From the NCBI GenBank assembly GCA_017502135.1, contig JAFVVP010000008.1:1-47927 (forward strand): a stretch of DNA of 47,927 nucleotides. Direction: 5' to 3'. A model generated the notes under the pieces. It worked only from the letters and a program-made list of their open reading frames with translations, searched no databases and was not told the origin of the DNA. The position numbers were made by a program, and so were the translations under genes. Within the stretch, counting starts at the first letter, position 1. Each line of letters begins with the position of its first letter. Of the stretch, positions 1-47,927 are shown piece after piece. This DNA is from Clostridia bacterium. GTDB taxonomy: Bacteria; Bacillota; Clostridia; Oscillospirales; CAG-272.

Positions 1-265
1 CCGTCCCCGCGATTTTCACACGCACCTGCACGCGCTGGGTGCGCTCCGCCATCGCGAACGATTCCTTTTGCGTCAGGGGAAACAGAAACGCGCCATCCGC
101 TTCGCTGTACGTAATCTCGCCGTCGGCGAGCGTTTTTCTCATGTCGCCAATCACGATCTCCACGTCATCAACGGACGCATCGGTGAGAAGGTTTCCGTCC
201 TTGTCCGTGATCTCAAACGGGATCCCGTACTGATCTCCCTGCATTACGGATAGTGTATTGTTCAT
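1..265 (-). CDS. Phage structural-region protein, N-terminal part only
   Basis: The first 88 codons of a minus-strand gene that runs off the left edge. The ATG at 265-263 follows a good ribosome site (AAGGAGA) and begins 13 bases after the preceding gene stops. The visible protein starts MNNTLSVMQGDQYGIPF and reads as an alternating beta-rich sequence (ITDKDGNLLTDASVDDVEIV). I do not recognise the family. Its position directly after the tail-fibre genes suggests a baseplate, fibre-accessory or receptor-binding component. Confidence is high that it is a gene and low on function. Confidence 0.7.
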   Translation of the reverse strand, partial: MNNTLSVMQGDQYGIPFEITDKDGNLLTDASVDDVEIVIGDMRKTLADGEITYSEADGAFLFPLTQKESFAMAERTQRVQVRVKIAGT

Positions 266-277
266 TCTATCGTCTCC

Positions 278-757
278 TTATATAACTTCATCAATCGAGC
301 CGAGATCTTCCCACGATACGCCGAATGTTCCCGGGGCCCACACGTTTCCATCCTGTCCGGAGCGCCACACATGACCGTCGTGAGTACAGCAATCCCCCTT
401 AGCAAACGGCGAGGTGCTGATAGATACAAACGGCAAGGCTTTTTGTGGATCAGTGGACCACACGAAACGCCACTGCGCCGAAAGTTCTTCCGGCTCACCG
501 GTATGAACAGACGAATCATAATTCTGGATCAAGCGCACAACACGGCCAGCGGTAGACTTGCACACGAAGCCGTCCGTCTGTCCCGCCTTCCGGGTCAGCA
601 TGTTTTTCGTCTTCACAGCGTCGGCAAAGCGAGGAATGTACTCCCTCTCCGCGTTCAGCTGCGTCCCGTTCATCTCTGCCGATCTGGTTTGCACACCGAC
701 GGCGATAATTTGTCCCATACGGCGGAGTGTTTCAAGAATCAACTCTTTTTCTGTCAT
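278..757 (-). CDS. Tail-fibre-associated protein with C-terminal carbohydrate-binding-like module
   Basis: 159 aa. The N-terminal third is charged and helical. The last 40 residues (CTHDGHVWRSGQDGNVW, then SWEDLG) resemble the small Trp-rich chitin-binding type 3 / CBM5-12 fold often attached to phage fibres: a Cys-His pair, a WRSGQDGN turn and a terminal W-x-D-L. The start codon overlaps the stop of the upstream small gene (ATGA), so the two are translationally coupled. A likely role is sugar binding at the fibre tip or fibre assembly. The domain assignment is by motif resemblance only. Confidence 0.65.
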   Translation of the reverse strand: MTEKELILETLRRMGQIIAVGVQTRSAEMNGTQLNAEREYIPRFADAVKTKNMLTRKAGQTDGFVCKSTAGRVVRLIQNYDSSVHTGEPEELSAQWRFVWSTDPQKALPFVSISTSPFAKGDCCTHDGHVWRSGQDGNVWAPGTFGVSWEDLGSIDEVI

Positions 758-951
758 ATACCGTTCACTCCTTCCAGGATAGCCTCCGCCATTTTGCTGT
801 ACAATTCCTCGGTTTTGTTCGGTTTTTTGAAGATCAAGTCATCCGCCATCTCAACGCAGTCATACTGCGGAAAAATGGCCGCGGCGTGTTCTACCGTATC
901 GCATACGATAACATTGACCACGGTGTCATTTTTTAAAAGTGCGATTTTCAT
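754..951 (-). CDS. Small phage tail-fibre-region protein
   Basis: 65 aa, starting MKIALLKNDTVVNVIVCD. The start was chosen at 951 because a strong GAGGAGGAG ribosome site lies just upstream and the ATG overlaps the stop of the tail fibre gene (ATGA). A longer reading frame upstream would be translated from inside the fibre gene. Small proteins with this opening are common next to fibre genes in Firmicute prophages. The function is unknown and a fibre chaperone is possible. Confidence 0.6.
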   Translation of the reverse strand: MKIALLKNDTVVNVIVCDTVEHAAAIFPQYDCVEMADDLIFKKPNKTEELYSKMAEAILEGVNGI

Positions 952-2159
952 TTTTGCTCTCCTCCTCGCTGTTCCACGCGTCCGTAAATGATCACGAGGC
1001 CGTCGCCTCCGGCGCCGCTGTAGTAACTCGTTCCTAAAGTGACCGGATTCCCTCTGCAAGAACCACCGCCGGCGCCGATACCACCTGCACCGCCGTCCCC
1101 TTTCTCGCCCGAAGAGGGGGTAGCGCCACCTTTACCAAAAAAGGAGTCCCCGCCCTTAAGGAGGGTGCCCACCTCCGAACGAAAACCGGAGAATTCCGCG
1201 GGCTCGGGTTCGATAGTTTCATCATATCCGCCATTATAAACGCCTCCCGGGCCGCCCGGCGCATAGTACGGGCCGAACTGCGTCTCTCCGCCATCCTTGC
1301 CTTCTTTGGGTTCATCTGCCATGGTACCATCGGGACCCACGTACACAGGCGCTCCCCCTGCCCCTACAATCACGTCGAAGGTCTTGGCGGGGAGCGGAAC
1401 ATTCGACACGACGTTCAGCGCTCCGGCACTACCGCCATAGTGCAAAGAAGTATTGCCGCCGCTGCCGCCTGCGCCCTGCAGCACGATGGTGTACAAACCG
1501 TCTGCGGTTGGGTAGTCAGACGGGTCGAACGTGCCGGACGATGTAAACCGGACGAGTTCCACCAGTTCCTTGACCCCCAGCAGGTCGCGCAGATCCGGCA
1601 AGTACTCAGTGGAGATTTTTCCCTCCTCGTCAAGATCTGCTTTATTGTTCCACGCCTCTCGCTCTTCGGCGGTTATATGAATAACCTCATCTTCGCTGTG
1701 TTCTTCAAACTCTTCACGCGATACGGATGTCGCCGCGGGAATGACAGCGGTTACGCTTTGAACGTTGGAAACGGTTACAACAAGTGTAATTTCCCTCTCC
1801 AAAGGGGAGTGTTCAGCGGTCTCTATGAGTTCTGCGTTTTCTCCGTCGTTTCCGTACAAATAGACGATCTCCCCCAAATCGGGATCCTTCGCAAAAAGCG
1901 CCATCTCTCGAAGGTAATACGGCACCTTATTGTCGTTTGTCAAGAGAAACTTTACATAGGTTTTATCGCCTGTTCTCCGTATAGATGTAATATCACGAAC
2001 GCTTTCCTCCTGGATGACATCCGTGATGGTGTCCGGATCCGCCTCTCCCAGCATACCCGATCCGATTTTTACACGCGTAAAGCACATCTCTGCGCCGGAC
2101 TGGCATTTCGAAAGCAGCGCTCGTGCGGCCTCCGTTGGCTTTAATTCTGCCGAAAACAT
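948..2159 (-). CDS. Phage tail fibre / collar protein with glycine-rich tip
   Basis: 403 aa. Residues 1-150 match the P2 gpH-like / DUF3751-type tail fibre N-terminus that docks on the baseplate (opening MFSAELKPTEAARALL; also YLREMALFAKDP). A linker follows (HITAEEREAWNNKADLDEEGKISTEYLP is typical of fibre shafts). The C-terminal 180 residues are glycine-rich (QGAGGSGGN, GAGGIGAGGGS, GAGGDGLVIIYG), the pattern of glycine-rich receptor-binding tips. It is translationally coupled to gpI upstream (TGATG). The role is host recognition. Confidence 0.88.
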   Translation of the reverse strand: MFSAELKPTEAARALLSKCQSGAEMCFTRVKIGSGMLGEADPDTITDVIQEESVRDITSIRRTGDKTYVKFLLTNDNKVPYYLREMALFAKDPDLGEIVYLYGNDGENAELIETAEHSPLEREITLVVTVSNVQSVTAVIPAATSVSREEFEEHSEDEVIHITAEEREAWNNKADLDEEGKISTEYLPDLRDLLGVKELVELVRFTSSGTFDPSDYPTADGLYTIVLQGAGGSGGNTSLHYGGSAGALNVVSNVPLPAKTFDVIVGAGGAPVYVGPDGTMADEPKEGKDGGETQFGPYYAPGGPGGVYNGGYDETIEPEPAEFSGFRSEVGTLLKGGDSFFGKGGATPSSGEKGDGGAGGIGAGGGSCRGNPVTLGTSYYSGAGGDGLVIIYGRVEQRGGEQK

Positions 2160-2725
2160 CAGTTGCTTGCCTCCATTATGATTTTATCGTGAATCGCGAT
2201 CGCGCCGCCCATATACACCGTACCGGTGCAGTTTTCGTCGACAACGATACGCGTTAAGTGCGATCGCACGTTTTTTACGGCATTGATCGCCGAGAGAAAG
2301 CGTTTTCGTTCTTCCCCCGCGGCTTTGGCGTTAGCGGTGTGCACCTCGAAGGTATACGGTTCCATGTCTTCACGCTGAAACCACTCCACGAGATAGCCGT
2401 CTCCGAATACGATCTGTATGAGTTTCTCCACCGCCGCAGGTGTTCCTTTGATCCGATGCCATTCGTTGTGATTTTTCACAAGATTTCTGCGCGTCTCCAA
2501 CGGGAGCGATGCGTCATAGAAATCCACGTGATAGTGATACGCCAGCGCATCCACGATCTCGGACGGCTGCTTGTCTATATTTGGCAGAAGAATGACCCTC
2601 TCGGTGAGCTCCGCCAGTCGTCGAAACTGACCGCTCATCGCTTGAAGCAGTGAAGCACATTCGGAATCCTCGGTGAGATTCGGCGGGGCGACGTCAAGAA
2701 GAGATATGTCTTTTATATCAGCCAT
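2159..2725 (-). CDS. Phage tail protein I (P2 gpI family)
   Basis: 188 aa, the usual length for gpI. The diagnostic core is present: LPNIDKQPSEIVDALAYHYH, then the LETRRNLVKNHNEWHRIKGT stretch and VEKLIQIVFGDGYLVEWFQ. gpI is a baseplate wedge component lying between gpJ and the tail fibre, and the gene order here (J, I, fibre) is the P2 order. It overlaps the end of gpJ by 8 bases. Confidence 0.92.
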   Translation of the reverse strand: MADIKDISLLDVAPPNLTEDSECASLLQAMSGQFRRLAELTERVILLPNIDKQPSEIVDALAYHYHVDFYDASLPLETRRNLVKNHNEWHRIKGTPAAVEKLIQIVFGDGYLVEWFQREDMEPYTFEVHTANAKAAGEERKRFLSAINAVKNVRSHLTRIVVDENCTGTVYMGGAIAIHDKIIMEASN

Positions 2726-3881
2726 TGGTTACCCCTCCGAACCTCACTGTCTTTTGCACATTTCTGGCGATCTGTACCGGTTTGAGCGCCTGCGCGTCCT
2801 CATCGTACTCGCCGCGCGTCAGTTCCGTATACACCGGCGCCGTCACCGACACCCGCGAGGCGCCGGCGTTTTTCATCCGACACACCAACTCGGAGGGATC
2901 TATGCCCCGTCCGATACGGCTTCTCTGCCATAGGATGTATTCCTCCACCGCATTCTCCACGCGAGCGCGGATATCCGCCTCCAAGGCGGCATCTTCGGCG
3001 CGTATGTAATACGTCGCATCCACCTCATAATCGATCCCGTCCGGCGATTGAACCAGCACATTGTCCGTCATGGGGCGTTTTGTTTTCTGAGACATATGTG
3101 CCTTCGCGCCTGCAAGGTATTCCTCGGACGGCACGTACCCGTCCTTCATAACAATATAATTTGCTACCACGCCCGGCGAAGGAGACACCGTGCACGCGTC
3201 CGCGATGTTCGCGTCATAGGCCTTCAAAAGATGTATGTATGCGCCCTCCGGCCCTGCTGTCGAAAACGATTCCGGTGCTGTTCGAATGCGTTCGCGAAGA
3301 TCCGCGTCAGACTCAGAATCCGCACCGCCGGAAGACGTGTCGACATTTTCAAGCGACGCGAAAAAGCGAATTTTCGAGGTGTCCACGAGCGTTTTGATTG
3401 CACCTGCGGTATATCCGTTCCCGATCGAGCCCGGCGTCTGACAGATGCAGCGTACCGTCGCCTCCGTGGCGCTCACGGGAGCGATCACGTCCGTTTCCGT
3501 CGCCCAATATATCCCGTCCCCTGCCGTTACTCTTGTTCCTTTTGAAATTGTCTGCGGTGCCGCGAGCGCAGTCGAGAAATATATCTTGACAGTCGTGTAC
3601 GCCGGCACTGCGTCCTTGCGCGGATCGGTAACGCCATACGCTAACTCATCCAAGTACTTCCCTTCCGAATGCTGCACCAGATTCATTTTCGCCGCGTGAT
3701 CGACAAGCGCCTCTATGTGCGTGACAGCAAAGGCTGCGGTGGCAATCATGAGCCGTGCCGTATCTGCCGGACGGAGAACGATGCTCTCCCCCGTCGCTTC
3801 CTTGAAAACTTTTTCGTATTCTGCGGACATCTCCGCGATTATCTTTTCCGAATCGGCTTCGGCAAAAAGTACTTCAGGCAT
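2718..3881 (-). CDS. Baseplate J-like protein (P2 gpJ / gp47 family)
   Basis: 387 aa. It shows the Baseplate_J pattern: a helical N-terminus, the LVQHSEGKYLDELAYGVTDP segment with KDAVPA, a central beta domain (KGTRVTAGDGIYWATETD; GSIGNGYTAGAI), and the C-terminal DADLRERIRTAPESFSTAGP motif. It forms the baseplate wedge with gpW and gpI. It lies between gpW (8-base overlap) and gpI, in P2 order. Confidence 0.93.
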   Translation of the reverse strand: MPEVLFAEADSEKIIAEMSAEYEKVFKEATGESIVLRPADTARLMIATAAFAVTHIEALVDHAAKMNLVQHSEGKYLDELAYGVTDPRKDAVPAYTTVKIYFSTALAAPQTISKGTRVTAGDGIYWATETDVIAPVSATEATVRCICQTPGSIGNGYTAGAIKTLVDTSKIRFFASLENVDTSSGGADSESDADLRERIRTAPESFSTAGPEGAYIHLLKAYDANIADACTVSPSPGVVANYIVMKDGYVPSEEYLAGAKAHMSQKTKRPMTDNVLVQSPDGIDYEVDATYYIRAEDAALEADIRARVENAVEEYILWQRSRIGRGIDPSELVCRMKNAGASRVSVTAPVYTELTRGEYDEDAQALKPVQIARNVQKTVRFGGVTNG

Positions 3882-4167
3882 TTTCCGCTACCTCCACTGT
3901 CAGTGATACGCGCCCCTCAGCGCAGTTTTCGTAATTCGGCGTTACGGACACGACGCGCACGGATGGCTCCCACTTTTCGCACGCTTCAGCCATTGCCGCC
4001 GCGAGGATATTTACCGCCGCTTGGATAGGCATGTCCAAAGGCTCGCTCGGGATACCGAAATCCCGCATGTGCGGGACGCTTCCCTTCGGCGTAGAAAAGA
4101 GATTCGTGAGCCGCACCCGCTGATTCACGCCCAAGCGAGAGCCGCTTTTTACCTGCACCTGTATCAT
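3874..4167 (-). CDS. Baseplate wedge protein, GPW/gp25 family
   Basis: 97 aa, typical for P2 gpW / T4 gp25. The visible family marks are NLFSTPKGSVPHMRDFGIP near the N-terminus and a C-terminal beta strand with EGRVSLTVEV. It joins gpJ to the baseplate hub. It is coupled by ATGA-type overlap to the gpU-like gene upstream and overlaps gpJ downstream. The similar lambda head gpW is a different, unrelated protein found at 15,179-15,391. Confidence 0.85.
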   Translation of the reverse strand: MIQVQVKSGSRLGVNQRVRLTNLFSTPKGSVPHMRDFGIPSEPLDMPIQAAVNILAAAMAEACEKWEPSVRVVSVTPNYENCAEGRVSLTVEVAENA

Positions 4168-4559
4168 GCGTAGCCCTCCATTGTTACGGTAATATCTGCA
4201 GACAGCGTTCTTCCGTCCGCGATCGTTTTAAGCTGCACAAATGCCGCTTTCGTCACGCTCCAGCGGTGCTGTCCGATCACCCTGCCGCCGATCACGAGGT
4301 AACCCGTGCTCCCCCTCTGCGCCGCTTGCATCCATCTATCCGCTTCTCTGTCCGGCGATACACCGGATACCGCGGACAGATGGATCAAAAACGAGAGCGT
4401 CGGAGTGTTCTCTCCCAAGAACTCCCGTCTCGGACATGCACCTATAATCTCGTGACTCTGCCAGCGGGAAGAATTCGCCCGCTGCAATCCTTGGTACGTC
4501 AGAACTCGTTCATCCGAAGTCTCAAAAATGAGATCCCCGTCAAAAGCACCTAATACCAT
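4164..4559 (-). CDS. Phage tail protein, P2 gpU-like
   Basis: 131 aa. The opening MVLGAFDGDLIFETSDERVLT, a central PTLSFLIHLSA strand and GGRVIGQHRWSVTKAAF fit the P2 gpU family (tail length termination / tail tip). It sits in the P2-like U-V-W-J-I baseplate block, where such a gene is expected. Family membership is by pattern; the fit is good but not certain. Confidence 0.75.
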   Translation of the reverse strand: MVLGAFDGDLIFETSDERVLTYQGLQRANSSRWQSHEIIGACPRREFLGENTPTLSFLIHLSAVSGVSPDREADRWMQAAQRGSTGYLVIGGRVIGQHRWSVTKAAFVQLKTIADGRTLSADITVTMEGYA

Positions 4560-4562
4560 GTC

Positions 4563-4877
4563 TTACTCCTGTATCATTCCGATATACACTCCGTGTCCGC
4601 TTCGATCCAGTAATACCGCAAGGGCGCGGCATCCGATGATGGGAACGCCCGGATTTCCCTCCTCGATATACGTTCCGATGCCGCCGCATTCACAGGCGTC
4701 CGGCAATTTGACCGGCGTTTCCGTTTTGCCCAGGCTTTGGTTCGTGATCTCGGTATTATCAGCCAGCCCCTTCAGCATCAAAAGCGGCAAAGATCGGTTT
4801 TTCGTATCGTCCCAGATCAGGGTAACTCTTTTTTTCTCCCGATCGTAGTTGTCGATTATTCCCGTTCTCGCGATCAT
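4563..4877 (-). CDS. Small baseplate-region protein, possible gpV-like spike domain
   Basis: 104 aa, opening MIARTGIIDNYDREKKRVTL. A beta-rich N-terminus that reads as a small OB-like fold (GIIDNYDREKKRVTLIWDD) and the position between gpD and gpU suggest a reduced gpV (baseplate spike/OB) homologue. It is about half the length of P2 gpV and lacks an obvious spike helix. A four-base overlap (ATGA) couples it to gpD. The function is inferred from position only. Confidence 0.55.
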   Translation of the reverse strand: MIARTGIIDNYDREKKRVTLIWDDTKNRSLPLLMLKGLADNTEITNQSLGKTETPVKLPDACECGGIGTYIEEGNPGVPIIGCRALAVLLDRSGHGVYIGMIQE

Positions 4878-5893
4878 CCGATCACCACCTTATGCAAAGA
4901 TAGTGACATGGTACCCGCCGGCAAGGATATGGACAGTTTGTCCACGATCCAGTGACCGTCCCATGATCCGAAATCCTGAAGCGTTACAGCGCACCCCTCG
5001 GTTACTCCGAGACGGATGGGCATTGTAATGTTCGCAGTGTATTCTTTCATTTTTTCTTTTTTGAGTTTTCGCTCCGCTAAAACCGGGTCCTCGGTAATCT
5101 CCGAGGCTTCGACTGTGAGCGTTTTGCCGTACTTCTCCTGTGCCTCTTCTTCCGTCAGCCCTTGATACTTCGCGGTGTCTTCCATCATGTGGTATTCACC
5201 GGTATCGGCATCCACGGTCGTGATAGCCGCGTCCGTATACCCTGTATCGAGGTATGTGTGTCGGAGTTGGTAGCGCGTAACGTCTCCGCTTTCGCGGATC
5301 GTCGTTACCGGTGGCTGTTCCTCCATCTCGAACGGATCGAGGATGACGATTCTTCCGTCGGCCGCCTTGATGTAAAGCGTGTAGTCTGAACAGATCTTCG
5401 CAAGGAAGGAGAGGTCTGCAGTCTTGCTCTGCTCCACGGTAAGGCGCGGATTGTACCGGCTTACGAAATATACTTCCAGCCCGTTTTCCCGACCGATCTG
5501 CGCCGCAATCTCGCTGACAGCGGCATCCGTCCAAGTACGCGACCGTTCCTCGCTCACGAAACTTGTGTTACACGCCACGGAGATGGCAGACAGTTTTTGT
5601 ATGTGCGGCGGCCAACTGTACGATGGCTCGTCTAAGATGTAACTGCCGCACTGAATAACGTGGCTGTCTCCGTCCCTCTCCCAGTCTTTCAGAAGGATAG
5701 CGGCGGTGAGCTTGTCGCCGGCTTTCGGCATCCACTGCGTCAGCCATTTTTTATGGGGATCTGCAATAGAAACGTCGATCACGTCAGCTTCATCAGAGGA
5801 GGCGGCGGTGTATGAGAAGCCTCCTACATCTTCTTCGATATCTTCCGTGATATCCACTCCGTTATAGAGCAGTCGAAGCGTGGCGCTTCTCAT
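4874..5893 (-). CDS. Phage late control D / baseplate hub protein (P2 gpD family)
   Basis: 339 aa. It has the gpD/gp27-like hub pattern: YNGVDITEDIEEDVGGFSY, a SIADPHKKWLTQWMPKAGD stretch, then LSFLAKICSDYTLYIKAADGRIVI and a C-terminal barrel (LGVTEGCAVTLQDFG). The ATG at 5893 is preferred. An in-frame GTG 18 bases upstream lies on top of the ribosome site GGAGGAGGG itself, so that site can only serve 5893. The ATG overlaps the stop of gpX (ATGA). Confidence 0.9.
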   Translation of the reverse strand: MRSATLRLLYNGVDITEDIEEDVGGFSYTAASSDEADVIDVSIADPHKKWLTQWMPKAGDKLTAAILLKDWERDGDSHVIQCGSYILDEPSYSWPPHIQKLSAISVACNTSFVSEERSRTWTDAAVSEIAAQIGRENGLEVYFVSRYNPRLTVEQSKTADLSFLAKICSDYTLYIKAADGRIVILDPFEMEEQPPVTTIRESGDVTRYQLRHTYLDTGYTDAAITTVDADTGEYHMMEDTAKYQGLTEEEAQEKYGKTLTVEASEITEDPVLAERKLKKEKMKEYTANITMPIRLGVTEGCAVTLQDFGSWDGHWIVDKLSISLPAGTMSLSLHKVVIG

Positions 5894-6099
5894 ACGGAAT
5901 CCCTCCTCCACGGTGCTTTGGTTGTTGTGTCCGACGAGGGATGATCAGGAATGCAGAGAGTGATTCCTTTCGGGAATATGGCGACATGGATGTATTTGCT
6001 GTTCGCACGCATCAAAAGCGGCGCGTGCTTGCTTGAGCCCATCGTTTCAAAGGCGATCTTGTCCCAAACGTCGCCGGTCTTTGTTATGTATGTTTGCAC
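5890..6099 (-). CDS. Tail protein X (P2 gpX family, LysM-like)
   Basis: 69 aa, starting at GTG 6099 with ribosome site AAAGGAG six bases upstream. The reading frame is open further upstream, but that part lies inside the tape measure gene and is not gpX-like. The sequence YITKTGDVWDKIAFETMGS followed by MRANSKYIHVAIFPKGI is diagnostic of gpX/LysM-like tail proteins, which stabilise the hub. The C-terminal tail (SSDTTTKAPWRRDSV) matches other small gpX proteins. Confidence 0.88.
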   Translation of the reverse strand: MQTYITKTGDVWDKIAFETMGSSKHAPLLMRANSKYIHVAIFPKGITLCIPDHPSSDTTTKAPWRRDSV

Positions 6100-6109
6100 A
6101 TTCTCTCCT

Positions 6110-7588
6110 TTATTTTGCCAGCTGAGGCGTGAACCGTGTCCGATTGTTTTGGTGCTGTGCTTCTGCAATCGCTTCGCGGACGCGTTCGCCAACCGTTCGG
6201 CCAATCGCGTTAGCATCATCGCCCGGCTGGGTGGTTACGCTTACGACGATATCGCCGGTGATAACGTTTCCCTGCGACCAGCGACTTATTGCTCCGCCCA
6301 AGTCCTTCCGGACGTAGCCGTATATCGATGAATCCACAAAGAAGCTATTCAGAAAATCATTCGTTTGCTTCCAGCCTCTTCGTATCGCGCTTAACATATT
6401 ATCCTCTCCGAGTATTGCGGCTTCTGTTTTTACGTACCATTCTTTTGCACCGACCTTTCCTTCTGTCAGTTCCGTCAACGCGTTTGTCGTTCCCGTTATT
6501 GAGTTCGCAGTAGATGTCGCCAAATCCGCGGTTACGCCCAAAACGCCTTGGCCGCCGGTTAGCGCTCTTACAAATTGCTCAACCGACGCAGCAAGGTCTA
6601 CGCCAGCTTTTGCAGCTTCGCCCAAGCTTTTGGCCAGCGGCGGAAGGTCCTCCGTTATAAATTTCTCTATCTTCGGAAGATATTCTTCAGTTACGTTGCT
6701 TGTCACTTCAGCCCATGCTTCCACCGTATCGGAATCCACCAGTTCGGACATTTTCTCGCTGACACCGCCCATGAAGGAGAGAAACTTTGCATACGCACCG
6801 TCTTCCAGGGCGTTTGCTTCGTTATCCACGCCGATGATCTTTCGAAGAATTGCTTCCTTGCTGTCCTCCATGTTGGACTTGATGCCCGCCCATATTTTGG
6901 ACTGCCGTTCCATGCCGCCTTCGAACTTTTCTTCGATGAGCCGCAAAAGAGTGTTGTTATACAGTTCTGCGTTGGCGATTGCCCCGGAGGCGTTGACGGC
7001 AGCCTGTCCGTACCATTCCTGCGATTTTTCCTTGATGAGTTTCTTCGTAATAGCGAAGTTGTTCTCCATCAGTTCCATCTCGCCGAGCGTGGCTTTATAT
7101 ACGGCTTCGACTGCGGTGGGAAGATCCTTGTTCATCGCCGACGCCATGTTGCCGATGTTCTCCATCATCGTCTGCGATTTGAAACCGTAGGCTTCGAGGC
7201 GTGTTACTGCATCCACGATGTCGCCCGTGCTAAACGGTGTGTGCGCGGCGAAATCCGTCGCCCACGCCATCATCTCGCCGGCACGTTTTTCGTCTTTCAG
7301 AACGGTGTTCAGCGTGGCGCGGTACGTTTCCATTTCAGACGCGGCATCGATGGCAGAGCCGGCGACGTTTTTCAGTTTATTTATTAAAAAAGTGCCGCCC
7401 GCTACAATCAGAGAGCCACCGATGAAATTCTTCAGTCCGCTCACCGTTTTGTTCATTTTAGCGAAACTGCCTTCCAGCCCGTCCATTTCTTTTTTCGTCT
7501 GCCCAACAGTTCTTCCCAGAGACTGATCTATCCTGCCGCCGATCTCTATGGCGATCTCATATACTGATTTCTTTTTATCCAGCGCCAA
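6110..7588 (-). CDS. Tail tape measure protein (short)
   Basis: 492 aa. The start is TTG at 7588, set by AAGGAGG eight bases upstream; both nearby ATGs are out of frame. The N-terminus is heptad-rich (ELGGRIDQSLGRTVGQTKK-like region), followed by a hydrophobic stretch (NFIGGSLIVAGGTFLI) and the TP901-core motif region around MAWATDFAAHTPFSTGDIVD. It sets tail length and may act in DNA passage. 492 residues is short for a tape measure. It lies directly after the E/E' frameshift gene and before gpX, in P2 order. Confidence 0.88.
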   Translation of the reverse strand: MALDKKKSVYEIAIEIGGRIDQSLGRTVGQTKKEMDGLEGSFAKMNKTVSGLKNFIGGSLIVAGGTFLINKLKNVAGSAIDAASEMETYRATLNTVLKDEKRAGEMMAWATDFAAHTPFSTGDIVDAVTRLEAYGFKSQTMMENIGNMASAMNKDLPTAVEAVYKATLGEMELMENNFAITKKLIKEKSQEWYGQAAVNASGAIANAELYNNTLLRLIEEKFEGGMERQSKIWAGIKSNMEDSKEAILRKIIGVDNEANALEDGAYAKFLSFMGGVSEKMSELVDSDTVEAWAEVTSNVTEEYLPKIEKFITEDLPPLAKSLGEAAKAGVDLAASVEQFVRALTGGQGVLGVTADLATSTANSITGTTNALTELTEGKVGAKEWYVKTEAAILGEDNMLSAIRRGWKQTNDFLNSFFVDSSIYGYVRKDLGGAISRWSQGNVITGDIVVSVTTQPGDDANAIGRTVGERVREAIAEAQHQNNRTRFTPQLAK

Positions 7589-7591
7589 GCA

Positions 7592-8010
7592 TCATGCCTC
7601 CTTTGCCTGTTCGTCGTGTATTTTGAGAAGTTCCCCAATCTCGGACAGCGGCGTGCGGTAGAGCCAGCCGAGGGAAGTAAAGAAATCCCTCGCCAGCACT
7701 ACAAGATTACGCCGAAGAATGCCCGGATCGATTACTGGAAAAAAACCATGGCGGCATATTTCACCCGCGCTGCATCCTTTACGGGCAGGCCTTCCATAAA
7801 CTCAATCGGCAGTTTTGCCGCCGCTGCTGCCAAATGGAGAAGATAAGGCGCGGAATTTTCCGCCACCCCGAAGCCTCCACCCGTTTTTCTACGCGCATAT
7901 GCTTCAGCGGCAAAGACATCTTCTGCCGTCAAGTTCTCCATCTCTGTAAGTTCGATCTCCGTATACTCTTTTTTCTCAAAGGTATACGGCTTTTCAAAAA
8001 CCACTTTCAT
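7592..8010 (-). CDS. Tail assembly chaperone E-E', product of a -1 frameshift
   Basis: Reading frame 0 (MKVVFEKPYTFEKKEY...) reaches T_TTT_TTC at 7744-7738. A -1 slip there enters a frame that stays open for 48 further codons (PVIDPGILRRNLVVLARDFF, then SLGWLYRTPLSEIGELL) and stops at 7594-7592, giving a 139-aa fusion. The extension resembles the short P2 E' / GpE domain. P2 uses the same arrangement (T_TTT_TTG) to make gpE+E', the chaperone that coats the tape measure during tail assembly. The ORF-length and frame arithmetic are seen directly; the slip itself is inferred. Confidence 0.8.
7732..8010 (-). CDS. Tail assembly chaperone E, unshifted product (P2 gpE family)
   Basis: 92 aa. The sequence reads as gpE: VVFEKPYTFEKKEYTEIELTEM, then LTAEDVFAAEAYARRKTGG, then LHLAAAAAKLPIEFMEGLPV. 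It lies between the tube protein gene and the tape measure, as in P2. It is the abundant short form; the longer frameshifted form is listed separately. It ends at TAA 7734-7732, four codons after the slippery run begins. Confidence 0.85.
   Translation of the reverse strand: MKVVFEKPYTFEKKEYTEIELTEMENLTAEDVFAAEAYARRKTGGGFGVAENSAPYLLHLAAAAAKLPIEFMEGLPVKDAARVKYAAMVFFQ
7738..7744 (-). promoter_or_regulatory. Slippery heptamer for -1 ribosomal frameshift
   Basis: Read on the minus strand this is T_TTT_TTC in the E frame (codons GTT TTT TTC CAG TAA). It sits two codons before the E stop. It has the X_XXY_YYZ form of -1 slippery sites and the location of the P2 E/E' shift site. No strong downstream stimulatory structure was evident by eye. 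Confidence 0.75.
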
Positions 8011-8025
8011 GTTTCTTCCCTCCCG

Positions 8026-8553
8026 TCAGATGTTGTTCCGGATTTCGGCGAGCATATCCTCTCCGAATACACGGAACACATAATTCGCTTTGTCCAGAAC
8101 GATAACTTCCTCACCGCCCATATAGATCTCCAAGCGAAGCACTTCAACGCTTACGCCGGCGCTGCTCTTCTTCGCCTTGCCGACCGAGCCGGGATTTAAA
8201 GCGGTAGGAACGCCGCTTACCACCACGCGCATTTTTTCGTGCTTCACCGTGCCGGTGGAGACGTCTCGCATCTGGACCGATCCGCGTAAAGTGAGATTCA
8301 CGTTTCTCTTTGCATAAATTTTTGCGGCAGAGATGTTCATCACTTCAAACGGGATGTCTATCTTTATTGCCGAGAAATGCCCGGGCACGGTGGTGTTATA
8401 CTCGCCGGCGATCCCCGCACCTGTGATCGTCTCCGTCATGGCTTCCAGCGCGGGAAGAGTTACCTCTCCGCTCACGCCGATGAGTTTCGCACCGTTCTCG
8501 TAAACATTGAAGTCCGTGATGACTTCCGGAATCATGTTAATGGCTGTGGTCAT
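8026..8553 (-). CDS. Phage major tail tube protein (P2 FII family)
   Basis: 175 aa from the ATG at 8553 (an ATG two codons earlier, at 8559, is only 3 bases from GGAGG; the one at 8553 is 9 bases away and better spaced). Tube-protein features: MIPEVITDFNVYENGAKLIG at the start, VSGEVTLPALEAMTETITGAG, and a beta-sandwich rich in alternating hydrophobics ending DKANYVFRVFGEDML. It polymerises around the tape measure inside the sheath. It directly follows the sheath gene. Confidence 0.9.
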   Translation of the reverse strand: MTTAINMIPEVITDFNVYENGAKLIGVSGEVTLPALEAMTETITGAGIAGEYNTTVPGHFSAIKIDIPFEVMNISAAKIYAKRNVNLTLRGSVQMRDVSTGTVKHEKMRVVVSGVPTALNPGSVGKAKKSSAGVSVEVLRLEIYMGGEEVIVLDKANYVFRVFGEDMLAEIRNNI

Positions 8554-8555
8554 CT

Positions 8556-9965
8556 TCATACACCTCCGAGCGCTTTCTTGACGAGCTCCGCGTCGATCTC
8601 GATCACGTTCTCGATCTCGCGGGCGGGCGGCCAGAATCCGAGTTTCTGACGGAATTTCAGTTTTCCGGCCATGATATTCCCGATCGGGTTATCCGCATCA
8701 AGGAACTGAATGCGTCCGCCGGCTACCGCACCGATATTTTTGAGACCGTCGATCCGCTTGTTTTCGTTGTCGACCAGGCTCTCGATCAGCCGTGTATTCG
8801 AAGGGTTGTCCACCTTCGAAAAATAGTTCACAACGAAGGTATTCTTATGCCAGTTCACCATACGGCGAATAGCGATAAAGATATCCTTCGGATCTGCAGA
8901 CGCATTCACAGCGCTCGTGTACGTGCCCCACGCCTTCCATACGTCCAAACGCACCGCGGTATAGACGCCTGCGCTCTCCACGGCGTTCGCCTGCTTGTAG
9001 TTAAGCGTGATTTCCTCGCCTTCCTCGGTGCACAGCCCGTCCAAAGGAAGAGGACGGTTCGACGGCGAAGCGTACGGAATATTTCCGTAATCTGCATCCG
9101 TAGAAGCGCACATACCGGCGAAGATGACGGAACGGTGCACCACGTGCGACGCATCCAACGGTGCGCACGGCCAGCAAGGCACAACGTATGTATTGGCGCG
9201 TGCCTTGGTCGCTTCGACAATCGCGGAATATTTCTTCTCATTCACACCAACGTCGCAAGCGGCAACAGCGGAGAATACCGTATCAAACTCCTTGGCTTTT
9301 GCGGCGAGTACGTCCGATACCGTGTCCTCGTGACTGTATCCCGGTGCGATCAGCGTTGCCGGAATGACGCCGCAGATGTGGTAAACGTCATCCACCAGTT
9401 CAACACCGGTGCTTTCGCCCGTTTCGGCGTCGTAGCCGCCCACAATATCCTGGGCAGTCACTTTATTCGGAACAAGTTTTTCATACTCGACCTTCACGGA
9501 TGCGTCAATCGTCACGCCAATGGGTGTAATGGCCGCATAGCCGTTTTCATCATGACGGACCGTGTAATCTTTTCCGGCAGCGTATTCGCCGAGTTTCAGG
9601 GTATCAAGCAGAATGCCCGAATCCTTCACAAGCGGCTTTTCGGGATCCGTAAGGTCCAATGTGCCGGCTGCTACCTTTTCCTTGTGCTTTTTCACATCCA
9701 GCACGTTGATGAACACCACCGGAGATACACCGAACACGCGGAAAAGCACGTACATCGCCTCGCACAGCGTGTAGGATTTCCAGTCATCGGAATACCCGAG
9801 TTTCTCCACCGCCTCTTCGTAGGAGTAGGCAATCACCGGCTTGCCGGTGCCCCTCTCAGTGCCCATATGGACCGGCGCTGTGCCGATAACACACGGGATC
9901 GCACTGTCAACCTGTTTGGTCGCCACGACGTTGGTGGCAGCCTCCTTCACGGTAATACCGTGCAT
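8556..9965 (-). CDS. Phage contractile tail sheath protein (P2 FI family)
   Basis: 469 aa, typical sheath length. The N-terminus MHGITVKEAATNVVATKQVDSAIPCVIGTAPVH is the usual sheath opening (variable-pilot region). The C-terminal region RRMVNWHKNTFVVNYFSKVD with SLVDNENKRIDGL matches the inner sheath domain. Its presence shows the virion is a contractile-tailed phage. The ribosome site AAGGAG lies 8 bases before the ATG. A long antisense frame over it is an overlap artefact. Confidence 0.93.
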   Translation of the reverse strand: MHGITVKEAATNVVATKQVDSAIPCVIGTAPVHMGTERGTGKPVIAYSYEEAVEKLGYSDDWKSYTLCEAMYVLFRVFGVSPVVFINVLDVKKHKEKVAAGTLDLTDPEKPLVKDSGILLDTLKLGEYAAGKDYTVRHDENGYAAITPIGVTIDASVKVEYEKLVPNKVTAQDIVGGYDAETGESTGVELVDDVYHICGVIPATLIAPGYSHEDTVSDVLAAKAKEFDTVFSAVAACDVGVNEKKYSAIVEATKARANTYVVPCWPCAPLDASHVVHRSVIFAGMCASTDADYGNIPYASPSNRPLPLDGLCTEEGEEITLNYKQANAVESAGVYTAVRLDVWKAWGTYTSAVNASADPKDIFIAIRRMVNWHKNTFVVNYFSKVDNPSNTRLIESLVDNENKRIDGLKNIGAVAGGRIQFLDADNPIGNIMAGKLKFRQKLGFWPPAREIENVIEIDAELVKKALGGV

Positions 9966-9998
9966 AGTATCACTCCTTTTCTTTTCGGCTTTGCCGAA

Positions 9999-10499
9999 TC
10001 AGATGTCATATTCCGCCCGTGTCGCAAGGCGGTCGTACGCGGTAAGCGTTACCGCGCCGTGGTAATACGGGTGTGTGTCCTCTTCATCCACTACCCAATT
10101 CACTTTTGTGTCGATCCGGCAGCGTTCCGTGCACGGATTCTCCTGCACCGCGTTTATAATGCGGTCGATCAGATCGCACACGTCCCTCTCCCCTTGCATA
10201 TCTTCGCCCGGGGCGTGTATGCCGATCACAGCGATTATGGTGATGCTGTTTTCCGCGGCATCTATTTCATCCGTCTCCACAGAGCCCGAGGGAGCGCGAA
10301 GAAGGATATACGGGTAAATGTTCTGGGCATACTCTTCCTCCGTTTCCTCAAGCATCGGTGGCCGGAGATCGTTCAGAAAGACCGCCGGCGCATGCCGCTG
10401 TACGAACATTCCCTCGAAATCTCTGCCGCCTGATATAAAGCCGTTCACATACGGCTCGAGCATGGCTTTTACTTCGTCAAGTGTCCCTTGGATACTCAC
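9999..10499 (-). CDS. Probable tail terminator / neck protein
   Basis: 166 aa, GTG start overlapping the previous stop (GTGA). It lies between the gpZ-like protein and the sheath, a slot used for head-tail completion proteins. Residues 30-70 include ERHAPAVFLNDLRPPM-like sequence (read here as FVQRHAPAVFLNDLRPPM). I do not recognise a family with confidence; the position is the main evidence. Confidence 0.6.
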   Translation of the reverse strand: MSIQGTLDEVKAMLEPYVNGFISGGRDFEGMFVQRHAPAVFLNDLRPPMLEETEEEYAQNIYPYILLRAPSGSVETDEIDAAENSITIIAVIGIHAPGEDMQGERDVCDLIDRIINAVQENPCTERCRIDTKVNWVVDEEDTHPYYHGAVTLTAYDRLATRAEYDI

Positions 10500-11143
10500 G
10501 GCGCCGCCTCCTTTGCTTCTCTCTTCCGTTTTGCGGTGTCGATATTTTCACGCACCGCGCGGATATACGCTTTCTGCATATCCTCAATTCCTGTCCTTTT
10601 CGGATCCGGATTTTTCAATGTTTTCCTTGACATCTCCGAAAGCGACAGTGAGATCAACTCCTGAATCTTCTGCTTTTTAACAATGCCGGTATCGGTCTGC
10701 GTCTGTTCGTATTCCGCTGTCCGACGGAACAACCCGACATGCCCGCTTTTCATCCGCGCGATGAATATCCCTTTCATCTCTTTTTCGCTTCCGTCCCTTT
10801 TCGGGTGCGAAACTACGATCCTTCGTTTTACGATCCTTTTTCCGGCTTGCTTCGGTACACCTTTCGGCTTTCTTTCAAAGCGCTCAAGGCCCAGACGGTT
10901 TGATTCCACCCGAAGGACATATCCATACAGATTCGACGCCCTCTTCGCAGATATCTTCGCTCGCTTTTTCAGTTCGGACGGTTTCGCTGTGTACTCCGCA
11001 CCCGCACTTTCGTACAGATACGGCTTCACAACCTGGATAGCGGCTTTTCTGGCGGCGGCACGAATTGCTTTTACAGGTTCCCCTGTTTCGGATGCGATTT
11101 CATCCATCGCGGCTTTGAGCTCATCAACACCGTAAATCTCCAA
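10496..11143 (-). CDS. Minor tail / head-tail joining protein, gpZ- or HK97 gp10-like
   Basis: 215 aa. Highly basic, with ELKKRAKISAKRASNLYGYV, VPKQAGKRIVKRRIVVSHPK and a helix ending QKIQELISLSLSEMSRKTL, like the lambda gpZ / minor tail Z group. It lies between the FII-like connector and the tail terminator slot. The start is uncertain: TTG at 11143 is the only start in a good position and its ribosome site is weak. Confidence 0.65.
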   Translation of the reverse strand: MEIYGVDELKAAMDEIASETGEPVKAIRAAARKAAIQVVKPYLYESAGAEYTAKPSELKKRAKISAKRASNLYGYVLRVESNRLGLERFERKPKGVPKQAGKRIVKRRIVVSHPKRDGSEKEMKGIFIARMKSGHVGLFRRTAEYEQTQTDTGIVKKQKIQELISLSLSEMSRKTLKNPDPKRTGIEDMQKAYIRAVRENIDTAKRKREAKEAAP

Positions 11144-11163
11144 AGACTCAAGATTCTTTCCCG

Positions 11164-11475
11164 TTACCGCCGCACCTCCCCGAGCAGAATCACGTACATG
11201 CCCTCTTCAAGGGAGCATTCCATCACCCGGTACCGGCGTTCTTCGTAGGTAACGCCCGCGCCGACCACCGGCATCCCGCTGAGATCTGTCTCGCTTATAT
11301 ACAGCATCTTCGATGCCTGCCTAAGGTCGTCCCGCTTTGCCTTCAAGTCGTCCAGTTTGTCCCGATCCTCGATCACGGTAACGGTTTGCCCGTTCCATTG
11401 TCTGGGACGGGCAAAGTCGTTCGTGTTCAAGAATATATCGCGGACATCTCGCTCGATTTGTTCCGCAAGGCTCAT
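11164..11475 (-). CDS. Head-tail connector (lambda FII-like / ATP-binding sugar transporter-like family)
   Basis: 103 aa. The pattern (short helical N-terminus, basic middle, then GMPVVGAGVTYEERRYRVMEC beta hairpin) resembles the lambda FII / head-tail joining group. ATG start overlaps the stop of the DUF2190 gene (ATGA). Its neighbours (capsid, DUF2190, gpZ-like) fit a neck component. Assigned with moderate certainty. Confidence 0.65.
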   Translation of the reverse strand: MSLAEQIERDVRDIFLNTNDFARPRQWNGQTVTVIEDRDKLDDLKAKRDDLRQASKMLYISETDLSGMPVVGAGVTYEERRYRVMECSLEEGMYVILLGEVRR

Positions 11476-11792
11476 CCGATGATCACATCCACGGTATTGC
11501 CGCCGGGTGCCATATCTGCCGCCGCGATACCCGCGACGATTTCGCCCTCGGTGGCGGACACCGTACCGGCATCCGCATCATAGTAAAGCGTCGTACCTGC
11601 GGTGATAGCGGTACCGGTCTTTGCGGGAAGGGTAAAGCGTCCCTTTACGTATACCGGTACAACCGTACCCACTTCGGCGTTGTTGTACGCCACGCCGCAC
11701 GTGCCACCCAGGACGACCACGTCGCCGCGGGTGATCTTGTCAGGCGCGGTGTAATCAATCAGTTTGCCTTCGTTCACATACATTGCTTTCAT
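11472..11792 (-). CDS. DUF2190 protein, probable capsid decoration protein
   Basis: 106 aa, with the repeated small beta-barrel signature of DUF2190: ITRGDVVVLGGTCGVAYNNA, VGTVVPVYVKGRFTLPAKTG, TAGTTLYYDADAGTVSA and GEIVAGIAAAD. Members sit next to the major capsid gene in many phages and act as capsid-stabilising or decoration proteins. ATG start with GGAGG at good spacing. A confident family call. Confidence 0.85.
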   Translation of the reverse strand: MKAMYVNEGKLIDYTAPDKITRGDVVVLGGTCGVAYNNAEVGTVVPVYVKGRFTLPAKTGTAITAGTTLYYDADAGTVSATEGEIVAGIAAADMAPGGNTVDVIIG

Positions 11793-11810
11793 GTGTGTTT
11801 CTCCTCCTTA

Positions 11811-13751
11811 TCAGCCGGGGTTCTTGACGAATGCGCGAGGATCTACCGTGTCCACGCCTACGTCGCCGTAGATACGCCACTCCACACCCAGACGATCCCA
11901 AGCAGGGCGGCTCTCGAGATGCGGCTCCTTCTTGCCGTTCAGGTAAGACACGCGGATGCCCTCTACATCGCGAGGATCTGCAGCGAGATAATAAGCCTTC
12001 GCGCTGTATGTATCGAGTTCTGCGTCGATGACCGCATCCAAGGAGTTGCGGAACACGTTCATAGTGCCGCTGTTCGGTGCGGCAGGGTTTGCCGTAGAAC
12101 CGATGAGTTCGAGAGCTGCCACTTCCAACTCTGCCGGAACGATCAGCTTTTTACCCTCGATGTTCAGCGTCTCTTTGCCGCGAAGGTTCTTCTGCTTACG
12201 CATAAGCGCACGCATATCGCCGACGCTTGCCACGCTGATAGCGCCCTCTGCGGACAGATTGCCCTTCTCGGCGCTGTACTGAATGGAGGTCAGCGCCTTG
12301 TAAACGAGTTTGTTGATCGCGCGCTTGTAAGCACGCACGTATGCAGCAGGCACACGGGAGAGCGCGGAAAGATCATCGTTGATCATTGCCTCGCGATTAA
12401 AGCCCCAGCTGCGTCCGTAGGTAGCCAGCTGCGCGGTAGCTGCTGTATCTTTCATCTCGTCAAACTCAAACTCTGCGCCCGGTTTGATCCGCTTAAGATC
12501 ACCCGCCTCGGAGATGCTGTAAATCTTTGCTGCCTTGAAGTCGGCAAGGCTCCCCTCGCTCGTGAATGCTTCAAACGTGGTCTGCACGGAAGCATACTCG
12601 CGTGCAAGCGATTTCTGCACGGTAGCATCGAGAATCGCCGCGAACGCGGTATCGGGAGACAGTGCCCGCGCAAACGCCTCGCTGTCGTCCATGTACTGCG
12701 GATTCTGCACGCCTGCGCGAAGGAGGCACTCATCCGCGATCGCACGAAGGCGCATAGCGCGGAAGTTTCTTGCGGCAGACATGCGCGGCTCATCCAGATG
12801 TGCGCCGGTGCGGATAAGGAGCGCATCCGATACTGCATCGCGGAGTCTGTCGCCCTCGTCGTTGGTAACGCGGACTCCCGAGGTCTGATTCTGCTGTGCA
12901 AGATTTTCGAGAATGGCCGCGCGCACCCGATCGACGGTCGCGCCGCTCTCAATGTGTTCAGACGCATCCATACCGAACGTACGGCAAAGCGTCGTGATCT
13001 CTGCTGCGCGTGCGCGCTCTGCGCTCACGGCGTTGCCTTCGCCGGCCGTAGGCGCTGCTGCCGGCGCGGCAGGCTGTTCTGCCCCTCTCTGGGCAGGATT
13101 TGCGTTCTGCGGCACCTGAGGCGCCACAGTGGTGGTGTTTTCATTTTCACCCATGTTCACTTCTCCTTTGTTTTGTGTATTTTCGATCGCTCTGCCGACA
13201 CCCACGGTATGATCGGCCGGAACGGGTTCGATTGAGATTTCATAGGGTTCCCATTTTACGGCAATATACGTCTCGTCTTCCTCGGCCGTAAAACGTCCGT
13301 CTGCGGATTTCTGGCCCTTTTTCGCGAGATACTCCCACTCGATGACACGGTACCCAACGGATACACCGCGGATAAATCCGTCTGCCACCTTTCTCTTTAC
13401 CTTTTCGGCGAATTCGTCCTCGCTGTCGAATTCAATGTCCGCACGGCAGACGTTATCCGCTTCCAGCCGGACGTCCGTGATTTTAGCGATCGGCATTCTG
13501 CCGACGTTGCAGTCGTGTCCGTGTGCGTACAGCACCACGCCGACGGATCTCAGGCGGGTGAAATCCACCGCACCCGGCGCATGGCTCAGAATCTCCGTGC
13601 CATACCATCTGCGATACGGTGTTTCCGAAGAGAAGGACATCGTAATCCACGCATTTGTCCCCTCCCCCTCTCCGCGCACTGCGCCGATCTCCATGATGCG
13701 GGATGCTGCATCCCCCGCCATAGGCTTCCGCTGATTGTTTAACTCAGGCAT
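11811..13751 (-). CDS. Fused prohead protease and major capsid protein
   Basis: 646 aa. The first ~190 residues are an HK97-type prohead protease: GVVLYAHGHD with catalytic His77 and FIRGVSVGYRV with Ser131, followed by a linker. Residues ~200-330 are a Pro/Ala-rich scaffold-like region, and the remainder reads as the capsid (EFEFDEMKDTAATAQLATYG; EALINDDLSALSRVPAAY-like). One polypeptide carries protease, scaffold and capsid. An in-frame start at 13,154 would give a capsid-only product. Neighbours: portal upstream, DUF2190 downstream. Confidence 0.85.
   Translation of the reverse strand: MPELNNQRKPMAGDAASRIMEIGAVRGEGEGTNAWITMSFSSETPYRRWYGTEILSHAPGAVDFTRLRSVGVVLYAHGHDCNVGRMPIAKITDVRLEADNVCRADIEFDSEDEFAEKVKRKVADGFIRGVSVGYRVIEWEYLAKKGQKSADGRFTAEEDETYIAVKWEPYEISIEPVPADHTVGVGRAIENTQNKGEVNMGENENTTTVAPQVPQNANPAQRGAEQPAAPAAAPTAGEGNAVSAERARAAEITTLCRTFGMDASEHIESGATVDRVRAAILENLAQQNQTSGVRVTNDEGDRLRDAVSDALLIRTGAHLDEPRMSAARNFRAMRLRAIADECLLRAGVQNPQYMDDSEAFARALSPDTAFAAILDATVQKSLAREYASVQTTFEAFTSEGSLADFKAAKIYSISEAGDLKRIKPGAEFEFDEMKDTAATAQLATYGRSWGFNREAMINDDLSALSRVPAAYVRAYKRAINKLVYKALTSIQYSAEKGNLSAEGAISVASVGDMRALMRKQKNLRGKETLNIEGKKLIVPAELEVAALELIGSTANPAAPNSGTMNVFRNSLDAVIDAELDTYSAKAYYLAADPRDVEGIRVSYLNGKKEPHLESRPAWDRLGVEWRIYGDVGVDTVDPRAFVKNPG
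13152..13169 (-). promoter_or_regulatory. Internal ribosome site inside the protease-capsid gene
   Basis: Within the fused gene, AAAGGAG is followed by 8 bases and an in-frame ATG (codon 200, MGENENTTT). It could give a second, shorter product with the scaffold and capsid parts but no protease, similar in logic to lambda C/Nu3. Seen in sequence; expression is inferred. Confidence 0.6.
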
Positions 13752-15174
13752 TCTTATTTTCCTCTTCTTTCTGCGCCGGAAGCACCGACGCTATAAAATC
13801 ATTTTCGATTTTCCGCTGACGGATCACATCGCGCCAGTCTTTTCCGCTCTCGGCGCACACCGCCTGCAGCGTTGTCATGTTCGCGTCGATCGCTTTGACG
13901 GATGCTGTTATGTCCTTCAGAGGATCGACCCATTCCCAGCCCACGGGCGTCCATGTGTGCGCCGTATACTTTCTGCGGTTTGCGAAGAAATCCGCCGCTT
14001 TGATCGGTACCTTTCCTTCCAGAACGGCATATTCGAGCCACGCCTCGTACACGGGTGTACACAGTTCGCAGATCAAGTAATCCTGAAGCACCTTGAACGT
14101 TCTCTGATCGTCCAGAAGCGCCTGACGTGCGGACGAATAACTGACGCCGGACATATCTCTTGAAAGGGATTCATAGGACAGCCCGAGCGAAGCCGCAAAA
14201 AGTCTCGTCTGGATCTTTACGAACTCCGTCATGTTCGCACCGACGCCATTCTGCGGATTGATCGGCTCCACCTTCTCACCCGGCTGCAATTCCATTACCA
14301 TGCCAGGCTTTATATTGAGATGCCGATCTTTCTTCGATCCCTCTCCGGAAACGCGGCCGAGTGCCCCGCCGCCCTCCATTTTGGTGATGGCGATACCGAA
14401 ACAGGCAAGCATGCGTTCTTTCACCGTAACCGCTTCAATGTAACTGTTCAGGTGTGCAATGATCGACATGGCCGACGCAAGCGGCGTGATCTCCCGCACC
14501 TGCGAAGGACGGCTTCTGTGCCGAATATAGATCACCCGCTCCGCGGGAAGGCTCTCTTCGCTTCGCCCCACATAGGACGAATCGTATGTATATCCGGACA
14601 GATGGTACCGGAGGATGCGCCCGGTCTTGTCCACCTCTATGCCGCCGAACACGCTGTTCCCTGCGGCGGCCACCGCGCTGTCCAGCTCGTCCACTTCCCG
14701 GATTTGCAAACGAAATCCGTTTTTTCTGTCGTAGCACTTAACAATAAGCAGACCGCCGTCCACGATGCGGCGGCGGAGAGCCATGCGCTGGATATCCTCA
14801 AAGCTGAAACACCCGGTTACGTCACAGCGGTTCTGCCACTCCCACCAAGCCGCTTCAATAGCACGATTCAGTGCTTCTTCTTCCGTTGTGCCGTCTGCGC
14901 TCATGACAGAAGGCTGAAGGACGATGCCCGTGGATACCACGTTTCTTTCGAAAGCAGACAACGCGGCATTTATGATGTCCGAATTTCGTTCCAGATCCCG
15001 CGCGCGTGCGCGGAGCGTATCGCGAACGCCAAACTGTTCGTTCTCTGCCGCGTCATTCACCGCACGCCATCCGCCGTGCAGGCGATCCTTTACCGCCGCG
15101 TCGTAAGCGCGTAGCAGTTCTCTCTTGCCCCTCTCCGGGGTCAGGAGATAGCGAATCTTTTCTCTGATCGTCAT
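13744..15174 (-). CDS. Phage portal protein (lambda gpB family)
   Basis: 476 aa from the ATG at 15174 (MTIREKIRYLLTPERGK). An earlier in-frame start overlaps the gpW-like gene and was not chosen. Family marks: RARDLERNSDIINAALSAFERNVVSTGI, ALRRRIVDGGLLIVKCY, SAMSIIAHLNSYIEAVTVKERMLACFGI and SLGLSYESLSRDMSGVSYSSARQAL. It is the dodecameric DNA gate at the capsid vertex. It overlaps the start of the protease-capsid gene by 8 bases. Confidence 0.93.
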   Translation of the reverse strand: MTIREKIRYLLTPERGKRELLRAYDAAVKDRLHGGWRAVNDAAENEQFGVRDTLRARARDLERNSDIINAALSAFERNVVSTGIVLQPSVMSADGTTEEEALNRAIEAAWWEWQNRCDVTGCFSFEDIQRMALRRRIVDGGLLIVKCYDRKNGFRLQIREVDELDSAVAAAGNSVFGGIEVDKTGRILRYHLSGYTYDSSYVGRSEESLPAERVIYIRHRSRPSQVREITPLASAMSIIAHLNSYIEAVTVKERMLACFGIAITKMEGGGALGRVSGEGSKKDRHLNIKPGMVMELQPGEKVEPINPQNGVGANMTEFVKIQTRLFAASLGLSYESLSRDMSGVSYSSARQALLDDQRTFKVLQDYLICELCTPVYEAWLEYAVLEGKVPIKAADFFANRRKYTAHTWTPVGWEWVDPLKDITASVKAIDANMTTLQAVCAESGKDWRDVIRQRKIENDFIASVLPAQKEEENKNA

Positions 15175-15178
15175 TTCA

Positions 15179-15391
15179 TCACCGCCGATCAAATTCGGCG
15201 TACAGCACGCCGTTGCATCCACCGGCTTGTTCTCCTGCCGCCATTGCACGCAGTTTTCGCCGTTCCTCGTACAATATGCCAAGACTTGCGCGTTCCACTC
15301 TGCGGGAGCCGATGGAGTAACTCTGCGCGCCGCTTTCGATGGCTTCTATCGCCTCTTCGATTCGTTTTAACTGTTCCGTATAAGAGTTCAT
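15179..15391 (-). CDS. Head-tail joining protein, lambda gpW-like
   Basis: 70 aa, close to the 68 aa of lambda gpW. The pattern is a helix EQLKRIEEAIEAIESGAQ, a beta hairpin YSIGSRRVERA and a second helix LGILYEERRKLRAMA, as in gpW. It lies between TerL and the portal, the lambda A-W-B order. ATG with AGGTAGAA ribosome region. Confidence 0.85.
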   Translation of the reverse strand: MNSYTEQLKRIEEAIEAIESGAQSYSIGSRRVERASLGILYEERRKLRAMAAGEQAGGCNGVLYAEFDRR

Positions 15392-15399
15392 TTTCTACC

Positions 15400-17226
15400 T
15401 CACCACGTTTCTGTATTTTCTGCCGACCATTCACCGCCTTGAGACCACTCCGTATCCCGTTCTTGCGTCGGCTCTTTTTCCGCATTCCGATCCATCTCTC
15501 CGCGCGCCGCCGCGCGTGTGATTGCACGGTATCCTGCGACATCCGCTGCGGCTGCCGCGTACACCTCGCAGTCGAGATAGTGGTTGTCCCCGTGCGAAAC
15601 TTTCGGTACCCACACGGCTACCTTCTTCCCGTTTCGACGAACGGTTACTTTTTGCTCTGCCGTTACCTGTGAGAGATATTCTTCGCCGCACCCCTCGTAC
15701 ACCTGAAAGCCGCCCGACGCGAGAATCCTTCCGTAGATCGCGTCTTTGTACAGATTGGTATCCACAACGACCAGCTGCATTCCGTTCGCACGGCTTCCCT
15801 CTTTGTCCACGCTGCTGATACGGTATCGGCTTAAAATCGGCACGGATGATCCCTTCGAAGGTACCGCCCACTCTCTGTGTACTGCGCAGTATTCGTAAAC
15901 TTGGTCTGTCTGGTCGCCCGAGTCCACAAAGCACAGATTTACAAGATGCGCGCCGCCTTCCGATCCTGGATACGGTCGGTTCATCGCGTCTGTGATATCG
16001 CTCCAATTCTCCACGTAGCCGTTTTCGATAAGGCAGTTTGTTCCGTCCGGAAGAAATGCACGGATCACGAAGTAAAAACCACGTTTCTGCACGTCTACGC
16101 CGCCCGTCAAAAGCACCGTACCCGGCGGAACGACACCGCGAGCATAACCGGAGGTCTTCCGCGCAAGAGCCTGCGCATCCATAGATCCCTCGATCTCTTT
16201 CCACGGTTCAGCAAGCCATGAGTTGACAAAGTTCATAAGCGATTCCGGATCGTCTTTCGACACCTTGAACTCGTAGGCGATATCTCCGAGCGTCAGCCAT
16301 GGTGATGCTATGGCGTTGAGCCGAAAACCGGAATGGAGCTTTGAGCCATTTGTACGCGTCGCACGCCACTCACCAGCCTGTACCGCTGCGCGGATCATCC
16401 GGTCGTCCATTGCCGCCCCGCAATGCGGGCAGACATACACGGCGGTCTCACGCGCCAAGTTAGCGTTTCCCTTTTCATCTTCCCAACGGATCTGCGGGAA
16501 TCGGAGTGTTTGGAATGTCCCGCAGTGCCCACACGGCACACAGTACTCATACTGCGTGTCGGCAGCTTCCCAGGACTCCCAAACAGCACCCGTTTCCAGC
16601 GTGGGCGTGGAGGTGAGAAGAATCTTTTTGGTGTGCTTAAATGTTTTCGTTCGCTCGATCGCTAATTTTATCGGATTTGCTTCTTTTCCCGCCATCCGCG
16701 GGTATTTGTCGGCTTCATCCATAAGCAAGTACCGCATCGGGCGGCCGGCAAGCGATGCCGCTGAATTCGCACCGGAGAGAACGACATACATATCCGTAAA
16801 CTGTAGTTCCAACTTTTTCGACTGCGGATCGAACTTTTCCTTCAGCGGTTCGCACAGTTCGATCATCGGACGTATTCGATTGTCCGACGTTGTTTCTGCC
16901 AGATCAATCGTCGGGTATACCACCATAAGCGGGGCTGGATCCTGATCGATGGCACGTCCCATGGCGTTCAGAATCGTCTCCGTGCCGCCCACCTGCGTCG
17001 GCTTCACAAAGGTGATGCGTTCCACGTCCCTGTCGCTCCACGCGTCCATGATCCCTCTGAGGTACGGCGTGCGCGCTGTTCGCCATTTACCCGGCTCTGC
17101 GTTGGACTTGGCACCGAGCACGCGGTATTTGTCCGCCCACTCCGATACCGTCAAATCGTCCGACGGACGAAGTGCCGCAAGCGCGTCTGTTATGTAAGCC
17201 GGGAAATCCGTATTATTCTCCGTCAT
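15400..17226 (-). CDS. Terminase large subunit (lambda GpA family)
   Basis: 608 aa. The ATPase half has a GpA-style Walker A (FVKPTQVGGTETILN, about residues 73-87), Walker B (LLMDEADKYP, about 167-176) and LLTSTPTLE. Two Cys pairs follow (YCVPCGHCGTF, VYVCPHCGAAM). The nuclease half starts at TGGVDVQKRGFYFVIRAF. It cuts and pumps DNA into the prohead. ATG 17226 is chosen because AGGTGA lies 8 bases upstream; an earlier in-frame GTG at 17238 is part of that ribosome site. It overlaps TerS by 14 bases. Confidence 0.93.
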   Translation of the reverse strand: MTENNTDFPAYITDALAALRPSDDLTVSEWADKYRVLGAKSNAEPGKWRTARTPYLRGIMDAWSDRDVERITFVKPTQVGGTETILNAMGRAIDQDPAPLMVVYPTIDLAETTSDNRIRPMIELCEPLKEKFDPQSKKLELQFTDMYVVLSGANSAASLAGRPMRYLLMDEADKYPRMAGKEANPIKLAIERTKTFKHTKKILLTSTPTLETGAVWESWEAADTQYEYCVPCGHCGTFQTLRFPQIRWEDEKGNANLARETAVYVCPHCGAAMDDRMIRAAVQAGEWRATRTNGSKLHSGFRLNAIASPWLTLGDIAYEFKVSKDDPESLMNFVNSWLAEPWKEIEGSMDAQALARKTSGYARGVVPPGTVLLTGGVDVQKRGFYFVIRAFLPDGTNCLIENGYVENWSDITDAMNRPYPGSEGGAHLVNLCFVDSGDQTDQVYEYCAVHREWAVPSKGSSVPILSRYRISSVDKEGSRANGMQLVVVDTNLYKDAIYGRILASGGFQVYEGCGEEYLSQVTAEQKVTVRRNGKKVAVWVPKVSHGDNHYLDCEVYAAAAADVAGYRAITRAAARGEMDRNAEKEPTQERDTEWSQGGEWSAENTETW

Positions 17227-17719
17227 ATCGAAAATCACCTGCGCTCATCTGTCGAAGAGCATCCTGGATACGATCCGTTACGATCTTATCCAGCGCACGC
17301 GCCCTCTCCGACGGGATCTCCGGCGCGATCTCCGCGACCACTTCGCGCCCAACAGCCAGGAGTTCTTTTTTTAAGACACCGCAGAACCGCGTCAGATCCG
17401 CTGTGATCTGCGCTGACGGTACCAATTCACCTTTCAGCGACATGACTTTCATCTGCTGCAGTTCGGCAAGTGCTGCTCTGTGCTGTCCCTCGTAATAGAT
17501 CTTCTGCTGTTGAAGTGATAATTTTTCAAGGTCCGTCGATTCACCGGAGGCGCCGGCGCGAAACCATTTTGCGACATCTTTGAGCGAGTACACGCCGCGG
17601 CCCCGCTTCGGGCATCCCGATTTCGTCCACAGATTTACCGTGCGCGTCGTTACGTCGTATATTTTCGCGAGCATTTCCGACGATACCAAAACATCGTCTT
17701 CCAACACCTGCACCTTCAC
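17213..17719 (-). CDS. Terminase small subunit, Nu1-like
   Basis: 168 aa. The N-terminal winged helix (SSEMLAKIYDVTTRTVNLWTKSGCPKRGRGVYSLKDVAKWFR) is the Nu1/MerR-like DNA-binding domain of lambda-type small terminases; the rest is helical and probably mediates assembly with TerL. GTG start with GGAGGGGG upstream. It recognises the packaging site, expected nearby; see the repeat region at 17,771-17,857. Confidence 0.88.
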   Translation of the reverse strand: MKVQVLEDDVLVSSEMLAKIYDVTTRTVNLWTKSGCPKRGRGVYSLKDVAKWFRAGASGESTDLEKLSLQQQKIYYEGQHRAALAELQQMKVMSLKGELVPSAQITADLTRFCGVLKKELLAVGREVVAEIAPEIPSERARALDKIVTDRIQDALRQMSAGDFRYDGE

Positions 17720-18080
17720 GCGGCCCCCTCCCTCTCCGAAATCCTTTTCCGTGTTTTGACAAACTCATCAATGCGAAATAGAGCACAGTCTTTCATTTCG
17801 CAACTCCCGTACACGCGCCCATAATGCGCGCCCACACGGCAAATGCGAAATTGCGAAGTAATTTTTTTGCACTCAAAAACAGCAAAATCCCGCGCTCGTT
17901 TCCGCCCCGCTCCCGGTACCCCCGTCAGGAGTACCTACGAGCGAAGCACACCTCTCGGTGCGGTGCATACACACCGCACCCGGTGCCCCTCCACTTACAT
18001 CCGGCAGTGCGCTATGACTACCCTGACCGTATTGTAAATTCAAAAAAGTGCAATTAGGTGCAAAAAAATAAAAAACAAAA
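17720..18080. other. Non-coding region upstream of terS: TGCGAA repeats and a hairpin; candidate packaging or late-control region
   Basis: About 360 bases without a convincing gene. It holds four copies of TGCGAA: 17772-17777, 17798-17803 (inverted), 17844-17849 and 17852-17857. It also has a strong hairpin at 17957-17980 (GGTGCGGTG / CACCGCACC, 6-base loop). In lambda-like phages, terS binds repeated R sites close to cos next to terS, so this is a plausible cos/packaging or late-promoter region. Nothing here proves which. Confidence 0.45.
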
Positions 18081-18112
18081 AAATTTAACGGAGGCTTTTA
18101 CACCTCCGTTTT
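18081..18112 (-). terminator. Rho-independent terminator ending the early transcript
   Basis: Stem AACGGAGG / CCTCCGTT (18087-18094 and 18103-18110) with an 8-base loop. Read on the minus strand it is followed by TTAAATTTTTTT. It lies right after the stop of the sigma-like gene, so it separates early from late genes. The plus-strand reading also has a T-run, so it may work in both directions. Confidence 0.8.
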
Positions 18113-18114
18113 TG

Positions 18115-18471
18115 TTATTGTTTTTCCAGTTCACGAATCGCGTCCTTTGTGAGATACGATATCGATCGCTCCGACCTTTCCATCGCGACGGCAGTCTTCA
18201 GCCGACTCCATCCCTTCACGAAGCGGTAATACAAAACGCTTCTGTGGAGGGGATGCGGCAGCGCCTGGATCGCCGCTTCGATCCTCTCCGCCGACCGTGT
18301 CCTCTCCGCGATGATCCGCTCGTATCGTTTCGCCACGCGCAAGGCCGCCTGCCGCTCACCGGGAGAGGATGTGTACTGAGCTTCCCTCTCCGCTTCTGCT
18401 TTCCGGCGGTGGATCTCCGCAAGTTCCCTCTTCCCCTCTCGATATCCCCTGAGTTCTTCTTTCGTCACCAT
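18115..18471 (-). CDS. Phage sigma-70 region 4-like / ArpU-RinA type late regulator
   Basis: 118 aa. The C-terminus HRSVLYYRFVKGWSRLKTAVAMERSERSISYL is a sigma-region-4-like helix-turn-helix, typical of DUF1492/ArpU-type proteins found last in the early block before terS. The N-terminal half is a charged coiled coil. ATG 18471 has AGGAGGTAGAAGC upstream; a longer frame would start inside the DUF1064 gene. Proposed role: activating late transcription. The role is inferred from family and position. Confidence 0.75.
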   Translation of the reverse strand: MVTKEELRGYREGKRELAEIHRRKAEAEREAQYTSSPGERQAALRVAKRYERIIAERTRSAERIEAAIQALPHPLHRSVLYYRFVKGWSRLKTAVAMERSERSISYLTKDAIRELEKQ

Positions 18472-18926
18472 GCTTCTACCTCCTGAATCTCCGTGATCTC
18501 TATCCCGTGTATCTCCCGCATCCATTTTCGCTTATCTAAGTACGTCCGCGTTCTCGTCGCAGCCGATTTCACATCCTCCACCACGAGCACCCCGTCCCTC
18601 TTGTATGAAAAATCCGCCCGATACCGAAGAGCGCGCACCCGCTCCCCGTCCGGCTTGGTGTACGCCTCCACGAGCGTAAACTCCGGCTGTATCTTCAGAT
18701 CCGTGATCTCACCGGATTTGAGCAGCAGAACAAGCACGTCATAACGGCGTGCTTCTTTCTTGCTGTCAAAATTCAGTTTTCCGCGATCCTCTTTCACCGC
18801 GCCGTACTTTCCGCGCCGTCGATCGTCCCGGACGTCCGGCAATTTCGCCCCGCCGCTCTCACGCAGGTATATCTCCCGCGCCCTTCTCGCGGCCGAGTCG
18901 GACAGATCATTTATGCTTATCCCCAC
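18465..18926 (-). CDS. DUF1064 endonuclease-like phage protein
   Basis: 153 aa, GTG start with GAGGAGGTGA upstream. Core: FDSKKEARRYDVLVLLLKSG, IQPEFTLVEAY, RYRADFSYKRDGVLVVEDVK and TYLDKRKWM, matching DUF1064 (a PD-(D/E)xK nuclease-like family common in Firmicute phages). The D-x17-ExVK pattern is visible. Probably a resolvase or nuclease in replication or recombination. The 3' end overlaps the next gene by 7 bases. Confidence 0.85.
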   Translation of the reverse strand: MGISINDLSDSAARRAREIYLRESGGAKLPDVRDDRRRGKYGAVKEDRGKLNFDSKKEARRYDVLVLLLKSGEITDLKIQPEFTLVEAYTKPDGERVRALRYRADFSYKRDGVLVVEDVKSAATRTRTYLDKRKWMREIHGIEITEIQEVEAW

Positions 18927-19001
18927 GCCCTCACCTCCTCTGTGGTTCTAAAATCTTACGCATCTACAAGGATATACACGGCTGCGCTCACGGCAACCGC
19001 A

Positions 19002-19754
19002 CTATTCCTCTTGTGATGCATCTTTTTTACTGTAATTTCGTTTTTTCGGTGGTATTATGTATATAAAATGTAAGAATCCAAAAGGCGTTGTTTCCGCTTT
19101 CGCCAAAACATATCCCTTCGGTGCGCGCGGAGGATTCTTTTTGCTGTACTCTCTTTTCACTTCCTCCGCCGGCTCTTCCTGCGGTTTTTCATGGTTTCTT
19201 GTAGCATAGTAGTGATGGCCGCCCTGTTCGGGTGTCCAATTCTTCCAGTAATATTCGGCCAGTGCCGTATAATCCCGTCCGCGATCCACGCCATCGTATA
19301 TATTGTGTTCGCGCAGCGGTTCACATTCTTTGATTTTGCCCCACGTCCATTGCTCCAAAATCACATCGCGCGGCACACCGCCAATGATGGCGTGAAAATG
19401 AATCTTTCCGCTCTTTTTGTGCTGCCCCATCACGACAATGATCTTGGCATCCGGATATCGGCGGCGAAGGCGGCGCACATAAACGGAACGCATTCTGCGC
19501 CCGTCGTCAAATTCATAAATTTCATAATCCGAATTAAAAGTAAAGGTGCACTTAAAGGAGGACGGGTCGTGATTTGCGTTCACGAGGCGAATGAACTTCC
19601 GGAGGGCAACTCTATCCTTAAACGCTATATATTCCTCTGCAGTAGAAAACCGCACACGCTTTTTGTATGTGCGCGGATCTGCAAAATCCGGTATGTTATA
19701 CACCAGCTGCTCGCATACCGTGCCCGAAAAAATGCGTTTTTTAACCCGTTTCAT
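19002..19754 (-). CDS. HUH-type replication-initiator-like protein (REP/ORF2-G2P family)
   Basis: 250 aa from ATG 19754, which has GTGGAGGACGT upstream; an in-frame TTG at 19820 is weaker. The HUH motif HFHAIIGG follows a hydrophobic strand (AKIIVVMGQHKKSGKI), and a later tyrosine-rich segment DYTALAEYYWKNW offers the nucleophile position with a lysine. C-terminal tail is basic. This is the layout of rolling-circle initiators and plasmid/phage replication-associated proteins. Alternatively it is a domesticated derivative with another nicking role. Family placement is by motif. Confidence 0.7.
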   Translation of the reverse strand: MKRVKKRIFSGTVCEQLVYNIPDFADPRTYKKRVRFSTAEEYIAFKDRVALRKFIRLVNANHDPSSFKCTFTFNSDYEIYEFDDGRRMRSVYVRRLRRRYPDAKIIVVMGQHKKSGKIHFHAIIGGVPRDVILEQWTWGKIKECEPLREHNIYDGVDRGRDYTALAEYYWKNWTPEQGGHHYYATRNHEKPQEEPAEEVKREYSKKNPPRAPKGYVLAKAETTPFGFLHFIYIIPPKKRNYSKKDASQEE

Positions 19755-19820
19755 ACGTCCTCCACGTTGGAATCCCGCCGCCCTTTTCGCGACGGCGTCA
19801 CCCTTCTCTTTATGCTCCAA

Positions 19821-19850
19821 ATCCGCGCGGACTTTTTCATCCGCGCGGAT
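19821..19850. repeat. Strong GC-rich hairpin between replication genes
   Basis: ATCCGCGCGGA and TCCGCGCGGAT, separated by CTTTTTCA, form an 11-bp stem. Each arm's TCCGCGCGGA core is itself palindromic. It sits between the stop of the replication-organiser-like gene and the start of the HUH gene. There is no long T-run on the minus strand, so a simple terminator is unlikely; a processing site or nicking origin are options. Confidence 0.6.
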
Positions 19851-19861
19851 TCTCTGTATTT

Positions 19862-20431
19862 TTAGTCACTCCCATGCGCCGCATGAAGCGCCGCTTCGAA
19901 AAACTCATCTGTATCAAAACTGCCTGTCGGCTTTTCGTCCGCCGGCTTGTGATCGTCGTAGGTACCGCCCATCACCTTCGCAAAGTTTTGCGGATTCATG
20001 AGCCAGTCGAAGTTCGCACGCCACTTCCGATCGTTGTAACCTCGGAGGAAAGAGGACGCTTGCACGTGGGCAAACAGCTCGGCAAACGTGCCGAAGATCT
20101 GTCCCGGCGCCTCCTCCTCCACTTGTTGCAGACGTGCGCGGAGAGCGCTTTCCCGCGCCGCCGTAATCGCCGTTACCTTCGGGAGATCGGGGCACATCTC
20201 GTGATACATCCCCACGATCTGCGTAAATACGGAGATCTCCTCCGGCTTTGCGCCCGCCTTTTTCTTCTCCGGCGCAAGCTTCACGCGGAGGCGGGGCTGC
20301 TCTCCGATGATCTTCAGAACCGCTTCGCGGTATTCAGCCTGCGTCGCTACCTTTCCGTTTACGAACAATACGAACGACTGCAGGATCTCCGAGATCCTCC
20401 CCGCGTCGATCAGTTCCATTTCTCTTGCCAT
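19862..20431 (-). CDS. Replication-organiser-like phage protein
   Basis: 189 aa. The C-terminal segment FLRGYNDRKWRANFDWLMNP followed by NFAKVMGGTYDD is the hallmark tail of phage/plasmid replication proteins (replisome organiser / DnaD-like group). No N-terminal DNA-binding helix is obvious, and it lacks the usual N-terminal HTH of longer homologues. The start is uncertain: ATG 20431 or GTG 20440. Its 5' end overlaps the end of the XRE gene. Confidence 0.7.
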   Translation of the reverse strand: MAREMELIDAGRISEILQSFVLFVNGKVATQAEYREAVLKIIGEQPRLRVKLAPEKKKAGAKPEEISVFTQIVGMYHEMCPDLPKVTAITAARESALRARLQQVEEEAPGQIFGTFAELFAHVQASSFLRGYNDRKWRANFDWLMNPQNFAKVMGGTYDDHKPADEKPTGSFDTDEFFEAALHAAHGSD

Positions 20432-20793
20432 AATGCACACTTACCTTCCACCGCATCCGCGATTTTTAACCACAATTCTTCCGACACTATAAGTGCGTTG
20501 CCTGCGCCGATGATCGGTCTCTTATCACGCAGCAGTCCGCGCATTTCGGCGGCAATCTTCAACTGCGCCGACATGTCCTTGTTCTGCCTGCAATCTTCAA
20601 GGCCTGCCAAATAATCCAAAGTAACCCCGAAAAATTTTGCAAATTCCATCGCAATATCGAGGCCAGGCTCACGTTCGCCGTTCTCATAGTACCCGATACT
20701 TGCAGCGGATACACTCGTTTTTTCGCTAAGTTTCTTTTGAGAAAGCCCCGCTTCCTCCCGTAATTCCCGCAACCTTTTTGAAAAGATTCCCAT
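20410..20793 (-). CDS. XRE-family transcriptional regulator (second repressor)
   Basis: 127 aa. HTH: KRLRELREEAGLSQKKLSEKTSVSAASIGYYENGEREPGL, a full lambda-repressor-type domain. A C-terminal helical region follows, with no S24 peptidase. Ribosome site AAGGAGGG. A perfect 15-bp palindrome lies 22 bases upstream, so autoregulation is likely. It is separate from the main repressor at 28,454. It begins an AT-richer patch shared with the gene upstream (20,835-21,548). Confidence 0.85.
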   Translation of the reverse strand: MGIFSKRLRELREEAGLSQKKLSEKTSVSAASIGYYENGEREPGLDIAMEFAKFFGVTLDYLAGLEDCRQNKDMSAQLKIAAEMRGLLRDKRPIIGAGNALIVSEELWLKIADAVEGKCALWQEKWN

Positions 20794-20815
20794 GTTCTTT
20801 CCCTCCTTGCAAACA

Positions 20816-20830
20816 GTGACAATTTGTCAC
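20816..20830. promoter_or_regulatory. Palindromic operator upstream of the XRE gene
   Basis: GTGACAA-T-TTGTCAC, a perfect 7-1-7 palindrome, between the XRE gene (start 20793) and the coiled-coil gene (stop 20835). It is followed by a direct repeat CCGTTTCATA/CCGTTTCATT. It is a likely binding site of the adjacent XRE regulator. It differs from the TGTCAAG-type operators at 28.3 kb. Confidence 0.7.
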
Positions 20831-20834
20831 CGTT

Positions 20835-21548
20835 TCATACCGTTTCATTTTGTAACGGGTTCCCAGTCATTTCTTTTACAAGGTTGTCGATTCCAAACGT
20901 AACATCGTCAGAAAAGTTTATAATTGCATCTTTTTCTTCGTCTTCTAAATCGTTATTACCAAAAATGTGTTTGTTATAAACTTCGGTTATCATTTTGAAC
21001 CCCCTCTCCGCAAACTCTTTGATTGCTTCGGCTCTGACGGTTGCAATCTCGGCGATGTACAAGGCTTTTGCTTCTTTCAATTCTTCGTGAACATTAGCGA
21101 TCAACTTTCGGTACTTTTCAAGATCCACTTTTGATGATACAAGTTCGTCATAATAGGCTTGCTTTTGAGTGAGAAGCGTTTGCATTAAATCCTCTTTTTT
21201 GAAAAACGCTTCTTGTAGTTTCTTAATATCTGCTTTTTGGTTGTGATATTGAGAAAGAATATCGTTTATAGCATTCGCCACAATGCCCCGCTCTGTAACT
21301 TGTGGCTCAGCGCGGTATCTGTTTCGATAGCAATTCAGTATCTCGGCGGCTGTCATATCTTTTGTTTCATCTGGAAAATCCAGCATTTCTCTGAGTGTGT
21401 CTGGCGGCTTTGGTGGAATGAATGAGAAGCTTTTTGCCAGCAATTCTATAATGGTATCGAGTGTATATCCCGATAACATACGAATTCTCTCTATTTTTTC
21501 TTCAACTTGCGCATATAGCTTTGCATAGTTTGTCACAAACAGCGGCAT
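20835..21548 (-). CDS. Unrecognised coiled-coil phage protein
   Basis: 237 aa from ATG 21548 (AAAAGGAGAAGGGAA upstream). A longer frame would run into the zinc-ribbon gene. The central part is strongly helical with heptad-like charge patterning (LQEAFFKKEDLMQTLLTQKQ, VDLEKYRKLIANVHEELKEA), ending in a short acidic tail. No family recognised. Base composition is visibly more AT-rich than neighbours. It sits directly upstream of the XRE regulator and its operator, suggesting a cargo pair. Confidence 0.6.
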   Translation of the reverse strand: MPLFVTNYAKLYAQVEEKIERIRMLSGYTLDTIIELLAKSFSFIPPKPPDTLREMLDFPDETKDMTAAEILNCYRNRYRAEPQVTERGIVANAINDILSQYHNQKADIKKLQEAFFKKEDLMQTLLTQKQAYYDELVSSKVDLEKYRKLIANVHEELKEAKALYIAEIATVRAEAIKEFAERGFKMITEVYNKHIFGNNDLEDEEKDAIINFSDDVTFGIDNLVKEMTGNPLQNETV

Positions 21549-21564
21549 TTCCCTTCTCCTTTTC

Positions 21565-21750
21565 TCATAAAAGAGCATCACTACATTTTTTGCAAATGTA
21601 TTTTTCAAGTTTTTCCGAATAGTAGGTATTAACAAGCTTCCTCCCGCATTCGGGACAGGTCTGTTGATGAAGAACCGTTGGCGCTTTTTTAAATTTGAAG
21701 TGCTGTGCTCTAAGCATATCAAGGTACGGCGTTTCCATGTCAAGCATCAT
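21565..21750 (-). CDS. Small zinc-ribbon protein
   Basis: 61 aa. A CPECGRKLVNTYYSEKLEKY then CKKC pattern gives CxxC-x(n)-CxxC. N-terminal half basic. ATG overlaps the stop of the upstream gene (ATGA, with GAGGT upstream). Probable DNA- or RNA-binding small protein of the early block; no precise function. Confidence 0.65.
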   Translation of the reverse strand: MMLDMETPYLDMLRAQHFKFKKAPTVLHQQTCPECGRKLVNTYYSEKLEKYICKKCSDALL

Positions 21751-22250
21751 TCGAGGACCTCGATCTTCAGCACCGCGCCGGTTACAACATCGCGCTCCAC
21801 TCTCAACATTTCGCGGTTTGGCACTCTACTTTCTGTGCGGCACGCAGAACGAGCCGCGCTGCAGTTGTCGCAACCATGACGGTTTTTTCTTGTTTGGCAA
21901 CAGGAATTAGAGTTTTTAATATCGTCTCTTTCCCTGTTATTGGGTTGGATTACCTTCTCGCCCAAACTGCAAAAACCATCTTTGTTCGTAAAGTTGAGTA
22001 TTTTGTCGCAAAAGCCATTTGTTTCCGAAATTGCGCGCCAACGCCTGCACTTATTGCACCGCACTACTTCCACCACGTCCGCGGCGGGAATCATTCTTAT
22101 TGCTTCGTCAACGGTTTCCGGTAAATAATACCGTTCCATTTTTCTTCCGCGTCCTATTAGTACCGCCCCGATAGATCCTGGTACGTTTACAACTCCTGCT
22201 CTGATTATTTTAAGCAGTGCCTCCCGCTCGATATATTTCTTTTCAGCCAT
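21747..22250 (-). CDS. Cys-rich phage protein of early block
   Basis: 167 aa from ATG 22250 (AGGAG 8 bases upstream; the longer upstream frame would overlap Lar). Pattern common in Firmicute phages: YIEREALLKIIRAG, then IPAADVVEVVRCNKCRRWR with a CxxC, a CDK and more cysteines (NGFCDKILNF, FCSLGEKV). The N-terminal part resembles the many uncharacterised DxxDR-type proteins of prophages. No enzymatic motif visible. Function unknown. Confidence 0.65.
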   Translation of the reverse strand: MAEKKYIEREALLKIIRAGVVNVPGSIGAVLIGRGRKMERYYLPETVDEAIRMIPAADVVEVVRCNKCRRWRAISETNGFCDKILNFTNKDGFCSLGEKVIQPNNRERDDIKNSNSCCQTRKNRHGCDNCSAARSACRTESRVPNREMLRVERDVVTGAVLKIEVLE

Positions 22251-22434
22251 TTTTAATACTCCTGTTCCACGCTTCGATTTCTCGTTCTCGGCTTGCGTGC
22301 ATTTCATAAAAAGAACTGCACGTGCATGAGCCCGCAGGCTTGTCCGCGGAGAAAACAAAATATTCGCCGCATACATACGCGATTTCCGGAACATTTCCGC
22401 ACTTGGGACACGGCTTCGGCTTCAGTTCAGCCAT
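22243..22434 (-). CDS. Lar-like restriction alleviation protein
   Basis: 63 aa from ATG 22434, with TTGGAGGTG upstream. LKPKPCPKCGNVPEI followed by SCTCSSFYEMHASREREIEA and WNRS closely matches the Lar family (Rac prophage restriction alleviation protein, zinc-ribbon with terminal AWN). Lar-type proteins counteract type I restriction. It lies beside two DNA methyltransferases, consistent with host-defence evasion. Confidence 0.75.
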   Translation of the reverse strand: MAELKPKPCPKCGNVPEIAYVCGEYFVFSADKPAGSCTCSSFYEMHASREREIEAWNRSIKNG

Positions 22435-23230
22435 TGTCAGCACCTCCAAGAGTGATTTGACATCCTTCAAAATTGCACCACAAAACCTCTGTACGCGGAT
22501 CTGAGTTTTGGTTGTAGGATGGTTTCTCATACCTTCTCCATCCTTTCAAATATGTATCATACATGTCCGACGGATACCCGCTAAGTATCACCATTCCTTT
22601 GTGATCCAGCAACGCTTCCAGAAGATTCACGTGATCCCGTTCGTTCATTTCGTGACGATACTGTTTTCCACCTCGTGTATGAAGTAAGTACGGAGGATCT
22701 GCGTATATTAGCACATTTTCATGGTTGAACTTGTTGATCAACTCCAAGGCAGGCCTGTTTTCTATCTGCACGTTTTTTAATCTTGAAGCGGCTTCTAAAA
22801 TCCCATCCGGCATCTTGTTCCAGTAGTCCACGCAGTAGGATCTTTCACGCGCAAATACATCAATTTTGTAACCGGTCTTCTGGTAGGTCTTGAAACCGTG
22901 TCCCATTCTTGATCTTATCGCGAATCGGTACGCTCTATCAATAGCAGATCCTCCTCTGTTTTCGTGCGCGTCATCAAATATCTCTCTTGCATACGGTGTA
23001 AACGCAATCATGCGGGCAAGTTCACCGGCGTCCTCTCGCAACACGCGAAAGAAATTCGTTATATCACCATCAATATCGTTCACCGTTTCAATAGCCGATG
23101 GCGGCTTATTAAATAACACAGCACCTGATCCAAAATAAGGCTCTAAATAGGAACGATGCGGCGGCATCATTGCTACAATCTCTTTCGCCATTCCCCATTT
23201 TGCACCTGGATAATTGAGAATCGCTTTCAC
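22427..23230 (-). CDS. DNA adenine methyltransferase, Dam/D12 class
   Basis: 267 aa. Motif I region YPGAKW (residues 7-12) and EPYFGSGAVLFN (30-41), then NDIDGDI, and the catalytic DPPY at 178-181. This is the class D12 N6-adenine methylase fold (M.DpnII/Dam like). No partner restriction enzyme nearby. Phage orphan methyltransferases protect their DNA or affect packaging. It overlaps the cytosine methylase gene by 4 bases and Lar by 8. Confidence 0.92.
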   Translation of the reverse strand: MKAILNYPGAKWGMAKEIVAMMPPHRSYLEPYFGSGAVLFNKPPSAIETVNDIDGDITNFFRVLREDAGELARMIAFTPYAREIFDDAHENRGGSAIDRAYRFAIRSRMGHGFKTYQKTGYKIDVFARERSYCVDYWNKMPDGILEAASRLKNVQIENRPALELINKFNHENVLIYADPPYLLHTRGGKQYRHEMNERDHVNLLEALLDHKGMVILSGYPSDMYDTYLKGWRRYEKPSYNQNSDPRTEVLWCNFEGCQITLGGADNG

Positions 23231-25020
23231 CCCGCTGTCACCTCTCTATTCTTACAGTGTTCCGGCAAATTCACTCGAACAAGCGCAGCCGGCACAGGCG
23301 GCGTCACTGCGTTTCCGCATCGCGCAACCTGTTTGCTCTTCGGATACGGCTTACCGTCCATCTCAAGATCAATGATATAGTCATTCGGAAATCCTTGGCA
23401 GTTGAACAGTTCTCTCGGCTGAAGCATCCTCATTTTGATGTCGGTGATTATGTACTCCTCGCCGTGGATCTTCACCACAGCGTAATCATCAACCGTCTGA
23501 CCGTCTTTTCTGAAATACTTTTCCAGGAACGCCTGCACTTCTGCATGATGAGCTCCGCTACACGAAACTGTAGTGAGCGGTTCATCCGCCGGCTGTCCGT
23601 CCATATTGTTCCGCAGGGTCAGAATGTGAGCTGTCACCAAGCTGTTGTGATCTTTGGCTGTGATCGTATCAAGGGGATCAGAAACATCACTGCCGGCTCC
23701 TTGATAGTTTCCGGCGTAATTCTTCATGATGTGAGCGACCGACAGCGCGTACCTGTTCGAGGTATCCTGCGTCATCAGCGGTTCATCGAGTTCCTGTCCT
23801 CTCACTTCGTCCTTTGCGGTCTCGGAGTGATACTGGATCAGCGTCGGAGCGACTACATAATGTTTCCCACTGCTCACAATGGTTCCGAGCGGCTCTTCGA
23901 TACTGTTGACTCTCGGCTGCTGTCCCTTGCGTTCGCCATATCCAACTGGTACGATAGCCGGAGCAATGAGATAATTCCTATTGCCCGTCGTTACCGTCGG
24001 TAGAGGTGAGTCCGCGCTCGCGCCCATGTTGTTCGTGTTGTTGCACATGATCGTAGGAACAACCACTCCGTATCCGTGTTTCGCAGTTACCGTCTGCAAT
24101 GGTTCGTCGATCTTCTGACCTCTGAATCCCTCTCCCGCGTGATTCACTGTCACGATGAACGGTTCGGGATTCTCAATCACAAACTTTTGGATTCCGCGAG
24201 CTATTCGCCTCAAGGTGTTCTCCGCAAGCGGCTTGCCTCTTTCAAAAATGCTTTGCGCAGGTATAGTCCAATCGATGCAATCCGCCGCAGTGCGGTACGG
24301 CAGCAGGCGGCCGTCTTTCACTTCCCGCGATCCCTTTTGTCCGTGGGTCGCCTGCGGCCACGCGATGGGTTTACCGTCGCACCGCCCGATCAGATAGAAT
24401 CTTGTCCGGGTAGTTGGTGCGCCGTAGTCGCAGGATTTCAGCACGCGGAAATCGATCACATACCCAAGACCGTTCTGCAGATCGTATGCCATGCGCGAAT
24501 CCGTCGCAATACCCAGCGCGTCGCACATTTCATGAAACGCAGGATGATCCGCCGGGATCCCTGTTGTCAGCGCAAAAATGAATCCGGCAAACGTCTCTCC
24601 CGCGCACTCCTTGATGGGTTTGTTATCGCCCCCCAGCGGTCCCCATGTCTGTATTTCCGGTACGTTTTCCATCATGATCACACGAGGACGGACGGAGTAT
24701 GCCCATTTTACCGCAACCCATGCGAGGCCGCGTATGTTTTTATCCACAGGCTTGCCGCCTTTTGCTCTGCTGAAGTGTTTGCAGTCCGGTGAAAACCACG
24801 CGAGAGCCACGGGTTTGCCGGCGCAGGCTTCAACGGGATCGACTTGCCATACATCTTCGCAGTAATGCTTCGTTCTCGGGTGGTTGACTTTGTGCATCGC
24901 TATCGCGTCCGGGTCATGATTGATCGCAATGTCCACGCTGCGTCCGATCGCCATTTCAATCCCCGTGGAGGCACCGCCGCCACCGGCGAAATTATCAACG
25001 AATAGTTCTTTTCTTTTCAT
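23227..25020 (-). CDS. DNA (cytosine-5) methyltransferase with six-repeat target region
   Basis: 597 aa. Motif I FAGGGGASTG (11-20), catalytic loop SPDCKHFS with Cys80 (the phage-type variant of PCQ), ENV at 118-120, RTRFYLIG near 205, and C-terminal GNAVTPPVPAAL (569-580). Between about 300 and 500 are six copies of a (D/E)-x-PL-x-T motif (305, 337, 375, 412, 447, 479) at 32-38 residue spacing. This repeat block forms the target-recognition region. No partner nuclease gene. Its start overlaps a region of duplication. Confidence 0.93.
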   Translation of the reverse strand: MKRKELFVDNFAGGGGASTGIEMAIGRSVDIAINHDPDAIAMHKVNHPRTKHYCEDVWQVDPVEACAGKPVALAWFSPDCKHFSRAKGGKPVDKNIRGLAWVAVKWAYSVRPRVIMMENVPEIQTWGPLGGDNKPIKECAGETFAGFIFALTTGIPADHPAFHEMCDALGIATDSRMAYDLQNGLGYVIDFRVLKSCDYGAPTTRTRFYLIGRCDGKPIAWPQATHGQKGSREVKDGRLLPYRTAADCIDWTIPAQSIFERGKPLAENTLRRIARGIQKFVIENPEPFIVTVNHAGEGFRGQKIDEPLQTVTAKHGYGVVVPTIMCNNTNNMGASADSPLPTVTTGNRNYLIAPAIVPVGYGERKGQQPRVNSIEEPLGTIVSSGKHYVVAPTLIQYHSETAKDEVRGQELDEPLMTQDTSNRYALSVAHIMKNYAGNYQGAGSDVSDPLDTITAKDHNSLVTAHILTLRNNMDGQPADEPLTTVSCSGAHHAEVQAFLEKYFRKDGQTVDDYAVVKIHGEEYIITDIKMRMLQPRELFNCQGFPNDYIIDLEMDGKPYPKSKQVARCGNAVTPPVPAALVRVNLPEHCKNREVTAG

Positions 25021-25036
25021 TCTCTTTTCTTCTCCG

Positions 25037-25162
25037 TTATATCAGTCCGATCTGCCCTTCCGGGTCTGGCAGAGTCCACCACGGTTTCTGTTTTTCCTCT
25101 GCCGGCTTTTTGACCGGCGCCGGCGTCTCCCGTCTCGCATACTTGACGTCGCGTGCATTCAC
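25037..25162. repeat. 126-bp direct repeat, copy A (left of LRR gene)
   Basis: Matches 26161-26286 with 3 mismatches and no gaps. Both carry the 3' end of the same coding region, and together they flank the LRR gene (25253-26143). Confidence 0.9.
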
Positions 25163-25221
25163 CCATCCGCGCGGCAAGGCGCGAACAAAAGCAAATCGGC
25201 CATTTTTTCAAGTGGATTCAT
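25037..25221 (-). pseudogene. Truncated duplicate of the DxxYVR-type gene tail, frameshifted
   Basis: The 3' part (25037-25162) duplicates the end of the gene at 26161-26469. The in-frame copy reads VNARDVKYARRETPAPVKKP with 3 base differences. It lacks the N-terminal half. Upstream, a different start (ATG 25221, with GGGGAG) opens a short frame ending at TGA 25161-25159, offset by one frame from the duplicate. So it is either a broken gene or an artefact of recombination. A functional frameshift is less likely. Confidence 0.6.
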
Positions 25222-25252
25222 TTGCACTAACTCCCCTCACTTCCTCACACAA

Positions 25253-26143
25253 TCACTTATTTTCAAAGAACCGCTTAAATACGTCCGCGCGGTACGCGCC
25301 TTTTGTGATATCAATGATCTCTCGGACGGTATATGTATCCTTGATTCCCTTTTGAGCGCGAACAAACTGCTCCGTCCCCGCCTTACACGCACCGGTGATA
25401 ACGCGGTACATTGTTTTCGCTTCGTCAAAAGTAACAACCGTGTCCGGTGTATAAGTTTTGTACTGATCTGCACCGCGATCTCTCGCTTTCTTAAACTCCA
25501 GATCACACACACCATCCTCAAACGATTCACAGTGCGCGTAATTCTCGCCATCAAAAATCACGTTCCGGCTCTTGATCTTGCCGATATAATATGTGTACTC
25601 TCCGATCTTCTTTTCACGCTTTACATGCGTAAGAATACCGTCGCAGTACAGATAATTGCCCGGCGCATAATCGCCATCCTTCAATTTTTTACACTTGCTC
25701 GTAAGGCCGCGGAGATAGAGATTCCCGCCGACCGTCGGATTGAATCCCTCCGGAATGCTCGTAAGGTTGCCGAGATAGAGACTGCCGCCGACCGTCGGAT
25801 TGAATCCCTCCGGAATGCTCGTAAGGTTGCCGAGATAGAGATCGCCGCCGACCGTCGGATTGAATCCCTCCGGAATGCTCGTAAGGTTGCTGAGATCGAG
25901 CCAACCGCCGACCGTCGGATTGAATCCCTCCGGAATGCTCGTAAGGCTGCCGAGATAGAGACTGCCGCCGACCGTCGGATTGAATCCCTCCGGAATACTC
26001 ATAAGGCTGCCGAGATAGAGACTGCCGCCGACCGTCGGATTGAATCCCTCCGGAATACTCATAAGGCTGCCGAGATAGAGACTGCCGCCAGTCTTGTTGG
26101 CTCTCTTCACTAATTCGTTCAGTTGTTTCAATGTGTATTTCAT
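25253..26143 (-). CDS. Phage leucine-rich-repeat (20-residue minisatellite) protein
   Basis: 296 aa from ATG 26143 with CAGGAGATAAGCAA upstream. An N-terminal helix KYTLKQLNELVKRANK is followed by six full 20-residue units with consensus GGSLYLGSLTSIPEGFNPTV and a seventh partial unit. The C-terminal half is unrelated: VIFDGENYAHCESFEDGV and TYTPDTVVTFDEAKTMYRV, then EIIDITKGAYRADVFKRF. It is a gut-phage-type LRR protein of unknown function; LRR surfaces usually bind proteins. No signal peptide. Confidence 0.8.
   Translation of the reverse strand: MKYTLKQLNELVKRANKTGGSLYLGSLMSIPEGFNPTVGGSLYLGSLMSIPEGFNPTVGGSLYLGSLTSIPEGFNPTVGGWLDLSNLTSIPEGFNPTVGGDLYLGNLTSIPEGFNPTVGGSLYLGNLTSIPEGFNPTVGGNLYLRGLTSKCKKLKDGDYAPGNYLYCDGILTHVKREKKIGEYTYYIGKIKSRNVIFDGENYAHCESFEDGVCDLEFKKARDRGADQYKTYTPDTVVTFDEAKTMYRVITGACKAGTEQFVRAQKGIKDTYTVREIIDITKGAYRADVFKRFFENK
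25697..26089 (-). repeat. 60-bp tandem repeat (minisatellite) inside the LRR gene
   Basis: Six full 60-bp units plus one partial, nearly identical (two copies at the 5' end are identical in sequence). Variation is concentrated at two positions (the S/M/T and YLG/DLS/YLR codons). This suggests recent expansion or homogenisation. Confidence 0.92.
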
Positions 26144-26160
26144 TTGCTTATCTCCTGTTT

Positions 26161-26286
26161 TTATATCAGTCCGATCTGCCCTTCCGGGTCGGGCAGAGTC
26201 CACCACGGTTTCTGTTTTTCCTCTGCCGGCTTTTTGACCGGCGACGGCGTCTCCCGTCTCACATACTTGACGTCGCGTGCATTCAC
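26161..26286. repeat. 126-bp direct repeat, copy B (3' end of the 26161 gene)
   Basis: The intact copy of the duplicated segment; see 25037-25162. Confidence 0.9.
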
Positions 26287-26469
26287 GATCATGCCGTGTA
26301 CGCGGTATTTCTCAGGCGTGCCCGGCTGTGAATACAGTTTCCAGTACCCTTGATCCGGATAGTAATACCCATCGTACCGTACGTACAGATCCACATCCGC
26401 ACGCCGTACGATCTTGCACCGCCCCTGTTCGGGTACGCCCTTGATTACTGTATACCGTTTTTCGTTCAT
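26161..26469 (-). CDS. Small phage protein of unknown function
   Basis: 102 aa from ATG 26469 (overlapping the stop of the membrane gene). Pattern: EKRYTVIKGVPEQGRCKIV, DLYVRYDGYYYPDQGYWKLY, HGMIVNARDVKYVRRETP, KQKPWWTLPDPEGQIGLI. Beta-rich with conserved aromatic residues. No family recognised. Its 3' end is duplicated at 25037-25162, which implies recombination of the segment carrying the LRR gene. Confidence 0.7.
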   Translation of the reverse strand: MNEKRYTVIKGVPEQGRCKIVRRADVDLYVRYDGYYYPDQGYWKLYSQPGTPEKYRVHGMIVNARDVKYVRRETPSPVKKPAEEKQKPWWTLPDPEGQIGLI

Positions 26470-26771
26470 CTTTCCGCACCCAGTATCTCTCGGATCATCT
26501 CCGGAGGAATAACGCCCTGTCTCCTCGGCGCACGTGCACGCTTGAACAGTCGTGCGATCTCCAGGGATGCACAGAGCAAAAGCACAGCGACCTGCACCAC
26601 GAAAAACCACGCCAGCGACGACTTGTCCAACGTCATCTCAACACCGGCAACCATTCCGACGAAGCACGGGAGCGCCCGAAGATCAACGACGACGCATGCC
26701 GCACAAAGCAAGCCGCCGACGGACGCCCACGTGTCTCTTGACAAATTTTTGAGTATCTGATATAATTTCAT
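26466..26771 (-). CDS. Small phage membrane protein
   Basis: 101 aa with two membrane segments: WASVGGLLCAACVVVDLRAL (about 15-34) and SLAWFFVVQVAVLLLCASLE (about 52-71). Basic C-terminus (FKRARAPRRQG). Ribosome site AAAGGT. No family recognised. A membrane-acting early phage gene could alter host envelope or exclusion. Confidence 0.7.
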   Translation of the reverse strand: MKLYQILKNLSRDTWASVGGLLCAACVVVDLRALPCFVGMVAGVEMTLDKSSLAWFFVVQVAVLLLCASLEIARLFKRARAPRRQGVIPPEMIREILGAER

Positions 26772-26825
26772 TGGGTTATTACCTTTGCGCTCTCGCGTGT
26801 TGCCATCTGCGGACCCCCGAAACTC

Positions 26826-27254
26826 TCACCATTCGTTTCGGGGAACCCCTGTGCACCGAGGGCGCTTTTTCCTTTCTTTGATTTTCGAAACGTCGTCATA
26901 ATGCGGATCCCCGTTGATCTCGATCACAATACCGCGATCAAGCAGCTCCGCTGCCATATTGTCAGCCATACGGTCAACGCCGTCCGGATCAATGTCCTTT
27001 TTATCGTACACGTCATCAGCCACACCCGAAAGGATCTCGCTGAATCCCTCCACCACGCGCTGGCATCGCTTCGATCCGAAGTTAAACAGATCCGATAGCG
27101 AAAGGCAAACCGCAAAGATCGTCCGACGGGTAAGCCGCCATTGCAAACTCTTTGCGTACTCCTCCACTTTGGAAGCGAAATATTCCCGCGCTGCCCGATC
27201 GAGCTCGCTGCGCTGTTCTGCCGTAAGATTATGAGGCCTTATTCTTGCTTTCAC
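26826..27254 (-). CDS. Uncharacterised phage protein, helical
   Basis: 142 aa from GTG 27254: the ribosome site AAGGAG lies 7 bases upstream, while an earlier in-frame TTG sits on top of that site. Sequence: PHNLTAEQRSELDRAAREYF, ASKVEEYAKSLQWRLTRRTI, DIDPDGVDRMADNMAAELLD. All-helical, basic C-terminus. Common in Firmicute phages but no function known. The start overlaps the upstream gene. Confidence 0.65.
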   Translation of the reverse strand: MKARIRPHNLTAEQRSELDRAAREYFASKVEEYAKSLQWRLTRRTIFAVCLSLSDLFNFGSKRCQRVVEGFSEILSGVADDVYDKKDIDPDGVDRMADNMAAELLDRGIVIEINGDPHYDDVSKIKERKKRPRCTGVPRNEW

Positions 27255-27822
27255 CTGAAAACTCCTTCTCCTCAAGCAGTATGTCCATCTTCCCGATCGC
27301 GCTCTTCAGACATACACCATCAGTCGTTACGTCGATGTACGCGAACTCCGGCTCGCCGATCTCGCGCACGATCTTTCCGAACGTCTCCGCGATCCTCGCG
27401 ATCCTTTCAACTACGCCGATCTTCTCCGGCATCGGGGCAGTCGCGACGACCGCCTTCTCCTTGGCCTCTATCTCTTTGGCGATCTCCTTCCCTTTCGATC
27501 TCAGATCGTGCAGTTTTGCCCAGATCGCACCCTTTGTCCGCCCCATATCACGGGCGATCTGCTCCGCCGTTAACCCGAGTTTCCTTTTCTCCAGGAGATA
27601 CTCAACCTCGTCGAGCGTCCATTCTTGTTTACTCACTGTCTTTTTCCTCTTTTCTTTTGGTTTTTGTTCCTTTTCAAGTACGCCCCACCGTTCGAGGATC
27701 TCTTGGATCACGTTCGGCGCTACGCCGTTCAGCTCAACGAGGATCTTGATCTGCGGTCTCTTGTGGAGCGCCTGACGGTAGTCCGCTACGATCTCGCCCT
27801 CCGTCATCCACATTTTACTCAC
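27229..27822 (-). CDS. Phage regulator-like protein with Myb-type helix-turn-helix
   Basis: 197 aa. The middle section (KQEWTLDEVEYLLEKRKLGL, TAEQIARDMGRTKGAIWAKL) is a Myb/SANT-like or RNA-polymerase sigma-like HTH. The N-terminus has a helical fold before it and the C-terminus is unique. GTG start overlaps the previous stop (GTGA). Typical of early-block replication regulators. Precise role unknown. Confidence 0.7.
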   Translation of the reverse strand: MSKMWMTEGEIVADYRQALHKRPQIKILVELNGVAPNVIQEILERWGVLEKEQKPKEKRKKTVSKQEWTLDEVEYLLEKRKLGLTAEQIARDMGRTKGAIWAKLHDLRSKGKEIAKEIEAKEKAVVATAPMPEKIGVVERIARIAETFGKIVREIGEPEFAYIDVTTDGVCLKSAIGKMDILLEEKEFSGESKNKAS

Positions 27823-28037
27823 GCCTGTCCCGATGTGACCGGGATTATTTCAACGTAGTCCTTGCCCTTAAGCTCGCTCAACTCGTCAGGGTGCTGCCGA
27901 AAGTATTCGCTCATAACTTTGCTGAGCCGCTCGCCCGCCTTCTCTGCATAATCGTCCGGCAAACGGTCCACTTGTACGCCGTTTAAAAAGAATCGGTATG
28001 TAATCGGTTGATTCCGTCTTCCCGCCACATCTTTCAC
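27819..28037 (-). CDS. Small phage protein, unknown function
   Basis: 72 aa, ATG with AAAGGGGTGAAAG upstream. FLNGVQVDRLPDDYAEKAGE, RLSKVMSEYFRQHPDELSEL. It is the first or second gene of the early operon after Cro. A small helical protein; the pattern is similar to unnamed phage proteins widespread in Firmicute prophages. No function claimed. Confidence 0.65.
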   Translation of the reverse strand: MKDVAGRRNQPITYRFFLNGVQVDRLPDDYAEKAGERLSKVMSEYFRQHPDELSELKGKDYVEIIPVTSGQA

Positions 28038-28092
28038 CCCTTTCTTTTAGTAAATTCTGTATTTGCGTTTTTTGTGCACGTCCCTCTCCCGC

Positions 28093-28299
28093 TCAGGCGG
28101 GAGTTTCTTTTTGTTCGGACGGCGCCCGCAAAAGCTCATCCACCGTGCACCCGAGCACGTCCGCCAATTTCGGCAGCAGATCTGCGCGGGGCAAACTCGT
28201 ACCCGTTTCCCACATCGCAACAGTTGATCTCTTCACGCCCATGATGTCGCCAAGCTGTTGCTGTGTCAAGTTTTTTGATCTTCTTTTTGATGCAATCAC
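28093..28299 (-). CDS. Cro-like XRE repressor
   Basis: 68 aa, a single HTH: SKRRSKNLTQQQLGDIMGVK, RSTVAMWETGTSLPRADLLP. It is the first gene of the leftward early operon, diverging from the CI-type gene. The promoter and operators lie at 28,317-28,416. Partial operator half-site TGTCAAG-TTT-TTTGATC overlaps its start (28264-28280). It blocks repressor maintenance transcription, as Cro does, by inference. Confidence 0.88.
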   Translation of the reverse strand: MIASKRRSKNLTQQQLGDIMGVKRSTVAMWETGTSLPRADLLPKLADVLGCTVDELLRAPSEQKETPA

Positions 28300-28316
28300 G
28301 CTTTCTCTCTCCTTGT

Positions 28317-28333
28317 TGTCAAGTTTCTTGACA
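28317..28333. promoter_or_regulatory. Operator O1
   Basis: TGTCAAG TTT CTTGACA, a perfect 7-3-7 palindrome. It overlaps the expected start of the leftward early transcript. Confidence 0.85.
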
Positions 28334-28335
28334 CC

Positions 28336-28364
28336 ATTATACCCCTCACCTCCTATCTTGTCAA
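28336..28364 (-). promoter_or_regulatory. Leftward early promoter (lytic), consensus sigma-A type
   Basis: Minus strand: -35 TTGACA (28364-28359), 17-base spacer, -10 TATAAT (28341-28336). Both boxes are exact consensus. O2 covers the -35 box and O1 the start site, so repressor binding should shut it off. Confidence 0.88.
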
Positions 28365-28375
28365 GTATCTTGACG
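28359..28375. promoter_or_regulatory. Operator O2
   Basis: TGTCAAG TAT CTTGACG. It overlaps the -35 box of the leftward promoter. Its centre is 42 bp from O1. Confidence 0.85.
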
Positions 28376-28394
28376 AAAATATTTTCAATTTCTA

Positions 28395-28423
28395 TTGAAT
28401 GTCAATTTAATTGACGATATAAT
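28395..28423 (+). promoter_or_regulatory. Repressor promoter (rightward), operator in spacer
   Basis: -35 TTGAAT (28395-28400), 17-base spacer, -10 TATAAT (28418-28423). Operator O3 fills the whole spacer, so the repressor probably limits its own synthesis. Confidence 0.8.
28400..28416. promoter_or_regulatory. Operator O3
   Basis: TGTCAAT TTA ATTGACG, palindromic with 6-7 bp arms. Its centre is 41 bp from O2. It lies between the -35 and -10 of the repressor promoter. Confidence 0.82.
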
Positions 28424-28453
28424 ATTGTTAAAGATGAAAATGGAGTTGAAAAT

Positions 28454-29053
28454 ATGATTCGGTTAAAAGTTGCTCGTCAAAGAGCGAATCTCAATCAATC
28501 TGAACTCGCCAAAACAGTCGGCGTCAGTCGTTCAACTATTGCTATGTGGGAATCCGGCGCCAGCCAGCCTGACATAGAGATGATCCTTCAGCTGAGCCAC
28601 GTGCTCGATATTTCGGTCGGTGAGCTTCTTGGCGAAGAAACCGACTCACCCCTTCCCGACCCCACGTGGATCAACGTGCTCGGCCGCGTTGCCGCCGGCA
28701 TCCCGATCGAAGCGATCGAGGAAGTGATCGACCGCGAACAGATCTCCGAAGCGATGGCGCGCAACGGCACGTATATCGGTTTACAGATCCACGGTTCCTC
28801 TATGGAGCCGCGGATGCGCGAGGGCGACATTGTGATCGTCCGCCTGCAGGATGACTGCGACTCCGGCGACACCGTGATCGCCATGGTGAACGGCGACGAA
28901 GCCACTTGTAAGATCTTACAAAAAACGAGAGAAGGTATTTCCCTTCTCTCTACGAATCCCGCCTATAGCCCTATGTTCTTCTCCAACCACGATATCGAGA
29001 CGCTCCCCGTCCGTATCATCGGCAAGGTGGTCGAACTCCGGGCGAAATTTTGA
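28454..29053 (+). CDS. Phage CI/LexA-type repressor with S24 autopeptidase
   Basis: 199 aa. N-terminal XRE HTH (residues about 1-60). Linker then the S24 domain: cleavage-type bond A81-G82 in GRVAAGIP, catalytic Ser116 in GSSMEPRMREGDIVIV and Lys153 in ATCKIL. This is the lysogeny maintenance repressor, removed by RecA-stimulated self-cleavage. Good ribosome site (GGAG, 8 bases). It binds the operators at its 5' side by inference. Confidence 0.93.
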   Translation: MIRLKVARQRANLNQSELAKTVGVSRSTIAMWESGASQPDIEMILQLSHVLDISVGELLGEETDSPLPDPTWINVLGRVAAGIPIEAIEEVIDREQISEAMARNGTYIGLQIHGSSMEPRMREGDIVIVRLQDDCDSGDTVIAMVNGDEATCKILQKTREGISLLSTNPAYSPMFFSNHDIETLPVRIIGKVVELRAKF

Positions 29054-29061
29054 GGGTGTCT

Positions 29062-30099
29062 ATGCTTCAACTGATATTAATAACTATCATTGGCGTGTGG
29101 ATTTGCAATAAGATAGTAAATCGCAGCGAGCGACATTCTTCTCGCAAATCTTATAATAAGTCAAGGCCAATATCTGTTTCAAAGCCGCGCGATGAGGATC
29201 TGAATAGAGGAAGAGGCAACAACTCGGAATCATACAATTACGACTATTATGTCGGAAAGCGCGAAAAATACAAGCATTGCCCCGATTGCTTTCTGAAAAA
29301 CCCTGTTGATCGTTGGTACTGTCTGGAATGTGGACATGGTTTCGGGGAAGAAGAACCGCTGATAACTTCCCACGAACATCCCTTTTCCTACAACTACTGG
29401 CTTTCGCCTAAATTCCGAACACAGCATCAACGCACCAGATTTAGGCGAGCTTCTCAAATTCAACTCAAATCCCACTCTTCCGATTATACTTACACGACAG
29501 TTTTCTCGTCCGATTTCTCTACTGTTTACGAAGTAACCCCGGAATCGTGCACATGCCAGGACTTTTTCAAGCGCGGACTACCGTGCAAGCATATGTATGC
29601 AGTAATGATCCAGGCAGGTGTAATATCCTCCATCTCCGCTCTATACAATCTGCCGAGCGATATTTCTTTCTGCATCGATAATCTGCAGCGTATTTCGAAG
29701 GACGCCGCCCGCGAGTTCGCCTTATATCTTCGCTATAAACGATTTTCTTCTAATCGAGTGATCGTTGACCGTTCAAATGATGTTTTTAAGCATCTCCCTA
29801 CCATCGCTTCTCTTTCGCTTATAGCGATAGACAACTCTATCTCCGATGAATTGATCGCATACGTTGAAAAAACATACACCGCCGATGACTTTCGGGAGTT
29901 ATGTTCCGCCGTCGTGCCCGAACTGAAACTCCCTAAACTGAAAAAACGCGATTTGATAGCCTTTGCACTTTTGCAAAAAGTTGAATTATCGGAATATTTT
30001 TCGAATCTGTTTCGCCTTGTTTGCATTCCGGAAAACATCTTTACCCGCCGTAAGGAAATTTTCGATTACTATTTCGAAGAGTACCCGGATGCCGCATGA
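29062..30099 (+). CDS. Membrane-anchored zinc-ribbon and SWIM-domain protein
   Basis: 345 aa. Start ATG 29062: GAGGGTGTCT upstream; an earlier TTG overlaps the repressor stop. Segment MLQLILITIIGVWICNKIV is one membrane helix (1-20), then a Cys pair zinc ribbon (HCPDCFLK; RWYCLECGHG), then a SWIM zinc finger: CTCQDFFKRGLPCKHMYAV. A large helical C-terminus follows. SWIM fingers bind nucleic acid or protein. It lies between repressor and integrase, so it is probably expressed in the lysogen and might exclude superinfecting phage (inference). Confidence 0.72.
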   Translation: MLQLILITIIGVWICNKIVNRSERHSSRKSYNKSRPISVSKPRDEDLNRGRGNNSESYNYDYYVGKREKYKHCPDCFLKNPVDRWYCLECGHGFGEEEPLITSHEHPFSYNYWLSPKFRTQHQRTRFRRASQIQLKSHSSDYTYTTVFSSDFSTVYEVTPESCTCQDFFKRGLPCKHMYAVMIQAGVISSISALYNLPSDISFCIDNLQRISKDAAREFALYLRYKRFSSNRVIVDRSNDVFKHLPTIASLSLIAIDNSISDELIAYVEKTYTADDFRELCSAVVPELKLPKLKKRDLIAFALLQKVELSEYFSNLFRLVCIPENIFTRRKEIFDYYFEEYPDAA

Positions 30100-30150
30100 C
30101 CGTTTTAGAAAATTGCATTTCCCACTGACTACATATTAACGGAGTAACCC

Positions 30151-31032
30151 ATGATAAAATATTGCCCCCGCTGCGGAGAGCAGCTGGAGTCCGGATCCGC
30201 GTTTTGCGTAGAATGCGGAGAGTCCATTCCCGCCGAACCGATGCTCGAATGCCCGATCTGCGGAGAGATGAACAAGCCCAAAGCGCGCTTCTGCAAAAAA
30301 TGCGGAGATAAGATCGTTCACCCGTCCGATATGGTGATCTGCCCTGAATGCGGCGAGGTAAGTTATGAAACCGCCGACTTCTGCATGCACTGCGGCGAAG
30401 AGTTTTACCGCGATGAATTCGGTGAAGATCCGTGCACCTACTATGATCGCCGTGAAAAATTGCAATACGTTGAACCTTCGTTTCGCTCTTCTCTGCGTAA
30501 GTTTGTGCTTGGGAATGAGGCTGCCCCGCAGCTCCCTTCTACCGCCCTGGTCAAGCCTAAAAAGAAGATGTCCGGGTGGAGTAAACTTGCTGTCGTCTGC
30601 CTCGTTCTGATTGTCCTTTATGCGATTGGAAGCAACTCAAATTCCGATCCTGTTCCGGAACTTTCTCCGTCTGCGCAGACCATGTCGGCATCAGAATACA
30701 AATCAAGCTGCCAAACATTTGCGTACGACGATATTGCCCGCAATCCGAGCCAATATGTGGGAAAAAAGGCTGTTTTCAGAGGAAAGGTCATTCAAGTATT
30801 GGAAAACGGAAACACAGTCGTTCTGCGCGTCGATGTAACCGAAGGCACGTATTTGTGGAGCGACACCGTATATGTTAATTATCGCCGCAAATCGGATAAT
30901 GAAAGCAGAATCCTCGAGGATGATATTATCACAATGTACGGTGAACTGGCAGGTATAAAAGAATACACTTCAGCATTGGGCATATCCATATCCATACCGT
31001 CCCTTACTGCTGTGTATATTGAAATTAATTAG
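30151..31032 (+). CDS. Double zinc-ribbon membrane protein with OB-fold-like domain
   Basis: 293 aa. Three CxxC-type zinc knuckle pairs in the first 90 residues: CPRCGEQLESGSAFCVECGE, CPICGEM and CKKCGDK, CPECGEV and CMHCGEE. One membrane helix (WSKLAVVCLVLIVLYAIGS) near residue 150. Then an outer domain, YDDIARNPSQYVGKKAVFRG, VIQVLENGNTVVLRVDVTEG, an OB-like (nucleic-acid-binding) pattern. Located in the moron position beside the integrase. A possible superinfection or signalling protein; not named. Confidence 0.75.
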   Translation: MIKYCPRCGEQLESGSAFCVECGESIPAEPMLECPICGEMNKPKARFCKKCGDKIVHPSDMVICPECGEVSYETADFCMHCGEEFYRDEFGEDPCTYYDRREKLQYVEPSFRSSLRKFVLGNEAAPQLPSTALVKPKKKMSGWSKLAVVCLVLIVLYAIGSNSNSDPVPELSPSAQTMSASEYKSSCQTFAYDDIARNPSQYVGKKAVFRGKVIQVLENGNTVVLRVDVTEGTYLWSDTVYVNYRRKSDNESRILEDDIITMYGELAGIKEYTSALGISISIPSLTAVYIEIN

Positions 31033-31050
31033 TTCCGAACAGAGGTGTAT

Positions 31051-32499
31051 ATGATCTCTCCCGACAAAACCGCCGCCGCGTATATCCGCGTTTCGGATGA
31101 ACGGCAGGACGAATACTCCCCGGACAGCCAGCTGAAACGAATCCGCGAATATTGCAAGGAAAACGGCTACGAGCTGCCGCAGGAATACATATTCTATGAC
31201 GACGGCATCAGCGGCAAGTCCGTGAAACGCCGCGACCAATTCCGCGAGCTCATCGCGCTCGCAAAGGATAAGGATCACCCGATCGACGCGATCCTCGTGT
31301 GGAAGTTCTCCCGTTTCGCCCGCAATCAGGAAGAGAGCATCGTCTATAAATCCCTGCTTCAAAAGATCGGCGTAACGGTTGTCTCCATCTCCGAGCCGCT
31401 CCCGGACGGGCCGTTCGGCTCTCTCGTAGAGCGCATCATTGAATGGATGGACGAATACTACCTCATTCGTCTGTCCGGCGAGGTAAAGCGCGGCATGCTT
31501 GAAAAAGCTTCCCGCGGTCAACCTGTGTGCGCGCCCGCGTTCGGCTACGATCTGAAAGACGATATGTATACTCCGAACGATCAAGCGCCGATCGTGCGCG
31601 ATGTGTTTGAATCCTTTGTATCCGGGGAAGGAATACGAAAAATCGCTCGCCGTCTCGGTGATGCGGGTGTGCGCACCAGGTTCGGCAATCTTCCCGATAA
31701 TCGCTGGGTTGAGTATATGCTCAATAACCCGACCTATATCGGAAAGATCCGCTGGTCAACAGACGGACGCACGGCATCCGCGCGGCGGTATGACGATCCG
31801 AATATTGTGATCTTCGACGGAAAGCACGAGCCGATCGTCTCCAAGGAACTCTGGGATTCCGCCCAAGCACTCCTCACCGAGCGGAAAACGAAATACGCAA
31901 AATATGCGCGGAAAGAACAGGCGCCATCCTCGTTCCCTCTCCGCAGTCTGTTCCGATGCAGCGCCTGCGGCGCCACTCTCATTCAGTCGACCGCTAAGAA
32001 TCCCGGACTGCAGTGTCATAACTATTCACGCGGTATATGCGACACATCCCACAGCATCACACAGAAAAAAGCAGAGGCCGCCCTCGCTGAAGCGCTGGAG
32101 GATTCTCTCCGCACCCTCTCTTTCTACGTAACGCCGACCGCCGAAATTGTCTCCTCACCCGGCAACGTGGAAATTGAAAGAAATATCGCGGCCGAGAAGC
32201 GGCGGCTTCAGCGCGCCAAGGATGCCTACCAAAACGGCGTTGATACGCTCGAGGAATACGCCGAAAATAAAAAAAGGATCACGCAGCGTATACGTGATCT
32301 CGAATCTCAACTGAACCCAGAGCCTCCTGCCCCGGTATCTCTTGAAAAATATGTTGCTCGTGTCAAAAACGCGCTCAAACTCCTCAAGGATCCCTCCGTA
32401 AAGCCGGACGCAAAAAACAAAGCACTTCTTGAAATATTGGAAAAGGTGATCTTCCGCGCAAACACCCGCACGATCGACCTTTATTTTCGCCCCTTATGA
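31051..32499 (+). CDS. Large serine recombinase (phage integrase)
   Basis: 482 aa from ATG 31051 (AGAGG upstream). Resolvase domain AAYIRVSDERQDEYSP with catalytic Ser15, then DGISGKSVKRRDQF and VWKFSRFARNQEES. The recombinase domain has FGYDL and GIRKIARRLGDAGVRT. A zinc-ribbon FRCSACGATLI and a coiled coil (AEKRRLQRAKDAYQNG) follow. Such integrases act on attP/attB without other factors to integrate; excision needs a directionality factor, not identified here. Its 3' end is about 13 bp from the cotJC junction, consistent with an adjacent attachment site. Confidence 0.94.
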   Translation: MISPDKTAAAYIRVSDERQDEYSPDSQLKRIREYCKENGYELPQEYIFYDDGISGKSVKRRDQFRELIALAKDKDHPIDAILVWKFSRFARNQEESIVYKSLLQKIGVTVVSISEPLPDGPFGSLVERIIEWMDEYYLIRLSGEVKRGMLEKASRGQPVCAPAFGYDLKDDMYTPNDQAPIVRDVFESFVSGEGIRKIARRLGDAGVRTRFGNLPDNRWVEYMLNNPTYIGKIRWSTDGRTASARRYDDPNIVIFDGKHEPIVSKELWDSAQALLTERKTKYAKYARKEQAPSSFPLRSLFRCSACGATLIQSTAKNPGLQCHNYSRGICDTSHSITQKKAEAALAEALEDSLRTLSFYVTPTAEIVSSPGNVEIERNIAAEKRRLQRAKDAYQNGVDTLEEYAENKKRITQRIRDLESQLNPEPPAPVSLEKYVARVKNALKLLKDPSVKPDAKNKALLEILEKVIFRANTRTIDLYFRPL

Positions 32500-32524
32500 C
32501 TATCAGCAAAAGCCATCGGGACCG
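32500..32524. other. Right attachment junction (attR/attL) inside cotJC
   Basis: Coding sequence of cotJC ends at its codon 34 (32514-32512), and phage DNA begins between there and the integrase stop (32499). Sequence GGTCCCGATGG in cotJC is the last coherent cotJC stretch. The exact crossover cannot be fixed without the other end. See finding. Confidence 0.7.
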
Positions 32525-32613
32525 CCGAGTTGCGATACGATAATCTGCGCGTACTGCGGATTAGGGTTTTTAATCTTTACCGGAAACTGCAATTCTTTTC
32601 TATACACCCACAT
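32503..32613 (-). pseudogene. cotJC: 5' part of cotJC, interrupted by the prophage
   Basis: ATG 32613 with GGAGG ribosome site, 3 bp after cotJB. Reads MWVYRKELQFPVKIKNPNPQ then YAQIIVSQLGGPDG (34 codons), a typical CotJC start, then FC and a stop. The normal next residues (E-L-A/K-A-A..., first Mn ligand) are absent. Compare the intact paralogue at 40,133-40,798, which reads LGGGNGELKAAM at the same point. The 3' part should lie left of position 1. Confidence 0.85.
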
Positions 32614-32616
32614 AAG

Positions 32617-33027
32617 TCACACCTCCCACGGCCAGGGCTGACGCACCCACTGCCATTCGTCTTTACTGCCATTTCCCATTGCGGTAAGCGGGCCGTAGGC
32701 TTTCTCGTAAGATGCCGCCAGTTCCTTGTAATCACGGACAACGCATTTGTATCTTGCCAAAGCTGCTGTGTTATCGGGGTGTCCGTCCAGATACAGTTCA
32801 AGTTCAACTATAACAAAATACAGCGACATCAGTTTTTCGCGCATCTGACACCACTCGCTCGTGTTTCGGTCATTCGGAAAAGTTTCGGTTTTCGTACCGG
32901 GCCGACGGTATTCTTGTTTCCCTGTGAAGCGCGAATCCGTTTCACACCCGCAAAAACCGCCGCTATATCCGCGTCTTTCTCTCAAAGCGCAGTCATCACG
33001 GCGTGCATATCCTCGTGTATTTCCCAT
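32617..33027 (-). CDS. cotJB: Spore coat protein CotJB with N-terminal extension
   Basis: 136 aa. The core (MREKLMSLYFVIVELELYLD, GHPDNTAALARY, YGPLTAMGNG, WQWVRQPWPWEV) is the CotJB domain. It has about 60 extra N-terminal residues (Arg/Gly-rich), unlike the usual ~80-aa protein. It is coupled to CotJA (TAATG). It is a spore inner coat component. Shows the host forms spores. Confidence 0.88.
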   Translation of the reverse strand: MGNTRGYARRDDCALRERRGYSGGFCGCETDSRFTGKQEYRRPGTKTETFPNDRNTSEWCQMREKLMSLYFVIVELELYLDGHPDNTAALARYKCVVRDYKELAASYEKAYGPLTAMGNGSKDEWQWVRQPWPWEV

Positions 33028-33329
33028 TAGATACAGCCTCCTCTCGATTTTGCACCGTTTGCATCCTTTATCGGAAGAAAGAGGTTCTTAAAAAGCGTTC
33101 CGTGCCCAAGTGCTTCTCGGGGGCACTCAAATATATCGCCAAATCCCTGATACGGCGACGATACGATAGCCAGCGGCGAATCCGAATACTGGTCGGCCGT
33201 GCCGCATCCGCATTCTCCCTGCGCAGTAACCGTAGGTGTTTCGCGCGTTACAGAAACGGGACCGCGCATCATCATATCCGTGCAGTCGCCGAGAATACGC
33301 GGAGTGGCTGAATAATCATATGATTTCAT
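33027..33329 (-). CDS. cotJA: Spore coat protein CotJA
   Basis: 100 aa. C-terminal core PLAIVSSPYQGFGDIFECPR then EALGHGTLFKNLFLPIKD is the CotJA pattern (usually PxAxAYVPWQ...). N-terminal part has a CGCGT run. First gene of the cotJABC operon, transcribed in the mother cell by sigma-E in related species. No convincing sigma-E promoter identified by eye upstream. Confidence 0.82.
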   Translation of the reverse strand: MKSYDYSATPRILGDCTDMMMRGPVSVTRETPTVTAQGECGCGTADQYSDSPLAIVSSPYQGFGDIFECPREALGHGTLFKNLFLPIKDANGAKSRGGCI

Positions 33330-33544
33330 CCGTTCATATACCTTTCATAACAGTCATGTCAACAGGGGTTTCCCGCACTGTTTGACATTAACAGCATATG
33401 TAGGGCAAAGGCGTTCAGTGCGGGATTTTCGGAAAAAATGTTGATTTATACAATTTCCGGTTTGGACTGTACGAATATGAAATATGCAGAAAGATAAAAA
33501 AATCCGGTTTCGCATATGCGAAACCGGAGAGAATCGGTTGATTC
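33330..33544. other. Upstream region of cotJ operon, with inverted repeat
   Basis: No gene. Holds the inverted repeat TCCCGCACTG (33371-33380) / CAGTGCGGGA (33416-33425), 10-bp arms with a 35-base gap, and the terminator at 33503-33528 of the lipoprotein gene. The cotJ promoter should lie between about 33,330 and 33,430. Confidence 0.5.
33494..33528 (-). terminator. Rho-independent terminator of the lipoprotein gene
   Basis: Perfect palindrome TCCGGTTTCGCAT/ATGCGAAACCGGA (33503-33528) followed on the minus strand by TTTTTTT. It is 16 bp beyond the lipoprotein stop. Confidence 0.88.
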
Positions 33545-34252
33545 TTATTTTGCTGCGGAAACTGCGGTGATGTGGGTGTTTACGCCCTCGTACCAGTAAA
33601 GGAAGCCTTCTACGTCGATGACGTCACCTGCGTTCAGTGCGGCTACTGCCTTGTAAACGTCGGTATCCGGACCTGCGAGGTAGTTCTCAACGCAGAAATC
33701 GTAGTTTGCGCCGTCATTGGAAACGGTGAGGTAAATGTCCTTATCCCACTCGCTGTCCTTATAAGCGATGGAAACAACGGTCATGCCCTTGAAAGAAACC
33801 TTCTTGTTCTGGTGATTGATCAGTTCTTCTTTGCCGAGCAGATCGGTAACGTCAAGAACGTCGGCAATCCATTTTCCTTCAACGATTTCGATGGTAGCGT
33901 CCATGATCTCGATTTCGCCGGCCCAAGTGCCCTTGTAACCTTTGACCTTGATCTTCTGACCTTCGGTCAGCTTAGCAGCATCTTCTTCAGAGCACTTAGC
34001 TTCATAAAGGAAGTATGCACCGTCGGGATCCTGTGCGTACACGGTTACAACACCCTGTCCGTTATTCTCCCACCATGCCTGATGTCCCTGTACGTATGCC
34101 TCGATTACTACCTCGGCATCCATCGGAGCTGCCATGTACTCTTCATAAGTCATGACGCCTTCGGACTTTGCGTTTACATCTACCATCTTATCGCATGCAA
34201 CAAGGCCGCATGCAACAACAAGTACGAGTGCGAGTGCCAAAATTTTCTTCAT
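33545..34252 (-). CDS. Lipoprotein with OB-fold-like domains
   Basis: 235 aa from ATG 34252 (GGAGG 8 bases upstream). Signal peptide KKILALALVLVVACGLVAC: two Cys candidates, the lipobox LVAC. Then acidic beta-rich domains with EAYVQGHQAWWENNGQGVVTVY and VSFKGMTVVSIAYKD, similar to OB-fold-like extracellular lipoproteins of Clostridia. Unknown ligand. Own promoter (34294-34322) and terminator, so a monocistronic unit. Confidence 0.8.
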   Translation of the reverse strand: MKKILALALVLVVACGLVACDKMVDVNAKSEGVMTYEEYMAAPMDAEVVIEAYVQGHQAWWENNGQGVVTVYAQDPDGAYFLYEAKCSEEDAAKLTEGQKIKVKGYKGTWAGEIEIMDATIEIVEGKWIADVLDVTDLLGKEELINHQNKKVSFKGMTVVSIAYKDSEWDKDIYLTVSNDGANYDFCVENYLAGPDTDVYKAVAALNAGDVIDVEGFLYWYEGVNTHITAVSAAK

Positions 34253-34293
34253 TGTTTGTTCCTCCATAGTTTAGTTGGGTAAAATGCTGTACT

Positions 34294-34322
34294 ATTATAC
34301 AACAAATTCCTGAATAAATCAA
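34294..34322 (-). promoter_or_regulatory. Promoter of the lipoprotein gene
   Basis: Minus strand: -35 TTGATT (34322-34317), 17-base spacer, -10 TATAAT (34299-34294). The -35 overlaps the end of the solute-binding-protein gene. Confidence 0.7.
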
Positions 34323-35944
34323 TGGGTATTTTGGATTTTTTTGTTTTTTCTTTGTTTAATTGTTTCTCGAAGCAAATAAAGCAAAATAAAAAACCAAGTC
34401 CCGGCAAGAACGCTTAAAAGAAATACGGACGTTGACGGCAAAGGACCCACCGTCCTCTCCCCATCGGTCGTATCGCTACGAATACCGCTTTGATCCAGGC
34501 GGTAAAGAGACGTTATGTCCGCAAACAAAGCATCCATATACTCTTCATCTATCGTCTGTTTTCGGCGGACGGATTTCGTTGTGTTTTCAATCAGTTGGCC
34601 GGCAGCGTTTCGAAGCGATGCCGATCCGTTGAACACGGGAGTAACGAACGTGTCATCCACGTGCGAAATAAGAAGTTCGGACGCCTTAATCTTCACGTCA
34701 TAATGCAGCTCTTTGTCCTCACCGATGCGGGAGAGATACTCAATATATTCGGGTGAGTTCTGCGCCTTTAACGTCACGGGAACGTAGCCTTCTGTCTGTG
34801 CGTAGGCAATCTGCACGTCGTTCGTCAGAAGATACTGGGCGAAAAGCCACGATGCCAACACCTCCCCGGGATCGCTTTTATTGAACACGCAGACAGAGGG
34901 CCCCTGCGAGATCATTACGGAATTCTCGGGATCGTACTGCGGAATAGGCATAACCACCGTTTCGAAATTAACGAGATTCTCCTCCGGAATATCGATAAGA
35001 GGAGCATCCGAGCCCATCCACGTCGCACCGGCGGTCGAATCCACGGCAAAAATGCACTGCCCCGCATTCAGATAATTCGCAGGATAGCCGAGAATCTTGA
35101 ACGTGCCGAATGCTTCGCTTTTTGCGTGCTCAGCCACGGTATAAAGGATCTCTTTCGTGGTATCGTTGAAGAGCCCTATTTCACCGGCATCGGTAGAATA
35201 CGGAGCACACTTCTGCTTCAACATCTGGATCATCATATTATCCGTGGATTTGTATATGAACGGAAACAGAACCTTCTGGCCGTTCACCTTGAAATTCCCA
35301 TCTGCATCCTTTTCGAGCGCGGCTTCTGAAACTTCCCATACGAAATCCCAAGTAAGCACCTCGGGCAACGTAAAGCCAAGCGCTTCCACGTACGTCTTGT
35401 TCACGTAGCACGCCTCGGTTGAACGCATATACGGTATGGCGTAGTGCTTACCGTCAAGAATACATTCTTCGAGGAACTGCGGCACGATCTGTTCTTTTGT
35501 GGGAGAATCAAAACGCACTTCACTGCCGCCGAGGCCGTACTTTTCATCGTCGAACAGTTCGTCGAGCGGCACAACAGTCCCCGCGCCCGTCAGATACGTC
35601 GCAATATGATCGGGATAGGTGATACAGACGTTCGGCGTCGTCTTCGTGGAAATATTTGTAATGACGTCGTTATAGATATGGCCGTAGTCCGTATAAAGCC
35701 GAAGATTCACCGTAATATTCGGGTACAGCGCCATAAAATCCTCGATCGCCTTCTGATAGATCCCGACCTGCGTTTTGTTCGTGTCGTTTTTTGCCCAAAA
35801 CGAAATCTCGTACGCGTGAGAGGTATCAAACGTCTCCGGCATTTCAAAAGGCGGATAACTGCGAGATCCGTGGCAGCCCGTGAGAAGGAGTGATGAAAGA
35901 AGCACCGTCAAAAGAAGCACGGAAACAAGACGAAGTTTTCTCAT
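34319..35944 (-). CDS. Sugar ABC transporter substrate-binding lipoprotein with C-terminal membrane anchor
   Basis: 541 aa. Lipobox LLTGC after signal peptide (RLVSVLLLTVLLSSLLLTGC). Extracellular solute-binding family 1: EISFWAKNDTNKTQV, YPNITVNLRLYTD, MLKQKCAPYS, VFNKSDPGEVLASWLFAQYL. An additional membrane helix at the C-terminus (STSVFLLSVLAGTWFFILLY) is followed by KQRKNKK; unusual as the lipid already anchors it. Overlaps the permease gene (ATGA). Sugar specificity cannot be read. Confidence 0.88.
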   Translation of the reverse strand: MRKLRLVSVLLLTVLLSSLLLTGCHGSRSYPPFEMPETFDTSHAYEISFWAKNDTNKTQVGIYQKAIEDFMALYPNITVNLRLYTDYGHIYNDVITNISTKTTPNVCITYPDHIATYLTGAGTVVPLDELFDDEKYGLGGSEVRFDSPTKEQIVPQFLEECILDGKHYAIPYMRSTEACYVNKTYVEALGFTLPEVLTWDFVWEVSEAALEKDADGNFKVNGQKVLFPFIYKSTDNMMIQMLKQKCAPYSTDAGEIGLFNDTTKEILYTVAEHAKSEAFGTFKILGYPANYLNAGQCIFAVDSTAGATWMGSDAPLIDIPEENLVNFETVVMPIPQYDPENSVMISQGPSVCVFNKSDPGEVLASWLFAQYLLTNDVQIAYAQTEGYVPVTLKAQNSPEYIEYLSRIGEDKELHYDVKIKASELLISHVDDTFVTPVFNGSASLRNAAGQLIENTTKSVRRKQTIDEEYMDALFADITSLYRLDQSGIRSDTTDGERTVGPLPSTSVFLLSVLAGTWFFILLYLLRETIKQRKNKKIQNTH

Positions 35945-36816
35945 CCTTTCGTACCTCCTCTCGATACGCCCTCCATAATCTTTTTACGGAAGATAAGAAA
36001 TAAAGCGATAAGCGGCACGGAGATAACGACCACCGCCGCCATCATTGCGGGGATATTCTCACGTCCGAATCCGCTTTCGCGGATGGCCTGGATACCGTTG
36101 GAAACGAGAAAATGAGACTGTTCGTCTGTAACGAGACGCGGCCAGACGTAGGAGTTCCAGCACTCGATCACCTTCAGAATCGTAACGGTAATGATCGTCG
36201 GCTTCGTGATCGGGATGAGCACCTTAAAGAGATATTTGAGATCGCTCGTTCCGTCCACCTTGGCGGCATAATAAAGCTCGTTTGGAACCTGCGAGAAGTT
36301 TTCCTTTAAAAGATAGATATAGAACACGGACGTCACCGACGGCAGGATAAGTCCCGCAAACGTGTTTCTCAGTTCGAGATTCGTAACGGTAACGTAGTTC
36401 GTAATAACAACAAGCTCGGAGGGGATCATCATCAGCGCCAAAAAGAGCGTAAACAAAAGATCCTTGCCCCTGAACTGAAGTCTTGCAAACGCAAACGCCG
36501 CAAAAACGGTAACGATCAGCATAAGCGCCGTCGTAATAACTGTAAAAATGACCGTGTTTACGAAGTAATCGAGAAGCGGCACTTCCGTAAAGGCGGAAAT
36601 GTAATTTTCAAGCGTAGGGGTGAGCGTAAAGAGTTTCGGAATGTACTCTGCGTTGTACGCGCCGTAGCTTTTGACGGACGTAAGAAGCATCCAATAAAAC
36701 GGAAACAGAACCATAATGCCCCAAAGTCCCAAAAGCACGTACGTAACCGACGTCAGCACTTTTTTTCGGACGTCAGCCGTCCGTTCGATTTTTTCAAAAT
36801 CCGTACGTTTTTTCAT
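35941..36816 (-). CDS. Sugar ABC transporter permease (MalG/UgpE-like)
   Basis: 291 aa, six membrane helices, opening with a basic N-terminus. EAA-loop: ELYYAAKVDGTSDLKYLFKVLIPITKP. Forms a heterodimer with the preceding permease and works with the ATPase upstream and binding protein downstream. Confidence 0.93.
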   Translation of the reverse strand: MKKRTDFEKIERTADVRKKVLTSVTYVLLGLWGIMVLFPFYWMLLTSVKSYGAYNAEYIPKLFTLTPTLENYISAFTEVPLLDYFVNTVIFTVITTALMLIVTVFAAFAFARLQFRGKDLLFTLFLALMMIPSELVVITNYVTVTNLELRNTFAGLILPSVTSVFYIYLLKENFSQVPNELYYAAKVDGTSDLKYLFKVLIPITKPTIITVTILKVIECWNSYVWPRLVTDEQSHFLVSNGIQAIRESGFGRENIPAMMAAVVVISVPLIALFLIFRKKIMEGVSRGGTKG

Positions 36817-36826
36817 CGGATACCTC

Positions 36827-37717
36827 TCAGTAGTGCACGTGCTTTTTGCTGACCATAAGATTGATTACGGTAATGGTCAGTACGATCGCGAAAAGAACGA
36901 TGGCCGCCGCCGAAGCATAAGACGGATATCCGCCGCTGTCGCCGTAGAGCATATCGTATACGTAGCCGACGATCGTGTTCATCTCTGCCGCATTCAGATC
37001 CGTGCCGAAAAGTGCAACCGCATCGCTGTACGCCTTGAATGCGCCGATAAATCCGGTAATCACCAAATAAAAGAGCGAGGGCGAGATCATGGGCAGCGTG
37101 ATTTTGGTGAAGATGCGGAATCTTGACGTGCCGTCGACCTTCGCGGCTTTGTAATAATCCCCGTTTACGGATGCAAGTGCACTCGTTAGAATAAGTATTT
37201 TAAACGGCATAACGACCCAAATGGTATAAAAACAAAGAACGAACATCTTCGCCCAATAAGGGCCATCGATAAAGTCGATCGCTTCCCCGCCGAAAAACTG
37301 AATGATGAGGTTTACAAACCCGTCCGAATACGGCGTCTTCTGAAAGAGGATCATAAAGACGAGTCCGACCGCCAAGGTATTCGTAACGTACGGGAGAAAA
37401 TAGACCGTCTGAAACAGCTCGCGCAGTTTTTTAATGGAATTGAGGCCGAGTGAAATAAGAAGCGCGATGCCGGTAGAAAGCGGAACTGTAATAAATACGA
37501 GAATAAAGGTATTCTTGACCGCCTGCAAAAAGAATGTGTCGTGAAGAATGTAGGAGTAATTGTACGTACCTATTCCCGAAAAACTCTGAGAGGCAAAGTT
37601 GTACCCCTCTTCCAATGAATAGATAAACACGTCTATGAGCGGATACACCATAAACGCGCCCAAAAACAGAAGCGCGGGCAAAAGGTAGAGCCACGCTTTA
37701 TAGTTCTTTTCTTCCAT
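36827..37717 (-). CDS. Sugar ABC transporter permease (MalF/UgpA-like)
   Basis: 296 aa, six membrane helices, first AWLYLLPALLFLGAFMVYPL. EAA-loop: DYYKAAKVDGTSRFRIFTKI, TLPMISPSLFY. Paired with the MalG-like permease. GGAGCGGCAA ribosome site. Confidence 0.93.
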   Translation of the reverse strand: MEEKNYKAWLYLLPALLFLGAFMVYPLIDVFIYSLEEGYNFASQSFSGIGTYNYSYILHDTFFLQAVKNTFILVFITVPLSTGIALLISLGLNSIKKLRELFQTVYFLPYVTNTLAVGLVFMILFQKTPYSDGFVNLIIQFFGGEAIDFIDGPYWAKMFVLCFYTIWVVMPFKILILTSALASVNGDYYKAAKVDGTSRFRIFTKITLPMISPSLFYLVITGFIGAFKAYSDAVALFGTDLNAAEMNTIVGYVYDMLYGDSGGYPSYASAAAIVLFAIVLTITVINLMVSKKHVHY

Positions 37718-37728
37718 TTGCCGCTCCT

Positions 37729-38829
37729 TTACAGATCCGTGCGTATGCGCGCACCCGTCTCTTTATCGAACACAAATACTTTTTGAGGGATGAGATCGAA
37801 ACGGACCGTCGTGCCGCGGATCTCCGACATATTCTCCGCGCGGATAATCGAGCGGATCGTTTCGTTTTCCGAAAAGGGGTGTGTAGATACGACGCTCACG
37901 TCACGCCCCATCACTTCCACCCGAGTGAGATCAAGACGAAAAGCGCCGGTCTCGGCGAGAACAAATCCCTCGGGGCGGATCGCGACCGCTACATCACGAT
38001 CGGAAATTCCCGTGACCTCCAGAACGGCCTCTTCACCGATATACAGTTTTCCGCCGCGCACAGTTCCCTCAAACACGTTGATCGGCGGCGTGCCGAGGAA
38101 TTTTGCAACGAACAGATTCGAGGGATCGTCATACACCGACTGCGGCTCGCCGATCTGCTGCACCACGCCTTCCTTCATAACGATAATGAGATCGGAGATG
38201 CTCATGGCTTCTTCCTGATCGTGGGTAACAAATACGGTCGTAATACCCGTTTCGCGCTGAATCCGGCGAATCTCTTCACGGGTCTGCAAACGAAGCCGCG
38301 CGTCAAGGTTGGAGAGAGGCTCGTCCAAGAGGAGAATTTTCGGCATTTTCACAAGCGCACGTGCGATTGCCACGCGCTGCTGCTGACCGCCGGAAAGTTC
38401 ACTCGGCTTACGCTCCATAAGCTCCTCGATCTGCACAAGCTTTGCGGCCTCGTAGGCTTTTTCACGCATCTGCTCTTTTGTGAGGCGATCCTTCCCTTTT
38501 TGATTCTCAAGCGGGAAAACTATATTTTGCATAACGGTGAGATGTGGATAGAGCGCATAGTTCTGGAACACAAGACCGACACCGCGGTGTTCCGGGGGCA
38601 GGTTCGTTACGTCATCATCGCCGAAATAAATCTTTCCCGACGTCGGTTTCTGAAGGCCGCTTAAAAGGTGGAGCGTGGTGCTCTTTCCGCAGCCGGAAGG
38701 GCCGAGAAGGCCTACCAGCTTGCCGTCGGGGATTTCAAACGAAAAACCGTTTACAGCAACAACGTCCGCACCCGCTTTCTTATCGCGGTTCGGGAATTTC
38801 TTTGTCAGATTTGAGAGGACTACTTTCAT
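37729..38829 (-). CDS. Sugar ABC transporter ATP-binding protein (MsmX/UgpC-like)
   Basis: 366 aa from ATG 38829, the normal family length; longer frames start above the promoter at 38,893. Walker A GLLGPSGCGKSTTL, signature LSGGQQQRVAIARAL, Walker B ILLLDEPLSNLDARLR, H-loop TVFVTHDQEEAM. C-terminal OB domains (FVAKFLGTPPINVFEGTVRG, VAIRPEGFVL). Energises the two permeases downstream. The start could also be 38838. Confidence 0.92.
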   Translation of the reverse strand: MKVVLSNLTKKFPNRDKKAGADVVAVNGFSFEIPDGKLVGLLGPSGCGKSTTLHLLSGLQKPTSGKIYFGDDDVTNLPPEHRGVGLVFQNYALYPHLTVMQNIVFPLENQKGKDRLTKEQMREKAYEAAKLVQIEELMERKPSELSGGQQQRVAIARALVKMPKILLLDEPLSNLDARLRLQTREEIRRIQRETGITTVFVTHDQEEAMSISDLIIVMKEGVVQQIGEPQSVYDDPSNLFVAKFLGTPPINVFEGTVRGGKLYIGEEAVLEVTGISDRDVAVAIRPEGFVLAETGAFRLDLTRVEVMGRDVSVVSTHPFSENETIRSIIRAENMSEIRGTTVRFDLIPQKVFVFDKETGARIRTDL

Positions 38830-38892
38830 CCGGATCATTACCGTCTCTTTCTTCACGTTCACAAAACCGCCCGGGGCGATTTCCTTTTTATT

Positions 38893-38921
38893 ATTATAGT
38901 TGTTTTTTCTTTGTATTTCAA
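38893..38921 (-). promoter_or_regulatory. Promoter of the sugar ABC operon
   Basis: Minus strand: -35 TTGAAA (38921-38916), 17-base spacer, -10 TATAAT (38898-38893). It supports the start of the ATPase gene lying below about 38,886. Confidence 0.8.
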
Positions 38922-38969
38922 CCCATATTTCAGAATTGACACCAAAATCTCTCATTTCAGCATCCACAA

Positions 38970-38996
38970 AAAAACTGCCGCTTTGAAAGCGACAGC
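38970..38996 (-). terminator. Terminator of the DUF6512 gene
   Basis: Minus-strand stem CTGTCGCTTT / AAAGCGGCAG followed by TTTTTTT, 8 bp beyond the stop of the DUF6512 gene. Confidence 0.8.
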
Positions 38997-39003
38997 CTTT
39001 CAG

Positions 39004-39534
39004 TTATCGTTGTATTCCGTACGTACCGGTAAGGGGATCGGCAAAAAGCGGGATTTTGGGCGGTAGAAAGGTAAAAATCACGAACAAAGCCGCTATGACT
39101 ATGAGCAAAACTACGAGAATCCACGGACGCTTGCATACGACGCTTCCGTTTTTATACAGCCTCGTTTCAAGAAGATATGAAACGGCCGCCGCTACAAAAA
39201 AGAACGCGATATTGATAAAATCGGGGGATTTTCCGAAGGCACCGTTGTACGTGTAAAACAAAACAGGTATGAGAAGAATTCCCGTCGTTATCCCGAGAGT
39301 TTTGACACACCAGAAATCACGTCGCTCCTTGAAAAAACGGCTCTGTACAACTCCGTAAAAAAACATAGGGAAAAACAGAAGTTTCATATGCTCCCACGTC
39401 GATTCATTTACTCCCGAAACGAGTGCCGCTATCGTACTTTGGTTCGTCCACTCGTATAAAAAATGAAACAATGTGCCGAGAAGCGATGTAACAGCAAATC
39501 CCATAAGCTGCCAAAGTGGGAGAGATCGTTTCAT
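39004..39534 (-). CDS. DUF6512-family membrane protein
   Basis: 176 aa with five hydrophobic helices. LMGFAVTSLLGTLFHFLYEW then NESTWEHMKLLFFPMFFYG is the family signature. Function unknown. Terminator immediately after, so a separate unit from the ABC operon. Confidence 0.82.
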   Translation of the reverse strand: MKRSLPLWQLMGFAVTSLLGTLFHFLYEWTNQSTIAALVSGVNESTWEHMKLLFFPMFFYGVVQSRFFKERRDFWCVKTLGITTGILLIPVLFYTYNGAFGKSPDFINIAFFFVAAAVSYLLETRLYKNGSVVCKRPWILVVLLIVIAALFVIFTFLPPKIPLFADPLTGTYGIQR

Positions 39535-39682
39535 AACTGTGCCCCTTCCGTACGGTATCTACGAGAAAAGTATATGCGTATGCCTCCGTTGAAATGCGCG
39601 CCGTTATGAAGCAATTCGCAAGCCGCAAACTGTTTTCGCGGATAGTTGCACCTGTCCGCAGTAAAAGTCCCCGGAATGATTG
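39535..39682. other. Intergenic region between divergent genes
   Basis: About 150 bases without a recognised gene between the divergent membrane-protein genes. I see no strong structure in it. Confidence 0.5.
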
Positions 39683-39711
39683 TTGATATTGGGCACAAGA
39701 TGTGATATTAT
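39683..39711 (+). promoter_or_regulatory. Promoter of the small membrane protein gene
   Basis: -35 TTGATA (39683-39688), 17-base spacer, -10 TATTAT (39706-39711), about 88 bp before the ATG at 39799. Confidence 0.65.
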
Positions 39712-39798
39712 AGTTTATGGTAATGTATTGCAAACTACGTTCTGATTGAAAATCGATGCGAAACCGATATTGATTTGATGATTATATTGGAGAAAAAA

Positions 39799-40035
39799 AT
39801 GAATAGCACCAACAAAAAAGAGCCTTGGAAAATTGTCGTTTTCACCCTCTCCGTGGCGTTCATAGTCTTCATGTGGGTAAAAAAAGACATCACGGCGATT
39901 TATGCCAAAATGCCATCGGAAGATATTTTGCCGCTCTTTGCAACGACCGTTGCCGTTTCTCTACTTAAAGTTGCGGCAATTGCAGGCGCGGTTCTGCTCA
40001 TTAAATGGATTGTTGGAAAAGTTAAGAAAAAGTAA
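39799..40035 (+). CDS. Small membrane protein
   Basis: 78 aa from ATG 39799 (TTGGAGAAAAAA). Two membrane segments: WKIVVFTLSVAFIVFMWV and SLLKVAAIAGAVLLIKWIV; Lys-rich end. No family recognised. Confidence 0.7.
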   Translation: MNSTNKKEPWKIVVFTLSVAFIVFMWVKKDITAIYAKMPSEDILPLFATTVAVSLLKVAAIAGAVLLIKWIVGKVKKK

Positions 40036-40090
40036 TGCTTAGGACGGATTTGGGGACCATTAATGTCCGCTGTCAATAACTAAAAAAACA

Positions 40091-40126
40091 GCCTCACAGT
40101 GTATTGGTAATCTTACACTGCGAGGC
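40091..40126. terminator. Bidirectional terminator
   Basis: Stem GCCTCACAGTGTA / TACACTGCGAGGC with one mismatch; A-run before and TTATTTTATTT after. It serves the small membrane gene (plus) and the manganese catalase (minus). Confidence 0.82.
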
Positions 40127-40132
40127 CTTATT

Positions 40133-40798
40133 TTATTTATCTAACGATACGGGTTTTGTTTCGCCTGTAGCAAAAGCATTGGGACCCGGATCCGACATGG
40201 AAAAATACATTTTTGCCGCCTGCGTTGTTCCGAAATCACGGTTTGAACCCGAATTTTGGACTTTGTTAAAAGCGTCGCGAAACATTTGATTATGCGCTTC
40301 TTCACGGTTCAAAAGAAAATCAATGGTTTCGCGCACCTTTTTGTCTTCTATTTGACGGTAAAGATATTCATATACAACCTTTGCGCGCTGTTCAGATGCA
40401 ATGTTGCTCAGAAGGTCAGCACACAAATCCCCGGTAACCGTAACGTAGTCGGCGGTCCAAGAATACCCGGATGCATTGATCAGTCCGGGGTTCAGTCCGA
40501 GAATAACGTGCGTCTGAATTTCACCCGAGGGTACTTTTGTGGCGTCGACATCATGCCCGTTCAAAAGGTTTATCGTTTGGGCAACCATTTCCATGTGGCC
40601 CAGTTCCTCGGCGGCAATATCGAGGAACAAATCCTTAATTTCGGGGTCTTTGATTCTGAAGCTTTGAGACATATACTGCATGGCCGCTTTCAGTTCACCG
40701 TTACCGCCGCCGAGCTGCTCTTGCAAAAGCGCCGCATACTGCGGATTAGGTCTTTCAATCTCAACAGGATGGAAAAGCATTTTCTCGTGTTTGAACAT
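40133..40798 (-). CDS. Manganese catalase-family protein (CotJC paralogue)
   Basis: 221 aa, ATG with CGGAGGTAATCAAA. Mn-binding glutamates and histidines in the family pattern: Glu35 (NGELKAAM), E65xxH68 (EELGH), Glu136 (SEQRAKVV) and E166xxH169 (EEAH). Probably degrades hydrogen peroxide in a dimanganese centre. N-terminus aligns with the cotJC remnant at 32,503. Intact and monocistronic; could partly replace the interrupted CotJC. Confidence 0.88.
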   Translation of the reverse strand: MFKHEKMLFHPVEIERPNPQYAALLQEQLGGGNGELKAAMQYMSQSFRIKDPEIKDLFLDIAAEELGHMEMVAQTINLLNGHDVDATKVPSGEIQTHVILGLNPGLINASGYSWTADYVTVTGDLCADLLSNIASEQRAKVVYEYLYRQIEDKKVRETIDFLLNREEAHNQMFRDAFNKVQNSGSNRDFGTTQAAKMYFSMSDPGPNAFATGETKPVSLDK

Positions 40799-40972
40799 TT
40801 TGATTACCTCCGTATATTTGCTACTATTACTTTTTCCTGAATTTAATAATGCTATACAGCGAGGTAATCATTTCTATGCGAACAAGTAAATTTGCGCCTT
40901 TGTCTGTAATCGGTTTTACCATAGCAGCGGGGCAAGAGCAAAAATGCAACCGCACGCAGCATTCCAGCCACG

Positions 40973-41773
40973 TCAAGCACAGATAAGCATTTTTACGTAG
41001 GAGAGATATTCTCTTACCCACGTCGTGAACAAAAACACCTTCATCGGAGTTTCCGCCTTTATGTACTGAGCGTCAACATCCAAGCGCGAACACATCAGCC
41101 GTATCCGCGGGATATGCGTTTCGGAGGAGATGCAGATGATCTGTCGGTCGGCAAGCCCCTGCTGTTCGATCAAGTCTACGGAATATAGGATATTCTCTTT
41201 TGTATTGGACGCTTTCTCCTCAAGGAAGATGCGATCGGGAGAAATGCCGCGCTCAACCATATAGTCACGCATAGAGGATGCCTCCGTGAACGGCTCGTCA
41301 CTCCCCTGCCCTCCGCTGACGATGCACACGGCACCGCTGTCTTTGCGCATTGCATCTATGGCAACCTCAAGACGCGAGGCGAGCGTTTTTGCCGGTCCGT
41401 CAGCCTTCACTTTCGCACCAAAAACCACGTATACGTTTTCCGTGCCGTCTGCATGCACGCTCGGCTGTACGCTCGGGGAGAGGTGGATGTACCCTACCAG
41501 AATGGCAAAGGTTACCCCATAAAACACCATCGCACTCGCCATGAAAATTTTCATGAAAAGATATATCTTGCCGAGTCCGGCTCGGAGAAACTTGCGAAAT
41601 AAAAAAGGAAGAATTACGCCGAGGATTACCGAAAGCGTTACAAAAAGTGGGAATGCCCCTTCGGGAGCAATGATCAGCTTCAAAAGATAAGACCCAAAGC
41701 AGATCAGGGTGAAAATACCGAAGATGCAGTAAATACTGGAAAATATTTTATCGGTTTTCGAAAAGTAGTTCAT
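40973..41773 (-). CDS. YdcF/SanA-like DUF218 membrane protein
   Basis: 266 aa from ATG 41773. Four hydrophobic helices in the first half, then the DUF218 domain: NVYVVFGAKVKADGPAKTLA, SRLEVAIDAM, CIVSGGQGSDEPFTEASSM, RIFLEEKASNTKENILYS, CISSETHIPRIRLM. Implicated in envelope integrity in other bacteria. Start chosen by AAGGGA upstream. Confidence 0.85.
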   Translation of the reverse strand: MNYFSKTDKIFSSIYCIFGIFTLICFGSYLLKLIIAPEGAFPLFVTLSVILGVILPFLFRKFLRAGLGKIYLFMKIFMASAMVFYGVTFAILVGYIHLSPSVQPSVHADGTENVYVVFGAKVKADGPAKTLASRLEVAIDAMRKDSGAVCIVSGGQGSDEPFTEASSMRDYMVERGISPDRIFLEEKASNTKENILYSVDLIEQQGLADRQIICISSETHIPRIRLMCSRLDVDAQYIKAETPMKVFLFTTWVREYLSYVKMLICA

Positions 41774-41837
41774 ACGTATTGGTTCCCTTCGCATGACGCG
41801 TGTTGTGATTTGCACAATAAAGAATTCCGGTCAATTT

Positions 41838-41866
41838 ATTGTAGCATAGAACTGCGGATTTTGCAA
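41838..41866 (-). promoter_or_regulatory. Promoter of the YdcF-like gene
   Basis: Minus strand: -35 TTGCAA (41866-41861), 17-base spacer, -10 TACAAT (41843-41838). To its right, 41867-42043 holds nothing recognised. Confidence 0.65.
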
Positions 41867-42043
41867 GAAATCCGGCTCATTCATATTGGCTTCAGATAAT
41901 GGCTCATTGGCCGGAGTGCCACAAACAAAAATGCGCGCCGGGAATTGAAACGATACCTCAGCGGTGTTTTTTGTGAGCACAGACCATTCTCTTTGGTAAA
42001 AATCGCAAAACTACGGCAATCGTAATATTTCTTCTTCAGTCTG

Positions 42044-42072
42044 TTGAAATATGGGAAAATCTATAATATAAT
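42044..42072 (+). promoter_or_regulatory. Promoter of the GNAT-CPBP gene set
   Basis: -35 TTGAAA (42044-42049), 17-base spacer, -10 TATAAT (42067-42072), 90 bp before the acetyltransferase start. Confidence 0.72.
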
Positions 42073-42162
42073 AGGTGTGATGATTCAAATGCTTTATAAG
42101 TAAAATTGCGGCGATCACGAGTGGACGCTGCATGAAAAACGAATAGAATGTGGTGATGTAAA

Positions 42163-42699
42163 ATGACGCTGAAAACAACGCGCCTCATTCTTCGCCCATG
42201 GTGCGAGGATGACGCAGAGGATTTATACAAATACGCAAGCGATCCCGAGGTTGGACCGCCTGCCGGCTGGCCGCCGCACACGAGTGTGGAGAACAGCCGC
42301 GAGATTATCAAAAATGTGCTGTCCGCGCCCGAAACCTACGCCGTTTGCCACAAAGGAACCTGTGGACCAATCGGGAGCATCGGACTGCATCGCAATGACC
42401 TCGCCGAGCAGGATGACGAATACGAGCTCGGCTACTGGCTCGGCAAGCCCTTTTGGGGACAGGGATTGATTCCCGAAGCATCACGCGAACTGCTCCGTTA
42501 TGCTTTTGAGGACCTCGGCATGAACCGAATTTGGTGCGGTCATTATGACGGCAACATCAAAAGCCGCCGCGTGCAGGAAAAGCTGGGTTTTGTCTATCAT
42601 CACATGGCCGAGGGACTTGAAGTGAAGCAACTTGGCGAAATCAGAACAGGTCACGTCATGCTGATGACGCGCGAAACGTGGGAGAAAATCAAAGAGTAA
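42163..42699 (+). CDS. GNAT N-acetyltransferase (RimJ/RimL-like)
   Basis: 178 aa. [20 protein letters not shown] start, [30 protein letters not shown] (acetyl-CoA binding), [31 protein letters not shown]. Acetylates a protein N-terminus, ribosomal protein or small molecule; substrate unknown. GTGGTGATG ribosome region. First of a plus-strand set. Confidence 0.92.
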
Positions 42700-42714
42700 C
42701 AGTCGAGGTGGAAT

Positions 42715-43452
42715 ATGTTGAAAAAGCTGTATGACAAAAGCAAAATCCGGTTCGCCGTCGCATGGATTATCGCTTACTGCGTGCTGATGTCCGCTGGTGA
42801 TTCGCTCTCCGCAATGGTGGGAATTGAGAAATCGGTCACGCTTGCCGTGGGGCTTTTGCTGTCTGCCGCACTGCCGATATTTTTGCAAAAGCACAACCTT
42901 TTGAAAACCTACGGACTCTGCCGCTCAAAGGCATCGGCGCGCTCGATGCTGTATTATCTGCCGGTTTTGCTAATGCTGAGCGCGAATCTATGGTACGGCG
43001 TGACCTTCAATTACGGCATTGTCGAAACCGTGCTGTACATACTGTCCATGTTCTGCGTCGGATTTTTGGAGGAAGTAGTTTTCCGCGGTCTGCTCTTTAA
43101 CGCGATGCGCGAAGACGGTCTCAAAACCGCGGTGATCGTTTCCAGCGTGACCTTCGGCATCGGGCATATTATCAATTTGTTCAACGGTTCGGGCGCGGAG
43201 CTTTTGCCGAATCTTCTGCAGATCGTTTACGCCACCGCAGCGGGATTCATGTTCGTGATGATGTACTTGAAAACGGACAGTCTCATCGGCTGTATTGCTG
43301 CGCACGGATTGTTCAACGCAATCAGCATATTTGCCAATGAATCGAACGTAACGCAAGGGCGGCAGATACTGACCTGCGTTCTGCTCACGGTGATTACGGG
43401 GGCGTACGCTTCATATCTCGCGCGGACGATGAAAGGACGCGAAAATGATTAA
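42715..43452 (+). CDS. CPBP-family intramembrane protease
   Basis: 245 aa, seven or so membrane segments. CPBP motifs: FLEEVVFRGLLFNAM (EExxxR), FGIGHIINL (FxxxH) and AHGLFNAISIF (HxxxN/B). Proposed glutamic-type intramembrane protease. GAGGTG ribosome site, 12 bp after the acetyltransferase. Confidence 0.92.
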   Translation: MLKKLYDKSKIRFAVAWIIAYCVLMSAGDSLSAMVGIEKSVTLAVGLLLSAALPIFLQKHNLLKTYGLCRSKASARSMLYYLPVLLMLSANLWYGVTFNYGIVETVLYILSMFCVGFLEEVVFRGLLFNAMREDGLKTAVIVSSVTFGIGHIINLFNGSGAELLPNLLQIVYATAAGFMFVMMYLKTDSLIGCIAAHGLFNAISIFANESNVTQGRQILTCVLLTVITGAYASYLARTMKGREND

Positions 43453-43585
43453 GGAACGCATACACGATCCGGTTTTTCTTGCAGAAAAGTCGGATGTTGT
43501 GGCGGCGAATATAATCGGCGTGAAGAAGCATATCATTGCTTTTCTCGACGAAAGCGGACGAGAAGCCGAAATGATGGAGTTTTGA
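43445..43585 (+). pseudogene. Peptide deformylase relic
   Basis: 46-codon frame overlapping the end of the CPBP gene. Reads IKERIHDPVFLAEKSD then VVAANIIGVKKHIIAF: the beginning and the AANMIGxxKRIIAF-like part of Clostridial-type deformylase, with ~30 residues between them deleted. The metal-binding HEFDH and CLS motifs are missing. Non-functional remnant. Confidence 0.7.
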
Positions 43586-43592
43586 GAGAACT

Positions 43593-43982
43593 ATGACCAG
43601 ACAAGCCTTTCTTGAGTATTGCTTTGCTACATACGGCACTGCCGCGGATTATCCGTTTGATAAAGACTTTGAAACCGCCGTATTTCGCCACACAGGCAAC
43701 CGCAAGTGGTACGCCATCGTAATGCGGGTTTCCCGCCGAAAGTTCGGATTTGACAGCGACGAGGTGATCGATGTGGTTAATCTAAAACTGCCACTGGAGA
43801 TGTTCGGATCGTTCGGTGCAGCAGAAGGGGTGTATCCGGCGTATCATATGAACAAGGTGCATTGGAGCTCCGTACTGCTGCCCGATACGGCGGAGGATTT
43901 GGTGGCGTTTCTTGTGAATGTCAGTTATGAGGCGACAAGGGAGAAAAAACAAAAAGTGAATAATGACATCGGTCCTCTTTGA
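43593..43982 (+). CDS. MmcQ/YjbR-family protein
   Basis: 129 aa. RQAFLEYCFATYGTAADYPF start, NRKWYAIVMRVSRRKF, DVVNLKLPLEM, YPAYHMNKVHWSSVLLPDT. Matches the MmcQ/YjbR (CyaY-like fold) family, of unclear role. Follows the deformylase relic. Confidence 0.88.
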   Translation: MTRQAFLEYCFATYGTAADYPFDKDFETAVFRHTGNRKWYAIVMRVSRRKFGFDSDEVIDVVNLKLPLEMFGSFGAAEGVYPAYHMNKVHWSSVLLPDTAEDLVAFLVNVSYEATREKKQKVNNDIGPL

Positions 43983-43988
43983 AATTGT

Positions 43989-44019
43989 GCCCCTACTGTA
44001 TGTTTCGTGCAGTAGGGGC
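43989..44019. terminator. Hairpin after the YjbR gene
   Basis: Perfect 10-bp stem GCCCCTACTG / CAGTAGGGGC with an 11-base loop. No T-run follows, so terminator function is uncertain. Confidence 0.6.
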
Positions 44020-44150
44020 ATACCTACGCCATTACATCCATTTTAACAAATCATTGGTCGGAGGCCGTGAAAATTACGCAAAACTTCCGGCGGGTATGTT
44101 CGGGCGGAAAACTGCGAATCATATCTGTATAATAAATCGGAGGTAAAACG

Positions 44151-45455
44151 ATGAATTCCATTTGGACAGAGACAGAGAAAAAGATACATTTTTCTTCTCA
44201 AAAAGAAAACCAACGCACCGATGTACTGATCATCGGCGGCGGGATTGCAGGAATTCTGTGCGCATATAAACTCAAAAATGCAGGCGTGGATTGCATGCTC
44301 ACGGAAGCAAGCGAAATCTGCGGTGGAATTACAAAGAACACCACGGCAAAGATCACCTTTCAGCACGGATTGATCTACCACAAAATGATACGCCGCTTCG
44401 GGGAGGACAAAGCGCGGCGATATGCAGAGGCCCAAAGCGGAGCCATCGATGAATACGCGCGGCTTTGCCAGCAGACAGACTGCAACTTTGAAAAAAGGGA
44501 TTCCTACGTGTATTCCCTCGATGACCGACAAAAGATCGAAAAGGAAGTTTCTGCGCTGCATCGCATTGGCGTGAAGGCTGATTTTTCGGATGCGGGCGAA
44601 CTTCCGTTCAAAGTCGCAGGTGCGGTGCGCGTAAAGGATCAGGCACAGTTCCATCCTCTCCGATTCCTGTACGCCATCGCACGTGATCTTCCGATCTATG
44701 AGCATACCAAAGTCGTGGAACTTATGCCGAATAAGGCACGCACCAATCACGGCGAGATGACATACAAAAAGCTGATTGTTGCGACACATTTTCCGATGCT
44801 CAACAAACACGGATTATATCCCTTGAAGCTCTATCAGCACCGTTCATACGTGATTGCCCTAAAGGGCGCGCAGAACGCAAACGGTATGTATGTGGACGAA
44901 GCGGACACGGGGCTGTCCTTCCGCAACTACGGCGATCTACTGCTCCTCGGTGGCGGCGGTCACCGCACGGGCAAAAAAGGCGGATGCTGGCAGGAGCTCG
45001 AAGACTTCGCGCGGAAGCACTATCCCAATGCCGGGATCGTCGGCAAATGGGCAACGCAAGACTGCATGACGCTGGATGATATTCCTTATATCGGGCAGTA
45101 TTCGAAATCCACGCCGGACGTGTTCGTGGCAGCGGGATTCAACAAATGGGGTATGACAACCGCCATGGTCGCCGCCGATATTCTTTGCGATCTCGTCCGC
45201 AGCAAAGCGAATCCTTATGCAGAAATCTTTTCACCTTCGCGTACCGTGCTTCGTCCCCAACTTGCTGTCAACGCCTTTGAATCGGTGGTCGGACTTCTCA
45301 CGCCGACGGTGCCTCGATGCCCTCATCTCGGATGCGCGCTGAGATACAACCGTGCCGAGCATAGTTGGGATTGCTCATGCCATGGGTCGCGCTTTACCGA
45401 GCGTGGGAAGTTGATTAACAACCCTGCGACGGAAGATCATCGAGGAATACGGTAG
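44151..45455 (+). CDS. FAD-dependent oxidoreductase with C-terminal Rieske domain
   Basis: 434 aa. FAD-binding RTDVLIIGGGIAGILCAYKL (23-42), then GGITKNTTAKITFQHGLIY, LLLLGGGGHRTGKKGG and VFVAAGFNKWGMTTAMVAAD. Rieske 2Fe-2S motif at the C-terminus: CPHLGC and CSCHGSRF. This matches the YhfW / DAO-Rieske group of Firmicutes. Substrate unknown. Ribosome site CGGAGGTAAAACG. Confidence 0.92.
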   Translation: MNSIWTETEKKIHFSSQKENQRTDVLIIGGGIAGILCAYKLKNAGVDCMLTEASEICGGITKNTTAKITFQHGLIYHKMIRRFGEDKARRYAEAQSGAIDEYARLCQQTDCNFEKRDSYVYSLDDRQKIEKEVSALHRIGVKADFSDAGELPFKVAGAVRVKDQAQFHPLRFLYAIARDLPIYEHTKVVELMPNKARTNHGEMTYKKLIVATHFPMLNKHGLYPLKLYQHRSYVIALKGAQNANGMYVDEADTGLSFRNYGDLLLLGGGGHRTGKKGGCWQELEDFARKHYPNAGIVGKWATQDCMTLDDIPYIGQYSKSTPDVFVAAGFNKWGMTTAMVAADILCDLVRSKANPYAEIFSPSRTVLRPQLAVNAFESVVGLLTPTVPRCPHLGCALRYNRAEHSWDCSCHGSRFTERGKLINNPATEDHRGIR

Positions 45456-45464
45456 ATGGAAACA

Positions 45465-45487
45465 GGGGTGACCGAATCGGTCACCCC
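45465..45487 (+). terminator. Hairpin after the oxidoreductase gene
   Basis: GGGGTGACCGA / TCGGTCACCCC stem 10 bp beyond the stop; only a short T-run (CTTAG). Probable terminator, weak tail. Confidence 0.6.
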
Positions 45488-45581
45488 CTTAGTGATTGGG
45501 TTGCTGTAAGCAAAGAAAAAGGATTTTCCGCCGTGCGACTGCAAAACGGTAAAATCCACAACGCAGGGGAATGCAAGTGCA

Positions 45582-45610
45582 TCGACGAATGGCAGAAAAT
45601 GTGATATAAT
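45582..45610 (+). promoter_or_regulatory. Promoter of the 45,719 gene
   Basis: -35 TCGACG (45582-45587), 17-base spacer, -10 TATAAT (45605-45610). A second weak -10 TACAAT lies nearer the gene (45683-45688). The rest of 45,488-45,718 holds no gene. Confidence 0.6.
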
Positions 45611-45718
45611 GTAAGCATAACAAAATGCTTAAAAACAACACAATCCGCAAAACGTGTTGTTCCGATTTCCTTTTTCATTTGGTACAATATAGTCATCACA
45701 TGAAAAGGAGATAACAAA

Positions 45719-46072
45719 ATGAACACAGATAAAATCTACGCAGAATCTATCGCCAAGGAGTATGCTCCCAAGGACAATTCCAAAATTGTAGCACTTCGCA
45801 AGCTGGACAAAAAGGCAAAAATGCCTGCAACCGTATTCACCTACACCTTCGGCATTATATCCGCGCTTGTATTCGGCACGGGAATGTGCTTTGCAATGCA
45901 GGTTATTGGAAGCGGTATCGCAGGTATGCTTCTCGGAATCGTCGTCGGCATTATCGGTATGATTGGATGCGGTGTGAATTATCCTATATACAAGAAGATG
46001 ATTGAAAACGGCAAGAAGAAATATGCGTTTGAGATCGTGGAGCTTGCAAGAGAGATCAGCGAGGGAAAATAA
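45719..46072 (+). CDS. Small membrane protein, unknown
   Basis: 117 aa, ATG with AAAAGGAGATAACAAA. Two long hydrophobic segments: FTYTFGIISALVFGTGMCFA, AGMLLGIVVGIIGMIGCGV. Basic-acidic ends. No family recognised; often near TetR regulators in Clostridia. Confidence 0.7.
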   Translation: MNTDKIYAESIAKEYAPKDNSKIVALRKLDKKAKMPATVFTYTFGIISALVFGTGMCFAMQVIGSGIAGMLLGIVVGIIGMIGCGVNYPIYKKMIENGKKKYAFEIVELAREISEGK

Positions 46073-46095
46073 TTTTGGGAAGGAGGGTGCATCCT

Positions 46096-46701
46096 ATGAA
46101 CAAGAATGAAAGCAAATATTTTAATACAGCGGTGAAAATGGACGAAGCCCTCATTTCGCTTCTCGAAAAGAAGGAGTTTGCCTACATAACCGTCAAGGAG
46201 ATATGCGAGAAGGCAGGCGTGAACCGTTCAACCTTTTATCTCCACTATGACAACACGTCCGACCTCTTAAAGGAAGCCACTCAGCATATCCTTGACCGCT
46301 TTTGTTCCTATTTTACCGTTGACACGGAAAGTATCACCCTCCGCTATGCACAAACGGAGCTTAAAGATCTTTTGTTTATCACGCCCGAATATCTGACACC
46401 TTATCTGACATTTATAAAGGACAATCAGCGGCTGTTCAAAACCGCCGTGCGCGAGCTTGGCTCTATGGGCTTTAATAAGGTGTATGAAAAGATGTTTACA
46501 TACATTTTCGACCCGATTTTGGCGCGGTTTGACTTTCCCGAAAACACAAGAGCCTACGTCATGAAGTTCTACCTTTCGGGAATCACGGCAATCGCTATGG
46601 AATGGCTCGCCGGCGACTGCGCCGACAGTATTGATACAATTATTGGTGTCATCACCGAGTGCGTTCTCGGAAAGCTGAAGTTCTATGAACAAAATCCTTA
46701 A
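46096..46701 (+). CDS. TetR/AcrR-family regulator
   Basis: 201 aa from ATG 46096 (AAGGAGGGTGCATCCT). HTH: ITVKEICEKAGVNRSTFYLHYDN. C-terminal ligand domain WLAGDCADSIDTIIGVITEC. Probably controls the flanking membrane-protein genes. Overlaps the next gene by 17 bases. Confidence 0.9.
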   Translation: MNKNESKYFNTAVKMDEALISLLEKKEFAYITVKEICEKAGVNRSTFYLHYDNTSDLLKEATQHILDRFCSYFTVDTESITLRYAQTELKDLLFITPEYLTPYLTFIKDNQRLFKTAVRELGSMGFNKVYEKMFTYIFDPILARFDFPENTRAYVMKFYLSGITAIAMEWLAGDCADSIDTIIGVITECVLGKLKFYEQNP

Positions 46702-47293
46702 GTCTGCGCTCATAAGCCTCGCGTTCAATATCGCGTTTGGTGCATATCACATCGTTTTTGGTGTGATGGGGCACTCGTGGTGGCTGTTCACGGTGGGCGT
46801 GTATTATGTGATTTTAAGCACTGCCCGATTCACTGTCATCATGACAAAACGAAACGGGCGATTTATCACCAAATTCACTGGTATCATGCTGATGGTGCTG
46901 TCCGTGCCGCTCGCCGGAACCGTGGTGCTTGCCGTTGTGGCGGACAAAGGTACGGTCTTTCACGAGATCATCATGATTGCTCTTGCTGTATATGCGTTCA
47001 CGAAAATCACGCATGCAACGGTAAAGCTTGTAAAGTCGCGCCATATCCGCTCCGCAAAGGCGGTGACACTGCGAAATATTTCCTTTACTACAGCTTTTGT
47101 TTCGATTTTCTCGCTGCAGAGGTCGATGCTCGTTTCCTTTGAGGGAATGACGGAGGCAGGAATACGCATTATGAACGCCGCAACCGGCAGCGGTGTCTGC
47201 ATAATTGTATTTTGGCTTGGATTTAACTTGGTGCGGAAGGAAAAAATTCGGTTGCGTTCTCTGAATGACAGGACAATAAGCGAACATCGGTGA
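46685..47293 (+). CDS. Integral membrane protein, unknown
   Basis: 202 aa with five to six membrane helices: ALISLAFNIAFGAYHIVFGV, WWLFTVGVYYVILST, FTGIMLMVLSVPLAGTVVLA, IIMIALAVYAFTKITHA, GSGVCIIVFWLGFNLV. No motif recognised. Overlaps the TetR gene, so probably co-transcribed and regulated by it. Confidence 0.75.
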   Translation: MNKILKSALISLAFNIAFGAYHIVFGVMGHSWWLFTVGVYYVILSTARFTVIMTKRNGRFITKFTGIMLMVLSVPLAGTVVLAVVADKGTVFHEIIMIALAVYAFTKITHATVKLVKSRHIRSAKAVTLRNISFTTAFVSIFSLQRSMLVSFEGMTEAGIRIMNAATGSGVCIIVFWLGFNLVRKEKIRLRSLNDRTISEHR

Positions 47294-47379
47294 GGACAAG
47301 GAAAACATCATCGGTGTTTTTGGTTGTAATCTCTCTGTGGTCAAAAAATCGCCATTTGCGAAACCTGTACAATAAATCA

Positions 47380-47413
47380 GCCGAAAACGTGTCTCAAAAG
47401 ACTTGTTTTCGGC
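47380..47413 (-). terminator. Hairpin behind the tRNA-Pro fragment
   Basis: GCCGAAAAC / GTTTTCGGC stem with GTC/GAC extension, right after the tRNA fragment's 3' end on the minus strand. Fits a tRNA terminator; no long T-run. Confidence 0.6.
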
Positions 47414-47423
47414 TAATTGGGGG

Positions 47424-47465
47424 TCGGAATGACAGGGTTCGAACCTGTGGCATCTTGGTCCCAAA
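47424..47465 (-). tRNA. 3' half of a tRNA-Pro (UGG), fragment only
   Basis: Minus strand: anticodon loop TTTGGGA (47465-47459), anticodon-stem 3' arm CCAAG, variable ATGCC, complete T-arm ACAGG-TTCGAAC-CCTGT, acceptor 3' arm CATTCCG and discriminator A. The 5' arm of the anticodon stem, D-arm and acceptor 5' arm are absent: before the loop the sequence is CGCTG, not CTTGG. It is the 3' end left by site-specific integration into tRNA-Pro, not a working tRNA. Confidence 0.72.
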
Positions 47466-47605
47466 CAGCGGCGTAAACCTTGTTTCTACTGCTTTTGCAT
47501 CATTTCTAATGCGTTCTAATTATTTTTAGACCCTCTCCTGACCTCTCGTGCCCACTGTTTCCGTGTACTCCGTGCGTCAAAGTGGGATAAACTGTGGTCA
47601 AAAAG
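47466..47605. other. Non-coding DNA right of the tRNA fragment
   Basis: No gene visible between the tRNA fragment and the next terminator. The sequence is AT-richer and could be the end of an integrated element. Confidence 0.4.
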
Positions 47606-47651
47606 ATACTCCCCATAAACGGCAATCCCGCCGCCTATGAGGAGTATTTTT
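47606..47651 (+). terminator. Terminator in the right intergenic region
   Basis: ATACTCC..ATA / TAT..GGAGTAT stem with TTTTT tail on the plus strand. It has no intact gene upstream in the window. Confidence 0.65.
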
Positions 47652-47748
47652 GTTGTGTGTATATTACCTTACAAAACCGCAAAAGTCAAGTCATATTTTC
47701 CGTGCCCGTAGTCCAAATTCCGGACAGCATTAAACAAGGAAAAAGGGA

Positions 47749-47777
47749 TTGAGATAAGGTGCGAAAAATGATATAAT
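47749..47777 (+). promoter_or_regulatory. Promoter of the YdeI-like gene
   Basis: -35 TTGAGA (47749-47754), 17-base spacer, -10 TATAAT (47772-47777), 38 bp before the ATG. Confidence 0.72.
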
Positions 47778-47815
47778 AATCTCATTGATAAACCAAAATT
47801 TATAGGGATGAGAGA

Positions 47816-47927
47816 ATGAACATATTTTATACGAGTGAACGAGATATATGGCGAAAGTGGCTTGCTGAACACTTTGAAACAGAGAGCGAAATATGGTTTG
47901 TGTTTCCAATGAAGGAATCAGGCGATA
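47816..47927 (+). CDS. YdeI/OmpD-associated-like protein, N-terminal part
   Basis: First 37 codons, cut by the window edge. TSERDIWRKWLAEHFETESE, IWFVFPMKESGD matches the start of the YdeI family (YxxxReeWRxWLxxnh...vWlvf.kk.sG). ATG with AGGGATGAGAGA. Complete gene lies right of the window. Confidence 0.75.
   Translation, partial: MNIFYTSERDIWRKWLAEHFETESEIWFVFPMKESGD

Follow-up and report, generated by a model that had tools for sequence, protein, structure and literature searches.

The sporulation gene cotJC of this Clostridia bacterium is present in three pieces, and it is nearly certain that these are separated at two sites of large serine recombinases (LSRs), one of them taken by a prophage and the other resulting from an exchange of partners within the chromosome. 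We propose that cotJC is a split sporulation gene that is probably rebuilt by site-specific recombination, in this genome by two reactions. The 5′ piece lies in the window, i.e., the whole analyzed stretch of 47,927 bp, which is the complete contig C4 of the MAG G000 (1.137 Mb, 10 contigs, 64.6% complete). The host is a spore-forming bacterium, and SpoIVA was detected in its genome. The features of the window and two features of contig C9 are as follows:

1..32511: element A, a contractile-tailed prophage; its other end lies on contig C8 at about 19080–20479, and the join between the end of C8 and the start of the window is unassembled
8556..9965, minus strand: tail sheath
11811..13751, minus strand: major head and head-maturation protease protein
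13744..15282, minus strand: portal protein
15400..17238, minus strand: terminase large subunit
28454..29053, plus strand: CI-like repressor (HTH and peptidase S24)
31045..32499, plus strand: LSR-A, a 484-aa large serine integrase (PF00239, PF07508; PHROG 95 integrase) with its stop codon 12 bp from the junction
32512..32613, minus strand: 5′ piece of cotJC, codons 1–34 (PF05067 positions 1–34)
32519..32526, minus strand: core of site A, GGCGGTCC (attL), in codons Gly30-Gly31-Pro32; the other copy is on contig C8
32617..33027, minus strand: cotJB (PF12652)
33027..33329, minus strand: cotJA (PF11007)
33560..38853, minus strand: host DNA that precedes the cotJ operon and is collinear with G003:C68 (73% DNA identity over 5.3 kb)
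40133..40798, minus strand: intact Mn-catalase paralogue of 221 aa outside the cotJ operon, revealed by a Mn-catalase family search of the genome
C9:65615–67174: LSR-C
C9:67209–67283: TnpW-like stretch (a weak match, 40% over 25 residues, E 7e-4)

A preliminary description of this DNA had reported a large serine integrase close to a junction at which cotJC, preceded by intact cotJA and cotJB, reads normally for 34 codons and then turns into phage DNA with a stop two codons on. All of this was borne out: both upstream genes match their Pfam families, LSR-A lies next to the break, and cotJC starts at 32613 on the minus strand and runs for 34 codons to ...QLGGPDG, followed by two phage codons and a stop (Phe-Cys-stop). 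The break had also been placed just before the first Mn-ligand glutamate, in agreement with the alignment of the first lost residue, residue 35, with Glu35 of Mn catalase 1jku, which we take to be a metal ligand.

The phage was likewise correctly described as still carrying its structural genes. Besides those for terminase, portal, head/protease and sheath, genes for tape measure, baseplate and tail fibre were revealed to the left of LSR-A, and the gene set of a temperate prophage (integrase, repressor, head, portal, terminase and tail) is present. It should be mentioned that element A also encodes two DNA methyltransferases (window 22427–25020; PHROG 56 and 116) and, in the interval between repressor and integrase (29050–31032), a SWIM zinc-finger protein and a double zinc-ribbon protein.

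The search of G000 with the Mn-catalase family gave four places, namely the paralogue (matched at window 40190–40798), the 5′ piece and one further piece each on contigs C8 and C9. The middle piece of cotJC (C8:18748–19068, profile positions 30–150) is preceded by element DNA and continues as in-frame cotJC after the core of site A, which reads GGCGGTCCGGATGG on C8 and GGCGGTCCCGATGG in the window, with one mismatch. The continuation of cotJC was thus found where it had been predicted, at the other end of the prophage, in the right frame and with a matching core, and the insertion in cotJC is confirmed by the in-frame continuation together with the att cores. Element A interrupts the reading frame of a sporulation gene whose two sides were both found, in register, and its own site-specific recombinase is encoded beside its att site. 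The two halves at site A lie on C4 and C8 with the join unassembled, and no overlap was found between the ends of these contigs; the corresponding halves are in direct orientation in the relatives G109 and G240 and in inverted orientation in G012.

The middle piece ends with ...DLHEDLAAE at codon 136, followed by foreign sequence. The 3′ piece (C9:65443–65604, profile positions 145–198), containing ...AAEQKARVTYDN, is located beside a second, different LSR, LSR-C. When the pieces are cut and joined at GGCGGTCC and CGCAGCAGAG, a single intact frame of 200 codons is obtained. The join also restores two attP sites whose inverted arms, read by eye, match at 13/13 bp (attP A) and 12/12 bp (attP C), the two arms of each site coming from different contigs. 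The earlier claim that excision of the prophage rebuilds cotJC therefore stood in part: the frame and the att cores fit it, but because the gene is cut again at codon 136, next to a different LSR, excision of element A alone would be insufficient.

No intact cotJC was found in G000 by the Mn-catalase family search; as this genome is 64.6% complete, an unseen intact copy is possible. The preliminary description had named an intact second cotJC as a finding that would weaken the developmental argument. None was found, but the other full-length match, the Mn-catalase paralogue, weakens the case that rebuilding is necessary. This paralogue belongs to a longer family type than CotJC, lies 7 kb from the broken gene and recurs in relatives. 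A third large serine recombinase, of 580 aa, is encoded elsewhere in G000 (G000:C6:53809–55551; L021 8809–10551).

Because G000 is a MAG of 10 contigs whose ends do not overlap, one may ask whether C8 and C9 are chimeric, or whether the pieces on them belong to other strains. Such an artefact of assembly or binning is highly improbable. Each piece is 88–92% identical to CotJC of G003, a genome of the same genus with intact cotJC, the pieces end at cores with matching arms, and their flanks are collinear with G003. Moreover, cultured isolates have cotJC cut at these sites within a single scaffold.

At the second break (break C), contig C9 continues beyond LSR-C with mutS, mutL, miaA and other host genes, and C8 continues beyond the middle piece with genes for a MacB-type transporter, der and phosphoglucomutase. 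A simple prophage or other discrete element at this place was ruled out, since host chromosome lies on both flanks. In G003, the MacB gene that adjoins the middle piece is a neighbor of the response regulator gene that adjoins LSR-C. DNA alignment matched G003:C47:14141–20311 with G000:C9:72922–67434 in three collinear blocks and G003:C47:20514–23523 with C8:18512–15499; neither an LSR nor cotJC was found on G003:C47. In turn, the cotJC region of G003 is collinear with C9, C8 and C4 of G000. From this pattern it follows that cotJC and the spacer between the kinase and MacB genes swapped partners at the LSR-C site. In the interval from the kinase to the 3′ piece on C9, nothing beyond LSR-C and the TnpW-like stretch was found.

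Judging by gene order, break C is best read as a chromosomal inversion. The two products remain together in one genome and are surrounded by core genes, which makes this the simplest reading; had the sites been direct instead of inverted, the chromosome would have split in two. GC skew did not settle the relative orientation of C8 and C9. Two relatives contain cotJC halves on opposite strands, where only inversion could rebuild the gene: in G310 the site C halves are separated by 47 kb of a single contig, a stretch that contains ruvB, the gene for tyrosyl-tRNA synthetase and further core genes, and in G012 the site A halves are 108 kb apart, with host and phage-like genes between them. Near the cotJC 5′ half of G310, another LSR-like gene was observed in two parts, divided by the boundary between two analyzed stretches (G310:C1, about 184124–185797; L352, L353).

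Rebuilding in the mother cell by excision and inversion is the best explanation that we can offer for this arrangement. LSR-A would join attL of the window with attR of C8, so that the prophage would be excised and codons 1–34 would be fused to codons 35–136. A stand-alone cassette of about 1.7 kb, consisting of the TnpW-like ORF and LSR-C, would join the codon-136 att sites of C8 and C9. This reaction would flip a chromosome segment, fusing codons 1–136 to codons 137–200, and the same reverse reaction would restore the kinase–MacB locus as it is in G003. Both reactions would take place only in the sporulating mother cell, which is a dead-end cell, as in the case of skin and SP-beta. We infer the inversion (rather than the formation of two circles), the occurrence of both reactions and their confinement to the mother cell. 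That a programmed inversion of the core chromosome by a distant minimal cassette is combined in the terminal mother cell with the excision of a structurally complete prophage is a tentative proposal, to which we give somewhat less than an even chance; if it is true, the chromosome itself would be the intervening sequence in the mother cell.

A Mn-catalase match was found in 233 of the 295 genomes of the family, in many of them as fragments only. We searched 64 of the family genomes again, most of them because their matches were weak or multiple and some as congeners, and in 52 a CotJC piece breaks off at one of three positions that are not near the end of a contig. With G000 included, cotJC is cut in at least 53 of the 295 genomes; this is a lower bound, as the second search left out most genomes with a strong match, and the cuts were counted by hand on profile positions. 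Five genomes contain two cuts each (G013, G030, G091, G109, G162), and G188 contains three. The 12 re-searched genomes not counted as cut comprise two with intact cotJC (G134, G211), one with the paralogue only (G260), one with an internally shortened gene (G213), four in which the cut is at a contig end (G127, G145, G202, G225) and four with distant matches only (G086, G049, G017, G075). The frame in G213 (G213:C32:10939–11415; L094) lacks an inner stretch, with profile positions 1–86 joined to 151–198, perhaps by an internal deletion.

As a control we used the spoIVA domain, which was found in 97 of 118 family genomes as a single match each and was cut in none of the 97. Its listed places span at least 233 of the 237 profile positions, with shorter open frames (334–419 aa) in three of the 97 genomes; the profile covers the ATPase domain only, and breaks elsewhere in spoIVA would therefore be missed.

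An LSR was found at the breaks in 20 of the 21 family genomes for which longer stretches were fetched (G000 included). As a rule it lies directly at one side of the break, and in G239 and G176 it is located deeper inside the element; no LSR was found in the one stretch of G244. Of the three target sites, site A falls within Gly30-Gly31-Pro32, just before Glu35. Site B, with the core ATAGGTACAGAGGA in L243, covers Glu64 and part of Glu65, and site C, with the core GCAGCAGA, covers Ala134-Ala135-Glu136. The cores were read from six of twelve junction rows, those of L194, L215, L228, L256, L258 and site C of L243 being left out as chance matches. Glutamates 35, 65 and 136 of CotJC align with residues 35, 66 and 148 of 1jku, which are presumably the glutamate ligands of the di-manganese center. 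With all three sites on metal-ligand codons, the recombinases seem to use the most conserved stretches of cotJC.

An alignment of LSR-C was compared with genome contigs, and at least 565 relatives were confirmed, of which the best 80 were analyzed (a few of them are records of family genomes). A cotJC piece was present in 76 of these best 80 of at least 565 loci: in 68 it lies at most 254 bp from the end of the LSR match, and in eight it lies elsewhere in the locus. The relatives with cotJC pieces come from across Clostridia and include cultured isolates. One of the four loci lacking a cotJC piece, L226 of Holdemanella biformis DSM 3989, belongs to a genome in which no Mn-catalase match was found, so the element can live elsewhere.

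In total, 18 genomes behind the LSR-C loci were considered, and eight of them are isolates with all found pieces on one scaffold and strand. Three pieces are present in Lachnospiraceae bacterium 3-2 and Blautia sp. An249, and two in Clostridium fessum SNUG30386, Roseburia faecis M72, Parablautia intestinalis, Diplocloster modestus and two Pseudoflavonifractor; in others of the 18 genomes the halves are on different contigs. By eye, ORFs in C. fessum, R. faecis and strain 3-2 resemble those of a Tn916-type ICE. Among loci L180–L259, LSR-C lies beside the 3′ half of cotJC in 50 loci (same direction) and beside the 5′ half in 18 (convergent). These two types are mixed on the tree, and the few junction sequences compared look alike. 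Between D. modestus and C. fessum the LSR dS is 0, with cotJC saturated. A single ancestral insertion at site C was ruled out, since LSR-C moves between genera and the tree mixes the labels. In a comparison of L228 with L253, a block with cotJC and the element is flipped relative to a neighboring stretch of 2.8 kb.

Since LSR-C moves between genera, selection on the cut pieces can be read only in pairs that share an insertion. We used four pairs of loci taken to do so, with five stretches in total. G239 and G176 share 4.7 kb of the element, and for L228 and L253 the shared element DNA amounts to about 1.1 kb next to the LSR; in L245/L255 and L219/L258 nothing more than the LSR, the junction and the host flank is common to both loci, and their common insertion is therefore less sure. 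The four pairs differ at 64 synonymous versus 9 nonsynonymous positions (omega-like ratio 0.047), 3′ pieces without a start of their own included, and the two surer pairs, with element DNA shared beyond the LSR, at 33.5 versus 4.5. This shows that cut cotJC genes of relatives are under purifying selection. Pairwise values for the cut genes of genus g27 are also low, in a comparison that leaves out residues 34–61 of G030, where the match runs into element DNA. A pooled count of LSR-C pairs was not used, as recent transfers are mixed in.

The reading frames agree with these values. No stops were found in residues 135–176 of 67 3′ pieces (three of them read over 3–5 codons only) or in residues 62–133 of 30 middle pieces, the filter having left out pieces that do not reach residue 170. 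Of the 61 3′ matches in the best 80 of at least 565 loci, all but three, which begin in element DNA, have their first stop at about residue 184 or farther on, or outside the locus. The pieces of G000 compared with the intact gene of G003 give ratios of 0.17, 0.11 and 0.06, values that mix the time before and after the cuts. Damage to the cotJC 3′ ends of G091 and G239 was ruled out, as these are open frames with different tails.

These data bear on the alternative that cotJC is dead, i.e., a dispensable gene into which phages, ICEs and recombinase cassettes can insert safely by targeting its conserved motifs, and whose pieces are pseudogene remnants. An intact Mn-catalase paralogue would make cotJC dispensable, and truncated LSRs were found in G256 and G091. 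The transfer of LSR-C between the genera of D. modestus and C. fessum is recent; such transfers account for some of the insertions, and a cut gene is therefore not necessarily old or functional. We nevertheless consider this alternative unlikely in view of the low ratio in the pairs taken to share an insertion, the low values for G000 against G003, and the open middle and 3′ pieces with their late first stops. The 3′ pieces lie behind foreign DNA and would not be expected to stay conserved unless rejoined. Sequence comparison gives signs that the cut cotJC genes of relatives remain functional, and it is likely that they are rebuilt and used. The loci G091:C76 and G256:C54, in which truncated LSR genes lie beside cut cotJC with open pieces, are possible natural controls for the loss of rebuilding.

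In IMG/VR, 155 relatives of LSR-A were confirmed, of which we analyzed the best 80. Among these best 80 of 155, 18 run into cotJC at site A, and seven contain an attP-like site with the core GGNGGNCC and inverted arms (0/1200 shuffles); six have the core only, 32 have neither, and 17 end too soon. Given these site A junctions and attP-like sites, phages like element A probably circulate. When IMG/VR was searched for a free form of the phage, only contig L367 was obtained, a chance hairpin without an LSR, and the one cotJC match in that search covered 12 residues (E 0.13).

To get insight into regulation, we analyzed the DNA upstream of LSR-C. The pattern TGNTAYAAT, a sigma-A-like extended −10 element, is located 65–88 bp before the anchor in 11 of 38 non-redundant loci, with 0.4 expected by shuffling. 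Sigma-E/K patterns were revealed in 2–4 of the 38 loci against 1.1–1.6 expected, at least 183 bp upstream; a second scoring upstream of site-C LSRs gave no enrichment, and such patterns are at most weakly above chance there. Just upstream of LSR-C, 30 of 32 non-redundant loci contain a conserved ORF of about 50 aa, which in our view resembles TnpW of Tn4451 and is a candidate partner of LSR-C; no Pfam match was found for the two members searched. A table of PMC3416734 has cotJC itself under sigma-E.

The sigma-A-like promoters would also suit reversible phase variation in growing cells, in which the recombinases act at a low rate at any time and leave a subpopulation with rebuilt cotJC, without developmental control. 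An inverted arrangement would be reversible, and lysogeny and release of a phage require vegetative action. We regard phase variation as quite improbable, however. According to PMC4191935, sprA of SP-beta is expressed vegetatively too, which the promoters before LSR-C resemble, yet excision awaits sprB, which is on in the mother cell; the promoter therefore does not decide. In addition, argC, argJ and argF lie between directly oriented cotJC halves in G256, and excision in the germ line would cost the cell these genes, though the LSR is truncated there.

Rebuilding in the mother cell can be compared with several known systems. In the skin element of sigK (B. subtilis, C. difficile), a recombinase rebuilds a mother-cell gene. 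The gene here is a different one, and whereas skin is an excised element, break C consists of a recombinase cassette and host chromosome only. With TnpX and TndX of Tn4451 and Tn5397, LSR-C shares the ORF of about 50 aa upstream, which we take to be TnpW-like, and in some isolates a Tn916-type, ICE-like carrier; its match to DUF4368 is below threshold (PF14287, 24.4 bits, cut-off 25). The DUF4368-rich clade of LSRs is multi-targeting according to PMC10083194; unlike it, LSR-C did not show relaxed target choice, with cotJC pieces in the 76 loci mentioned above among the best 80 of at least 565.

SP-beta of Bacillus subtilis is excised from spsM in the mother cell by SprA/SprB, which rebuilds the gene, as stated in PMC4191935. 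Element A resembles it in being a prophage with a site-specific recombinase inside a spore-envelope gene; it differs in its target gene, in its contractile-tailed phage and in that excision is insufficient owing to the second break. Other elements in sporulation genes are gin in gerE of B. cereus and yin in yabG of C. botulinum (extracts of PMC5595907 and PMC10747680) and vfbin in spoVFB and vrin in spoVR (extracts of PMC4191935). In these extracts each gene has one element, whereas cotJC has three target sites with up to three cuts at once. Cut cotJC was found more than 100 times in this work (in 53 family genomes and 76 loci, with an overlap of at least three records). The att site of phi027 in C. 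difficile lies beside cotG, a CotJC homologue located downstream of attR, and mutants of CotJC type are reported to have little coat phenotype (parts of PMC11222575 and PMC12122855); unlike cotJC here, the gene is not described as interrupted in those parts. Searches of open-licence PMC full texts turned up no description of an interrupted cotJC.

To our knowledge, somatic gene rebuilding in sporulation has been known from only a handful of cases. Here, across Clostridia, one gene is targeted by several distinct LSR families, encoded by phages, by ICE-like elements or by a cassette alone, which would turn an odd set of examples into a recurrent strategy, with cultured commensals at hand for its study. 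Judging by the swap of partners at break C, development could be served by large inversions of the chromosome and not by excision alone. The proposed rebuilding would also account for spore genes that look broken in genomes of this kind, and for the position of the sites on metal-ligand codons, where the DNA of cotJC is among its most conserved.
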